From a virus: 44,620 nt of DNA. The translations under genes and the position numbers were made by a program. Positions 1-44,620 of the stretch are shown here, piece by piece. Each line of letters begins with the position of its first letter. Position 1 is the first letter of the stretch. The stretch lies in the IMG/VR virus record IMGVR_UViG_3300027739_000016, positions 1 through 44,620 of that record, one strand, 5' to 3'. Under the pieces are notes generated by a model that was not told where the DNA came from, made no database searches, and saw only the letters and a list, made by a program, of their open reading frames with translations.

Positions 1-141
1 TCATTTTCGTTTTCGTTTTCTGAATTTTTCAATATTCCGTGACGGCGCCCGAGTTACGCAGGAACGACGACGGGTTTCATGGCCCCCCCCCTAAGTGATT
101 GATAACAAACGGGAATCTCCCGACCCTTCGCGGGTGTCATT
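1..141. repeat. Left copy of 141-bp terminal direct repeat
   Basis: Bases 1-141 recur at 44480-44620 with one difference (base 15 is G here, A at 44494); the last 126 bases match perfectly. It contains a TTTTC(A/G) hexamer run, a run of nine C at 83-91 and a short hairpin ACCC-TTCGC-GGGT near 124-136. Either this is the overlap of a circular or circularly permuted assembly, or a short true terminal repeat. P22-type headful packaging would favour the first. Confidence 0.95.
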
Positions 142-303
142 ATCTCAGAAGGGAGTGTCGGAATACCTTACACATACTCTATCGGGCTAAGTGATTGAAA
201 ACAGGGGATAAGGGCGATGCCTGGGCTGTCTCATAGTGTCGGCACGGCTTACAGTATCAGCCTTGGCTAATACACGAGCAGTCCCGTAAGTCCTTGAAAA
301 GCA
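91..303 (+). repeat. Three spaced copies of a CTAAGTGATTGA-like repeat
   Basis: CTAAGTGATTGATAACA at 91-107, CTAAGTGATTGAAAACA at 187-203 and a looser copy, GTAAGTCCTTGAAAAGCA, at 286-303. They lie 96 and 99 bases apart in the untranslated region before the first gene. The even spacing suggests repeated protein-binding or RNA elements. No function is known to me. Confidence 0.5.
240..258 (+). promoter_or_regulatory. Weaker copy of the GGCACGG promoter-like element
   Basis: CGGCACGGCTTACAGTATC shares 13 of 19 bases with the element at 319-337. It lacks the GC at the expected -12 position, so it is a poor sigma-54 site. It may be a second copy of a phage-specific element. Weak call. Confidence 0.25.
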
Positions 304-318
304 AGGGAAAAACAGGTT

Positions 319-334
319 TGGCACGGTTTATGCT
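319..334 (+). promoter_or_regulatory. Sigma-54-like promoter before the first gene
   Basis: TGGCACGGTTTATGCT has the -24 GG and -12 GC with ten bases between them and differs from TGGCACG-N4-TTGCW by one base. The predicted start is near 345, about 90 bases before gene 438. No sigma-54 activator gene is visible in the phage, so a host activator would be required. A chance match or another kind of site is possible. Confidence 0.4.
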
Positions 335-382
335 ATGTTGTCTGGACTGCCCGCCTTGCGCCTAGCGCACAGAACGGCGGTT

Positions 383-399
383 TTGGCAAGTAGTGCCAA
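383..399. promoter_or_regulatory. TTGGCA-N5-TGCCAA palindrome, copy 1
   Basis: TTGGCAAGTAGTGCCAA is a perfect 6-bp inverted repeat around AGTAG, 39 bases upstream of the start at 438. Closely similar sites occur at 486, 1348, 1751, 3069 and 4702. It could be an operator for a dimeric protein or an RNA hairpin. Confidence 0.6.
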
Positions 400-437
400 G
401 GGCCATGGGCCTAGGTGCATGAACAGGAGTGAAGAAG

Positions 438-1169
438 ATGGCAGTAGCAAGCGCAGCAATCGCGGCAGTCGCAGCAACGGAAACTTTGGCAAGTGGTGCC
501 AACATCGACGGCAAGGTTGTGGTCAATCTCGCGGATGAGTTGCGGGAAGAACAGGCAAAGACACTTGCAAGGAAGGTTGAACTGCTGTCTGGCGTCAAGC
601 AATCGCTTGCAATGGCCGCCGACTACGGGACGGAAAGCAAGGTTGCCGGGCAGGTGGCCGATATGGAAGCCGATAAGGCAGGCTCCCGACTCTATCAGGG
701 CGCGGCAGCGGGGCTTGTCTCGCTGGCAGAAGTCTCTGCAACCCTTGGAGACGTATTCGGATACAAGCCGAAGAAGGACGGGACACCCGGAAAGACGCCC
801 GAAGGACGCGGGGAAGCAATCAGGAAGCGTATCGTCCGGGCAGTATCGGCCTACGAATACGTCACGAATCAAGGCAAGCCCGACTTCTTCGCTGGCCTCC
901 CGATTGAGGAAGTCGAAGCCGTAGTCTATTCCCTGAACGACGGCGGCGTAACGCTATGGACGGCGTATGACAGCTTCGCAGCGATCAAGAAGGAATACAG
1001 CGAGAGGGCCGAACCCTTGCTTAACCCCGACAAGGTTGCCAAGATGGCTGAAACGATCGTATCCGAAGCCGTCACCGGGAAGATTCGCGACGACAAGGTT
1101 TTGCAGGCGGCGTATCTCAACCTACTCGACGCAATCCAGCAGGCATTCGTATTCGAGATCCCTGCCTGA
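438..1169 (+). CDS. Early protein of unknown function (243 aa)
   Basis: First gene of the rightward early block. The start at 438 is chosen for the AGGAG at 425-429; a GTG at 429 is in frame but overlaps that site. The N-terminus is Ala-rich (MAVASAAIAAVAATETLA); it could be a weak signal or membrane-targeting segment but lacks a clear basic n-region. The rest is soluble, helical and charged, with no domain I recognise. The palindrome copy at 486-502 lies inside codons 17-22. First position downstream of the origin-like region suggests an abundant immediate-early product. Confidence 0.85.
   Translation: MAVASAAIAAVAATETLASGANIDGKVVVNLADELREEQAKTLARKVELLSGVKQSLAMAADYGTESKVAGQVADMEADKAGSRLYQGAAAGLVSLAEVSATLGDVFGYKPKKDGTPGKTPEGRGEAIRKRIVRAVSAYEYVTNQGKPDFFAGLPIEEVEAVVYSLNDGGVTLWTAYDSFAAIKKEYSERAEPLLNPDKVAKMAETIVSEAVTGKIRDDKVLQAAYLNLLDAIQQAFVFEIPA
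486..502. promoter_or_regulatory. TTGGCA-N5-TGCCAA palindrome, copy 2 (inside gene 438)
   Basis: TTGGCAAGTGGTGCCAA, one base different from copies at 383 and 1348, begins 48 bases into the coding sequence and is read as L-A-S-G-A-N. The reading register is the same as in the other copies that lie in open frames. Confidence 0.55.
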
Positions 1170-1233
1170 TCGTCACCGGACGGGGGGTGAAAGCCCCCCT
1201 TCCATCCATCCGTCCATCCGGAAGTGATCTATC

Positions 1234-1458
1234 ATGATGACGCCCGACTCCTATGACGCAGAAGTCTTTGACTTCGAGGAAGCCTGCCTCTCAACCCCGT
1301 CCGAGGCATGGGACTGTGCCCTTGATCCCGAGGCGTTCCAACCGTCTTTGGCAAGTAGTGCCAAGATTCCTGAAGACCCCGACGGTCCGGAGTCTGACGA
1401 CTGGCAGCCTGTCGTCCAAGACAGGTTCGGTGACCGGCTCGTCTCGATCCGTTACTGA
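1234..1458 (+). CDS. Small acidic early protein (74 aa)
   Basis: Strongly acidic, with Asp and Glu throughout and a C-terminal DRLVSIRY. Starts at ATGATG after GGAAGTGAT; the second ATG (1237) is equally possible. Codons 39-44 coincide with the palindrome at 1348 and read L-A-S-S-A-K. No recognised family. Small acidic early phage proteins often act as DNA mimics or inhibitors of host proteins, but nothing here proves that. Confidence 0.7.
   Translation: MMTPDSYDAEVFDFEEACLSTPSEAWDCALDPEAFQPSLASSAKIPEDPDGPESDDWQPVVQDRFGDRLVSIRY
1348..1364. promoter_or_regulatory. TTGGCA-N5-TGCCAA palindrome, copy 3 (inside gene 1234)
   Basis: TTGGCAAGTAGTGCCAA, identical to the copy at 383. Its presence inside a reading frame argues against a simple core promoter element and for a mobile or tolerated binding site. 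Confidence 0.6.
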
Positions 1459-1469
1459 AGGGGAGGAAT

Positions 1470-1739
1470 ATGAAGAACAACCACGACATGTTCGCGTCCC
1501 GTGGCGACCGTTGGGACACGGCAGACCGTGACGACGGGAAGGGGTTGCCGGATCTCGACAGGTATCTAGAGGCGACAAAGAATCCCAAGGCCGACGAACG
1601 GAGGAAGGCTGTCGGACTCATGCCCTCGGCCAAGAAGGTTCTTGAAGCCAACGTCGCGACTATCGCAGGAAGGAAACCTCTCAACACCATCGAGAAGATG
1701 CGTCAGCGGATGCTGAACGCGAAGTATAAGGCCCGTTAG
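1470..1739 (+). CDS. Small basic early protein (89 aa)
   Basis: Starts 11 bases after the stop of gene 1234, with GGGGAGG directly upstream of the ATG. The C-terminal half is Lys/Arg-rich and helical (NTIEKMRQRMLNAKYKAR), so nucleic-acid or protein binding is plausible. No recognised domain. Confidence 0.75.
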   Translation: MKNNHDMFASRGDRWDTADRDDGKGLPDLDRYLEATKNPKADERRKAVGLMPSAKKVLEANVATIAGRKPLNTIEKMRQRMLNAKYKAR

Positions 1740-1750
1740 GGCCCTTGTGT

Positions 1751-1767
1751 CTGGCAAGTAGTGCCAA
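1751..1767. promoter_or_regulatory. Palindrome copy 4 before gene 1793
   Basis: CTGGCAAGTAGTGCCAA keeps five pairs of the inverted repeat and the AGTAG centre. It lies in the 53-base gap between genes 1470 and 1793. A TTG at 1745 would read through it in frame with gene 1793, again as L-A-S-S-A-K. Confidence 0.55.
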
Positions 1768-1792
1768 GACGCCCGGAACAGAAAGGAATAAA

Positions 1793-1969
1793 ATGCGCAC
1801 CTTCATCAACAAGTATCGGACGATCATCTTCGCCGTCGTTGTAGCCAGCTTCGTAGGACATTGGCTCGGGGCCAACCTAGGCCCTTGGGGAATCGTCCTT
1901 GCGGCCTTCTTCGGGACCCTGCTCGGCCTCGTTGCCGGCCTGATCGACCTAGAGCGGGAGGGCTTCTGA
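1793..1969 (+). CDS. Small membrane protein (58 aa)
   Basis: ATG at 1793 follows GAAAGGAA. After a short basic N-terminus (MRTFINKYR) come two hydrophobic stretches, about residues 11-25 and 29-50, with Gly and Pro between them, so one or two membrane spans are likely. It ends LIDLEREGF. Its TGA overlaps the ATG of the next gene. Function unknown; a superinfection-exclusion or host-membrane role is only a guess. Confidence 0.75.
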   Translation: MRTFINKYRTIIFAVVVASFVGHWLGANLGPWGIVLAAFFGTLLGLVAGLIDLEREGF

Positions 1970-2394
1970 TGGACCCCGTGACGAAGGAAAGGCTGCGGAT
2001 CATCTCCCTCGTAGACAGGGGTTTTGGCGGTTATGGCGTCAAGCAGAATCTCCTTCCGCTCGTCGAGAAACCACCGAAGAACGAGACGATGGTGAACCAC
2101 TGTGGCGTCGCCGTCTCTAAGAAGGCGATACGGCAGGCGCTGGAAGAGGCAGGGATGGCTTCGAAAGAGTGTCAAGCCTTCTCTTGTCCCCAGAACTTCC
2201 CGGGGATCTTTGCATTCGCGAAGTATCTTGACAGGCAGTCAATACCCCTCTTCACCCCGGCGGAAGAAAAGGCGCTCCAAGCCTGCGAAATATTGTCATG
2301 GGAGTCTCTTGCCCAGGAAGTCCGGGGCAGAGTCCGGTTGAGTGAACGCTGTCAAAAGGTTTTTGACAGGCTCGTGGCGCTGTTTGAAGACTGA
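1969..2394 (+). CDS. Conserved-looking early protein of unknown function (141 aa)
   Basis: Starts at the TGATG overlap with the membrane protein gene, so it is translationally coupled. The product is soluble and mixed-charge, with Cys near residues 45, 64, 69 and 102 that do not form an obvious zinc site. The C-terminal 40 residues look helical. No family recognised. Confidence 0.8.
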   Translation: MDPVTKERLRIISLVDRGFGGYGVKQNLLPLVEKPPKNETMVNHCGVAVSKKAIRQALEEAGMASKECQAFSCPQNFPGIFAFAKYLDRQSIPLFTPAEEKALQACEILSWESLAQEVRGRVRLSERCQKVFDRLVALFED

Positions 2395-2463
2395 AGAAGA
2401 CCAAGGAGGTTGCTATCGAAAACCGAGAATATCTCGAATACAAGGCTTTTGAGGAAGGGAACT

Positions 2464-2652
2464 ATGGACAAGATACTCTTTGTCTCTCTCGGGACGATCG
2501 TCGGACTGATCTCGATCGCCCATGCAACCCGGGTGTTTGTCCAGTGGCTGGACTCGAAGGTTCCTGACACCTCGGCTCTGGTGACGATCCCGATCCTCCT
2601 CCTCGGGGCCTATGTCCTCATCGACTTCGCATACAGGGAGTTCACGACATGA
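2464..2652 (+). CDS. Small two-span membrane protein (62 aa)
   Basis: ATG at 2464 follows GAGGAAGG. Two hydrophobic segments (about residues 4-22 and 39-56) flank a short polar loop, with an acidic/aromatic C-terminus. It overlaps the next gene by four bases (ATGA). A perfect AAGGAGG at 2403-2409 sits too far upstream to serve this start. It may serve a TTG/ATC-initiated leader or be left from one. Confidence 0.7.
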   Translation: MDKILFVSLGTIVGLISIAHATRVFVQWLDSKVPDTSALVTIPILLLGAYVLIDFAYREFTT

Positions 2653-3131
2653 AGAAAGACGACATCCTCTTCGTATACGGGACGCTTCGTCTCGGTGAAT
2701 ACGCCGATCTATCACGAATGCACCCAGGGAAGGTGGAGTTCCTGTCTACCGACTGCATCAACGGGTCGCTCTACGCCCTCGGCCATTATCCGGGGGTCAA
2801 GTATCTCCGGACGTCCGAAGGCTTCAAGCCCTCGTTCCCCGTCGTCCACGGCGATCTCTTCCGGATCCTCGATCCGTCTGTCGTCGGCGCCATCGACATG
2901 TATGAAGGCCACCCGAATCTCTTCACGAGGATCGCGGCCAAGACGGCCCTCGGCTACGACGTCTTCGTCTACGACTATCCGCATGTCGTCAGGAACCAGC
3001 CGCTTATCGAGTCCGGCGACTGGACGACCTACATGATCCCGGAGACCCCGGCCAGGAAGGCCCCGGACTTGGCACCACTGGCCAAAGACGTCATCGAGGC
3101 CAAGACGTCGCAGACAGAAGGAGTCGGCTGA
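2649..3131 (+). CDS. AIG2/gamma-glutamylcyclotransferase-like enzyme (160 aa)
   Basis: GGCT-fold proteins convert gamma-glutamyl-amine linkages to 5-oxoproline plus free amine. The family signature FVYGTLR is at residues 8-14, the loop Y-A-L-G-H-Y-P-G follows, and Glu86 in DMYEGHP sits where the catalytic acid of GGCTs lies. The length is typical. It is the first enzyme of a run that includes two amidotransferases, two amidoligases and an ATP-grasp protein, so a role in trimming or cyclising a gamma-glutamyl or isopeptide product is likely. The actual substrate is unknown. A palindrome copy overlaps its last 20 codons. Confidence 0.88.
   Translation: MKKDDILFVYGTLRLGEYADLSRMHPGKVEFLSTDCINGSLYALGHYPGVKYLRTSEGFKPSFPVVHGDLFRILDPSVVGAIDMYEGHPNLFTRIAAKTALGYDVFVYDYPHVVRNQPLIESGDWTTYMIPETPARKAPDLAPLAKDVIEAKTSQTEGVG
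3069..3085. promoter_or_regulatory. Degenerate palindrome copy 5 (end of GGCT gene)
   Basis: TTGGCACCACTGGCCAA keeps TTGGC-N7-GCCAA with the same 17-bp span as the other copies, 46 bases before the start at 3131. It is read as L-A-P-L-A-K in the same register as the LASSAK copies. Confidence 0.4.
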
Positions 3132-3580
3132 TGCTGCAACTTGTGAATCACGGTGGAAAATGCTGCGGGATCAAGATTATCTACGGCTTCAAAGGGGGCC
3201 CTGAAGAACCGGAGCCTGCCGTCGCGGGGACGGCCTCTCCGTGCAACGAAGACGCATACGGGGCTGAAGTATCCTCTTCCCTCTCCTTCTACAACGAAGA
3301 GGCCCCCAAGGAGACGACACTCCGGCGACTCGATCGGTATCTCAAATACGTCAAGCGACGCCGGCCTTCTCACCTGATCGAGATCGTCCTCTCGTCGATG
3401 CGAGTCTGGAGGAATGTCGCGGGAGAAGACCCCTGTCTCATCCAACAAAACGACCTATGGGGCCCTCTTGTCGTAGAACGGGGGTTCTCCCTTGTGTCTA
3501 CTTTCACGAACAGTAACAGCAACAACACCTGTTACGTCTACCACAAGATCCTCGAGAAGGAAGGGAAGAAGGCGCCGTGA
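3131..3580 (+). CDS. Unknown protein of the amidoligase cluster (149 aa)
   Basis: Coupled to the GGCT gene by a TGATG overlap. The soluble product contains YGAEVSSSLSFYNE, a basic middle (RYLKYVKRRRPSH) and a C-terminal TFTNSNSNNTCYVYHK. The arrangement of beta-strand-like and helical parts loosely recalls an N-acyltransferase, but I cannot see an acetyl-CoA motif and do not assign one. Tight linkage to the peptide-modifying enzymes suggests a substrate or accessory role. Confidence 0.8.
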   Translation: MLQLVNHGGKCCGIKIIYGFKGGPEEPEPAVAGTASPCNEDAYGAEVSSSLSFYNEEAPKETTLRRLDRYLKYVKRRRPSHLIEIVLSSMRVWRNVAGEDPCLIQQNDLWGPLVVERGFSLVSTFTNSNSNNTCYVYHKILEKEGKKAP

Positions 3581-3623
3581 CAGCGGCATGAGTGCCAAGT
3601 AGTCAACAACTCAGGAGATTAAA

Positions 3624-4442
3624 ATGGAATTCCTTCGTTTCGGTTCGTCGATCCCCGGCTCGTATTGGGGCTGCTGTGCCGCCGACATCATCCAGAACTT
3701 CAAGGTCGCCCCCGACGCCAAGGCCTCGATCCAGCTCGTATCGGGTGACGGCGGCGGCCCCTTGATGCACAAGGACGACACGACCGAGCGTGCGTTCGTC
3801 GGCATGACCTACCGGGAGATCTTCGAGGAGCGTCTCCGTATCGGGACCTTCTCTTCCCGCGACATGCCGAACCACGCCTTCTTCGCGATCCTGACGGAGT
3901 CCCAGGTGTCTCACTCTCCCGGCAAGGACTGGTTGAAGATCTTGAAGGAGAACGGATTCGAATTCATCCGGACTGTCGACAACTCCGTCTACACCGGCGA
4001 GGCAGTCCCGCCTCCTGAAGGGTTCCAGGGTTCGCCGCACAAGAACCACGTCTTCGCCCTGTTTCGTAACATCGGCAACGGCGCCGTCAAGGACGCATTC
4101 ACCCCGCCGAAGGGTTGGACGGATCTTCCGGACGTGGTTCCTGAGGCGTGGCAGGAGCTTCCGGAAAAACGCCGTAAGGAACTGACGAAGGGGCAGAAGG
4201 CTGCCCAGCACGGCCTCTGGACGGCCCACGGGCCGACCAAGATCGTCAAGGAGTCTGAAGTCGTGGCGGCAGGCGCCCCTGTCATCCTCGCGGGTCTGCG
4301 CTCCGAAAACCCGCAGGAGCCCAAGGTTCTTCGGGACAACAGGATCGTGGTGAAGAAGGCCACGGAGAAGATGCCCGCCAAGAAGGCAGCGGTTCCTTCC
4401 TGCTTCGCGAAGCCCGTCGCGCCGGCTCCGGTCGCCGCCTGA
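3624..4442 (+). CDS. Unknown protein of the amidoligase cluster (272 aa)
   Basis: ATG at 3624 has AGGAG seven bases upstream. The N-terminus, MEFLRFGSSIPGSYWGCCA, carries paired Cys and looks conserved. The centre is acidic/aromatic, and the last 60 residues are a low-complexity Lys/Ala/Pro-rich tail ending APVAA. No catalytic motif recognised. It lies between the GGCT and amidotransferase genes, so it may be part of the same modification machine. Confidence 0.82.
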   Translation: MEFLRFGSSIPGSYWGCCAADIIQNFKVAPDAKASIQLVSGDGGGPLMHKDDTTERAFVGMTYREIFEERLRIGTFSSRDMPNHAFFAILTESQVSHSPGKDWLKILKENGFEFIRTVDNSVYTGEAVPPPEGFQGSPHKNHVFALFRNIGNGAVKDAFTPPKGWTDLPDVVPEAWQELPEKRRKELTKGQKAAQHGLWTAHGPTKIVKESEVVAAGAPVILAGLRSENPQEPKVLRDNRIVVKKATEKMPAKKAAVPSCFAKPVAPAPVAA

Positions 4443-4649
4443 TCTCCTCGATCCTTGATCTATCATCGTGCCCCGAGGCGCTATAAGAGGGGTTCGACTC
4501 CTCTCACCGTCTGGGTTCATGACCCAAAGGGAGTGTTTGGCAATGCAACGTCGTAAGGCTCGTTGTCCCAAGGCGCGTAAGGCATCCAGCCTCCACCGAC
4601 CCTCTCCTTGCGGAAAAGGAAGGGCCACCGGAGACGGGTGCGGCACGAA

Positions 4650-4694
4650 GGGGGGTGGTGAAGGTGGGAAACCGTTGAATCCAAACCACCCCCC
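4650..4694 (+). other. 10-bp GC-rich inverted repeat (RNA hairpin candidate)
   Basis: GGGGGGTGGT at 4650-4659 pairs perfectly with ACCACCCCCC at 4685-4694 across a 25-base loop. It lies 50 bases before gene 4744 and just before the palindrome at 4702. No T-tract follows, so it is not a simple terminator. A leader structure controlling the amidotransferase genes is possible. Confidence 0.45.
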
Positions 4695-4701
4695 ACTGAT
4701 T

Positions 4702-4718
4702 TTGGCAAGACTTGCCAG
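4702..4718. promoter_or_regulatory. Palindrome copy 6 before gene 4744
   Basis: TTGGCAAGACTTGCCAG contains the perfect 7-bp inverted repeat TGGCAAG-A-CTTGCCA and matches the TTGGCA-N5-TGCCA form of the early-region family. It is 26 bases upstream of the next start. Confidence 0.5.
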
Positions 4719-4743
4719 GAGGCGTAAAAGAGAGACAAAGATC

Positions 4744-4944
4744 ATGTCTATCGACAGCCGGATGTATACGGCACTTCGAGCATACTACCTCGGGTATGAC
4801 GTCGAGGCGTTTTCAACCCTCCGAGGCGTGATAAGGGACGTCGTGAAAGACGATGTTATTCAGGAGGCTCCCAGTGGGGAAGAGAAGCAGGAACCGACGG
4901 GCTCGGATGAAGAAGGAGAATGCTATGTCCACTACCTCATGTAG
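4744..4944 (+). CDS. Small acidic protein (66 aa)
   Basis: ATG at 4744 follows AGAGAGACAAAG. The N-terminal half is helical (MYTALRAYYLGYDVEAFSTL); the C-terminal half is acidic and Gln/Gly-rich. It overlaps the start of the class I amidotransferase by 20 bases, suggesting coupled translation. No family recognised. Confidence 0.72.
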   Translation: MSIDSRMYTALRAYYLGYDVEAFSTLRGVIRDVVKDDVIQEAPSGEEKQEPTGSDEEGECYVHYLM

Positions 4945-5908
4945 CGGGTCGAATCCCCTTGGCGCGGGAAAAGTAGCCTCTGGCGCGCTTGGCGCGGCCT
5001 CTGGCGCGGGTAACCCCCCGTCCGACAACGTCTCTGGCGCGCAAAAGAACCCTCTTGGCGCCCAAAATGAGGTCCTTGGCGCGATGACGAATATCGTCCC
5101 TTTGTCGGCACTCAACGTATCCGCCCGCGGCGGCAACAGAAGGAAGGTCATTTTGGTCCAAGACTCCCACCTCTCCTACCCCGAAATGTATCTCGAGGTC
5201 TACGTCCACGGCGACCAGTTCGAACAGCGTGCGTTTGCCGAGATGTTCGTCCGATCCAAATGCACCCGAGCGGACACCCCCGAAGAGGCGGACATCGTCG
5301 TCTTCACAGGAGGACACGACGTCAACCCGGCGCTCTACAACGAGGAGAAGCATTTCAGCACATCGTTCTCCGACGGGCGTGACACGTCAGACATCCTGAT
5401 GTATCAGCGTTGCGTCGAACAGGGTATCCCGATGTTTGGTGTCTGCCGCGGCGCACAGTTCCTTCATGTCATGAATGGCGGAAAGCTTTTCCAGGACGTT
5501 GACGCCCATAACGGCGCCCATGCGATCTACGACCGTAGGACGAAGAACGTGATCCAGAACGTGTCGTCGGTCCATCACCAAGCCTGTCGTCCGAACACCG
5601 AAGGCGGCATGGAGATCCTTGCGACGACGTCGAAGTCTCGTGTCAGGGCTTTGAACAACCTCGACGTCGAGACCGGCCAGAGCCAGGATATCGAGGCCTA
5701 CTTCTACCGCGACACCTGCTGCCTAGGTGTCCAGGGGCATCCGGAGTATCGAAACTACAACGCGTATACGAAGTGGTGTCTCGACCAGATCAACGATCTC
5801 ATCGTCTGCAACCCTGACACCGACTGGCAGGGAGGACGACGGCGTGTCAAGGACGACCTCGTCAAGCAACGTGCCGCCGGATGGGCGGCAAAGAAGGAGA
5901 AAGTCTGA
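4925..5908 (+). CDS. Class I glutamine amidotransferase / gamma-glutamyl hydrolase-like (peptidase C26, 327 aa)
   Basis: The catalytic triad is visible: Cys174 in GVCRGAQ, His272 and Glu274 in GHPEY, with FTGGHDVNPALY before it, as in PuuD-type gamma-glutamyl-GABA hydrolases. Such enzymes hydrolyse gamma-glutamyl amides. The ATG at 4925 follows AAGGAG; an in-frame ATG at 4907 lacks a site. Residues 10-56 are an odd extension made of repeated L-G-A and S-G-A units, encoded by repeated CTTGGCGC / TCTGGCGC DNA; the enzyme proper starts near residue 72. It is coupled to the class II amidotransferase, so the two may act on one glutamyl substrate. Fold confidence is high, substrate unknown. Confidence 0.9.
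   Translation: MSTTSCSGSNPLGAGKVASGALGAASGAGNPPSDNVSGAQKNPLGAQNEVLGAMTNIVPLSALNVSARGGNRRKVILVQDSHLSYPEMYLEVYVHGDQFEQRAFAEMFVRSKCTRADTPEEADIVVFTGGHDVNPALYNEEKHFSTSFSDGRDTSDILMYQRCVEQGIPMFGVCRGAQFLHVMNGGKLFQDVDAHNGAHAIYDRRTKNVIQNVSSVHHQACRPNTEGGMEILATTSKSRVRALNNLDVETGQSQDIEAYFYRDTCCLGVQGHPEYRNYNAYTKWCLDQINDLIVCNPDTDWQGGRRRVKDDLVKQRAAGWAAKKEKV
4960..5085 (+). repeat. Degenerate TTGGCGCG / TCTGGCGCG repeat array
   Basis: Seven copies of a (T/C)TGGCGC(G/C) unit at irregular spacing encode the L-G-A and S-G-A repeats at the N-terminus of the amidotransferase. Unit count and spacing vary, which suggests slippage or recombination growth. Its TTGGC core resembles the half-site of the early palindromes; this may be chance. 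Confidence 0.6.
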
Positions 5909-7044
5909 TGTGCGGTCACGTAGGTATCGCGGGGGATCTCGCACACAAGGACGAAGCGACGATGAAGCGTCTGCTGATGTTCGACTATTTCCGAGGACCT
6001 GATTCGACAGGGTTCGCGGGCATCAAGAAGGACGGGACTACGAAGATCTCCAAGGTGCCTTCACACCCGGTCGACCTCTTCGACATGAAAAGTTTCGGGA
6101 CTGCTTGCACCGGGTTTAACTCGACGGTGTTTCTCGGCCACAACCGCGCAGCAACCCGTGGCGTCATCAACACGTCTAACGCCCACCCTTACCAGTTTGG
6201 TGACATCATCGGCGCCCACAACGGGACGCTCGACATGTCGTCTTACCGGGCCCTCGAACAGGCGGTAGGCGAAGAGTATCCGACAGACAGCATGGCTATC
6301 TTCGCCGCGATCGACAAATTGGGGATCGAAGAAACGGCACCCCTTCTCCAAGGGGCCTGGTCTCTTGTCTGGTATGACGGGAAAGACAAGTCACTGAACT
6401 TCCTGCGGAACAAGGAGCGTCCGATGTGGTTCGGTTGGGGCGAAGGCTTCGACAGGCTCTACTGGGCTTCAGAGTGGCCGACGATCGACGCCTCGGTGAG
6501 GATGTCGCCTACCGACATCAAGATGTATACGGAGGACAAGACTGGTCATAAGTATTGGCCGACGGAACTCGACGCCTGGTATCAGTTCGATCTCGAGGAG
6601 CTTCGAAAGAAGAAAGAGGAGATGCCTGTCCCTATCGTCAAGACTCTGAAGGGAAAGGAGCCCAAGCCGGCGGTGACACATTCCTGTGGCGTTGACCCTT
6701 TTCAGCGCGCCACTGGGCAGACGGCTGGTTCGACGACGACTTCGACGACATCCCTTGGGGCCACACGAGCCACATCGGCTAACCCCCCCGGAAAGACGCA
6801 GAAGGAACCACTCACCATCGTCCTTGAGGGATCCCCCGAAAGCCCTCTTGCAGGATTCATCGACAAGGCGAAGTTCGACGTCTTGGCGAAGTATGGTTGT
6901 TCTTGGTGCGGGGCGACTGTCGAATACGGTGACGCGGGCGTGGCTATCTTCGAGAAGGACGAAGCAGTCCTTTGTTCTTCTTGCGTCGGCGGCGATGGTG
7001 AGTCTTCTCGTATCGTCTCGCCCCGTGTGGAGGTTCTTGTCTGA
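5908..7044 (+). CDS. Class II glutamine amidotransferase (Ntn hydrolase) with C-terminal zinc-finger-like tail (378 aa)
   Basis: Begins MCGHVGIAG, so Cys2 becomes the N-terminal nucleophile after Met removal. Also visible are GHNRAATRG (substrate Arg), GAHNGTLD (oxyanion Asn/Gly) and PTDSMA, all at class II (PurF/GlmS-type) positions. It would release ammonia from glutamine, or transfer a glutamyl group, for a partner ligase. After about residue 250 there is a Ser/Thr/Pro linker, then CSWC and CSSC pairs that could bind zinc. The start is fixed by the TGATG overlap with the class I enzyme. No synthetase domain is fused; the neighbouring amidoligases and ATP-grasp are likely partners. Confidence 0.92.
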   Translation: MCGHVGIAGDLAHKDEATMKRLLMFDYFRGPDSTGFAGIKKDGTTKISKVPSHPVDLFDMKSFGTACTGFNSTVFLGHNRAATRGVINTSNAHPYQFGDIIGAHNGTLDMSSYRALEQAVGEEYPTDSMAIFAAIDKLGIEETAPLLQGAWSLVWYDGKDKSLNFLRNKERPMWFGWGEGFDRLYWASEWPTIDASVRMSPTDIKMYTEDKTGHKYWPTELDAWYQFDLEELRKKKEEMPVPIVKTLKGKEPKPAVTHSCGVDPFQRATGQTAGSTTTSTTSLGATRATSANPPGKTQKEPLTIVLEGSPESPLAGFIDKAKFDVLAKYGCSWCGATVEYGDAGVAIFEKDEAVLCSSCVGGDGESSRIVSPRVEVLV

Positions 7045-8057
7045 TGCCTGTCACGAACAATCCCCCGCCAATCCCTTTCCCGGACTGGGAAGGACAACTG
7101 ACAACGCTGCTTTCGGAGGCAGACCTATCGCCCAACGGCACATGGAAGTCTGTGAAGATCCGTAGGAGCGACGAAAACCCTGAGAAAGACAAGGAGTATG
7201 ACATGTCTGTGAGCCCTATCCCGGCGATGGAAGGTTTCAAGTTCGGTTGCGACCCCGAGTTGTTCGTCAAGGACGACAAGGGTCGTTACGTCTCGGCGGA
7301 GGGTCTTTTGCCGGGGACGAAGGCCGCCCCCCACCCTGTCGAGTTCGGCGCCGTCCAGGTGGACGGGATGGCTGCGGAGTTTAACATCGAACCCGTCAGC
7401 ACCTTCAAGGAGTGGAACAGGAACATCGCCGCCGTCATGGGACAACTCGAGTCGATGCTCCCGAAGGGGCATACCCTCGACGCAGTCCCCGCCGTCCGTT
7501 TCGATCCCGAGGTCTTCGACGCCGCACCCGCGATTGCGAAGGAACTCGGTTGTTCGCCCGACTTTGACGCCTGGACGGGTGACGTTAATCCCCCGCCATC
7601 CTGCAACGACGAGTATCTCCGGACGGCTTCGGGCCACATCCACATCGGGTGGACTGATTCTGGTGATCTATCAGACCTCCAACATATCACCCACTGCCGC
7701 GATCTCGTCAAGCAGCTTGACTGGTATCTCGGGGGCTGGTCTGTCGCGATGGATCCCGACATGACTCGTCGCCGTCTCTACGGAAAGGCCGGTGCCTGCC
7801 GCTACAAGACCTATGGGGTTGAATACCGAGTCCTCTCGAACTTCTGGATAACGACCCGAGATCGCCGTTGCCTTGTTTGGAATCGGATGCAGCAGGCGAT
7901 CCACGACATGCGGTCGGCTTACCTGCCGGATCGGGCGTCCTCTCGTCACAGGGACGCACTCCTTCGCCTGATTAACGAAGGGGTTTCAAGCAAGGACTTC
8001 TCGACAAACTTCCGTTTCCCGGTTGCGACCCTCGACAGTTCCTACCGCCGGGTCTGA
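7044..8057 (+). CDS. phiEco32-type COOH-NH2 ligase (type 2 amidoligase, 337 aa)
   Basis: Glutamine-synthetase-fold amidoligase that uses ATP to join a carboxyl to an amine. Family features: GCDPELFV near residues 68-75, VQVDGMAAEFNIEP near 105-118 and SGHIHIGW near 197-204, supplying metal and ATP ligands. The start overlaps the upstream stop (TGATG); the in-frame ATG at 7203 would remove a non-conserved 53-residue extension and is a possible alternative. Phages of the phiEco32 kind carry this family beside ATP-grasp and amidotransferase genes, as here. The joined substrates are unknown. Confidence 0.9.
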   Translation: MPVTNNPPPIPFPDWEGQLTTLLSEADLSPNGTWKSVKIRRSDENPEKDKEYDMSVSPIPAMEGFKFGCDPELFVKDDKGRYVSAEGLLPGTKAAPHPVEFGAVQVDGMAAEFNIEPVSTFKEWNRNIAAVMGQLESMLPKGHTLDAVPAVRFDPEVFDAAPAIAKELGCSPDFDAWTGDVNPPPSCNDEYLRTASGHIHIGWTDSGDLSDLQHITHCRDLVKQLDWYLGGWSVAMDPDMTRRRLYGKAGACRYKTYGVEYRVLSNFWITTRDRRCLVWNRMQQAIHDMRSAYLPDRASSRHRDALLRLINEGVSSKDFSTNFRFPVATLDSSYRRV

Positions 8058-8077
8058 ACACTAACGACAGGTGAGTC

Positions 8078-8842
8078 ATGAATCACAAGAACTTTTACGA
8101 AACGACGGCGGAGGCGAATATGCGCCTTCGAGGGACTGTCGTCTGCTACGACGGCAAACCGTATCACGTCCACTTGGTGTCTGATCATAAGGGTGACGGA
8201 ATATTCCGCATCTACCTAGAAGAGACGGGCAAGGAATACGAAGAACGTGTCGCCAACGTCGTCACGAGCCCTCCTTGTCCTCTTTATACGATGAACAGCG
8301 ACTCCCCGGAGACAGGCAAGGCTCTGGACGTATGGATGGAGACGAATCCTGGGTTCGGCGTGATCCGGAAGATGATGAACTCACCGTTGTTCAACAAATT
8401 CCGGCCATTTCCGCTCGGGATGGTGAACTTTGACGGCCTTGTTTCTTATGCCGAGCGACACCCTTTGCGGAAGACAGAGCAGGGGTTGATTATGCAGGGG
8501 ATCGTCGACAACCCTGTGTCGGTCCTTAAGAGCAGCAGATCTCCCATGCGGCATGACCCTGGTTCGCAGTATTTCAGGGACACGATCATCGGGGCGTATC
8601 CGACGGCGAAGGAGTGTCTCAAGGAGTTACTAGACCCTCTCGTGATGAACGACGGGGTAGCGTTCCACCGTGAGTTCGCCTTTATCAGGGGCCCTTTGCG
8701 GTCAATCTATCTGGCATATCGGACGGAAGTAGTCGGGGTCTTGCCGCACAACGATTTCACCGTCTGCCAACTGGGGCCAGACCACGGGCATTTGCAAGAG
8801 GTCGTCAAAGAGTTGCGACTCTTTTCCGCAGTATACAAGTAG
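8078..8842 (+). CDS. Unknown protein between the two amidoligases (254 aa)
   Basis: ATG at 8078 follows CAGGTGAG. A beta-rich N-terminal part (RGTVVCYDGKPYHVHLV) is followed by a longer domain containing CPLYTMNSDSPETGK and a C-terminal LPHNDFTVCQLGPDHGH. I know no catalytic motif in it. Its fixed place between two amidoligase genes suggests a dedicated partner of the pathway. Confidence 0.83.
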   Translation: MNHKNFYETTAEANMRLRGTVVCYDGKPYHVHLVSDHKGDGIFRIYLEETGKEYEERVANVVTSPPCPLYTMNSDSPETGKALDVWMETNPGFGVIRKMMNSPLFNKFRPFPLGMVNFDGLVSYAERHPLRKTEQGLIMQGIVDNPVSVLKSSRSPMRHDPGSQYFRDTIIGAYPTAKECLKELLDPLVMNDGVAFHREFAFIRGPLRSIYLAYRTEVVGVLPHNDFTVCQLGPDHGHLQEVVKELRLFSAVYK

Positions 8843-8863
8843 TAGGACAAGACAGGAGTCAAT

Positions 8864-9928
8864 ATGTCTGAAGTCTTTATCAAGAAACCGGCAACCCCGG
8901 CTCTCGGTTTCAACATCATGTCTGTCCTCCGTAAGAAGGCTACGAAGGGACGCGTGGGTCTAGAGATCGAGGTCGAAGGCAACAAGTTTCCGAAGTCCAA
9001 CGAATACATCGCCCCTTACTGGGAATACCACAAGGACGGCTCTCTTCGTGGGCAGGATAACGCAGAATACGTTCTCCGTCGTCCCATCGAATTCTCCGAA
9101 GTCCCTGACGCGGTGAACTTCCTTTGGGGGCAGCTCGGCGCATACGGCTCCGTCCTGTCGGACAGTAACAGAACTTCCGTCCACGTCCACCTTAACTGCC
9201 AGACGTTCCACTTCAACCGTCTCGCAGCTTTTTCGGCCCTCTACTTCTGCTTCGAGGAGGTTCTCACCGGATTCTGCGGAGACCACCGGGTGGGAAATCT
9301 CTTCTGTCTCCGGGCAAAGGACGCTCCGGCTATCGTGTCTTCGATCAAGAAATTCATCAAGACCGAGGGGCGATTCGAACTCCGTGACGGCCTCCATTAC
9401 GCCGGGTTTAACTGCAACGCCCTCGTCAAGTTCGGTTCGATCGAGATCAGGACTCTTCGAGGGGTATTGAAGCCGGAAGAGGTGATTCAGTGGGTCGCGA
9501 TCCTGCAGCGTCTGTACGATCTATCGGAAACTTACGCAGACCCTCGAGATCTGTGTGATGGTTTCTCCGGGGCAGGCCCGATGGCCTTTTTCGAGAAAGT
9601 CTTCGGCGAACTGACGCCTTTGATCCGCGCCGGTTGCGGTATGTCTGAGTCGGAAATCACTGAGGCTTTGTACGAGGGGATCCGTTTCGCCCAGGACATC
9701 TGCTACTGTCGAGACTGGGCCGCATTCAAGGCCGTCGAACTCAAGCCAGATCCCTTCGGGCGTGACGCGAGATCTATCATGAAACAGCTTCTGCAACAGG
9801 CAGGCCAGCCAGACGCCCCTACCACCGGAATCGGGAGCATCCTGTTGCCGTCTATGCATGGCTCTCTCCCGAGTAACCTTTTCAGCGAAGAACCTGAAGA
9901 AGAGGAATGGTTCGAAGAGCCTGAATAA
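8864..9928 (+). CDS. Amidoligase family enzyme (Amidoligase_2 type, 354 aa)
   Basis: Second glutamine-synthetase-like ligase. GLEIEVEG at residues 32-39 gives the metal-binding Glu residues, KDGSLRGQDNAEYVL near 57-71 is the typical W/DGSL...E block, and SVHVHLNC near 106-113 supplies the His ligands. The C-terminus is very acidic (EEPEEEEWFEEPE). ATG at 8864 follows CAGGAG. Having two different amidoligases in one cluster suggests two successive amide or isopeptide bonds. Substrates unknown. Confidence 0.88.
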   Translation: MSEVFIKKPATPALGFNIMSVLRKKATKGRVGLEIEVEGNKFPKSNEYIAPYWEYHKDGSLRGQDNAEYVLRRPIEFSEVPDAVNFLWGQLGAYGSVLSDSNRTSVHVHLNCQTFHFNRLAAFSALYFCFEEVLTGFCGDHRVGNLFCLRAKDAPAIVSSIKKFIKTEGRFELRDGLHYAGFNCNALVKFGSIEIRTLRGVLKPEEVIQWVAILQRLYDLSETYADPRDLCDGFSGAGPMAFFEKVFGELTPLIRAGCGMSESEITEALYEGIRFAQDICYCRDWAAFKAVELKPDPFGRDARSIMKQLLQQAGQPDAPTTGIGSILLPSMHGSLPSNLFSEEPEEEEWFEEPE

Positions 9929-9963
9929 GATGCAGACACCGAAGAAGAAGAAGGGTCCTTCTA

Positions 9964-10758
9964 ATGGCTTACAAAGTGATTCCGTACAAGCAAGGCTCTC
10001 AATCAGCCAAGGCACTGGCGACGGCCCTTGGGGGTCGTGTTCTTCGCCTTATCGGCTCGGGTTACAAGGGAAAGGCGGGTGACCGCGTCATCAACTGGGG
10101 GAGCACAGACACGACGCAGGGGCACGTCTACCCCGCACGGCTCTACAACGTCCCTGTCTTGATAAGGAACGCAAGCAACAAGCTGCTGTTCTTCGAGACC
10201 GTGAAACAAGTCGCACCGACTGCAATCCCCGATTTTTGGACGAAGAAAGAAGACATCCCCGATGAAGCGTTTCCTGTCGTATGCCGAACCATCCTTTCTG
10301 GTCACTCTGGTGCCGGCATCGTCGTGGCTGGTAATCGTGACGGGCTCGTTGATGCTCCTCTTTACGTAAAATACATTAAGAAGAAGGACGAATACCGTGT
10401 GCATCTTGGAAAAGAAGACGACGCTTTCGGAATCATCTCCGTCCAGCGAAAAGCCCGTCGCCCGGGTCACGAGAACCCCAATTGGCAAGTACGGAATCAT
10501 GCTAACGGATTTATCTATGTCCGAGGTTCTGTCAATCCTCCGTCATGTGTCTTTGACGTATCGAAGGCAGCATTCGCGGCGACGGGCCTCGACTTTGGTG
10601 CCGTCGATGTGATCTACAACGAACACGAGGGTCGGGCCTATGCCTTGGAGATCAACACTGCGCCGGGTCTTGAGGGGCAGACTGTATCGGACTACGCCCG
10701 CTTCTTTGACCCCGGTGTCTCCGCCACAACCCCTCCACAGGTGGCGGAAGTTGTTTGA
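9964..10758 (+). CDS. ATP-grasp ligase (264 aa)
   Basis: Carboxylate-amine ligase fold. The C-terminal part carries VDVIYNEHEGRAYALEINTAP with Asp215, Glu229 and Asn231 as the usual Mg-ATP ligands, and SGHSGAGIVV near 113-122 resembles the flexible ATP loop. The length is short but normal for phage members of the family. ATG at 9964 follows AAGGGTCC, 35 bases after the amidoligase stop. It completes a set of three ATP-dependent amide-forming enzymes. Codon use is relaxed over about 10260-10610, where two +1 ORFs overlap it. Confidence 0.88.
   Translation: MAYKVIPYKQGSQSAKALATALGGRVLRLIGSGYKGKAGDRVINWGSTDTTQGHVYPARLYNVPVLIRNASNKLLFFETVKQVAPTAIPDFWTKKEDIPDEAFPVVCRTILSGHSGAGIVVAGNRDGLVDAPLYVKYIKKKDEYRVHLGKEDDAFGIISVQRKARRPGHENPNWQVRNHANGFIYVRGSVNPPSCVFDVSKAAFAATGLDFGAVDVIYNEHEGRAYALEINTAPGLEGQTVSDYARFFDPGVSATTPPQVAEVV
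10262..10369 (+). CDS. Candidate nested +1 ORF: 35-aa hydrophobic peptide inside the ATP-grasp gene
   Basis: Starts MKRFLSYAEPS and continues with an almost uninterrupted hydrophobic stretch (residues 12-35) ending LMLLFT. Over this span the ATP-grasp frame uses many T-ending codons, unlike its flanks. No strong Shine-Dalgarno precedes it. It could be a small membrane peptide or a chance result of relaxed codon use. Confidence 0.4.
   Translation: MKRFLSYAEPSFLVTLVPASSWLVIVTGSLMLLFT
10397..10612 (+). CDS. Candidate nested +1 ORF inside the ATP-grasp gene (71 aa)
   Basis: GTG at 10397 with AAGGAC upstream. It reads MCILEKKTTL and later MLTDLSMSEVLSILRHVSL, a composition closer to a real helical protein than to the Ser/Arg-rich shadow frames elsewhere. 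The ATP-grasp codons here include many GGA, CGA, AAA and GTA. Weaker case than the nested ORFs in the nuclease and reductase genes. Confidence 0.35.
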   Translation: MCILEKKTTLSESSPSSEKPVARVTRTPIGKYGIMLTDLSMSEVLSILRHVSLTYRRQHSRRRASTLVPSM

Positions 10759-10819
10759 CGACCAAGGGGTCGAGACCGGCAGCTACTGTACCCGCTGCTA
10801 CGTCCAGAAACCTTCTTAG
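10751..10819 (+). CDS. Possible tiny Cys-pair peptide (22 aa, TTG start)
   Basis: TTG at 10751 has AGGTGG six bases upstream and overlaps the end of the ATP-grasp gene. It reads MFDDQGVETGSYCTRCYVQK with a CxxC pair. A GTG at 10715 would lengthen it by 12 residues. It fills what would otherwise be a gap before gene 10856. Too short to classify. Confidence 0.3.
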   Translation: MFDDQGVETGSYCTRCYVQKPS

Positions 10820-10838
10820 CCTCTGCTGTCGACTCGTC

Positions 10839-10867
10839 TTGACACAGGAGGTTTTATGTGGTACAAT
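10839..10867 (+). promoter_or_regulatory. Sigma-70 promoter-like sequence
   Basis: TTGACA at 10839-10844 and TACAAT at 10862-10867 are separated by exactly 17 bases. The same stretch holds the ribosome site (AGGAGG) and start codon of gene 10856, so it would drive the genes from 10952 on, up to the terminator at 11150-11181. Confidence 0.45.
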
Positions 10868-10939
10868 GAGAACGTGTTGAACACCGTCGTGTTCTTCGCA
10901 ATCGTCCTGTTCTGCCGATTCCGTCGGCGGGGCCAATAA
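10856..10939 (+). CDS. Tiny membrane protein (27 aa)
   Basis: ATG at 10856 is preceded by a perfect AGGAGG four bases upstream. It reads MWYNENVLNTVV and then a hydrophobic run (FFAIVLFC) closed by RFRRRGQ. One short membrane span with a basic cytoplasmic tail is likely. The strong ribosome site makes it credible despite the size. Role unknown. Confidence 0.6.
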   Translation: MWYNENVLNTVVFFAIVLFCRFRRRGQ

Positions 10940-10951
10940 AGAGAAAAGAAA

Positions 10952-11167
10952 ATGCGCTGCCATATCTGTGACGCCAACCTTTCGAAGCCGGACTATAACG
11001 CCGAGATACAGGGCTACGAGCCTTGTGACGCCTGTCTGGCGGTGATCCAAGACACCCTCGACGGGTATCTAGACCAGGCCTATGCCCCGGAAGACGCCTT
11101 CGGGGGGTCTGAAATCCCCCAATTCCTCCCGATTCCCGACACCTTGTCGGACGAAGACCTGTGGTGA
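10952..11167 (+). CDS. Small zinc-ribbon-like protein (71 aa)
   Basis: Four cysteines in two pairs (CHIC at residues 3-6, CDAC at 25-28) suggest a zinc knuckle. The rest is acidic, ending DTLSDEDLW. Last gene of the early/amidoligase block: its stop codon lies inside the terminator at 11150-11181. Function unknown; short zinc proteins of phages often bind nucleic acids or host proteins. Confidence 0.8.
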   Translation: MRCHICDANLSKPDYNAEIQGYEPCDACLAVIQDTLDGYLDQAYAPEDAFGGSEIPQFLPIPDTLSDEDLW

Positions 11168-11181
11168 TTTCGTCTTTTTTT
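11150..11181 (+). terminator. Rho-independent terminator closing the early block
   Basis: GACGAA (11150-11155) pairs with TTCGTC (11169-11174), followed by seven T. The stem overlaps the last codons and stop of gene 10952. It separates early transcription from the promoter 20 bases downstream. Confidence 0.7.
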
Positions 11182-11201
11182 CGGTCTATGTACGATTTTA
11201 C

Positions 11202-11230
11202 TTGACAAGACCCGAAAACCTTGGTATAAT
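11202..11230 (+). promoter_or_regulatory. Consensus sigma-70 promoter for the replication block
   Basis: TTGACA, a 17-base spacer, TATAAT: a perfect match. The upstream CGATTTTAC also precedes the -35 of the promoter at 44130. It drives the primase-helicase gene and probably the block beyond it; expected start near 11237. Confidence 0.93.
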
Positions 11231-11239
11231 ATACTATAG

Positions 11240-11270
11240 GGTAGCGAGGGGTTAAATACCCCCTCCTACC
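11240..11270 (+). other. 5'-end hairpin of the replication mRNA
   Basis: GGTAG and GAGGGG pair with CCCCTC and CTACC around one bulged C and an 8-base loop. It would form within the first few bases of the transcript. 5'-terminal stems often protect mRNA from decay; no T-tract follows, so it is not a terminator. Confidence 0.6.
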
Positions 11271-11311
11271 TTAGAGTGTCCGTCATAGGGACCCTGATAA
11301 GGCCCCTCAAT

Positions 11312-11327
11312 CCTATCGGAGAATAGG
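11312..11327 (+). promoter_or_regulatory. Ribosome site held in a hairpin loop
   Basis: CCTAT (11312-11316) pairs with ATAGG (11323-11327), placing the GGAG at 11318-11321 in the loop and the ATG directly after the stem. This may tune translation of the primase-helicase. Confidence 0.5.
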
Positions 11328-13001
11328 ATGTATAACAAAAGCAGAGGCGGGTCTACATCGACCTTCGTCTCACACGGCTCTTGTGACAAATGTGGTTCAT
11401 CCGACGGCGTAGGCCTGTATTCGGACGGTCACGGAGTCTGTTTCGTCTGCAACCACTACACCCCCCCATCAACAACGAGAGAGGCACAACAAGTGTCCGA
11501 TCTATCATCAAAAGAATGCACACCAGTCACCGACGTATTTAGGGCCATCCCTCGACGGGGGCTGACTGAAGACGCCATCAAGAAGTTCCAGATCGACGTC
11601 TGTGTCGACAAGACGCTTGATGTCGCCCACAGGTATCCTTATTACAAGAACGGGCATCACGTCGCCAACAAGGTCCGTAGGCGCCAAGAGAAGGCCTTTT
11701 ACTGGGAAGGAGAAAAAGATGTCGATCTGTTTGGACAAAACCTATTCCCTGCCGGATCCGCTAAGGCTGTCACAGTCGTGGAAGGTGAGCTCGATGCTCC
11801 CTCCGCCTGGCTCCTTCTGGGCAGTCGTTATCCTGTTGTTTCTGTCTGCTCTGCTGGTTCTGCGGTAAACGACTGCAAGCGGAACTACGAATACCTGAAC
11901 TCGTTTGAAGAGATCGTCTTGTGTTTCGACAAGGACGAACCCAAGCTACGTCCTGATGGTACCGCGTTCTTCCCGGGCCAGGAAGCCGCAAAGAAGGTCG
12001 CCGAGATGTTTGCCCCCGGGAAGTGTCGGATCATGACGCTGTCTCACGGCAAGGACCCTAACGACTACCGACAGCATGGCGTCGATCCCAAGGTCTTTGT
12101 CTCCGAATGGTGGAAGGCGCCTAAGTTCACGCCGGACGGTCTCGTATTCGGCACCGAGATGTGGGACAAGATCCAGAATCGTCCGAAGCACTTCCAGACC
12201 TCCTATCCCTTCGCGGGTCTAAACCGTATGACCTACGGTATCCGTCTTTCAGAGCTTTGTGTAATCAACGCCCCTACCGGTGTCGGTAAGACGAGTATCT
12301 TGAAAGAGATCGAATACCAGCTTCTTACGGATCCAGAGGTCCGAGAGACGGGGTACGGAGTCGGTTTCCTCCACCTAGAAGAGCTTGACACCGACCTCGC
12401 AATCGGGCTGATGTCTATCCACGCAAACAAGCGGTTCAACCTCCCCGACACAGAGACGTCGGAAGAAGAAATGAGGAAGGCTTATGACGAAATCGTCAAC
12501 ACCCCCCGGGTTGTCATTTATGACCACTTCGGATCGAATGAAATCGAGGCTATTCTTGCAAAAGTCCGGCACATGGCCGCCCTTGGATGCAAATATATCG
12601 TCCTCGATCACCTCTCGATCGTCGTGTCCGACCAGGCAGGCGATGAACGAAAGCAGCTTGATGAAATCACGACGAAGCTAAAGACGTTCTGCATGGAGGC
12701 GAATGTCGCCTTGATCTGCGTCATCCATCAGAACCGAAACGGGCAGATTCGTGGCACGGCTGGTGTCGAACAACTCGCGAACATCATCATCCGACTCGAA
12801 CGCGATCTGACGTCGAAGGATCCTTGGCGTCGTAACATAACCAAGGTCTGGGTCGAGAAGAATCGATTCTGTGGTCGGACGGGTCCGGCCTCTTGGCTGT
12901 TCTTCGACGACATCACGGGCCGGATGGTTGAACTTGAAGAATCCGCTGTCGCGAAGTATGAAGAAGGAATCTCTCTCAATGACTCTGACATCCCTTTTTA
13001 A
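11328..13001 (+). CDS. T7 gp4-like DNA primase-helicase (557 aa)
   Basis: Bifunctional replication enzyme. An N-terminal zinc motif (CDKCGSSDGVGLYSDGHG...CFVC, about residues 19-43) recognises primase sites. A TOPRIM-like VVEGELDAPSAW lies near residues 148-160. The RecA-type helicase has Walker A PTGVGKTS near 318-325 and a DHLSIV Walker B-like block near 428. The C-terminus DSDIPF is an acidic, Phe-ended tail like those that contact polymerase. The start has a hairpin-embedded GGAG. Between 11719 and 11868 the gene overlaps a +1 membrane ORF and its codon use loosens. Confidence 0.93.
   Translation: MYNKSRGGSTSTFVSHGSCDKCGSSDGVGLYSDGHGVCFVCNHYTPPSTTREAQQVSDLSSKECTPVTDVFRAIPRRGLTEDAIKKFQIDVCVDKTLDVAHRYPYYKNGHHVANKVRRRQEKAFYWEGEKDVDLFGQNLFPAGSAKAVTVVEGELDAPSAWLLLGSRYPVVSVCSAGSAVNDCKRNYEYLNSFEEIVLCFDKDEPKLRPDGTAFFPGQEAAKKVAEMFAPGKCRIMTLSHGKDPNDYRQHGVDPKVFVSEWWKAPKFTPDGLVFGTEMWDKIQNRPKHFQTSYPFAGLNRMTYGIRLSELCVINAPTGVGKTSILKEIEYQLLTDPEVRETGYGVGFLHLEELDTDLAIGLMSIHANKRFNLPDTETSEEEMRKAYDEIVNTPRVVIYDHFGSNEIEAILAKVRHMAALGCKYIVLDHLSIVVSDQAGDERKQLDEITTKLKTFCMEANVALICVIHQNRNGQIRGTAGVEQLANIIIRLERDLTSKDPWRRNITKVWVEKNRFCGRTGPASWLFFDDITGRMVELEESAVAKYEEGISLNDSDIPF
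11719..11868 (+). CDS. Nested +1 ORF: 49-aa membrane protein inside the primase gene
   Basis: ATG at 11719 has AAGGAG seven bases upstream. A polar N-terminal half (MSICLDKTYSLPDPLRLSQS) is followed by a clean hydrophobic span (FWAVVILLFLSALLVL) and a final Arg. The primase frame over the span switches to T-ending codons (CGT TAT CCT GTT GTT TCT) and returns to C/G-ending ones right after the nested stop. Holin- or toxin-like size and shape, but function unknown. Confidence 0.55.
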   Translation: MSICLDKTYSLPDPLRLSQSWKVSSMLPPPGSFWAVVILLFLSALLVLR

Positions 13002-13013
13002 AAAGGAAAGGCT

Positions 13014-13223
13014 GTGAGCCTCCCTCAGGTTGGTGACGTCAAGTACTCCGACAGCGGGACGAGAATGGTCTACGGCCCCGATCCCTGGGCCTGGAACGTG
13101 ACTTTTCTCTGTTGGTTCTCACTCGACGAGTATCTGAAGGAACAAGGAAAGGCTCCCGACTATGTATCTGACGCCGACCTCGAATCACTGGGCCTGCGAC
13201 ATCGAGGCCGACGGTCTCCGTGA
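13014..13223 (+). CDS. Small protein overlapping the polymerase start (69 aa)
   Basis: GTG at 13014 after AAAGGAAAGG, 12 bases past the helicase stop. It is soluble and aromatic-rich (DPWAWNVTFLCWFSLDEYL). Its last 20 codons overlap the polymerase gene in another frame, so those residues are constrained. Probably translationally coupled to the polymerase. No family known. Confidence 0.6.
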   Translation: MSLPQVGDVKYSDSGTRMVYGPDPWAWNVTFLCWFSLDEYLKEQGKAPDYVSDADLESLGLRHRGRRSP

Positions 13224-15048
13224 CACGGTCACGAGGATCTGGTGCGCCACCGTACTAAACATGGTGACGAAGGAAGAAAGGACTTTCACGAGTGCAGAAG
13301 AGTTTAAGGCGTTTCAGGAACAGAATCCTGATGCAATCTACGTCGGTCATAACTTTGTCTCTTACGACGCCCCTGTCCTCAATCGGTTTTGGGGAGCCGG
13401 AATCCCGGTGTCTCGTATCGTCGATACGTTCGTACTCTCACAACTCTACAATCCCAATCTCCCCGGGGGCCACCGCCTGAAAGACTGGGGGATCAGCCTC
13501 AGGTATCACAAGGGGGAGTTTGACGACTTCTCTGCCCTGACGCCGAAGATGATCAAGTACTGTATCCGCGACTCACGCCTAACCGGTCTGATCTTCAAAC
13601 GGTTGACAGAGAGGATGCGGCAGACAGGTTTCTCGGAACGAGGCTGCATGATCGAGCACCTCGCCTGGAACATCATCCAGAACAAGCAGAAGCAGGCAGG
13701 TTTTCCGTTTGACGAACAGAAGGCCCAAGAACTCCTAGTCGTACTACGAGCCCGTGAAGAGGAACTCAAGAATGACATCTACCGTCTCTGGCCCCCAGTC
13801 CTTCAATGTGTGGCAAGCCGTGGCCAGACGAGGAAAAAGGATGGAGGCTACACTAAGAAATATGTCGAGGACCGCGGAAAGTTTCCAAAGTTGGAGGAAC
13901 GATCCGACGGAGGCTATGACGTCTATGACTACGTCGCTTTCAACCTTGGTAGCCCAAGTCAACGAGTTACAAAGCTACTTGAACTCGGTTGGCAACCGGT
14001 AAAGTTCACGAAGAAGACGAAGAAGGGGGGTGGGGGTAACCCCCAGGTCGACGAAGACAGCCTCCTCGACTTCGCACTATCGGCAGAGGTCCCTGAAGCG
14101 ACTTCACTCGCGAAATGGATCGTTATTAACTCTCGTGCAAACATGGTGGAGACGTGGCTGAATGCCCTCAACTCAAAGACCGGAGCGATCCACGGATCTC
14201 TTTTTATCGCAAGCACGCTTCGATATAAGCATAGCGCCCCTAACTCGGCAAACATACCCGGTGTCCGTCACATCAAAACGTCTGACGGAGAGCGGATCGC
14301 CTACGGAGAAGAAGGCGGCTTCACACATGAATGTCGTGACCTCTGGACCTGCGGAGACAAAGACAGGTATGATCTGGTTGGCATCGATGGGAAAGGGATG
14401 CAGCTCCGTTGCCTTGCTCACAATGTCGCCAAGACCGTCGGGCGTGACGTCGCACTCCCGTTTATCGAGCGTGTACTTGACGGCGACCCTCATACGCATA
14501 ACGGCAAGGTTCTTGGTTTGGCTAACAAACCGGCTGCCAAGAAGTTCCTCTACACCACCCTCATGGGAGGGGGAGGGGCTAAGCTTGCGGTCGATCAGGC
14601 TCAGTTCGGAACCAAACTGACGGAGGCAGAGGGAAACGAGAAGAAGAATCTTCTGATCGACTCCGTCCCGGGTTTCCGACTCCTTATCAAAAACCTTCAG
14701 GCATCGTTGCAGAAGACCGGCAGAATCGTCTTGTGCGACGGGACCCCGATCCTCGTCCCTTCTGACCACATGGTCATCCCATACCTTCTACAGGGCGACG
14801 AGAGCCGTCTGATGAAGCAGGCTTTGATCTTCACAGACAGGATTATCCTGAAGAACAAGTGGCAGAAGCACGTATGGAAGGTTGCCGACATCCATGACGA
14901 GTGGCAGTACGTCGCCGACATGGGTTTGACTGAAGAGTTCGTCGAGGCAGCACTTCCCTGCTTCGTCGAGGCGGGGAATTCCTTCGACTACCTGATTAAG
15001 ATCGAGGGCGACGCAAAGGTAGGAAAGACATGGGCAGAGACTCACTAA
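13162..15048 (+). CDS. Family A DNA polymerase with 3'-5' exonuclease (628 aa)
   Basis: T7-type replicative polymerase. Exo motif I is CDIEADGL at residues 12-19, followed by VGHNFVSYDAPVL and YCIRDSRLT. Pol motif A is GIDGKGMQLRCLA with Asp409; motif B is KKFLYTTLMGGGGAKLA; motif C is His578-Asp579-Glu580. The GKG in place of the usual SGLE in motif A is an uncommon variant. The length is below T7 gp5 (about 700), with compact insertions. ATG at 13162 puts exo motif I at once at the N-terminus, as in T7. Residues 205-280 overlap a +1 ORF. Confidence 0.93.
   Translation: MYLTPTSNHWACDIEADGLRDTVTRIWCATVLNMVTKEERTFTSAEEFKAFQEQNPDAIYVGHNFVSYDAPVLNRFWGAGIPVSRIVDTFVLSQLYNPNLPGGHRLKDWGISLRYHKGEFDDFSALTPKMIKYCIRDSRLTGLIFKRLTERMRQTGFSERGCMIEHLAWNIIQNKQKQAGFPFDEQKAQELLVVLRAREEELKNDIYRLWPPVLQCVASRGQTRKKDGGYTKKYVEDRGKFPKLEERSDGGYDVYDYVAFNLGSPSQRVTKLLELGWQPVKFTKKTKKGGGGNPQVDEDSLLDFALSAEVPEATSLAKWIVINSRANMVETWLNALNSKTGAIHGSLFIASTLRYKHSAPNSANIPGVRHIKTSDGERIAYGEEGGFTHECRDLWTCGDKDRYDLVGIDGKGMQLRCLAHNVAKTVGRDVALPFIERVLDGDPHTHNGKVLGLANKPAAKKFLYTTLMGGGGAKLAVDQAQFGTKLTEAEGNEKKNLLIDSVPGFRLLIKNLQASLQKTGRIVLCDGTPILVPSDHMVIPYLLQGDESRLMKQALIFTDRIILKNKWQKHVWKVADIHDEWQYVADMGLTEEFVEAALPCFVEAGNSFDYLIKIEGDAKVGKTWAETH
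13772..14002 (+). CDS. Nested +1 ORF inside the DNA polymerase gene (76 aa)
   Basis: ATG at 13772 with GAGG nine bases upstream. The sequence looks helical: WQAVARRGKRMEATLRNMS, then a heptad-like LSTLVAQVNELQSYL near residues 56-70. Local polymerase codons include GGA, AGG, CGA, CTA, ACT and AAA, against its C/G-ending norm. It is a plausible small DNA-binding or coiled-coil protein. No homologue recognised. Confidence 0.5.
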   Translation: MTSTVSGPQSFNVWQAVARRGKRMEATLRNMSRTAESFQSWRNDPTEAMTSMTTSLSTLVAQVNELQSYLNSVGNR

Positions 15049-15179
15049 CAGCCGAACAGCTGATACGTCTTATAGACGGTAGGTACTACGAACTATCCCA
15101 CGACAAGGCACAGGCTGAATACGTGTTGATCAAGAAAATGTGTCGTGAGTGGATCAACAGGAAGAAGGAAGAGACATGA
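15030..15179 (+). CDS. Small charged helical protein (49 aa)
   Basis: ATG at 15030 after AGGAAAG, overlapping the polymerase 3' end. It begins MGRDSLTAEQLIRLIDGRYY and ends with a basic/acidic helix (INRKKEET). Its stop overlaps the next start (ATGA), so it is coupled to the phosphoesterase. Function unknown. Confidence 0.6.
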   Translation: MGRDSLTAEQLIRLIDGRYYELSHDKAQAEYVLIKKMCREWINRKKEET

Positions 15180-15715
15180 GCAAGACTTGGGTCTATTCTG
15201 ACCCACACTTCTACCACAAGAATATCGTCAAGTTTACCGACTACGAAGGGAAGCGACTCCGTCCTTGGGACGATGCAGAGACGATGACAGAGGAGATGAT
15301 CTCTTGGTACAACGAGTGTGTGAACGATCAGGATCGAGTGTATATCTTGGGAGATGTCGCCTTCACGGCTGCAGGTATCCGAAAATCTGTTTCCCGCATG
15401 AAGGGGAGGAAGGTGCTGGTTCCCGGGAATCACGATCCGACGAAGATGAAGAAGTACTTCGACCTGTTCGATGACGTCCGAGGCTACGTACAGAAGCAAG
15501 GTTTCATCATGTCTCACATCCCGCTCCACGAAGACTGCCTCGGACGGTGGCGGCTGAACATCCACGGACACCTGCATAACAACACCGTCAAGGACATGTT
15601 CGCCGGACACAGGCTTCAGTCGGAAGACAAGAGGTACTACTGTGTCTGTGTCGAAAGGACGGATTTCCGCCCAAAACTCCTAGACGAGATCCTCCACGAG
15701 CGGGGTTTGAAATAA
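15176..15715 (+). CDS. Calcineurin-like metallophosphoesterase (179 aa)
   Basis: Two-metal phosphoesterase. SDPHFYHKN replaces the usual SDxHxxH block, and the other blocks are GDVAF (GDxxx), GNHD and HGHLHN. Typical small phage size. Its place after the polymerase suggests processing of DNA ends or nucleotides (5' exonuclease or cyclic-nucleotide esterase activities are known in the fold), but the substrate is not predictable. ATG at 15176 sits in an ATGA overlap. Confidence 0.9.
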   Translation: MSKTWVYSDPHFYHKNIVKFTDYEGKRLRPWDDAETMTEEMISWYNECVNDQDRVYILGDVAFTAAGIRKSVSRMKGRKVLVPGNHDPTKMKKYFDLFDDVRGYVQKQGFIMSHIPLHEDCLGRWRLNIHGHLHNNTVKDMFAGHRLQSEDKRYYCVCVERTDFRPKLLDEILHERGLK

Positions 15716-15738
15716 TTTCACATTCTTGAAAAAAGGAC

Positions 15739-15767
15739 TTGACAAACGTGTAGAATAGTGGTATAAT
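15739..15767 (+). promoter_or_regulatory. Consensus sigma-70 promoter before the SSB gene
   Basis: TTGACA, 17 bases, TATAAT, followed by ATAGTAC like the promoter at 11202. The transcript would begin near 15774, with a GGTAAG/CTTATCC hairpin at its 5' end. It gives extra expression of the SSB gene and the genes downstream. Confidence 0.93.
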
Positions 15768-15821
15768 ATAGTACAAGGTAAGGGTTTCTTATCCTGTTTC
15801 CAGCAAATTGTGAGAAAAGAT

Positions 15822-16412
15822 ATGAACAGTCAGACTCTGGTTATCCGCGGCAAGCTTCACTGGGCAAAGGTGATTGGTGAACCCCGACTGAATACGTTTA
15901 CCAACGAACGTGAGTGGTCGGTAGACCTCACCCCTGACGAGGCCGGTTACGACAAGATCAAGAAGGCGGGCATCAAGGATCGTCTCCGTGACCCGAAGGA
16001 AGGCGACTCCCGTGACGAAGAGTTCCTGACTCTCCGCCAGAAGGAATACCGCAAGGATCCGAAGACGGGTGAGTTGAAGAAGAACCGTCCGATCAAGATC
16101 GTCGACATCGAAGGCAAGGAGTGGGGTGGCGCCCTTCTGGGCAACGAGACCGTCGCCGACGTCAAGATCGAAGTCAAGGGTTACGGGCCGGGTAAGCCGA
16201 AGGGTGTCTACATCCAGGCGATCCGGGTCCTCGACCTCGTCCAGTTTGCATCCAACGACTTCGCGCCTCTGTCGGACGACGACGAGTTCTACGGCGCGGC
16301 TCCTGCCAACCCGGCTCCTGTCGCACAGGCAAAGACGCCTGTCGACGCAGACCCGTCGCCAGACAACGACATCGGTGAGACCGAAGACCTCGACGACGAG
16401 ATCCCGTTCTGA
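15822..16412 (+). CDS. Single-stranded DNA-binding protein (phage type, 196 aa)
   Basis: The OB-fold-like body begins SQTLVIRGKLHWAKV and keeps the basic, beta-rich pattern of the phage ssDNA-binding family (DUF2815-like). A Pro/Ala linker leads to a very acidic tail ending LDDEIPF, the usual partner-binding end. Note the same IPF ending on the primase-helicase. Own strong promoter fits the high dose needed. ATG at 15822 chosen over GTG at 15810, which lies in the ribosome site. Confidence 0.85.
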   Translation: MNSQTLVIRGKLHWAKVIGEPRLNTFTNEREWSVDLTPDEAGYDKIKKAGIKDRLRDPKEGDSRDEEFLTLRQKEYRKDPKTGELKKNRPIKIVDIEGKEWGGALLGNETVADVKIEVKGYGPGKPKGVYIQAIRVLDLVQFASNDFAPLSDDDEFYGAAPANPAPVAQAKTPVDADPSPDNDIGETEDLDDEIPF

Positions 16413-16423
16413 CCACCGCCTTT

Positions 16424-16499
16424 GGGTCTCAAGCATTAAGGGGCGATGCACCGGTCTCCAAAACCGGGTAGCGAGGTTCGAGTCCTCGGAGATCTGCCA
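16424..16499 (+). tRNA. tRNA-Trp (anticodon CCA)
   Basis: A full cloverleaf can be drawn: acceptor GGGTCTC/GAGATCT (two G-U pairs), D-stem GCAT/ATGC, anticodon stem CCGGT/ACCGG with loop CTCCAAA, T-stem CGAGG/CCTCG with loop TTCGAGT, discriminator G and an encoded CCA at 16497-16499. The anticodon at 16458-16460 reads UGG. It lies right after the SSB gene and is co-transcribed. Confidence 0.92.
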
Positions 16500-16622
16500 A
16501 CATCGGCGAAGCGCCCCTTGAAGGTGCCAGCCCCTTGGGCCGGGAACGCCCCTGAGAGTCCGTCGTCAAGGCGATTTGAGGACTCCCGTCGGGTGAGAGG
16601 CCCGTCCTTCAAAGGAACCTTT
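16500..16622 (+). other. Structured spacer after the tRNA
   Basis: 123 bases without a credible ORF. GAGTCC at about 16555 can pair with GGACTC at about 16579, and GC-rich stems occur near 16509-16545. I could not fold a second tRNA. It may be the processed 3' trailer of the tRNA or a small RNA. Confidence 0.35.
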
Positions 16623-16856
16623 ATGAGTATCTGGAAAAAGATCAAGGCCTATTTGGCCCAGATTGTCGCAGAGCCGACTACGCTGACACAGCAGGCAATC
16701 ATCCTTCGACCGCCGACAGGCGTCGTCTATGAGACGTGTGACGGAAAGTTTGCCCTTGTCGACCAGACGGGGATGGAGGTCAAGGAATACATCCGACGTC
16801 GTGACGCCATCCGTGGCGCAGAGCGCCTGGGTATCCCTCTCGACCCCGAGGTATGA
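16623..16856 (+). CDS. Small protein of unknown function (77 aa)
   Basis: ATG at 16623 after AAAGGAAC. An amphipathic N-terminus (SIWKKIKAYLAQIV) precedes a beta-strand segment (GKFALVDQTGMEV) and a basic C-terminus. An in-frame upstream extension runs back into the tRNA and is not used. It ends one base before the next ATG. Confidence 0.75.
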   Translation: MSIWKKIKAYLAQIVAEPTTLTQQAIILRPPTGVVYETCDGKFALVDQTGMEVKEYIRRRDAIRGAERLGIPLDPEV

Positions 16857-16857
16857 C

Positions 16858-17721
16858 ATGAAGCCCCTGCACCCCAGTACCGTCCCAGAGGACATCTACG
16901 CCCTCCTGGACGACGACAACGACCACGTCGTTGCTGAGGAGAACGTCGAATACGCCGGGGAGCTTTTCAAGCAGATCCTCCGGACGAGGCTGACCCGTCG
17001 TGAAGTCAAGCGCGGGGAAGGCGTACTTCGCTTCTCTGCACTAGGAAAGAAGAACCGTCAGCTCTGGTATCAGGCCAACATGCCTGATAAGGCCGAGAAG
17101 ATGCATGGGAAGCAAAACTTCAAGTTCCTCTACGGTGACGTCCTTGAAATCTTGCTGCTATTTCTGGCGAAGGAAGCCGGACACGAGGTGACACATGAGC
17201 AATACTCTGTCGAACAAGATGGAGTCACAGGATCTATGGATGCTTGCATTGATGGAGTCCCTGTTGACTGTAAGTCCGCTAGTTCTTTCTCATTCCAGAA
17301 ATTCCGAGACGGAAGCTTTGTTTTCGATGATCCGTTCGGATATATCAAACAGATATCCGGGTATGCGAACGCTATCGGACGGACAGAAGAGGCAGGTTTT
17401 CTTGTCGCAGATAAGGTCCATGGAGACATCTGCTTCGCCCCCGTCGACAAACAGACGCTCGAAGGAAACCCTCCCGGACCCCGCATCGCTGAACTCCGAG
17501 CCGCTATCGCCTCCCCTGTTCCTCCGATCCGATGCTACGACGCGGTGCCCGAAGGGAAGTCAGGAAACATGAAGCTAGGCGTCGGCTGTTCTTACTGCTC
17601 GTTCAAGGACGAGTGTTGGAAGGACGCCAACGGCGGCAAGGGCCTCCGTAAGTTTATCTACTCCCGGGGCCCTGTCTGGCTCGCGGCGGTAGGAAAGGAA
17701 CCGAATGTCCCGGAGTCGTGA
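16858..17721 (+). CDS. PD-(D/E)XK (RecB/Cas4-like) nuclease (287 aa)
   Basis: The catalytic core is visible as GSMDACIDG...PVDCKSAS near residues 129-144, giving the Asp and D-x-K residues, and a helix with Q (YIKQISGYANA) follows. Cys residues at RCYD and GCSYCSFKDEC near 223-247 fit the four-Cys iron-sulphur pattern of Cas4/AddB-type nucleases. It probably trims DNA ends in recombination or host DNA breakdown. Over 17195-17572 a +1 ORF overlaps it: there six of eleven Asp codons are GAT, while elsewhere in the gene nearly all are GAC. Confidence 0.85.
   Translation: MKPLHPSTVPEDIYALLDDDNDHVVAEENVEYAGELFKQILRTRLTRREVKRGEGVLRFSALGKKNRQLWYQANMPDKAEKMHGKQNFKFLYGDVLEILLLFLAKEAGHEVTHEQYSVEQDGVTGSMDACIDGVPVDCKSASSFSFQKFRDGSFVFDDPFGYIKQISGYANAIGRTEEAGFLVADKVHGDICFAPVDKQTLEGNPPGPRIAELRAAIASPVPPIRCYDAVPEGKSGNMKLGVGCSYCSFKDECWKDANGGKGLRKFIYSRGPVWLAAVGKEPNVPES
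17195..17572 (+). CDS. Nested +1 ORF inside the PD-(D/E)XK nuclease gene (125 aa)
   Basis: ATG at 17195 has GAGGTG five bases upstream. The product is protein-like: SNTLSNKMESQDLWMLALME, then a hydrophobic LLTVSPLVL, then a charged helical middle (NSETEALFSMIRSDISN, DGQKRQVFLSQI), and a Pro/Ser-rich end. It spans the nuclease catalytic residues. The nuclease codon bias changes sharply within its limits and recovers after its stop. Best case for a real overprinted gene here. No homologue recognised. Confidence 0.6.
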   Translation: MSNTLSNKMESQDLWMLALMESLLTVSPLVLSHSRNSETEALFSMIRSDISNRYPGMRTLSDGQKRQVFLSQIRSMETSASPPSTNRRSKETLPDPASLNSEPLSPPLFLRSDATTRCPKGSQET

Positions 17722-18133
17722 CGACAAGGGCGACAAGGCTCGTGAGTACCACCTCAAGCGGCTCTACGGAATCTCGATAGAACAGTATGAGGACCTTCTT
17801 CGCAGACAGGACCATAAGTGTCCTGTCTGTGAGAGGCACGAGTCAGAGTTCCCGACAAACCTTGCAGTCGATCACGACCATGTGACGATGCAGATCAGAG
17901 GACTTTTATGTCGTTACTGCAATCACCGGGTCGTCGGGCGTCATCGAGACCCCGCCCTTCTCCGTCGAATCGCCGACTACCTCGAGAAGGGAACCGAGTT
18001 CTTTGCCCCGAAGAAGAAACGGAAGTACAAGAGGAAACCAAGATGCGAGACCGACGGGCCCGTAAAGAAAAAGGCAACGGCGAAGACTACTACGCAGTCG
18101 AGCAAGACCACAACGGACTCTGGTTCGTCCTGA
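17705..18133 (+). CDS. Endonuclease VII-like HNH nuclease (142 aa)
   Basis: Recombination endonuclease VII family: CPVC and CRYC zinc pairs frame the active site LAVDHDHVTMQIRGLLC. Such enzymes resolve branched DNA before packaging. The last 45 residues are a Lys/Thr-rich tail (PKKKRKYKRK) beyond the family core; this tail is where the next gene overlaps in another frame. Overlaps the upstream nuclease by 17 bases. Confidence 0.9.
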   Translation: MSRSRDDKGDKAREYHLKRLYGISIEQYEDLLRRQDHKCPVCERHESEFPTNLAVDHDHVTMQIRGLLCRYCNHRVVGRHRDPALLRRIADYLEKGTEFFAPKKKRKYKRKPRCETDGPVKKKATAKTTTQSSKTTTDSGSS

Positions 18134-18210
18134 ATTACAACGAGTTCCCTGTCTCCCCTGCGTTTGAACGGGAAGAGGAGGCCGAACGATGGATGGACAG
18201 GCACGTCTAA
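18043..18210 (+). CDS. Small acidic protein overlapping the EndoVII tail (55 aa)
   Basis: ATG at 18043 after AGAGGAAAC. A charged N-terminus leads to YYAVEQDHNGLWFVLNYNE, a beta-hairpin-like block common in small phage proteins, and ends AERWMDRHV. The overlap with the endonuclease (18043-18133) explains the low-complexity tail of that enzyme. Function unknown. Confidence 0.7.
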   Translation: MRDRRARKEKGNGEDYYAVEQDHNGLWFVLNYNEFPVSPAFEREEEAERWMDRHV

Positions 18211-18338
18211 TAGCCCAGCGAAGACGCGGATACTGTGAGGCGATGGATAAGATAGCCAATTTCTTGAACGCACTCGACACAGAGGGTTTAACCTCTCTGG
18301 AAGTAAAGAAGCTGGTCTACAAGGAAACATCGAAATGA
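18189..18338 (+). CDS. Small helical protein upstream of thyX (49 aa)
   Basis: ATG at 18189 with GAGG upstream. It reads MDGQARLIAQRRRGYCEAMD and then LTSLEVKKLVYKETSK. Overlaps both neighbours and ends in an ATGA with thyX, so it is part of the coupled run. Unknown function. Confidence 0.6.
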   Translation: MDGQARLIAQRRRGYCEAMDKIANFLNALDTEGLTSLEVKKLVYKETSK

Positions 18339-19000
18339 AAGCAGAACTGATTGACCACATGGGGACGGATCTGACGGTCGTCAACGCAGCCCGCGTCTCT
18401 TTCGCAAAGGAAAGCTGGTGGGCGAATGAAGAAAATTGGTTGGAGTACGACGCAGAGCTACGGCTAAGGGAGTCTGACGCGAAGCTTATCTCCTACTTGG
18501 CTGATCACGGGCACTGGACGCCTTTCGGGCACCCCCAGGTGATGCTACGTATCACGGCCCCGATCCCGATCAGGACCCAGTGCTTCAAGCACAAGCAGGG
18601 TTTCGTAGAGAACGAGGTGTCCCGTCGGTATGTAGACGACAAGCCTGAGTTCTTCTGGCCGGTCCTCCGTCAGAGGGCTGAAGACAAGAAGCAGGGAAGT
18701 AAGGACGAGTTCCCTGCACGGCTAGAGGCTTGTGAGAACGCACTCTACATGGCGTATGAAGTAGGTCGCCAGTGCTACGACTTCCTTCTGAAGGAGGGCG
18801 TCGCCCCGGAACAGGCCCGTATGGCCCTGCCGCAGGGGATGCTGACACAGTGGTACTGGACGGGGAGTCTGGCTGCTTACGCACGTTTCTACCGCCTGCG
18901 GCAACACGAAGACGCCCAGAAAGAGATCCAAGATCTTGCACAGATGATCGGAGACGTCATCGAACCCCTTTTCCCGGTCTCCTGGAAGGCGCTTACATGA
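18335..19000 (+). CDS. thyX: Flavin-dependent thymidylate synthase ThyX (221 aa)
   Basis: Makes dTMP from dUMP with methylenetetrahydrofolate, FAD and NADPH. The signature RHRxxSxNExSxRY is present as KHKQGFVENEVSRRY: the first Arg and the other Arg are Lys and the first Ser is Phe, variants that keep charge. VNAARVSF and QARMALPQGMLTQWYWTGSL match other conserved blocks. Normal length. It works with the diphosphohydrolase-like protein and the reductase further along to supply dNTPs. Confidence 0.92.
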   Translation: MKAELIDHMGTDLTVVNAARVSFAKESWWANEENWLEYDAELRLRESDAKLISYLADHGHWTPFGHPQVMLRITAPIPIRTQCFKHKQGFVENEVSRRYVDDKPEFFWPVLRQRAEDKKQGSKDEFPARLEACENALYMAYEVGRQCYDFLLKEGVAPEQARMALPQGMLTQWYWTGSLAAYARFYRLRQHEDAQKEIQDLAQMIGDVIEPLFPVSWKALT

Positions 19001-19710
19001 ACGAACCCAAGGTACTCCTTCTCGACATCGAATGGCGCCCTACCAAGGCTTACGTCTGGCAGCCGTGGCAGGAGAACATCACACCAGAGAAGATCATCGA
19101 GCACGGAGGCTGCCTCTGCGTCGGCTTCAAGTTCTTCGGACAGAAGCAGGTGACACTCGTCTCCGACTGGGAACAGGGTCACGAGGAGATGATCAAGATC
19201 GTCCACGGGGTTATGTCAGAGGCAGACGCGGTTGTGACGTATAACGGCGACAAGTACGATCTCCGAAAGCTCGAGGGTGAATTCCTTCTCGCAGGCCTTC
19301 CGCCGCCGCCTTCTGTCACCTCTATCGACTGCCTCAAGGCCGTCAAGAAGTTTGGTTTCTTCATGAACCGCCTCGCGTTTGTAGGTCCGTTCCTCTCTCT
19401 GGGAGGCAAGATCGAACACGAAGGCTTCTCCCTCTGGAAGAAGGTCGACAACGGCGACCCTAAGGCACAGGCCAAGATGGCTAAGTACTGTAAGCAGGAC
19501 GTCAACCTGCTTGAGAAGCTGTACGTAAAGATCCGTCCTTACATCCGAAACCACCCGAATATGGGACGTATTGGCGCCAATACCTGCGGGGCTTGCGGGT
19601 CTCGTCATCTGCAGTCTCGGGGGGTCCGGCGGACGAAGACCTTCCAGATACAGCGACTTCAGTGCCAATCTTGTGGGTCTTGGCAAGACGGAAAGCGGAC
19701 AAAGGCGTGA
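18997..19710 (+). CDS. RNase H-fold 3'-5' exonuclease with C-terminal zinc ribbon (237 aa)
   Basis: DEDD-type exonuclease: LLLDIEW (D, E), VVTYNGDKYDLRKLEGE (second block) and YCKQDVNLLEKLY (third block) give the metal-binding acids. After residue 190, CGACGS and CQSCGS form a two-pair zinc ribbon for DNA or RNA contact. It is distinct from the exonuclease domain of the polymerase. Possible roles are DNA end processing or RNA turnover. Starts in an ATGA overlap with thyX. Confidence 0.85.
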   Translation: MNEPKVLLLDIEWRPTKAYVWQPWQENITPEKIIEHGGCLCVGFKFFGQKQVTLVSDWEQGHEEMIKIVHGVMSEADAVVTYNGDKYDLRKLEGEFLLAGLPPPPSVTSIDCLKAVKKFGFFMNRLAFVGPFLSLGGKIEHEGFSLWKKVDNGDPKAQAKMAKYCKQDVNLLEKLYVKIRPYIRNHPNMGRIGANTCGACGSRHLQSRGVRRTKTFQIQRLQCQSCGSWQDGKRTKA

Positions 19711-19868
19711 CATACGACTCTCTTTACCAAAGACTGTATGACGAAATCATCGAGGATCTTCCCGACGCAGACCCGGCTTCTGTCGAAGACACGGTAGCCT
19801 ACCTCGTCGAGATGGGGCTCCTTGATTACGATCTTCTGAAAGAATACTACCAGGAGTATGACGCATGA
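19707..19868 (+). CDS. Small acidic helical protein (53 aa, GTG start)
   Basis: GTG at 19707 overlaps the exonuclease stop, after AAAGG. It reads MTYDSLYQRLYDEIIEDLPD and ends LLDYDLLKEYYQEYDA. It resembles its two downstream neighbours in size, acidity and the LLD(Y/V)DLL-type motif, so the three may be related by duplication. Confidence 0.65.
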   Translation: MTYDSLYQRLYDEIIEDLPDADPASVEDTVAYLVEMGLLDYDLLKEYYQEYDA

Positions 19869-20071
19869 CTGACAAGTACGAAGAACTGGCTATCGACCTC
19901 GTCGCATTCACTTCTGTCGGGATCGAACAGGCGCGAGAGGTTGTCTCCTTCCTCCGTGAAGAGGCCCTTCTCGACGTCGAAGCCCTCGACGACTACCTTG
20001 AAGACTTCTACGACCAAGACGGTTTCGGAGACCCCGACGAGCCTGATTCCGAAGAGGAGCAGGAGGACTGA
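19865..20071 (+). CDS. Small acidic helical protein (68 aa)
   Basis: Starts in an ATGA overlap. It contains EEALLDVEALDDYLEDFYD, like the end of the protein before it, and finishes with a run of Asp/Glu. Strong negative charge suggests binding to a basic partner or DNA mimicry, unproven. Ends in a TGATG overlap. Confidence 0.68.
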   Translation: MTDKYEELAIDLVAFTSVGIEQAREVVSFLREEALLDVEALDDYLEDFYDQDGFGDPDEPDSEEEQED

Positions 20072-20235
20072 TGGACGAAGAGACCCGTAATCGAATATTT
20101 GATTACTTCTCCGGATCCGAGCTCGTTGAGTATCTTCGGCTAGACACGTTCGACGTCATCGACGCTTTTGAAGACGAGATCATGGAAGTAATATTCGACC
20201 TAGAAGAATTGATGGGAGTCAAAAATGGAAAGTGA
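20071..20235 (+). CDS. Small acidic helical protein (54 aa)
   Basis: ATG at 20071 with AGGAGG upstream. It reads MDEETRNRIFDYFSGSELVE and continues with DVIDAFEDEIMEVIFDLEEL. Third member of the acidic run. It overlaps the diphosphohydrolase-like gene by 11 bases. Confidence 0.65.
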   Translation: MDEETRNRIFDYFSGSELVEYLRLDTFDVIDAFEDEIMEVIFDLEELMGVKNGK

Positions 20236-20686
20236 CCCTAATGGCAAGACGGCAAACGAACCCGGAAGCAAGCTCGACGCAGGAAAGGTTTGTGGGTTTA
20301 CCGGCCTCGTTGGATATTTCCCTCGGGCTCTTAGAAGCGTTGCTGAGGTCTCGGATTTCGGGGCTCGAAAGTATACTCGCGGGGGTTGGCGTACTGTCCC
20401 AAACGGAATCGATCGATACACTGACGCGATGGTACGACACCTCCTCAACGAAGGAGAGGGAAATGTTCTGGATGCTGACAGTGGACTCGCTGAGGCTGCG
20501 CACACGGCTTGGAACGCCCTTGCACGACTCGAACTGATGATCGATGCAGACCAGGCTATGCTTGAATTCTTCGAGTCACAAGAAGGTCAGGATCTCTTCG
20601 ATTACATCAAACAAGACTACTACCTCAACCCACCTTGTCTGCTCCCGGCAGACGCCCTTTCCTTCGAACCCAAGGACACCGAATGA
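20225..20686 (+). CDS. dATP/dGTP diphosphohydrolase-like protein (DUF5664 family, 153 aa)
   Basis: Family pattern is present: KLDAGK near the N-terminus, EVSDFGARKYTRGGW, RYTDAMVRHLL, then LDADSGLAEAAHTAWNAL with the metal-binding Glu/Asp/His residues. Related all-alpha pyrophosphatases remove pyrophosphate from dNTPs; some phage members reshape dATP/dGTP pools. Placed between ThyX and the reductase, so nucleotide-pool control fits. Codon use is loose through most of the gene, and a +1 ORF runs inside it. Confidence 0.75.
   Translation: MESDPNGKTANEPGSKLDAGKVCGFTGLVGYFPRALRSVAEVSDFGARKYTRGGWRTVPNGIDRYTDAMVRHLLNEGEGNVLDADSGLAEAAHTAWNALARLELMIDADQAMLEFFESQEGQDLFDYIKQDYYLNPPCLLPADALSFEPKDTE
20241..20537 (+). 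CDS. Nested +1 ORF inside the diphosphohydrolase-like gene (98 aa)
   Basis: ATG at 20241 with GGAAAG eight bases upstream. Protein-like: LPASLDISLGLLEALLRSRI, then GLESILAGVGVL and KEREMFWMLTVDSLRLRTRL, mostly amphipathic helix. Because the main frame has loose codon use along almost its whole length, the bias argument is weaker here than in the nuclease and reductase. Confidence 0.45.
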   Translation: MARRQTNPEASSTQERFVGLPASLDISLGLLEALLRSRISGLESILAGVGVLSQTESIDTLTRWYDTSSTKEREMFWMLTVDSLRLRTRLGTPLHDSN

Positions 20687-20919
20687 TCAAAGAGATTCCA
20701 GCGACTCCGGACGAAACGCTGCTGTATACCGATCCGGACGGGGTCCTGTACGAGGCGAAGATCTTCTCCGACTACGCCCTCGTCCGCCCCGCCGACTACG
20801 CGAGGTATTCTGACATAGAACAGGTCAAGATCTCCGACTTCCGTGACAGGTATAAGCCGGCCTTGGTGTCTTTCGACGCCGTCAAGCAGGCGTTGGGTAA
20901 GAAGGGATCTGTCAATTGA
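20683..20919 (+). CDS. Small protein before the reductase (78 aa)
   Basis: Starts in an ATGA overlap. It reads MIKEIPATPDETLLYTDPDG and later ALVRPADYARY; compact alpha/beta composition, no Cys, no membrane span. It overlaps the TTG start of the reductase gene by four bases. Possibly an accessory of nucleotide metabolism by position only. Confidence 0.72.
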   Translation: MIKEIPATPDETLLYTDPDGVLYEAKIFSDYALVRPADYARYSDIEQVKISDFRDRYKPALVSFDAVKQALGKKGSVN

Positions 20920-22817
20920 CTTCAAACTTTCCGACGTATTACGAAGAGTTCATCTATAAGTCTCGTTATTCACGATGGCTTGACGAAGAAGGGCGGCGAG
21001 AGAACTGGGACGAGACGGTAACACGTCTCGTTTCTTTCTACCTCCAACAGGTCTTGCCTAGTAAAGACGGGACGGAAGAGTACGAAGAGCTTTTCGCAGA
21101 ACTCTTTAACGCCATCTACTCCTTCGAGGTGATGCCGAGTATGCGGTCGATGATGACAGCAGGCGAGGCTCTGTCCCGGTGTAACGTAGCCGGGTATAAT
21201 TGTGCGTATCTCCCCGTAGACTCCCCCAGGAGCTTCGACGAGGCGATGTATATCCTTATGTGCGGAACCGGTGTCGGTTTCTCTGTGGAGAATAAGTATG
21301 TCGAACAACTTCCAAGGATCTCCGAAGAGTTTGCCTCGAGTCCTAGCGTCATACGGGTTGGCGATAGTAAAGAAGGATGGGCAAAAGCCTTCCGAGAACT
21401 CGTCTCCCTACTCATTTCTGGTCAAGTTCCCGGATGGGACGTCTCAGGGGTACGACCTTCCGGCGCACGACTTCGGACCTTTGGTGGACGCGCTTCGGGA
21501 CCCGAACCTCTGGTCGACCTTTTTGAATTCGCTGTACGTGTCTTTCAAGGCGCAGCAGGCCGCCGACTGACGTCCCTCGAGTGCCACGACCTTATGTGCA
21601 AGGTAGGAGACGTGGTTGTCGTAGGCGGCGTCCGCCGTTCCGCGATGATCTCCCTCTTCGACGTCACTGACGACCGGATGGCCACGAGTAAGTCGGGCGC
21701 CTGGTGGGAGAAGGACGGTATCCGTCGCCTGGCTAACAATTCCGCCGTATACGAACACCGCCGCCCGGACATGGGCTTCTTCATGAAGAAGTGGAAAGAA
21801 CTACATGACTCTCACTCAGGCGAACCAGGAATCTTCTCGCGATACGCTTGTCAGAGAATTGCAGGCCGAAACGGTCGCCGTGACGCAAGTCATGAGTTCG
21901 GAACTAATCCGTGCTCTGAAATCATCCTCCGACCCTACCAGTTCTGCAACCTTACTGAGATCGTTGTACGACCTGAAGACAGCGACGAAAGCCTATCTCG
22001 AAAAGTTAGAATCGCTACAATCCTGGGGACGATCCAATCTACCTTCACGGACTTCAAGTACCTGAGGAAGATTTGGAAAAAGAACTGTGAAGAAGAACGT
22101 CTACTCGGGGTATCCTTCACAGGGATCCTTGACAACCCGAAAGTACTTGATGCTGGATTTCTTGGAGCACTGCGACAACTGGCTGTCGACACGAACGCAG
22201 AGTATTCTGCCCGATTCGGGATCACTCCTTCTGCTGCGATTACTTGTGTTAAACCCTCTGGAACTGTCAGTCAGTTGGTTGATTCTGCTTCTGGCCTTCA
22301 TCCTCGCCACAGTCGCTATTATCTTCGTACTGTTCGTGCGGACAACAAAGACCCTCTCACGGCTTTTCTCAAAGACTCTGGGGTGTATCACGAGGCAGAC
22401 ATCACGGCTCCTGCGACGACTACCGTCTTTTACTTCCCTCGTAAATCGCCTGAAGAGGCCGTGACGCGGAACAATCTGACGGCTATCGACCAGCTTGAAA
22501 TCTGGAAGACGCTGCAAGAGGCGTGGTGTGAGCACAAGCCGTCTGCAACCGTATACGTCAGAGACGACGAATGGATGAAGGTCGGCTCCTGGGTCTACGA
22601 GAACTTCGACTTCCTGTCTGGGGTCTCCTTCCTCCCACACGACGGGGGGAGCTACAAGCAGGCTCCTTACCAGGAGATCGACGAGAAGACGTATGAAAAA
22701 TGGGTCCTTAAAGAACCCAAGGATGTCGACTACAACGACCTCAGGTTCTATGAATCAGAGGACATGACGACAGGGTCTCAGGAACTCGCCTGCACAGGCG
22801 GTAGTTGCGAGATCTGA
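20916..22817 (+). CDS. nrdJ: Class II adenosylcobalamin-dependent ribonucleoside-triphosphate reductase, monomeric type (633 aa)
   Basis: Reduces NTPs to dNTPs using B12. By analogy with the Lactobacillus enzyme, Cys333 in NPCSEI is the radical Cys, Glu335 the acid, and Cys344 (FCNL) with Cys89 or Cys96 in CNVAGYNCAY the redox pair; Cys626/Cys631 in ACTGGSC form the C-terminal relay. TTG start overlaps the previous gene. Oxygen-independent, so it serves any host with cobalamin. Codon use alternates: C/G-ending before 21298, in 21571-21804 and after 22464, but loose in between, exactly where three +1 ORFs lie. Confidence 0.95.
   Translation: MTSNFPTYYEEFIYKSRYSRWLDEEGRRENWDETVTRLVSFYLQQVLPSKDGTEEYEELFAELFNAIYSFEVMPSMRSMMTAGEALSRCNVAGYNCAYLPVDSPRSFDEAMYILMCGTGVGFSVENKYVEQLPRISEEFASSPSVIRVGDSKEGWAKAFRELVSLLISGQVPGWDVSGVRPSGARLRTFGGRASGPEPLVDLFEFAVRVFQGAAGRRLTSLECHDLMCKVGDVVVVGGVRRSAMISLFDVTDDRMATSKSGAWWEKDGIRRLANNSAVYEHRRPDMGFFMKKWKELHDSHSGEPGIFSRYACQRIAGRNGRRDASHEFGTNPCSEIILRPYQFCNLTEIVVRPEDSDESLSRKVRIATILGTIQSTFTDFKYLRKIWKKNCEEERLLGVSFTGILDNPKVLDAGFLGALRQLAVDTNAEYSARFGITPSAAITCVKPSGTVSQLVDSASGLHPRHSRYYLRTVRADNKDPLTAFLKDSGVYHEADITAPATTTVFYFPRKSPEEAVTRNNLTAIDQLEIWKTLQEAWCEHKPSATVYVRDDEWMKVGSWVYENFDFLSGVSFLPHDGGSYKQAPYQEIDEKTYEKWVLKEPKDVDYNDLRFYESEDMTTGSQELACTGGSCEI
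21298..21570 (+). CDS. Nested +1 ORF A inside nrdJ (90 aa)
   Basis: ATG at 21298 has GGAG seven bases upstream. It contains SYGLAIVKKDGQKP and then FLVKFPDGTSQGYDLPAHDF and LRDPNLWSTFLNSLYVSFKA, ordinary globular composition. Its own third codon positions are largely C/G, while the reductase over the same stretch turns to CGA, GGA, GTA and CTA. Function unknown. Confidence 0.6.
   Translation: MSNNFQGSPKSLPRVLASYGLAIVKKDGQKPSENSSPYSFLVKFPDGTSQGYDLPAHDFGPLVDALRDPNLWSTFLNSLYVSFKAQQAAD
21805..22065 (+). CDS. Nested +1 ORF B inside nrdJ (86 aa)
   Basis: ATG at 21805, GGAAAG six bases upstream. Long amphipathic helical character: SRDTLVRELQAETVAVTQVM, SSELIRALK, LLRSLYDLKTATKAYLEKLE. It overlaps the reductase active-site region (NPCSEI), so both frames are constrained. 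The reductase codon switch begins almost exactly at this start. Confidence 0.58.
   Translation: MTLTQANQESSRDTLVRELQAETVAVTQVMSSELIRALKSSSDPTSSATLLRSLYDLKTATKAYLEKLESLQSWGRSNLPSRTSST
22087..22464 (+). CDS. Nested +1 ORF C inside nrdJ: membrane protein (125 aa)
   Basis: GTG at 22087 (GGAAAAAG upstream); ATG at 22150 is an alternative. A strong hydrophobic span lies near residues 62-84 (WLILLLAFILATVAIIFVLF) with a basic C-terminal region (RQTSRLLRRL...NRLKRP) after it. A second hydrophobic patch is at 46-56. The reductase sequence it overlaps is well conserved and uses many T-ending codons here. Could be a membrane effector; unassigned. Confidence 0.55.
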   Translation: MKKNVYSGYPSQGSLTTRKYLMLDFLEHCDNWLSTRTQSILPDSGSLLLLRLLVLNPLELSVSWLILLLAFILATVAIIFVLFVRTTKTLSRLFSKTLGCITRQTSRLLRRLPSFTSLVNRLKRP

Positions 22818-22830
22818 TCTGAAGACAAAA

Positions 22831-22864
22831 AAAGGGCTCTCAGGAACATTCCCGGGAGCCCTTT
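22831..22864. terminator. Bidirectional terminator between the convergent arms
   Basis: GGGCTCTC (22834-22841) pairs with GGGAGCCC (22854-22861); A-tract before and TTTT after make it work on both strands. It lies between the nrdJ stop and the end of the leftward lysis genes. Confidence 0.88.
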
Positions 22865-22870
22865 TCTGTG

Positions 22871-23302
22871 TCATTTTTTACCGACTTTGTCCGTCTGGAC
22901 GCCTTTGTACTTCTCGAAGGATCTCTGGGCGCCGATGCCCAGCATCCCTAGGACGAGTGTCAGTAGCGTGTCAGTCGGGACGACAGGCATCTTGCCCATC
23001 CAGCCGAATAGTCTGGCGGCAAACTCTGTGAACGGAGACAGGACGAACGACCAACCGAGGCCGACGGCGCTGACCCAACCGATGGCGGGGCGCCACCCTG
23101 CTACGAAGACAGACGGGTGTGCTGCCTCGACCTTATTCACCTCCGTCTGCGCCATTAACTCCTCATGGAGCCTCTGATCTGCCTTGTCAGACAACTCTTG
23201 GAGACGGACTTGGAGTTCGTTCTTCTTGTCTTTGTCGACGATAACCTCTGAGACGAGGTCTTTGACGGCGGAGATGACGTCTCCTAGAATCGGAATACCC
23301 AT
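22871..23302 (-). CDS. Holin of the 3TM (gene-transfer-agent release) type (143 aa)
   Basis: An amphipathic N-terminus (GIPILGDVISAVKDLVSEVI) and charged linker are followed by the family block VAGWRPAIGWVSAVGLGWSF and a further span TDTLLTLVLGMLGIGA. Such holins open the inner membrane for the endolysin. It starts in a TGATG overlap with the endolysin gene and is the last leftward gene. Confidence 0.82.
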   Translation of the reverse strand: MGIPILGDVISAVKDLVSEVIVDKDKKNELQVRLQELSDKADQRLHEELMAQTEVNKVEAAHPSVFVAGWRPAIGWVSAVGLGWSFVLSPFTEFAARLFGWMGKMPVVPTDTLLTLVLGMLGIGAQRSFEKYKGVQTDKVGKK

Positions 23303-23994
23303 CAGTAACCTGCCTCCTTCAAGCCTTTCTCGAACAGGATCGCCTGGTTGGCAATCAGTTCGGCCTTATCCGTCCCGTTGATGATTCTCCGGGCCTGTTT
23401 GTACCCGGCCCTCGATCCGCCTCCTGCGAGATAGTCCGAGAGCCGTTTACCAGTAAACCAGCCCTCCGACATCCCTAGCACGAGGATCTTAGCAGACACG
23501 TCGGGGTCGAGTGCCAGATCAAGGTTCTTCAGCAATGCACCATCTAGACCCAACTCTCGATCTGCTTTTTCATAGTTTGCACGCCAGGTTAGTTGGACAT
23601 CACCTCGCCCGTAGTACGGGTAGTATCGCAGAGACTTCTTACGCCATGAGTCTGGTAAGGATAGCCCTTCACGAACTGGAAGCATCCGTCGAGCAGTCTC
23701 ATGGTAACTGGTTGCGAGACAGTAGGCTGCGTAGGCGGGAGGAAAAGAGGCTTCTCGGAAAGCCTTGATCTTGGCCTCCATCCCCTTGACCTGTCCCGCC
23801 GTCAACCTGCCCGAGAACAGAGACGCCCTTACGGAAGAGAAGAACTTCTTCAGGTCTATGTCTTTGACGTCGGGAACCTGTTCCGTCTCGGGGACAGAAG
23901 GCCTGGTCTCCTTCTTGATGTCTTCGACGATCCCCCGGAGCTCTTCAAGAAGCTCTTCTAGGATCTTTAGAGTCTCCGGGGTGATGTCAGCCAT
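23302..23994 (-). CDS. Glycoside hydrolase 19-like endolysin (230 aa)
   Basis: Peptidoglycan-cleaving chitinase/lysozyme fold. Glu99 in ATSYHETARRM is the expected catalytic acid; YYPYYGRGDVQLTWRANY is the substrate-binding block. The first 50 residues form a charged helix (LKILEELLEELRGIVEDIKK) rather than a signal peptide, so export depends on the holin. Sits between two membrane-protein genes in a compact lysis cassette. Confidence 0.88.
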   Translation of the reverse strand: MADITPETLKILEELLEELRGIVEDIKKETRPSVPETEQVPDVKDIDLKKFFSSVRASLFSGRLTAGQVKGMEAKIKAFREASFPPAYAAYCLATSYHETARRMLPVREGLSLPDSWRKKSLRYYPYYGRGDVQLTWRANYEKADRELGLDGALLKNLDLALDPDVSAKILVLGMSEGWFTGKRLSDYLAGGGSRAGYKQARRIINGTDKAELIANQAILFEKGLKEAGY

Positions 23995-24244
23995 GTAGAG
24001 TCCCTCTCAACCAGTCTAGGAGTGAAAGGGCTAGTCCGATGATACCCGTGCCTGCGAGGGCCGAGGCGAGCCAGAAGACCCCGATACCCTTGTTTCGCAG
24101 ACCCAGGAGCTCGTCGAGCATACCCTTCATGATCGCGTTACTCTCTTTAGTATCCGCGATGTGTGTCGACAGCGTCTGTTGTAGTGAAGAAAGTTGCACC
24201 TCGAGAGCAGTGATCCGCTCTGCCTGTGTCGCATGACCACTCAA
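23987..24244 (-). CDS. Coiled-coil plus membrane-span protein of the lysis cassette (85 aa)
   Basis: TTG at 24244 with GGGAG upstream. Residues 7-50 form a coiled coil (ITALEVQLSSLQQTLSTHI); residues 55-80 are hydrophobic (VFWLASALAGTGIIGLALSL). This layout occurs in phage holin/antiholin-like or spanin-like proteins. No lipobox is present, so an outer-membrane spanin is unlikely. Confidence 0.7.
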   Translation of the reverse strand: MSGHATQAERITALEVQLSSLQQTLSTHIADTKESNAIMKGMLDELLGLRNKGIGVFWLASALAGTGIIGLALSLLDWLRGTLHG

Positions 24245-24245
24245 T

Positions 24246-27200
24246 TCATTCTCCCTTTGGATACAGCTCGTCTCGAGCGTTCTTCTTCTGTGCCTTCACT
24301 ACTTCGTTGACCCACTCGGCCCTCTGGTTGTCATCAGCCGCCTCCCACTCGGGATCCGACATCATGTTCCTGAGGTCTTCGAGGATCCAGCGTCCTGCCA
24401 GCTCTTGGTACTCTTCTAGCTCTTCTGCGTCCAACTTCCGACCCTTGACGTCTCCCCTCTTTACGGGTTCGACGAGGGTGTCGTCTACTTCTGCAGACAG
24501 ACGGAGGACTTCTTGGACGACAGGGTCCGGGTCTTCCTTAGTCGTCCTGGCGATACCGTGATGCGTCAGCCCCTCTTTCTTGATCTTGCGCCCCAGAGGA
24601 TCATGCTTGATCGGAAGAGTCTCTGCATACCCGGGATAACCAGACGCGATACGACCCTCGATACGGTCGCCGAGGCTCCCGTCGCCGGTCGTGTTCCTGT
24701 CGTAGCCGTCGAGATTGACGTCTTGGACTCGCTTGACGATAGCCGGGACGACGAACGAAGCCGCCATGCCCGGGACGACGTTGTTGATCGCCTGGTCGCC
24801 TGCCTGGCCCCTCTGGGCCGTCTGCAGGTAGTCCCCTAGCTGCGACGTAAACGCGTTGTCAGCCAGAAGTTTACCCGTCGTACCAGCAAGCTGTGCCATC
24901 TGTTCCCCGAAGGTCAGATCGTCCATCTCCCCTGACTTGTGTCGGGCGACAGTAGTCGCGACGATGTTCGCCAAGGCACCGACGGAGTCAAGACCCGCCA
25001 GAGACGTGTACTCTCCGTCCTTCTTCAAGGCGTTCCACTTGTTCGTCCCGCCAGACATCTCATTCTGCTTCGTACGGGCGTAGTCTTCAGGCGGATTGCC
25101 CGTCAACTCACCCCTCGACGCCAGGATCGTGAAATACCCGATGACGGCAGAACCGAGTACGAGACGGGCCTTGACTAGGTCCTGATTCGCCTTCGATCCT
25201 GATTGCCACAGACGTCGGTTGTCCTTGTCGAGGAAGCCTAGCGGCGAACGCCGTAGGTTAGTCCACAGGAGCCTGTCTGCGACGTTAGAGAACGGGATGA
25301 CGTGTTGGAGGGCGAAACGTATAGCCCGCTCTCCGCCAGTCATCTTTGCCTTCCGGACCTTCCCCTTGGAGAAGAAGGCGCCGAGAGCCGAAGGGTCGTC
25401 AACAAGCTGGATCACAGAGGTCGCGACGTCGGCCTGCTTCAGGAGTTCTTCCGACGGGTTGGCGATGATCTCGTTCGCCCTTTCGAAAGCGTCTCCGAAC
25501 TTCTTCCCTTCTTTACGGGCCTGGCGGACTGCTAGGCCGTAGAGTTGAGAGTTCTCGATGAACGCCCGGAAGAACTGGTCGGCACCAGCCAGGAGCTTCT
25601 TCGGGTACTCCGTCACCCAGGGGAGAGGGAGTGTGTGTCCGTGGGTCTCTACCTTCGACACCGTATGGGTCGGGTGACCGATCTTCACAGCCTCCCAGGT
25701 GTCTTTGTACGTCGACATCTCTGCGATAGCACGGAGTGGTCCGTACATCCGATAGAGCATCTCCTGCCCGGTGATACGGTCGTTTCCGTCCTTACCGAAC
25801 CTACGGAACTGCCCTGCGACGGCCCCAAGACCGTGCTCGAGGAAGTCTGTCAACGCCAGCGTGATGTTACCCAGCATGTTCTTGCCGTGAGTCGAGAACG
25901 ACGACAGCATCAGTGAATAACGAAGAGACGTGAAGTAGTCCTCGGGGAACGGCTTAGACAGATCCTGCAGAATCTTTGCAGCCAACTGGGGGTCGTTAGA
26001 CGCCCGAAGCATGTCTGCGATCCTGTAGAGGTTATCCGGGTCGTCGAGGTCGACACCCGACAGGGCCTTGGAGAGCTCTGCTGCCTTGCCCCTACCGAAC
26101 TTGCTGTCCGCGGCGATACCCATGGCGTTAAACACACGGCCCATGTCGCTACGGACGTTCATGTAGTGGTCGAGGGTCGTAGCCATCAAAGCCACTTGGC
26201 GCTTAAAGGCGTCAAGGTTCTGCATGTCTCCGCCGCGGCTGATCTTCTTAGAAAGATCCAGGGTCTTTTCAAGACCCTTTGTGACAAAGACACTCATCCC
26301 ATAGGCTTCTTCAGGCTTCAGACCCGGGTGGAGCTTCAGGAACTTCGCCCGCGAGATATTCAGCATCTCGGCAAGAGTCTTCGTCTCGTCGTGGGTCTGG
26401 GACGGAGGCGCCTTATACCCTTCGCCGATCGCCTTAGCCATCTGCATGATGTCCTTGTCGGACTTCAGGGTCGCCAGACGACGTTCGAAATCCGCGTCTT
26501 CTTCCGGAGACATCGAATACCTGTTATCCGCCTCCGCCATGTCAGACGTGCCTGACGCGCGTTGCGTCTTTACGATCACCTTGTCGGTGGGGATGTCTCC
26601 CTCTGCGTCATACGGCTGATTCGACTTACGTTCTTCCGCCGTCATCTTCCAACGCTTCATCGTGTCCCGCGCCTCAATCTCTCCGAAGAGATTCTCGTAG
26701 GCGGAGAACAGATCTTCGTCAAGGCGGGCGCCTAGCTTCTGCTGGATCTTCCGCTTATCCTGCCAGTGCTTCTCTAGTGTCGCCAGGTCCTTCCGAGGAT
26801 AGTCGGCCAATGCCTTCTTCAGACGGATGGACTCAATCAGGCCGGAAAGGTCAGACTCCCCTACCACCATGTACCAGACGCCTCTTTCTTCCTCATTCAT
26901 CCGACTCGCGTACTTAGCCTCTTCGCGGGGTATCCCTGTCACGTCTTCGAAGATCTTGTAGCGGATATTGTCGGCTATGTCGTAGCGGCCTCTGCTTTTT
27001 TCGTACGAAGAAGACGCTTTGATACTCTTGTTCGCCTTCATAAGCTCTCCTACCAACGGGTGATTCAGGACCTCAGTTCCTTTCTCCGCCTGGTAGTCGA
27101 AGGACTCAACCGTCTTGCTGAGACGGGAATGCGCCTCGTCCAAGAAATCCCGGTACTGTTTCGGCGACATGTCCGCGAGGACAGACCTCTTGTTGCCTCC

Positions 27201-29543
27201 TGCAGCCCAGCCTTCCATATCCTGGATACTGTGCTGGACTTCGTGAAGGACGACAGTCTCGGGGTCGATAGTCGAGTTCTTGTTTAACAGGAGTGTGTTT
27301 GTATCTTTGTTATAGCCTCCGTGGAGACCAGGATGCTCGTCGATTATCTGTACGTTGACATTCTTGAGATCCGGATACCGTTTGAAGAGTTCCGGGTGAT
27401 CCATGATATCAGACAGAGTCCCCTTCTTGAAGACGTTGTTCTTGATATTCCACTTCACAGTCTCGTCGAGGGAGACGTCGGAGTCTGAGATCTCCTTCCG
27501 GAGAGCTCCTTCCGGCCCCTTGTGCATCCCCGTGTAATCACGGATCGTGGCGGGACTGTGGCCTTCTGAATACATCTCTTCTGCAAGATCGGCTACGAAT
27601 CTTTCGTCGGGATCACTCCTGTCAGGGGCGACGTACATGTACTTATGGCCGTCTGCGTCTCCGCCAGAACGGATACCGTCACCCTTCGTCACGGTCCTAT
27701 GGGCGTCAGACATCACGGCGATTACTTCGGAGTCAGACATCTTTTCAAACATCTTGATCCCCTTCTGCCGAGCCCAGTTACGGAACCAGGCAGTAACCTT
27801 CTGTAACACGGACGCCTTGATAGGCCCGTTCTCAGACAGGTTAGCCAGAATCTCTTCCATCGCCCGTGCCGTCGGGTTCTTTCGGTTCTGATACAGCCGG
27901 GCCTTCTTAGGGTCTGCCAGGAAGGCGTCGGCCTCCTTACGCAGGGCTCCGTGACCCTTGTAGATGTTCATCAGGACGTTGTCGAGGTCTTCTGCAAACC
28001 TGTTGCCAAGACCCTTGTGACCCAGTGCCTCGTGGAACACGATCTTCGGGATCCGAGAAGGATCCTTGATGTTATGCGCCAGGACGTAGATCTTACCGTC
28101 CTTCGCCGCAACCGCCTCTGCCCTAGAAGCCTTGTCTGCCTTCATTCCCTTACGGACGGAGACAGGAAGCTGCTTCAGGTCGTCGACTACGACGAACTCG
28201 GGAGAGTTGACCCAGCCCTCTGTCGCCTGGGTGATAGATCCCTCGACGTCGGCACGGGGCACCCCACGGACCTTGGCAGCGGCCAGGGGGGCAGCAGGGG
28301 CTTCGACAACCGCAGGGGCTTCACCCGGGACAGGAGGGAGGGCCTCAGCCGGGGCGTCAAACGGCCTCGTGACTGCACCCTCGGGGGCGTCGAACGGACG
28401 ACCAGACGGGGTCTCTGCCACAGGGGTTGCCGAGGCTTCAGGCGTTCCAGGGCCTTCAGGAGCCTGTGCCGTCTTCGTCAGTCGCCCGCGGATCTCGTCT
28501 GCCAGGAAGGCAGGGACTTCCATCTTAGAACCGTCGGCATTCGTCATCACAATCGGGCCGTCGGTGTATGCGGCACCGTGTGCGATCACGCTCCCTTCGC
28601 CGTCCCGGATGGACACCGGGTGGTATTCCTTCCCGAAGTCGTCGAGGTTCGCAATCGGATCTACGTTCACAGGCTCTTCGGTGATCGGGCCGATGGTTAC
28701 GTCGCCTTCGTCGGAGACAGAGCCGTCGAGACCCTCACCGGTATCGGGAGTCCCTGCCTTGCCCTTCTGGGCGGCCTTGACCAGCTTCCCGATGCCTTCA
28801 AACAGACCCTGGGTTCCTGCCCCGAATACCGTCTGCATCGCGATCTGTTCGGGATCGAACGAATCACGGATGTCGTCGTACTTCTCACCAGCCTGGACTG
28901 CGAGGTCGGTCAGACCCGACACAGCACCCTGACCGATGACCCGTTGTAGGGCCGTGGCACCAGGAGAGAACGCGGTCTCTACACCCGTCCCGCCACCCAT
29001 CTCACCAAGGGTCCCGGGGATCCACTTACCAGACATCAGGGCCTCGACGAACGATTCGTCCTTAGCCTGGGCAGGATTCGCCTTGAACCAGTCTTCTTCT
29101 TCCTTACGGATACGGAGCTGCGCCTGCTTCAGCATCGCCTCATGCAACGCCTCGTACTGTTCAGGAGTCTTCCCCGGGAACTTCTTCTTCAGTCCGTCCA
29201 TCCCGAAGTCGGCGTAGTCGAGGAGCTTGCGAGCCACCCAGCCTACCGAACCAGACTGTCCGCCTTGGCGCCAGCCATGGGAGAAGCGGTCACCGAAGGT
29301 CGGTTCCGAATCGACACCAGGGAACTGGACGTCTTGGGGGTTGCCTGACTTGTCGTAAGACACCCGGGCCCCGTTGTCGGGATTAACCACCTTCGTGACC
29401 TTATTCGGGTCGAAGACAGGGGCTGAAATCCCGTCGGGATCTATGACCTTCGTGACCTTATTCGGGTCGAAGACAGGCTTAGGGCCCGGAGTCGGGTCGA
29501 TCACCTGGGTGACGTTATTCGGATCAAAAACCGGGCCTGCCAT
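24246..29543 (-). CDS. Giant internal virion / large polyvalent protein with two HEXXH sites (1765 aa)
   Basis: Likely ejected with the DNA. Residues 4-55 hold three copies of PVFDPNKVTKVIDP. A Pro/Ala linker covers about 365-430. A first metalloprotease motif, HEALGHKGLG, is near residue 503 and a second, HEVQHSIQDMEGWAAGG, near 766; the second is typical of large polyvalent protein-associated domains. The C-terminal third (from about 1190) is helical, with a conserved-looking SSFSTHGKNMLGN and membrane-active stretches such as LVLGSAVIGYFTILA. Such proteins guard or remodel the entering genome or host envelope. Exact domain names need profile searches. Confidence 0.85.
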   Translation of the reverse strand: MAGPVFDPNNVTQVIDPTPGPKPVFDPNKVTKVIDPDGISAPVFDPNKVTKVVNPDNGARVSYDKSGNPQDVQFPGVDSEPTFGDRFSHGWRQGGQSGSVGWVARKLLDYADFGMDGLKKKFPGKTPEQYEALHEAMLKQAQLRIRKEEEDWFKANPAQAKDESFVEALMSGKWIPGTLGEMGGGTGVETAFSPGATALQRVIGQGAVSGLTDLAVQAGEKYDDIRDSFDPEQIAMQTVFGAGTQGLFEGIGKLVKAAQKGKAGTPDTGEGLDGSVSDEGDVTIGPITEEPVNVDPIANLDDFGKEYHPVSIRDGEGSVIAHGAAYTDGPIVMTNADGSKMEVPAFLADEIRGRLTKTAQAPEGPGTPEASATPVAETPSGRPFDAPEGAVTRPFDAPAEALPPVPGEAPAVVEAPAAPLAAAKVRGVPRADVEGSITQATEGWVNSPEFVVVDDLKQLPVSVRKGMKADKASRAEAVAAKDGKIYVLAHNIKDPSRIPKIVFHEALGHKGLGNRFAEDLDNVLMNIYKGHGALRKEADAFLADPKKARLYQNRKNPTARAMEEILANLSENGPIKASVLQKVTAWFRNWARQKGIKMFEKMSDSEVIAVMSDAHRTVTKGDGIRSGGDADGHKYMYVAPDRSDPDERFVADLAEEMYSEGHSPATIRDYTGMHKGPEGALRKEISDSDVSLDETVKWNIKNNVFKKGTLSDIMDHPELFKRYPDLKNVNVQIIDEHPGLHGGYNKDTNTLLLNKNSTIDPETVVLHEVQHSIQDMEGWAAGGNKRSVLADMSPKQYRDFLDEAHSRLSKTVESFDYQAEKGTEVLNHPLVGELMKANKSIKASSSYEKSRGRYDIADNIRYKIFEDVTGIPREEAKYASRMNEEERGVWYMVVGESDLSGLIESIRLKKALADYPRKDLATLEKHWQDKRKIQQKLGARLDEDLFSAYENLFGEIEARDTMKRWKMTAEERKSNQPYDAEGDIPTDKVIVKTQRASGTSDMAEADNRYSMSPEEDADFERRLATLKSDKDIMQMAKAIGEGYKAPPSQTHDETKTLAEMLNISRAKFLKLHPGLKPEEAYGMSVFVTKGLEKTLDLSKKISRGGDMQNLDAFKRQVALMATTLDHYMNVRSDMGRVFNAMGIAADSKFGRGKAAELSKALSGVDLDDPDNLYRIADMLRASNDPQLAAKILQDLSKPFPEDYFTSLRYSLMLSSFSTHGKNMLGNITLALTDFLEHGLGAVAGQFRRFGKDGNDRITGQEMLYRMYGPLRAIAEMSTYKDTWEAVKIGHPTHTVSKVETHGHTLPLPWVTEYPKKLLAGADQFFRAFIENSQLYGLAVRQARKEGKKFGDAFERANEIIANPSEELLKQADVATSVIQLVDDPSALGAFFSKGKVRKAKMTGGERAIRFALQHVIPFSNVADRLLWTNLRRSPLGFLDKDNRRLWQSGSKANQDLVKARLVLGSAVIGYFTILASRGELTGNPPEDYARTKQNEMSGGTNKWNALKKDGEYTSLAGLDSVGALANIVATTVARHKSGEMDDLTFGEQMAQLAGTTGKLLADNAFTSQLGDYLQTAQRGQAGDQAINNVVPGMAASFVVPAIVKRVQDVNLDGYDRNTTGDGSLGDRIEGRIASGYPGYAETLPIKHDPLGRKIKKEGLTHHGIARTTKEDPDPVVQEVLRLSAEVDDTLVEPVKRGDVKGRKLDAEELEEYQELAGRWILEDLRNMMSDPEWEAADDNQRAEWVNEVVKAQKKNARDELYPKGE

Positions 29544-29555
29544 CTGTCTTCCTTC

Positions 29556-30458
29556 TTAATCGGGGACCATTCGTGATCCGTTCCAAGTGAACCAGTGTCC
29601 GTTGGATTCGACCCTGGCACCGGGTTTATACTTCGAAGCCCCTTGGGTCCTAGGACGCCCTGCTCCACTCGGAGGAGGCCTCTTGCTCGAAGCGCCCTTA
29701 GGCTTGTTTGCGTTGTCTCTTGAGATGTCGTTTCGGATCCCCGACTGTACCAGAGTCCCTCCTCGGAGAATCGTACCGGCCTTAAGCGCACGATCCGCCT
29801 GTTCTTCAGTCGCCCTGTTGTGGCGCCCTCGCTCGACAGAGTCGGAGGAAAGCCTCTGATCCGTCAGAAGGTCCTTTGGATCTACTTCACCCATCGCCCA
29901 CTGACGGAGTTCCGTCGGGTTTATCGTGTCAGGGATTTCAAACTCGTAGCCCTTAGCCTTGAGGTTCGCAATCACGGCCTCGCGAGGCATCCCAGCAATC
30001 AGCCACGAAGACGCCCTGGCCCTGGCAAGGCCCTCTTGTGCCGCACTCTCTTTGGCCGCAGCGGCGTTAGCCGTAGTCGTCTTAGCCTGGCTGTCCAGAT
30101 AGTCGTTGTAATACTTCTGGGCCAGAGCCGGGTTTACCTGTGCCAGTTTCTGGATCGACTCAAGGGGGTTGGAAGTAAAGCCTTCCATCGCGTCGCCGAC
30201 CTGCTGCTTCTCTTTGCCCGGGCCGTAGATTCTTTCACGACCGTCGTTGACAAGCATTCCGTCGCCAATCAGCCCGATGATGTCACGAAGACCGCCCTTC
30301 ATCCCGAACAGGCCCTTGTGGACCGGTTGGGGCGGGGCCGCAGGATCGAGAGAGCGGAAGCCGGATGCGTCAAACTGTTGGGCCAAAGGATCCTCGGGAT
30401 CCAGACCCGGGTAACGGTCCTGCTGACCGCCCCCCACGATGTTCTTGAGAAAACCCAT
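29556..30458 (-). CDS. Putative internal virion protein (300 aa)
   Basis: A Gly-rich N-terminus (MGFLKNIVGGGQQDRYPGLD), a helical Ala-rich middle (TTTANAAAAKESAAQEGLAR) and a basic Pro/Ser-rich tail ending NGHWFTWNGSRMVPD. Position between the giant polyvalent protein and another Gly-rich protein matches the ejection-protein genes of P22- and T7-like phages. TGATG overlap with its upstream neighbour. Function inferred from position only. Confidence 0.72.
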   Translation of the reverse strand: MGFLKNIVGGGQQDRYPGLDPEDPLAQQFDASGFRSLDPAAPPQPVHKGLFGMKGGLRDIIGLIGDGMLVNDGRERIYGPGKEKQQVGDAMEGFTSNPLESIQKLAQVNPALAQKYYNDYLDSQAKTTTANAAAAKESAAQEGLARARASSWLIAGMPREAVIANLKAKGYEFEIPDTINPTELRQWAMGEVDPKDLLTDQRLSSDSVERGRHNRATEEQADRALKAGTILRGGTLVQSGIRNDISRDNANKPKGASSKRPPPSGAGRPRTQGASKYKPGARVESNGHWFTWNGSRMVPD

Positions 30459-30913
30459 CAGCCGAGTGCCCCCCCTGACAACACAGTCCCCAGGAGACCC
30501 TGTAGACCGCCCTTCTTAGACGACTTCTGTACCTGACCCGCCTGGGTGATAAGACCACCTGCGCCGATACCGAGATTAGACATCCCGAGGAGTCGTTCAA
30601 GATACTTGTCGAGATACTGTTGATTCAGACCCTCCCCGTAACGGACAAGAGCCTTACCAGACGCGCCGGAACGTAGAAGCCCCTTTGCCGCCATGTTGCC
30701 CAGGACGCCGGTCGTCCCCTCTTTCGCCGCGAAATTAAACCCGGCGTTGTCCTTGAAACGATTGAATCCTGCCGCGTCTCCGCCGAGCAAGAGATCCCGC
30801 ATAGCAGAACCGCCCGAACCGGCGAGATCCATGACAGGTGACATAGAACCCGTCACCAGGTCGTTGTTTACGTTATAAGACTTAGACTTCTCTTTGCCCG
30901 ACAGGAAACCCAT
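30458..30913 (-). CDS. Putative Gly-rich ejection protein (151 aa)
   Basis: ATG at 30913 is preferred because AAGGAG lies six bases upstream; an ATG at 30928 overlaps that site. Gly/Ala-rich with helices (GLNQQYLDKYLERLLGM) and a C-terminal LQGLLGTVLSGGALG that could insert in membranes. Similar small Gly-rich proteins accompany internal virion proteins in podoviruses. Confidence 0.7.
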   Translation of the reverse strand: MGFLSGKEKSKSYNVNNDLVTGSMSPVMDLAGSGGSAMRDLLLGGDAAGFNRFKDNAGFNFAAKEGTTGVLGNMAAKGLLRSGASGKALVRYGEGLNQQYLDKYLERLLGMSNLGIGAGGLITQAGQVQKSSKKGGLQGLLGTVLSGGALG

Positions 30914-31313
30914 CCCTGACTCCTTCATACTCTTTCTTCGTCAAGACGAAGAGTTCATGGGGTCCTTCCGGAATCCTTACGAAACCGTGAGACGTAAAAC
31001 CGATCTTCCTATTGAACCATGCCGCGGCTCTGTTTCTGATCGGGGTGTAACCGACTATGACTTCTATCGGCGTCTGGGAGAATACGTAGTCCAGAACCTG
31101 TCTGGCTGTGTCCAGAGCCTTTCGCCCTTTCGTGACGTAAAACGTGTGCCCGTTATAGACACCAGGTCTTACGTACTCGAATAGGTTATAGTCTCCTTCT
31201 GACAGAGACACGAGGACGTTCCTGTCGTCAGACAACCAGAGTTCCGGATCAAACCCCCCGGCGAGTTCTTCGAAGCCTGCGAGTGTCTTTTTAAGACCTT
31301 CTATGTCTTTCAT
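30882..31313 (-). CDS. GNAT-fold acetyltransferase-like protein (143 aa)
   Basis: IEVIVGYTPIRNRAAAWFNRKIGFTSHG has the acceptor-helix and N-R-A-A pattern of GNAT motifs A and B. The Q/RxxGxG/A loop is degenerate, so activity is uncertain. Related proteins are common among structural genes of podoviruses. It overlaps both neighbours. Confidence 0.7.
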   Translation of the reverse strand: MKDIEGLKKTLAGFEELAGGFDPELWLSDDRNVLVSLSEGDYNLFEYVRPGVYNGHTFYVTKGRKALDTARQVLDYVFSQTPIEVIVGYTPIRNRAAAWFNRKIGFTSHGFVRIPEGPHELFVLTKKEYEGVRDGFPVGQREV

Positions 31314-31516
31314 GGCGAGAAGTTCATGAACCCCCTTCTTCGTGTCGTAACCGTCGCAGCGTCTCTCTGTCCGACGTAACCGTTTGTCTTAGACAGGATG
31401 ACGTTAGACGGAGGAAAGTACTGGGCGACGTAACCATTCGTCTTCGAAAAGATAATCGTACCGGGATTATATCCCTGTGCCGCGTATCCGTTCGTCTTGG
31501 CGATTCTGATGCCCAC
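31310..31516 (-). CDS. Small repeat protein: three SKTNGYVAQ units (68 aa)
   Basis: GTG at 31516 follows AGGAGG. About two thirds of the protein is three copies of (A/S)KTNGY(A/V)(A/G)Q, 16-17 residues apart. Such short beta-repeats occur in phage tail proteins and may trimerise or stitch onto fibres. The theme recurs as (V/L)SQAYVL in protein 33993-33148. Confidence 0.72.
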   Translation of the reverse strand: MGIRIAKTNGYAAQGYNPGTIIFSKTNGYVAQYFPPSNVILSKTNGYVGQRDAATVTTRRRGFMNFSP

Positions 31517-31526
31517 GGGAGCCTCC

Positions 31527-32498
31527 TTAGGTCACAGCCTCCCAGCCGTATTCAAAACCGGTACTGAAGTCACTAGCCGTCCAACCGACACCAGTTCCTG
31601 GATTCGTTGCCCAGGTGTATTGGTAGTTAGCGAAGCTAGTCGTCAGGGCGAAAGTCGTCCCGTAATATCGGGTACCAGACACCAGGACGTAAGGCTTCGC
31701 CTGTTGGGGTCCTGTGGCGTCGACTCGCATCAAACGGCCTGCTACGGTGAAACCTTGGACAGACTTCGTAGGCGACACAGTCGCGAAGGTGAAACTTCTT
31801 TTGTCTCCCGACGCAGCGAACTCGATGTAAGTCGCGTCAGAAAGCGCCGTCTCGTTCGCCGTCGTATAAAGCCCGGTACCCCCGGTGTCTGTCCCTGTCG
31901 CCGACGGCGGCGCTGTGAACAGGTTGTAACCGACGGTGCTTGTGTCTGACACGACGTACTGACTGAAACCAGTCGTACCACCGGTGGCGGGACTGAGTGT
32001 GTCCAACGACCTGAAGTTACTGTATGCGTTAAGGTTGAGCGTCGAAGAACTGTCGACCAGAGACCCGTTCTTGTACCAGGCGGCGACACCGTTTCCGGTG
32101 CCTACCTTGACGTGGATGTCTATCGTGTACTTCGTGCTCGACGAGATCGCCGAAGTAGTCCCGGAACCTACGTCGGTCCACGCCGATCCGTTCCAGTACT
32201 GAAGCTTCATCGTCGCCGTTCCGCAGAGGAGTCGGACGAAGGCGTTGCCTCCCGAGTCCTTGATGATGAACGGAGTCCTACCTGTACCGGCAGACGACGA
32301 ACCCATCCCGAGGTGGAAATGGAACCAGGCGTCGGTCAGGTTCGTCCCGTGGTTGTGGTTATAGGTGACTGAAGTCGACATCAGGGCGGCTGCACGACCG
32401 AAGGCAGAGTCATAGGCGGCGGCAGTCGTCGTCTCTGTGTTAGCACTACCGCCCCTGTCTAGGGCCTCGAATTCGGAACCGACGAAATATACGGTCAT
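31527..32498 (-). CDS. Lectin-like tail protein (323 aa)
   Basis: Beta-rich throughout, with a concanavalin-like pattern: FHFHLGMGSS, TMKLQYWNGSAWTDVG, TKYTIDIHVKVGTGNGVAAW. Gly/Ser/Thr-rich, no Cys in the first half except CGTATM. It probably binds glycans on the host surface. It starts in an ATGA overlap with the fibre gene. Fold inferred by eye. Confidence 0.65.
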   Translation of the reverse strand: MTVYFVGSEFEALDRGGSANTETTTAAAYDSAFGRAAALMSTSVTYNHNHGTNLTDAWFHFHLGMGSSSAGTGRTPFIIKDSGGNAFVRLLCGTATMKLQYWNGSAWTDVGSGTTSAISSSTKYTIDIHVKVGTGNGVAAWYKNGSLVDSSSTLNLNAYSNFRSLDTLSPATGGTTGFSQYVVSDTSTVGYNLFTAPPSATGTDTGGTGLYTTANETALSDATYIEFAASGDKRSFTFATVSPTKSVQGFTVAGRLMRVDATGPQQAKPYVLVSGTRYYGTTFALTTSFANYQYTWATNPGTGVGWTASDFSTGFEYGWEAVT

Positions 32499-33148
32499 GC
32501 CAGGGTTCCTTTCAACGTGACAGAAGTATTGGCGAACGTGGCGTCAGGAGACGCCTGAGCCGTGATCTTGAGTTCCTGACCAGCGGTAAAAGACAGGAGG
32601 CCTGTCCCTGACGTGCTGAAGGTAAACACCCCTGTCGTCGATACCGAAATCGTCCCTACAGAAACACCGGCCCGATAAACAGTCAGCGTCGCCGTCGCGG
32701 TAGGATTCGTACCACAGACACCGACGGATCCGACGAAGTCGTCAGGGAAGTCGACTGCGACAGGGAAGGTATGGAGTAGCATGATTTCAGTCGCCAGCGG
32801 GGCGTCTGTGAAACCAAACGGGACGTAGTAGGCTCCGCCACCGCCGTCGGCGATCGAGGTGATCCTGCCCTTGATGTCCACCGTTACGTCGGCGTTCGAG
32901 TAAGAGCCAGGGGTCACCCCGGTGTCGGTAAGCGACAACGTCCTGTTGGCTGAAAGGTCTCCGCCGCCTTGGAGTCCGCCTGACGTAGAGATCAGTGTCG
33001 TCTTGTCGGCCTTGGCGATAAGGGCGGCTTCGATTTCTGTCAGGAAACCTCCTCGGTCCCTGAGATACTTCAGGAAGTAGAGAGAAGGCTTTCCGTCTTC
33101 TGCCACGATCGACTGTCGAGAATCTAGGGGAGGGAGGTAGATAGCCAT
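32495..33148 (-). CDS. Tail/head fibre-like protein (217 aa)
   Basis: Contains the common fibre shaft block GGLQGGGDLSANRTLSL followed by DTGVTPGSYSNADVTVD and KGRITS, found in many phage fibre proteins. The C-terminal 90 residues are a beta-sandwich-like head. The N-terminus (AIYLPPLDSRQSIV) probably attaches to the virion. Confidence 0.75.
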   Translation of the reverse strand: MAIYLPPLDSRQSIVAEDGKPSLYFLKYLRDRGGFLTEIEAALIAKADKTTLISTSGGLQGGGDLSANRTLSLTDTGVTPGSYSNADVTVDIKGRITSIADGGGGAYYVPFGFTDAPLATEIMLLHTFPVAVDFPDDFVGSVGVCGTNPTATATLTVYRAGVSVGTISVSTTGVFTFSTSGTGLLSFTAGQELKITAQASPDATFANTSVTLKGTLA

Positions 33149-33993
33149 CAGCCGTCTCCGCCTTCGACGTCAATCGAGTCAACACGCTTCAGGGCGCCGT
33201 AGTCACGGATCTTATAGATCCGACCAGGGTTCCTCATAGAACCGAGCGACCGCCATTCGAGTCGGTTGTCGTAGTCGCCTGAGACGTTCTGCCGCGTCCC
33301 GCAGGATACGTAGTTATTCCCTCTGTCGTCAGACACCAGGAGTTCTACAGCAGTGAGGTCGACGTCGTCTAGATCTCCCAACGACCCGTTTACCAGGACG
33401 CCGTAGACAGGGACCGCAGCCCTTCCGTGTAACGTGTCGAACGCAGTCACCTCTCTCTCGAAAGAGTGTCGGCTGTCTGATCCGGAGTAAGAGTCGTCGT
33501 CTGCGACCCCGTCTGGATCGAGGAAGTAGAGGCTCCCGTTGGTGTCGTCACCCACGATGACGTTACTCCCGTAACCGGCGGCCCAGCGATTCCCCCCGTC
33601 CCAGTTGACCCCGGTGTAGGCCTTCCAGAGTCCTGTGACACCAGAACCCCAGACAGACCATTGCCCCGTCAAGGTGTCGTAGACAAGCGTCTCGGACGTT
33701 CCGAGTCGGAGAACATAGAAGTCGTGGCCGTCGAGAGTAAACGTCCAGACACGGACGTTCGGGTTATCCGACTGCATCCGTACGGCTACGAGGACGTAGG
33801 CCTGGGATACACTGACGGTGATTTCCGACGTCGTCGCGACACGGACATGCGCCTGTGCGACGCTGACGGTGCTCGAAGAGTCGAGGTCGCCTGCAGCCAG
33901 GACATAGGCCTGAGACAGGTAGGCGGTCGCCTCCGCCGTCACAGTCGCGAGGGTATACGCCTGAGAGACGTTGGTCGTTACGGCGGCTACCAT
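33148..33993 (-). CDS. Repeat-bearing protein with gp10-like C-terminal region (281 aa)
   Basis: Residues 6-68 carry four VSQAY(V/T)L-like beta repeats. From residue 73, RVWTFTLDGHDFYVLRLG and YDTLTGQWSVWGS match the part that normally follows the RIS(I/T)xAVEE block in P22 gp10-like stabilisation proteins, which here is in a different gene (36342-35077). The C-terminus NPGRIYKIRDYG is also typical. Likely the second half of a split protein. Confidence 0.7.
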   Translation of the reverse strand: MVAAVTTNVSQAYTLATVTAEATAYLSQAYVLAAGDLDSSSTVSVAQAHVRVATTSEITVSVSQAYVLVAVRMQSDNPNVRVWTFTLDGHDFYVLRLGTSETLVYDTLTGQWSVWGSGVTGLWKAYTGVNWDGGNRWAAGYGSNVIVGDDTNGSLYFLDPDGVADDDSYSGSDSRHSFEREVTAFDTLHGRAAVPVYGVLVNGSLGDLDDVDLTAVELLVSDDRGNNYVSCGTRQNVSGDYDNRLEWRSLGSMRNPGRIYKIRDYGALKRVDSIDVEGGDG

Positions 33994-34013
33994 TTCGTTT
34001 CCTTCTTAGAGAC

Positions 34014-35072
34014 TCAGACGGTCCGTGCGATCTTCAGAGTCGCTGCGTTAACCGTCGTAGGAGTCCAGACTGCGGCGACGTGGGGATCGAGTTCCGACAC
34101 GTCTGCGTGGTAAGTATAGGCCGTCGAGATCACCCGATCCTGGCCGTCGTCTGCGTCGCCAGAAGACAGAAGAGACACCTGAGTCTGGGCGTCACCGCCG
34201 TCAGACTTCTTCTCTCGGACGACAGTCATCAAAGCCTTTACGGCAACGACGTCGTCGGGGAGGTTCTCTAGTGTGACGATAGTCGCGGCAGGGAGTGTCG
34301 CGTCTGCCGAGATGTAGTCTGCGTCGTCGGGGGTTAGCTCGTCGATGACTCCGTACTTATTCGCACCCGTGCTGGCCCAGCCCGAAGACACGTCCCCGTC
34401 TGGCTGCAGGAGATAGACGGCGCAGGGGCCGACGAAGTCGTTGTTCACCGTACCGCTGTCGTCCCAGACGATGAAGTCGGTGACGTGGTAGCTGGTGCTC
34501 GAAGACGCGTCACAACCCATCGCGATCTGGCAGATGTCGTTAAACCCATCGGTCCTCGTTGTGTCGAGGCCAGTCAGATTCAGGACGGTGACACCCTCTA
34601 CCTTGACGACTACCGACCCGGTTGAAGCGTGGATGACACACTTGGCCTCGATATGCTTCCAAGACTGTGCCGTGATGACAGGACCTGCAGTCGTTCCGAG
34701 TGCCGTCGTCCCCTTGTAAGCCGTAATCGCCCCGTTAGACCGTACCGTGATGCGAACGAGGTCGTTGTTGTCGATGTTCCTGAACGAAATCGGATGGGCT
34801 TCGTTAGAAGCCGAGGCCGGAAGCTGATTCAGGTAGACACGGAGGGCTACGCCGTAGACGTCCCCAGGAGTCGCGACTGCGTAGCGGAGTGCGTCGGTGT
34901 CTGAGCCGACGAAGAAGACGGTGTTCGTCCCGTTAGGATCCGGGTCTTCCTGCGTCCCGCCGTTTACAGTGTTCTCACAGGCGGCATAGGCGCCGTCGAG
35001 AAGCTTCTGACGGACGGTCGAATTCTGTCCGACGCCGTAGCCTTGAAAATTGTCCATCCATACGATAGCCAT
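34014..35072 (-). CDS. Lectin-like (LamG/ConA) tail protein (352 aa)
   Basis: The first 220 residues have a jelly-roll pattern: WMDNFQGYG, VYGVALRVYLNQLP, SWKHIEAKCVIHASTG, VVVKVEGVTVLNLTG. The remainder is acidic and beta-rich. It resembles the protein at 32498-31527 in overall plan, suggesting a pair of receptor-binding subunits. It lies between the two halves of the gp10-like protein. Confidence 0.68.
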   Translation of the reverse strand: MAIVWMDNFQGYGVGQNSTVRQKLLDGAYAACENTVNGGTQEDPDPNGTNTVFFVGSDTDALRYAVATPGDVYGVALRVYLNQLPASASNEAHPISFRNIDNNDLVRITVRSNGAITAYKGTTALGTTAGPVITAQSWKHIEAKCVIHASTGSVVVKVEGVTVLNLTGLDTTRTDGFNDICQIAMGCDASSSTSYHVTDFIVWDDSGTVNNDFVGPCAVYLLQPDGDVSSGWASTGANKYGVIDELTPDDADYISADATLPAATIVTLENLPDDVVAVKALMTVVREKKSDGGDAQTQVSLLSSGDADDGQDRVISTAYTYHADVSELDPHVAAVWTPTTVNAATLKIARTV

Positions 35073-35076
35073 GTGT

Positions 35077-36342
35077 TTACTCCGTTAGAGCCTGGTTCAA
35101 AATCGCCCTGCGGAGTCGCTCTTCTACCGCCGGGATCGAGATCCGCTTCGAGCCTTGCCCGATCTGAAAAACTGCCCCGTCTTCGTCGACGACGATCAGG
35201 CTGTCTTTTACCTGGATCGCGGTTCCCTCCCAGGTGCCTCTGTCGAACAAGATCCCCGAGAAGCGGGTCACGGGTTCGTCAGGGTTCCCTGTAGTGATCC
35301 AGGGTTCGGTCGTCTTCTGGCCACAGAGCCAGAACATCTCGCCGAAGACAACCACCTGCTGGATCCCGTCAGGACTCCGTTCTGCTGTGGCGTAGGAGAG
35401 AGGATCGATGACCGTCTCTCCTGGGTTGATGTAATAGAACCTTCCGGTGATCGCACCGGTCTGGATCGGAATCACGATGACGTACGAATTGATATGCGCC
35501 AGGGAGACCGCACCGACGTCGTCGGGGAGCGGGATCTGCCGAAGCATCTCGTCGCCGCCCTGTTCCAGCGTCGCCGCAGACCAGGCGAGGACGGAAGACG
35601 TCTCGGTGGTCGCTATCGCGTTACCGGTCGTCCCTGTCTCTACAGCCGCTACGTATAGGTCGTTACCCGAGTAATTCGTCGCCGTCACAGTCGTGTGTCC
35701 GACAAGAACGGTCGAATAGTCCGTCCCCGGGGTCCCGGAATCGTTGATAGCCTTGAACAGATTCGCCAGAGACAAAGGTCCTGTGGCGCCTATCAGTACG
35801 TTCCAAGGGTTGGCAAGCGTCCCGGCAGGAGATCCGGTATCCAGTCCCGACGACACGAATTTGTAGTAAGTCGTCCCGATCGTAACGGTGTCACCGGCGG
35901 TAGGATTGCCCGAAGCCTGCAGGTGTCCGATCGCCTGGCCGTCTTCTGTGTAGACCCAGAGAAGACCTCCCTCGGCGATAAAGAGGAAGGCCGGGACCGT
36001 GTCTCCTATCGGAGAAGTAGCAGCCATCGCGATGTCGCCGACGGTGTCGGAAGAAATCGTCCCGATGCTCCGAGACGTCCCTGCGGTCGAGTCGACACGA
36101 TGGAGATCCGTTCCGGATACGGTGAAGAGATCGTTGCTGAATACGCCCGAGGCTGAATACAGCTTACGGATAGGCCCGGTGCCGACTTCGATGAATTTCT
36201 TGAGACTCGGACGAGAGATCGCCGACGCACCTGAGTCGTTGAGAGCCGGATTCTGTTCGAAGAAACGATTCTTCAAAGGAATCTGTGACGCCTTGGCGAC
36301 GCCACGATCGTAGTTACTCTTCGCTAGGTCTAGAGTCTTCAC
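35077..36342 (-). CDS. P22 gp10-like DNA-stabilisation / tail protein, N-terminal part (421 aa)
   Basis: Begins with the family pattern LKNRFFEQNPALND...ISRPSLKKF, continues as a beta-propeller-like chain with FTVSGTDLHRV, PIGHLQASGN and FWLCGQKTTEPW, and stops just after GSKRISIPAVEERLRRAI. In relatives the chain runs on into a GHxFYVL block, found here in gene 33993-33148. It plugs the portal vertex. GTG start in a GTGA overlap, GAGGAAG upstream. Confidence 0.78.
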   Translation of the reverse strand: MKTLDLAKSNYDRGVAKASQIPLKNRFFEQNPALNDSGASAISRPSLKKFIEVGTGPIRKLYSASGVFSNDLFTVSGTDLHRVDSTAGTSRSIGTISSDTVGDIAMAATSPIGDTVPAFLFIAEGGLLWVYTEDGQAIGHLQASGNPTAGDTVTIGTTYYKFVSSGLDTGSPAGTLANPWNVLIGATGPLSLANLFKAINDSGTPGTDYSTVLVGHTTVTATNYSGNDLYVAAVETGTTGNAIATTETSSVLAWSAATLEQGGDEMLRQIPLPDDVGAVSLAHINSYVIVIPIQTGAITGRFYYINPGETVIDPLSYATAERSPDGIQQVVVFGEMFWLCGQKTTEPWITTGNPDEPVTRFSGILFDRGTWEGTAIQVKDSLIVVDEDGAVFQIGQGSKRISIPAVEERLRRAILNQALTE

Positions 36343-37088
36343 CAGGTTCTTCCTCGATTAAACGTCTGGCTGTCTACGCCATACTGATACATCTTACTAG
36401 ACGGCAACCGGCGAAGGGCGAGTTCCGACGAAGACTCTCGAGACTGCTTGTAACGCGACTTAAACTTGCGCATCAGTTCGGTATACCTGTTACCCGACTG
36501 GGCGTCGAGGACGACACCGTTCCGTGGGTTTAGGCGCAGAGCCAGCCCGATGACAAGCATGTCTTCGAATTCTTGCGGAAAAGGGTTGTCGTCAGAAGTC
36601 GTGAGATCCGCAACACGCTTCCAATCCCCTAGGTCGGCCCGGTAGAACCAGGCACGGTTGAGACCGTCTTCGTGCAGATTGAGATCGACACCGGATTCGA
36701 CGGTCCTCCCGTTCCCGTTCAGGGTCAGGTTATACGTCGCGAAGTTACTCGATGCGTCGATGACCGCGACACGCTCTCCGTCCGCCGGGGCCGGGTTGAG
36801 ATCGATCACTTTCGTCGCTGCGAGGTTACAGACCAGCCGGGTGTTCGAAGGGACGAAACGGGAATCGATGTCGTCGAAAGAGAAGGAGATAAGTTCCGGA
36901 GTCGTTACATTCGTCTCTCCGTAACCGAGATCTTGGAGTTCTTCGCCGAGCTCGAACGAGAAGAGACTCGCGACGTAACGGTTCAAGAGACGGAGAGCCT
37001 CTGTCGTCTCTTCCGTAGTGGGAGACTGCCCGACCATCAGCAGGTTGCTTTCGCGCAGGGCGTCGGTGATAATAGTCGAGACAGTCAT
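36339..37088 (-). CDS. P22 gp4-like tail accessory factor (249 aa)
   Basis: IITDALRESNLLMVGQSPTTEETTEALRLLNR is the usual helical opening of these connector proteins. A beta-domain follows and the C-terminus is basic and helical. It binds below the portal ring and starts tail assembly. ATG at 37088 has AAGGAAA upstream. Confidence 0.85.
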   Translation of the reverse strand: MTVSTIITDALRESNLLMVGQSPTTEETTEALRLLNRYVASLFSFELGEELQDLGYGETNVTTPELISFSFDDIDSRFVPSNTRLVCNLAATKVIDLNPAPADGERVAVIDASSNFATYNLTLNGNGRTVESGVDLNLHEDGLNRAWFYRADLGDWKRVADLTTSDDNPFPQEFEDMLVIGLALRLNPRNGVVLDAQSGNRYTELMRKFKSRYKQSRESSSELALRRLPSSKMYQYGVDSQTFNRGRTW

Positions 37089-37097
37089 CGGGTTTCC

Positions 37098-37208
37098 TTA
37101 TAGGAGGTCGGAAGGGGCGACAGGCCAGGCTTCTACCGTGTCTAAGACGACTTTCGTAAGGCGGTCGAAGTTGACCGTCGCCGTGGCCTTGGGTTTGAAA
37201 GGAACCAT
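37098..37208 (-). CDS. Tiny protein after the coat gene (36 aa)
   Basis: ATG at 37208 follows AGGAG. It reads MVPFKPKATATVNFDRLTK and ends EAWPVAPSDLL. It lies beyond the terminator-like hairpin that follows the coat gene, so its expression depends on read-through. Small connector-region peptides of this kind occur in related phages; function unknown. Confidence 0.65.
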   Translation of the reverse strand: MVPFKPKATATVNFDRLTKVVLDTVEAWPVAPSDLL

Positions 37209-37219
37209 TGAATCTCCTG

Positions 37220-37257
37220 TAAAAAGGAGGGGGAGCCCCGAAAGACTCCCCCTTTTT
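37220..37257 (-). terminator. Attenuating terminator after the coat gene
   Basis: On the minus strand GGGGGAGT pairs with GCTCCCCC around CTTTCGGG, followed by TCCTTTTT. The imperfect T-tract suggests partial termination, lowering expression of the tail genes relative to coat. Confidence 0.7.
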
Positions 37258-37258
37258 A

Positions 37259-38569
37259 TTAGGCGACGCCGTTGAGACGGACGATACGCCGACGTTCGCG
37301 GACGTTGGCAGTCAGAGCGACGTCGAAACGGACGCTGTGGTCGCCGGTCCCGAAGTCCGAGTGCTGCCACATGCGGACCGACAGAGGAACCTTCGACAGG
37401 CTCTTGCGGGTCGCGGTACCGGTGGCAGGCAGGATCAGATCGGCGGTGTCTACGACGATCGCACCCTTTTGGATCAGGGCACGCGGGCGATAGGCCGTCG
37501 AGGCCGTGCCTACGAACGTGATCGCGGCGTCGTTAGCCGGGGCTGCGTCCACCGTCGCATGGGCGGTATTCACCAGGATCGCACCACCCGAACCCGAACC
37601 CGGGACGATGATCGCCGGGAAGATACGGAGGGCGGCGATTGCGCCAGTCGTCGCGGTATGGTCGCCAACGACTCGGAACTGCTGAAGGTTCGAACGGACG
37701 GCGCCTGCACGGTTGTCGTAGGCATAGACGCCTGCGATCGTGAAGACTTCACCGTCCTTGATCGTCTGCGAACCAGTCAGACCGTCGATCGCGATCGTCT
37801 GCGTCATGTACTGCCCCGGAGCACCCGAGGTGGCGACAGTCGAGTAGTCGACGTTCTGGCTTGCACCGTTGATCAGCGCGGCACCGGAGGCGGCACGGGA
37901 GCCGACAGTCAGTGACGGAAGCTGTTGGGTGAAGACGGTAGGAATACCGTTGACCTCACCTGCGAAACCAGAACGGAAGGCACCGGTTGCGAGACTGTCA
38001 GTCGCCGGGTAGGCAACCAGCGTCTCGGCCAGAGCCTGACGGTCGGCATACGACAGAACAAGGCGGAGGTCTTCGTCGCCGACACCCTCTTCCTTCAGAC
38101 GGGTGTATGCCGTCGCGACGTCGGTGTAGTCGGCTACGGTGACACCCGCTGCGGTACCGGTCCAGTTGTTCGAGGCCAGGACTGCGTACGAAAGGACGTA
38201 GGCGTCGATGGCTTCTGCAAGCTGGGTGGCTGCGTTCTTGAGGGCTTCCGACTCGCGGGCCGAATCAAGGTCACGGATCTTGACGAAATCGCCCCAACCC
38301 ATCGAAGTCCCGAAGGTCTTATTCACCTTGAAGATTTCCGAACCGAAGACGCTGTCCTGGACGCCCGAGCTGAGGTCCTTGACACCATCCGTGGTCGTAG
38401 TCACGGCGTAACGGGGGCCGACCTGTTCGATCACCTGGAGCCCGTTGCGGTCGTTCATCTCGCCGTCATGCTGCTTCCAGGACACGAGGTCCGCGGCAAT
38501 CAGGTTGTTCTGGAACTGGGCGGCAAAGGCATTGAGAACCAGCTTCTGCTGGGTAACGGTAACAGTCAT
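37259..38569 (-). CDS. P22-like major capsid protein (436 aa)
   Basis: HK97-fold coat of the P22 gp5 family: VTQQKLVLNAFAAQFQNNL at the N-terminus, VGPRYAVTTTTDGVKDLSSG, VGDEDLRLVLSYADRQAL and C-terminal VRFDVALTANVRERRRIVRL. The length matches the family (about 430). ATG at 38569 has AAGGAAG. Between the scaffold gene and a terminator-like hairpin, as expected for the most expressed virion gene. Confidence 0.92.
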   Translation of the reverse strand: MTVTVTQQKLVLNAFAAQFQNNLIAADLVSWKQHDGEMNDRNGLQVIEQVGPRYAVTTTTDGVKDLSSGVQDSVFGSEIFKVNKTFGTSMGWGDFVKIRDLDSARESEALKNAATQLAEAIDAYVLSYAVLASNNWTGTAAGVTVADYTDVATAYTRLKEEGVGDEDLRLVLSYADRQALAETLVAYPATDSLATGAFRSGFAGEVNGIPTVFTQQLPSLTVGSRAASGAALINGASQNVDYSTVATSGAPGQYMTQTIAIDGLTGSQTIKDGEVFTIAGVYAYDNRAGAVRSNLQQFRVVGDHTATTGAIAALRIFPAIIVPGSGSGGAILVNTAHATVDAAPANDAAITFVGTASTAYRPRALIQKGAIVVDTADLILPATGTATRKSLSKVPLSVRMWQHSDFGTGDHSVRFDVALTANVRERRRIVRLNGVA

Positions 38570-38603
38570 TTACTCTTCCTTATATGCCTTTGCGAAGCCT
38601 GGT

Positions 38604-39566
38604 TTATTTCCCAAAGAACTTCCTCTCAAAGGCTGCAAGGTCGTCGGTGTCATCCGGGACGTCGTGACGACCACCGGTACCGCGGGCGCGGGTCGGGGGC
38701 GGTTCAGGTGCCTCGGTCACTTTGACCTTCTTTTCTTTCGTGTCACTCAGGAACTGGGCTTCCAGTCGGCCGAGAGCGACGGTGGCTGCGACGGGACCGA
38801 GGGATGCGATATCCTTCGCGACGTCGAGGTTCGAAGACAGGTAGTAAAAGACTTCAGGGCCATGGTCCATCGCCATGATCGTCGTCGCGAGATACTCGCC
38901 ATAGGCGGGTTCGATGGTTTCAAAAGCCTGTTCGAGCAACGCACCCTTTTCACGGAGATCCGGGATCGTCTCTTCTGCCGTAGACACCTTTTCCTGCCAG
39001 GAACGTTGGAGTTCGTTCCGGACGGATTCAGTCGCCTGCCGTTCTCGTTCCGCTTCTGCGGCCCGCTTTGCCTCGGCCCTCTCGAGATCGTTTTCAAACT
39101 TAACGATGGCCTTGATGAACTTCGGATCGAAGTCACCCAGAGGATAAAGGGGTTCACCATTCTCGTCGACGTCGTCGGGGGTCGGACCAGCGGATTCCAC
39201 CGCGGGCTGGATCGCCTTTACGTCTTTGGTATCAGTATCAGTCTTCTTTTCCTGGGCTTCTCGAAGCAGACGCTCCGCTTCTTCAGCCCGTCGTTCGGCG
39301 GCATAACGTGCCGCAGTCAGTTCGTCGATTCGTTCTTTGGCAGTCTTCTTCGGCTTCACCTTGAAGACAGAAGTGTCTTCAGTGTCCTCTGTCTCTACCT
39401 GTTCGAGGGAATCGTCCTCGGGGATCGACGTCCCCTTTTCTTCCGGCTCCTGAGAAGTGGCCTCTTCTTTGCTCGCTTCTGGTTCGGCAGGCCGTGCCTT
39501 ACCCGTGAAGAGGGCTTCGAAGTCTTCAAGGTTGTCCGTGTCTACGGGAATCGTCTGTTCAGTCAT
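38604..39566 (-). CDS. Scaffolding protein (320 aa)
   Basis: Highly charged and helical, with acidic N-terminal low complexity (EASKEEATSQEPEEKG), a long coiled coil (AERRAEEAERLLREAQEKK) and a basic C-terminus near DDLAAFERKFFGK, where scaffolds of P22 type contact coat. ATG at 39566 has AAGGA upstream; TTG at 39581 is less likely. Confidence 0.87.
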   Translation of the reverse strand: MTEQTIPVDTDNLEDFEALFTGKARPAEPEASKEEATSQEPEEKGTSIPEDDSLEQVETEDTEDTSVFKVKPKKTAKERIDELTAARYAAERRAEEAERLLREAQEKKTDTDTKDVKAIQPAVESAGPTPDDVDENGEPLYPLGDFDPKFIKAIVKFENDLERAEAKRAAEAERERQATESVRNELQRSWQEKVSTAEETIPDLREKGALLEQAFETIEPAYGEYLATTIMAMDHGPEVFYYLSSNLDVAKDIASLGPVAATVALGRLEAQFLSDTKEKKVKVTEAPEPPPTRARGTGGRHDVPDDTDDLAAFERKFFGK

Positions 39567-39638
39567 GTAGCGGTCCTTCAACCGACTGCTTAAGGCAGGC
39601 TACCCGGGGGTGCAGCAAGACCCCCGGACCCGTGGTAC

Positions 39639-41762
39639 TCATTCAGGAGTCTCAGACTCCGTCTCCTCCGAAGAGGATTCCTTTTCGACCATCTGCTTCT
39701 CGACCTCGCGGCTATGCGCAAGGACTTCGGCGATCGCGTTCTGTTCCAGCTGTGTCCCGTCGACTTGGTTGTCCGACAGGGCCCGGATTCTCTGGGTATG
39801 CGCGTCGTAGCGCTTGATCTCAAGCTCTTCGTCACGATTCTTGGCCTCGAGTCGCAGCGTCTGATTCTCCATTTCGAGCTCCTGCAGACGTTGCATAGCC
39901 TGCTGTGCCTGTTCTGGATCGATCTGCTGACCGACACCCGCAGCCTCCATCGCCTTCCGGTCCTCTTCGTCGAGGTACTGGGGTGGGATGGTTTTCTTGA
40001 GCCGCTCGGCGATCTTCTCTGCCCCTGGCCAATCCTGGGACTTGGCGATCACGTCGCCTGCCACCTGGATCAACTGCGGCCAGACTTGAATCGACTGCAT
40101 CATCGCCTCTGCCGCCTCTGCGCGACGGGTGGTGTAAGACGCCCCGGTCGACAGTGCGACGTCATAATTGCCTACGGCCAGGTTGGGCGATTCGGGATCG
40201 TAAGGATCGTTGATCTTCTGCAGCTTGGCAGACTCGTCTTCCCCGATCAGGCGAACCGTTCGGGTTCCGTCGTAGATCTGCGGGATAAGCTGGTTGATGA
40301 TGTCCCCGGCCTCGAGAAGCGCCGCGTTACCGTTGTCGTAGAACGTCAGCGACGCGACGTCGCCTTCTCGCTGTCGAGCCATGATCGCCTTACCCGACGT
40401 CTCGTTACTCCGGATACCGAGGGAGGCGTCGTGGATCCCCGTGACGTCCTTCATGTCCTGGGTGTTGATGTTTGCCTCGTTCAAGAGGGCCATCTGGGGT
40501 GCAGGAGGTTCGAGACGTTGGGGCGGCGCTTCGGCGCCGTCGTTGTAGACCATCAATGGGTCGCGGGACAGGTGGGCCTTGCGGAACTGCTCTTCACGGC
40601 CTTCGACGGCGCTCTCAGGAGCGATCCACTGGGCCTTGGGTGCGTAGCCTAGCTGTTCGGCAGCCACCGATCGCCAGAAGTTCCTCAGCCGGGCTGGGTC
40701 CTTCATGAATCGGACAAGCCCGTAACGGACACGCTTGCCTGCTACGTTGACTACCCGACCCGTCATACGGACGATGGGAAGCCTGTTGAGGCGGTACTCG
40801 TAGGGACCGGAAAGAATCTTCCAGCCGGTGACGAGGTGCATCTGGGCGTAGAGACAAGGGGCGACACGTACCTTGAGAGGAGGGCCGTGCTTCGTCGTCA
40901 GATCATCCATGTTCTTGGCGTCGACTGCCCTGATGCTTCCGTCTTGGAAGAGACAGACGAGCCGGTCGCGTTCGATAAGACGCCAGTCTTCGATGACTCG
41001 GACGGTCTTGTCGTCGATCCAGCCACCACGTCGGTAGGAGATCGTCTCGCCACGGGAGAGAATCGACGTATCGGCACCCTTCCACTTCCGGTCGAATTCC
41101 TTCTGGGGGATCTTGTCTTCGACGAATACCCGTCGGGCGTCACGCCCTGTCGGATCGATCGACATCCTGTCCCAGACGACCGAGAGTGCGTCGTCGATCG
41201 GTCGGATAAAGACGTCCTGATCGAATACGTCGTCCTTTGCGTACTCGACGGCGACCCGGAAGGCCCCGTCACCGCACTGGACCGTGCTCTCAAACGCCAT
41301 GTCGTAGACACGGTCGGCTCGAGACTTGTACTCGATAGAACGTATCAGGTCCCCGCGAACCGATGCAATATCGACATCACCGTCTTCGCCAGGCAGGACC
41401 TTGATTGAATTCCGTTGTTGCCGCCAGTCACCTACCAGCTGGGCAGTGAACTGAGGGATCTGGTTGATCACGAGACAGGGAAGACCCGTCCGGTGCTCTA
41501 GGACCTGGGGGTCCCACTGCTCGCCGGCGGCGAACATCTTGTCGTCTTCCGCCTCTCGACGGTTCTCGCGATCGAAATCGAGGTTCGCCTCGTACTCCTC
41601 TCGCATGTCTTTGAGGTAGTCTTCGACGGAATCAAAACCGTCCGGGACGTAATCCTTCTTGACGTTGTCAGAGAACTCGAGGGCGTCTACCTCCCGTGCG
41701 GGCTCTGAAGTCTCTTCGGAGACGTCCGTCTCGCCGGGCTCAAAGCCCTCTTGTTCGATCAT
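39639..41762 (-). CDS. P22-like portal protein (707 aa)
   Basis: Dodecameric DNA gate. LVINQIPQFTAQLVGDWRQQR and FESTVQCGDGAFRVAVEY are typical of P22-type portals, as are DDALSVVWDRMSIDPTGRDA and ASLGIRSNETSGKAI. A long helical barrel-like C-terminus (QAMQRLQELEMENQTLRLEA) ends in an acidic tail. The start at 41762 gives an ATGA overlap with TerL and an AGGA eight bases upstream; ATG at 41771 lacks spacing. Confidence 0.92.
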   Translation of the reverse strand: MIEQEGFEPGETDVSEETSEPAREVDALEFSDNVKKDYVPDGFDSVEDYLKDMREEYEANLDFDRENRREAEDDKMFAAGEQWDPQVLEHRTGLPCLVINQIPQFTAQLVGDWRQQRNSIKVLPGEDGDVDIASVRGDLIRSIEYKSRADRVYDMAFESTVQCGDGAFRVAVEYAKDDVFDQDVFIRPIDDALSVVWDRMSIDPTGRDARRVFVEDKIPQKEFDRKWKGADTSILSRGETISYRRGGWIDDKTVRVIEDWRLIERDRLVCLFQDGSIRAVDAKNMDDLTTKHGPPLKVRVAPCLYAQMHLVTGWKILSGPYEYRLNRLPIVRMTGRVVNVAGKRVRYGLVRFMKDPARLRNFWRSVAAEQLGYAPKAQWIAPESAVEGREEQFRKAHLSRDPLMVYNDGAEAPPQRLEPPAPQMALLNEANINTQDMKDVTGIHDASLGIRSNETSGKAIMARQREGDVASLTFYDNGNAALLEAGDIINQLIPQIYDGTRTVRLIGEDESAKLQKINDPYDPESPNLAVGNYDVALSTGASYTTRRAEAAEAMMQSIQVWPQLIQVAGDVIAKSQDWPGAEKIAERLKKTIPPQYLDEEDRKAMEAAGVGQQIDPEQAQQAMQRLQELEMENQTLRLEAKNRDEELEIKRYDAHTQRIRALSDNQVDGTQLEQNAIAEVLAHSREVEKQMVEKESSSEETESETPE

Positions 41763-43174
41763 GCCATCCATCCTGTAGGTAAGTGGGAAAGAGATCCACT
41801 TGGTTTGTACTTCTCTTCCTTGTCGCGTCCTTCGACCCTCGCGCCTCGGCGACGGGAAGTGATCTTGTCGAAGACTTCTGTCAGGCCCCAGACAAGCGCA
41901 TCGACCCGGTCAGGAGAGCCCATGCTAGGGGTTCGTAGGTTGTCGATAGAGAAAAGGCACATCTGGTCTTCAAGCCTGTCAAGGCGTCCGACGTGATGGA
42001 CCCGACCTTGTTCGTAAAGCGCCGAGATAGGTTCTGCACGTACATGTTTGCCTCTTGTCGCCGAGACGAGTGTCACGGGGATCGAACGGTCGACGGCACG
42101 GATGACTGCTGCCACCATGTCCCCGCCTTGGTTCTTTTCTGCGACGATCTTGTCTGCCTCTAGTTCCCGGTACAGCCGGACGGCTGCCCTTGCCCACTCT
42201 TCGGGAGAACCCTTGAGCGATCGGTCTGCGAGTACGTAACCCTTTGCGTATCCGTCTGCGTCTCTTGCGACACCGACTCCTACGATACCCGTCTCGTCCG
42301 AACCCTCGTTGTTACTAGCCGCGGGATCGACTGCGACGATTACACGGTCGAGTTCAGGTGCCTCCTTCAACCGGATGCCGTCAAGCATCTCACGGTTCCA
42401 GAGGGCGCCGGGGATGTCGTCGAGGATCTCGCCGTCGAGTTCCTGTCGGCCCAGCCGGGTGCCACCGTACTTGTTCTCGATCTCACGCATGAAGGACTCG
42501 GCCATGTTGACGGCGTTGTCTCGGGTCGAGCCACGGGTGACTGCGACGTAAGGGTCTTTGATCAAAGACCTGACAAGAGGGATAGGACGGGGAGTCGTCG
42601 TGACGATAGTCCTGGGACGGTCGCCTAGGCGGAGACCGAACTGAAGCTGGTCCCACATCTCTTGGGCGTAGTCCCACTTAGCGAGTTCGTCGCACCAGGC
42701 TCCGTCATGCTGGGGACCACGAAGCTGGTCGGGCTCTGTGGCGTTATACAGCCAGGCCTGGGCCCCGTTGGGCCACACGACTACACGCTTAGAGGGGTGG
42801 TAGGTCGGACGGAAGTCCGGTGGATGGACGGCCAACAGGCCGCTCTCACCGAGCACCATGACGTCTCGGGCGTCGGCAGACGTCTCTGCGACTAGAGCGA
42901 TTCTCGAACACTGGCCTGGGCCCAAGGGGGTGGATCCGCAGACCCACTTCCTGATGGTTTCGGCTCCCGTCCGAGTCTTGCCGAAACCACGACCTGCGAG
43001 GATGAACCAGGTGTTCCAATCCCCTTCGGGCTCGAGCTGGTTAGGCCTGGCCCAGAAATCCCATTGATATTTCAACTGAGCCTGTGTCTCAGTGGGTAGT
43101 TCCTGAAGGAGCCTCGTCCTCTGCTCTTCGGGCAGCGAGGCCAGATATTGCGCGGGCGAAATCTGCGGCTTCAT
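41759..43174 (-). CDS. Terminase large subunit (471 aa)
   Basis: Packaging motor. Walker A AGRGFGKT at residues 60-67, Walker B-type GAWCDELAKW, and the RNase H-like nuclease with VIVAVDPAAS, IVAEKNQGGDM and C-terminal RVDALVWGLTE. ATG at 43174 with GAAGG upstream; overlaps the small subunit gene by 86 bases. Confidence 0.93.
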   Translation of the reverse strand: MKPQISPAQYLASLPEEQRTRLLQELPTETQAQLKYQWDFWARPNQLEPEGDWNTWFILAGRGFGKTRTGAETIRKWVCGSTPLGPGQCSRIALVAETSADARDVMVLGESGLLAVHPPDFRPTYHPSKRVVVWPNGAQAWLYNATEPDQLRGPQHDGAWCDELAKWDYAQEMWDQLQFGLRLGDRPRTIVTTTPRPIPLVRSLIKDPYVAVTRGSTRDNAVNMAESFMREIENKYGGTRLGRQELDGEILDDIPGALWNREMLDGIRLKEAPELDRVIVAVDPAASNNEGSDETGIVGVGVARDADGYAKGYVLADRSLKGSPEEWARAAVRLYRELEADKIVAEKNQGGDMVAAVIRAVDRSIPVTLVSATRGKHVRAEPISALYEQGRVHHVGRLDRLEDQMCLFSIDNLRTPSMGSPDRVDALVWGLTEVFDKITSRRRGARVEGRDKEEKYKPSGSLSHLPTGWMA

Positions 43175-43646
43175 TTTGTACCTTCTCGTACTGGATCGCC
43201 TCACCGTCTCGGCCCGTGATTTCGGTCCGATCGATGAACATCCCTAGGTGTCGAGCCAGGAGCTCTAGGCCCCGTAGACGGTCGCCGTCCTTGGCCTCTG
43301 GCTTCGAGATAATAGCCGTCACCTGGGCGACGACGTAGTCGGGATCGATTGCCGTGATCTTCGCCTCCTTGGACGTCATGAGTTCATCGACGAGACGCTT
43401 GACGCCTTCGTGACGGATGAGGATATATGCCTGTCGGTCGACGTAAGCCTTGGAATAACCGGCCCTCAAGGCGGCGGCAGAGGCGTTGAAATCGACGACG
43501 TATTCCCGTGCGAATGCCCTCTGGCGAGGGGTGAGTGCGGTCTCGAGGGCCTTGATGTCGTCTGCCTCGAGTGCGTTTTTGACGCCCTTCGGGGTCGGTC
43601 GTTTCGAGTCGTGTGGGTGTCGGGCCTTGCCCGTCGCCTTGCTCAT
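43089..43646 (-). CDS. Terminase small subunit (185 aa)
   Basis: Terminase_2-type DNA recognition: ALTPRQRAFAREYVVDFNAS, then AALRAGYSKA and a helix-turn-helix, with a long C-terminal helical region. It selects phage DNA for packaging. ATGA overlap with the upstream HNH-like gene. Confidence 0.9.
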   Translation of the reverse strand: MSKATGKARHPHDSKRPTPKGVKNALEADDIKALETALTPRQRAFAREYVVDFNASAAALRAGYSKAYVDRQAYILIRHEGVKRLVDELMTSKEAKITAIDPDYVVAQVTAIISKPEAKDGDRLRGLELLARHLGMFIDRTEITGRDGEAIQYEKVQNEAADFARAISGLAARRAEDEAPSGTTH

Positions 43647-43900
43647 TTCTTTTTTCCCGGTCGGTTGTTAGACCGATTCTTTGATTTCGACTGGACCCGA
43701 AGGTTCTTCATCGACATGTCGGAGGTTCTATGGTTCTTGTGGTCGACGTCCTTGCCGTCTCCCTTACGGACCTTTCCGGCCTTGACCATCTTGGCTCTGG
43801 CAGCGTTCCTCTGGGCACGTCGCTTGAGCTGTTCAGGCTTTGCGTTGTACTTCTTCTGGGCGGCTTGACGGCCTTTGGTGTTAGGACGGGTGGTTTTCAT
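43643..43900 (-). CDS. Small HNH-like basic protein (85 aa)
   Basis: Very basic. KDVDHKNHRTSDMSMKNLRV and SKSKNRS match the second half of HNH/intron-type nucleases (DH...N...NL...), but the first zinc/His part is missing. Small HNH proteins next to terminase can aid packaging cuts. ATG at 43900; first gene behind the leftward promoter. Confidence 0.72.
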   Translation of the reverse strand: MKTTRPNTKGRQAAQKKYNAKPEQLKRRAQRNAARAKMVKAGKVRKGDGKDVDHKNHRTSDMSMKNLRVQSKSKNRSNNRPGKKK

Positions 43901-43934
43901 CAAAAATTTTCTCTTCTTTCAAACCCTATACTAT

Positions 43935-43963
43935 ATTATACCAGATTTTGAGACAAATGTCAA
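43935..43963 (-). promoter_or_regulatory. Consensus sigma-70 promoter for the virion genes
   Basis: On the minus strand TTGACA (43963-43958), 17 bases, TATAAT (43940-43935), followed by ATAGTATAGGG as at 11231. ACTTGACA with preceding TTTT is shared with the rightward promoters. It drives all leftward genes; start near 43928. Confidence 0.93.
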
Positions 43964-44019
43964 GTAAAAAATGCAATCTGTTGAAAATAGTTTTCTGAAA
44001 CCCTTAAACGGGGGTGCGA

Positions 44020-44089
44020 GTCCCGGAGGGACGAGCGGGGGAGACACCTGAAAACGCGGTTCAGCCGCAGTAATCCGGGACTTCGTCCC
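44020..44089 (+). ncRNA. Candidate structured RNA with competing stems
   Basis: GTCCCGGA (44020-44027) can pair with TCCGGGAC (44074-44081) as an 8-bp closing stem, but GGGAC (44077-44081) can instead pair with GTCCC (44085-44089). GCGG/CCGC forms another hairpin inside. Mutually exclusive stems suggest a switch or small RNA. It lies between the two divergent promoters; which strand is transcribed is unclear. Low confidence as a gene. Confidence 0.35.
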
Positions 44090-44129
44090 TAGTAGACAAA
44101 AAAATCTTCATTCTTATGTCCGATTTTAC

Positions 44130-44158
44130 TTGACAAATGAGTAAATCTTTGTTATAAT
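44130..44158 (+). promoter_or_regulatory. Consensus sigma-70 promoter for the early genes
   Basis: TTGACA, 17 bases, TATAAT, with CGATTTTAC before the -35 as at 11191. If the molecule circularises or the contig is permuted, it reads through the junction into gene 438 with a leader of about 700 bases. Confidence 0.92.
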
Positions 44159-44198
44159 ATATACTTATATACTATATATAGAACATTATATAGGTCTT

Positions 44199-44234
44199 AT
44201 AAAGATTAGTATAAAGGTTAGTATAAAGGTTAGT
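44199..44234. repeat. Three tandem 12-bp repeats in AT-rich DNA (iteron-like)
   Basis: ATAAAGATTAGT, ATAAAGGTTAGT, ATAAAGGTTAGT run head to tail inside about 130 bases of mostly A and T (44153-44290). Iterons next to AT-rich DNA, between divergent transcription units, are typical of replication origins. Confidence 0.6.
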
Positions 44235-44289
44235 ATAACAATCAATCTAATATATTACAGTATACTGGTATATAAAGGGTCTATATACT

Positions 44290-44479
44290 GTTCTATAGGA
44301 CTCGACGGGGCAGAAGCAGCCTCGATATCCTGACCGATACCGTCTAGAATCGCCTCAGAGGGGCCTTAGAGCGCGAAGAAGGTATTCGGGGCTACATGGG
44401 TGGCCTATTCTCCGCAAACCTCCTGAGAAAGGCTCTGAGGGGAAAACAGAGCCAAGACCTCTGTGACGCTTTCTGATTT
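44290..44479 (+). other. Non-coding leader with a 7-bp hairpin
   Basis: GC-richer than the stretch before it and without an ORF. GGCTCTG (44431-44437) pairs perfectly with CAGAGCC (44447-44453). It may be part of a long 5' leader of the early transcript or a separate small RNA. Confidence 0.4.
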
Positions 44480-44620
44480 TCATTTTCGTTTTCATTTTCT
44501 GAATTTTTCAATATTCCGTGACGGCGCCCGAGTTACGCAGGAACGACGACGGGTTTCATGGCCCCCCCCCTAAGTGATTGATAACAAACGGGAATCTCCC
44601 GACCCTTCGCGGGTGTCATT
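44480..44620. repeat. Right copy of 141-bp terminal direct repeat
   Basis: Same as 1-141 except A at 44494. The hexamer run TTTTCA/TTTTCG starts a few bases earlier here (from about 44477), so the repeat is embedded in longer unique sequence on this side. Confidence 0.95.

Follow-up and report, generated by a model that had tools for sequence, protein, structure and literature searches.

A phage amidoligase module with a constant partner protein of unrecognised fold

Why would a virus carry an unbroken series of amide-bond-forming genes, and do these genes act together? The question is raised by a 44,620-nucleotide stretch of viral DNA (IMG/VR record IMGVR_UViG_3300027739_000016), referred to in its entirety as the window, in which nine genes run co-directionally and without interruption from 2649 to 10758 on the plus strand. 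A sequence-only reading had described an amide-bond-forming cluster here, and all of the genes that it named were found to be present. They lie in the following order.

2649..3131, plus strand: GGCT/GGACT-type gamma-glutamyl cyclotransferase (GGCT; PF06094, E 1.7e-15; phrog_2520)
3131..3580, plus strand: unnamed gene A (HGGxCCGIKxI protein), tandem paralogue of B (45% identical orthologue in locus L003)
3624..4442, plus strand: unnamed gene B (11 loci found with its own motif)
4853..5908, plus strand: class I glutamine amidotransferase (GATase)-fold protein, Peptidase C26 branch (PF07722, E 1.7e-23; phrog_7218, 7.5e-37)
5908..7044, plus strand: class II (Ntn) GATase with a C-terminal Zn-ribbon-like CxxC...CxxC (PF13522, E 9e-16; phrog_4736, 3e-56)
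7044..8057, plus strand: phiEco32-type COOH-NH2 ligase, type 2 (phrog_3815, E 1e-77)
8078..8842, plus strand: unnamed gene C (unnamed family phrog_11055, E 3e-18)
8864..9928, plus strand: Amidoligase_2, glutamine-synthetase (GS)-like (phrog_7469, E 2e-60; Pfam E 0.003, under the cut-off)
9964..10758, plus strand: RimK-like ATP-grasp ligase (phrog_2599, E 2e-67; profile match to RimK 5zct, 5e-7)

GGCT is coupled to A through TGATG, and the same five letters join the stop codon of the class I gene to the start of the class II GATase, which was corrected from 5881 to 5908, where an ATG is followed by the codon for the catalytic Cys. The start of the class I gene, which lies 410 bases beyond B, is uncertain, as the ribosome-binding site is better at 4925 than at 4853. 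Graspetide-type peptide biosynthesis would call for a conserved short precursor peptide next to the ATP-grasp gene; a 71-aa open reading frame (10952-11167) stands between that gene and the primase. A PADLOC scan for defence systems gave no match.

Conservation and distribution of the module

Every active-site residue that was checked is intact, and nearly all are invariant across 45-87 relatives. GGCT retains its catalytic Glu86 in 44/44 relatives, the class I protein its triad of Cys198, His296 and Glu298 in 74/74, and the class II GATase its N-terminal Cys in 73/73; the first CxxC pair of the latter is found in 79/79 and the second in 75/80 and 74/80. For the COOH-NH2 ligase, D107, E112, N114, H198, H200, R242, E260 and R262 are each present in 84/84. 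Residues E34, E36, H107, H109, R142, E194 and R196 of Amidoligase_2 are invariant across relatives, as are K73, R108, E143, R145, K163, D215, E229 and N231 of the ATP-grasp protein. The invariant ATP/Mg residues among these (K73, E143, R145, D215, E229 and N231) and the RimK match place the last protein with RimK-like ATP-grasp ligases; in the same way, the Cys-His-Glu triad and a PF07722 score above the cut-off place the class I protein in the Peptidase C26/class I GATase fold.

This gene order is repeated in 86 distinct loci, each time on a single strand, so the cluster is not a product of chance. That unrelated genes were brought together by chance, or are in decay, and serve no joint function is practically inconceivable: the ATP-grasp and GGCT genes do move or get lost, and the class II GATase is shortened in phage TL, but this reading was rejected because the order and the near-invariant active-site residues are conserved. 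The order class I protein, class II GATase, COOH-NH2 ligase, C and Amidoligase_2 (GAT1-GAT2-COOH-C-AMID) is the conserved core, with pairwise distances that correlate at 0.74-0.89, compared to 0.34-0.53 against ATP-grasp or primase, and within clades the module again forms a tighter block. The ATP-grasp gene, with its weak distance co-variation with the rest, is the exchangeable part of the module.

The COOH-NH2 ligase was found in 317 records of one collection. A search of 72,556 plasmids returned no relative, and among 84,980 species genomes just 8 MAG contigs matched, all bearing the phage-type module, which is essentially confined to phages. These counts bear on the possibility that the cluster is an auxiliary nitrogen/glutamine metabolism set of host origin, as was proposed for Phage-ZRK32, for which a growth effect with NH4+ or NO3- was reported (PMC10945688). 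The two glutaminase-type enzymes of the window would suit such a role; however, no host counterpart was found in either search, by which a host derivation of the genes was rejected, and nitrogen assimilation needs neither three different ligases nor C. We consider this explanation highly improbable.

The P22-type virion background noted in the earlier reading is real (P22_portal, E 2e-151; P22_CoatProtein, E 4e-25) but not special, as the module is found in both P22-type and other virions: the portal scored above the cut-off in 16/46 module-bearing records, and most of the others had none.

The unnamed genes A, B and C

Genes A, B and C are genuine, as each is conserved in relatives. They are also linked to the cluster elsewhere, and since catalytic residues are intact in relatives too, both conditions that the earlier reading had set for its own refutation turned out in its favour. 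C was found in 85/86 distinct loci, the sole exception being a truncated locus. It also occurs in further phage groups, each time near an amidoligase, and it stays beside Amidoligase_2 even where the COOH-NH2 ligase is relocated. The protein is about 180-260 aa long and its structure model (pLDDT 94.6) had no fold match in the PDB (best E 0.18). The conserved residues G114, R127, R131, G136 and P175 are internal, and neither a conserved tail nor an attachment residue was found in C. The sequence-only reading had offered the three genes as possible substrate carriers; for C, a carrier or precursor role is unsupported, since the protein is folded, has no such tail or residue, and co-varies with the enzymes, the amidoligase among them. 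It is a rather doubtful proposal that C founds a family with a new fold and works with a GS-like amidoligase, either as its obligate partner or as a specificity subunit, and that the product of the module is a gamma-glutamyl-type amide made by phages and not by cells.

A and B are tandem paralogues by profile comparison (hhalign probability 96.9%, E 2e-10), with Cys18, Phe112 and Asn120 invariant in their joint alignment. A motif search for B returned 11 loci, with cluster genes in all but L096, whose sequence stops at B, and the pair is linked to the cluster within the window-like clade. In other phages its slot is filled by an unrelated family, D, and A/B and D never occur together. Despite the common slot, homology of B to D is unsupported (hhalign probability 1%). 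The B model (pLDDT 89) had no PDB match at E<=1e-3, and its identification as a GNAT enzyme was dropped, the matches being partial and of low TM.

Possible chemistry and acceptors

Two enzymes of the window are of gamma-glutamyl-cleaving type. First, the class I protein is closest to gamma-glutamyl hydrolases of the PuuD/gamma-glutamyl-CDP-amidate hydrolase-like branch (nearest NCBIfam NF045546, E 5e-10), a nearest-branch placement only, as its scores of 39.8 and 29.9 bits fall far below the respective equivalog cut-offs (PuuD/NF045546) of 250 and 266 bits. Second, the window also carries GGCT. Across 55 records GGCT is found in 34 and the class I gene in 48, and both are absent in 0/55 (hypergeometric p ~ 0.03, relatedness ignored). 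The 7 records that lack the class I gene, on which this pattern depends, are related to one another, and 2 of them are fragments.

The cluster is a complete phage amidoligase module, and it is quite possible that it acts early and in the cytosol in gamma-glutamyl-type amide chemistry, with the peptide stem of peptidoglycan precursors as its likeliest acceptor. In such a scheme the class II GATase would cleave glutamine, and the COOH-NH2 ligase and Amidoligase_2, the latter with C as its dedicated partner subunit, would activate a carboxylate with ATP and form amide or isopeptide bonds. The RimK-like ATP-grasp enzyme may add a further amino acid, probably glutamate, and gamma-glutamyl groups may be stripped by GGCT, by the PuuD-type class I enzyme or by both, giving an add-then-trim handle. 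The stem would be rendered non-standard, and competing phages, or the wall-acting enzymes of the phage itself, would encounter an altered wall. The basis observed is the gene content, active sites that are intact, a core that is conserved, the linkage of C to the amidoligase and an enzyme of gamma-glutamyl-cleaving type in every record; to this the literature adds immediate expression of the predicted peptidoglycan genes of PSA-HP1 (PMC7082346). We infer the amide chemistry from family knowledge, and likewise how gamma-glutamyl groups are used, what serves as acceptor and what the phage gains.

Some observations speak against a peptidoglycan target. Nothing in the sequence indicates peptidoglycan as such, a Mur-ligase fold, a wall-binding domain and a strongly hydrophobic segment all being absent, and a single infection cycle leaves little time for wall replacement. 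M15-type endopeptidases as a class cut the stem peptide, and modification of the stem might block such enzymes; among the endolysin types of 43 module-bearing records, taken without a baseline, M15 was found in 3, Phage_lysozyme (PF00959) in 24 and GH19 in 1.

The product could instead be a small diffusible metabolite or peptide, either a gamma-glutamyl conjugate or a non-ribosomal oligopeptide, whose target is not the wall but the physiology or the defence signalling of the host. All of the enzymes look cytosolic, with no strongly hydrophobic segment in any cluster protein, families with gamma-glutamyl small-molecule precedents predominate, and immediate expression, as seen for the predicted peptidoglycan genes of PSA-HP1 (PMC7082346), fits a takeover or counter-defence role. 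However, the cluster lacks a transporter, a carrier protein and any obvious precursor, and the literature found reports no metabolite, so that we regard this alternative as rather unlikely. Post-translational change of host or phage proteins, through ATP-grasp tail additions of glutamate or other residues, GS-like isopeptide bonds and editing by GGCT or the hydrolase, would accord with the nearness of the ATP-grasp protein to RimK, the S6 glutamate ligase, and, on general knowledge of the family, two GS-like ligases could work in a Pup-ligase-like manner. Such a role is improbable, since the ATP-grasp gene is the loosest-linked and exchangeable component, the cluster contains no recognised small protein that could serve as a tag, and C is an ordinary folded protein.

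Hundreds of sequenced phages bear this sizeable module, and in the literature found no product of it is known. Its constant C, exchangeable ATP-grasp and ever-present type of gamma-glutamyl-removing enzyme provide a minimal gene set and a testable chemical prediction.

Comparison with known systems

In gamma-glutamyl pathways of the PuuA-PuuD or EgtA-EgtC style, a ligase is paired with a hydrolase, of C26 or class II type, that takes off the gamma-glutamyl group. The window shares such a pairing with these pathways and with that of the gamma-glutamyl-CDP-amidate hydrolase, on family matches far under the equivalog cut-offs; unlike them, the cluster has no recognised pathway-specific oxidase, kinase or methyltransferase. 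Compared to MurT-GatD peptidoglycan amidation, the window likewise combines a class I GATase fold with an ATP-dependent ligase, but neither a Mur-ligase homologue or fold nor a wall-binding domain was found in the cluster, and the closest branch to its class I protein is that of the gamma-glutamyl hydrolases.

The early region resembles that of Zobellviridae (PA11/TC6, CVT22, CW02) in its module order and related primase-helicase, and the core order is that of PA11/TC6. By its virion genes the window falls outside this family, as it has a P22-type portal and coat, whereas TC6, CVT22, T5S1 and CW02 have no P22_portal match.

A 'peptidoglycan modification' module was reportedly predicted for phiEco32 by Iyer et al. 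in 2009. The phiEco32-type module was subsequently found in PA11, LUZ24, CW02 and PSA-HP1, and peptidoglycan as its target is a published prediction (PMC5498523; PMC11945000). The novelty implied for the cluster by the earlier reading therefore does not hold, as the cassette has been published repeatedly; its view that sets of the phiEco32 kind have no demonstrated product was upheld, since we found no paper that demonstrates a product or target of the phage amidoligase module. With phiEco32, phiRIO-1, PSA-HP1, PA11, LUZ24 and CW02 the window shares the COOH-NH2 ligase, with its active site intact, co-located with Amidoligase_2, ATP-grasp and class II GATase, together with GGCT and/or a class I (C26) enzyme, here both, in a single gene run just before the primase-helicase. 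It differs in that tandem A/B stand where those phages have family D, in opening with GGCT and in its P22-type virion. On these sequence features the cluster is best assigned to the known phage module and not to a new kind; new in the survey are the constant partner C of unrecognised fold and the phage-group-specific tandem genes A/B.

Gene layout and conservation of the module

The sequence-only reading had placed a cluster of amide-bond-forming genes in a P22-type virion-gene background. The cluster is real, comprising nine genes in the window (a virus record of 44,620 bases), with a core order shared by most of 86 distinct loci, and the window's virion genes are indeed P22-type.

Module and adjoining genes in the window
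2649-10758, + strand: module of nine genes, in the order GGCT (gamma-glutamylcyclotransferase), A and B (unknown genes), GAT1 (class I GATase-fold protein), GAT2 (class II GATase), COOH (COOH-NH2 ligase), C (unknown gene), AMID (Amidoligase_2) and RimK-like ATP-grasp
3' of the module: a small ORF, then a primase-helicase at 11328

One-base overlaps (TGATG) at the GGCT/A, GAT1/GAT2 and GAT2/COOH junctions suggest translational coupling. The true start of GAT2 is at 5908, which places a Cys right after the initiator Met, and this Cys is kept in 73/73 relatives with sequence at that point. In the 410-base gap between B and GAT1 (4443-4852) there is a stem-loop resembling a tRNA T-arm, along with a GC-rich, repeat-like stretch; no match to Rfam rose above threshold there. 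Two near-perfect sigma-70 promoters, both with an extended -10 TG, are positioned between the module and the primase-helicase (10839-10867 and 11202-11230, + strand; 11/12 and 12/12), so transcription of the replication genes probably starts from separate promoters of the host type. Elsewhere, the window carries a single tRNA-Trp (CCA) gene (16424-16499, +), a region (18335-22817) with ThyX, a dATP/dGTP diphosphohydrolase-like N domain and a class II (B12-type) ribonucleotide reductase, the last also a feature of marine cobaviruses, and a GH19-like endolysin (23302-23994, -), which is rare in module-bearing relatives, where Phage_lysozyme (PF00959) is commoner.

Loci were gathered by COOH-NH2 ligase alignment (about 80) or by B and A (the others), and all were annotated with family HMMs. 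Every detected gene lies on a single strand in the 86 distinct loci, a few of which begin within the block, the contig ending there. Most show the order GAT1-GAT2-COOH-C-AMID-ATP-grasp, while GGCT may precede this series, follow it, lie within it or be missing. This recurrence of strand and order argues that the module is a well-defined class of element and no chance cluster. Furthermore, retention of catalytic residues in relatives had been set beforehand as a test, and the expected residues were invariant or almost so in all families checked, with conservation scored across 45-87 homologues per family. These include Cys198/His296/Glu298 in GAT1, the N-terminal Cys, Arg, Asn, Gly and Asp in GAT2, the Glu/His/Arg set in both GS-like ligases, Lys, Arg, Glu, Asp and Asn in ATP-grasp, and Glu in GGCT. 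The C-terminal part of GAT2 additionally holds a CxxC...CxxC pair, the first present in 79/79. In phage TL (L099, 8571-9410), GAT2 is disrupted before the Zn-ribbon part and has lost its second half, and the glutaminase domain and N-terminal Cys are retained.

A five-gene core and an exchangeable ATP-grasp

Linkage of the unknown genes to the cluster was borne out elsewhere. A homologue of C was found in 85/86 loci, the exception (L055) starting within the amidoligase, and its expanded profile matched exactly one ORF per record in 14/14 extra records. C occupies the same place in a Vibrio phage, Slicky01, a Rhizobium phage and phiEco32-like ECBP2; the match is weak in LUZ24-like TL (E = 0.001-0.002 only). 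In two loci (L052 and L054) COOH is relocated behind AMID, and C still adjoins the amidoligase. Among 21 pairs of distance matrices, C-AMID gave the strongest correlation (r = 0.89); correlations among GAT1, GAT2, COOH, C and AMID were 0.74-0.89, compared to 0.41-0.53 against ATP-grasp and primase. This contrast holds in both clades analysed separately, being clear in the larger group (0.68-0.85 versus 0.43-0.54). It narrows in the window-like clade (0.76-0.87 versus 0.49-0.76), where C-AMID is again the top pair. The AlphaFold2 model of C is confident (pLDDT 94.6, pTM 0.88), and no PDB structure resembles it (best E 0.18). Collectively, these results indicate that C is a constant core component without a PDB-like fold, and that it most likely works together with the amidoligase as its partner. 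No mention of C as a separate component was found in the module literature surveyed, Iyer 2009 and Hardies 2013 lying outside that survey. C, along with the definition of the five-gene core, is the most valuable addition.

The ATP-grasp gene changes place between loci, several of which have it twice, and it shows the lowest co-variation among module genes, which argues that it is the exchangeable part of the module. L063, L072, L073 and L074 carry two copies per module, in the GAT1/GAT2 interval and after the amidoligase.

A and B are tandem paralogues, as their clean profiles match mutually (hhalign probability 96.9%, E 2e-10); each contains an invariant Cys-Cys or Cys. Loci with B all fall within the window-like clade, and tblastn of B against 50,697 phage records gave no match. 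An unrelated family, D, lies upstream of GAT1 in many other loci; B and D occur together in none. For the B model (pLDDT 89), PDB matches are only partial and GNAT-like; one predicted viral structure is a clear relative.

Proposed gamma-glutamyl chemistry

GAT1 belongs to the Peptidase C26 branch. Among named models it comes closest to gamma-glutamyl-CDP-amidate hydrolase and PuuD, with scores far under the equivalog cut-off of each; the solved structures most like it are those of PuuD, Lin1909 and a probable glutamine amidotransferase. The GGCT family also takes off gamma-glutamyl groups. Of 55 records, 48 have GAT1 and 34 have GGCT; GGCT occurs in 7/7 without GAT1 (two of these being short fragments), and none (0/55) lacks both (p ~0.03, hypergeometric, relatedness ignored). 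The absence of records without either gene can be read as a sign that a gamma-glutamyl-cleaving step is needed. Polyamine and ergothioneine pathways pair GS-like ligases with gamma-glutamyl hydrolases, and capsule phosphoramidate synthesis uses a C26 hydrolase. By analogy, a gamma-glutamyl group would be added and then trimmed off.

Distribution and relation to known modules

Searches for the COOH-NH2 ligase gave 317 phage records, none of 72,556 plasmids, and only 8 contigs among 84,980 species genomes. Each of these 8 comes from a MAG and has a phage-type module, mostly with primase too, and hence they are probably phage. One contig of 6 kb, L112, was assigned by binning to a Candidatus Altiarchaeales archaeon. 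Its genes include D, GAT1, GAT2, COOH, C, AMID and the first part of ATP-grasp; it is either misbinned phage DNA or else an archaeal virus, and the latter, if true, would weaken the peptidoglycan reading. P22 portal scored above cut-off in 16/46 module-bearing records and had no match whatever in 28/46; the module is therefore independent of any one virion type.

Such clusters have been described as a predicted peptidoglycan modification module, with the supposed role of hindering superinfection or preparing lysis (PMC5498523; PMC11945000; PMC10580990; PMC11318856; PMC11253131); nitrogen metabolism was proposed in PMC10945688. In PSA-HP1, module genes are expressed immediately on infection (PMC7082346); this timing speaks in favour of takeover or exclusion, and against a role in preparing lysis. 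As the earlier reading had stated, no demonstrated product or target was found in the literature surveyed; its interpretation overall was right in part. The window system is a variant of a known, unsolved kind of module, and it shares with Pseudomonas phage TC6/PA11, Citrobacter phage CVT22, phage T5S1 and Salinivibrio phage CW02 the same block 5' of the primase.
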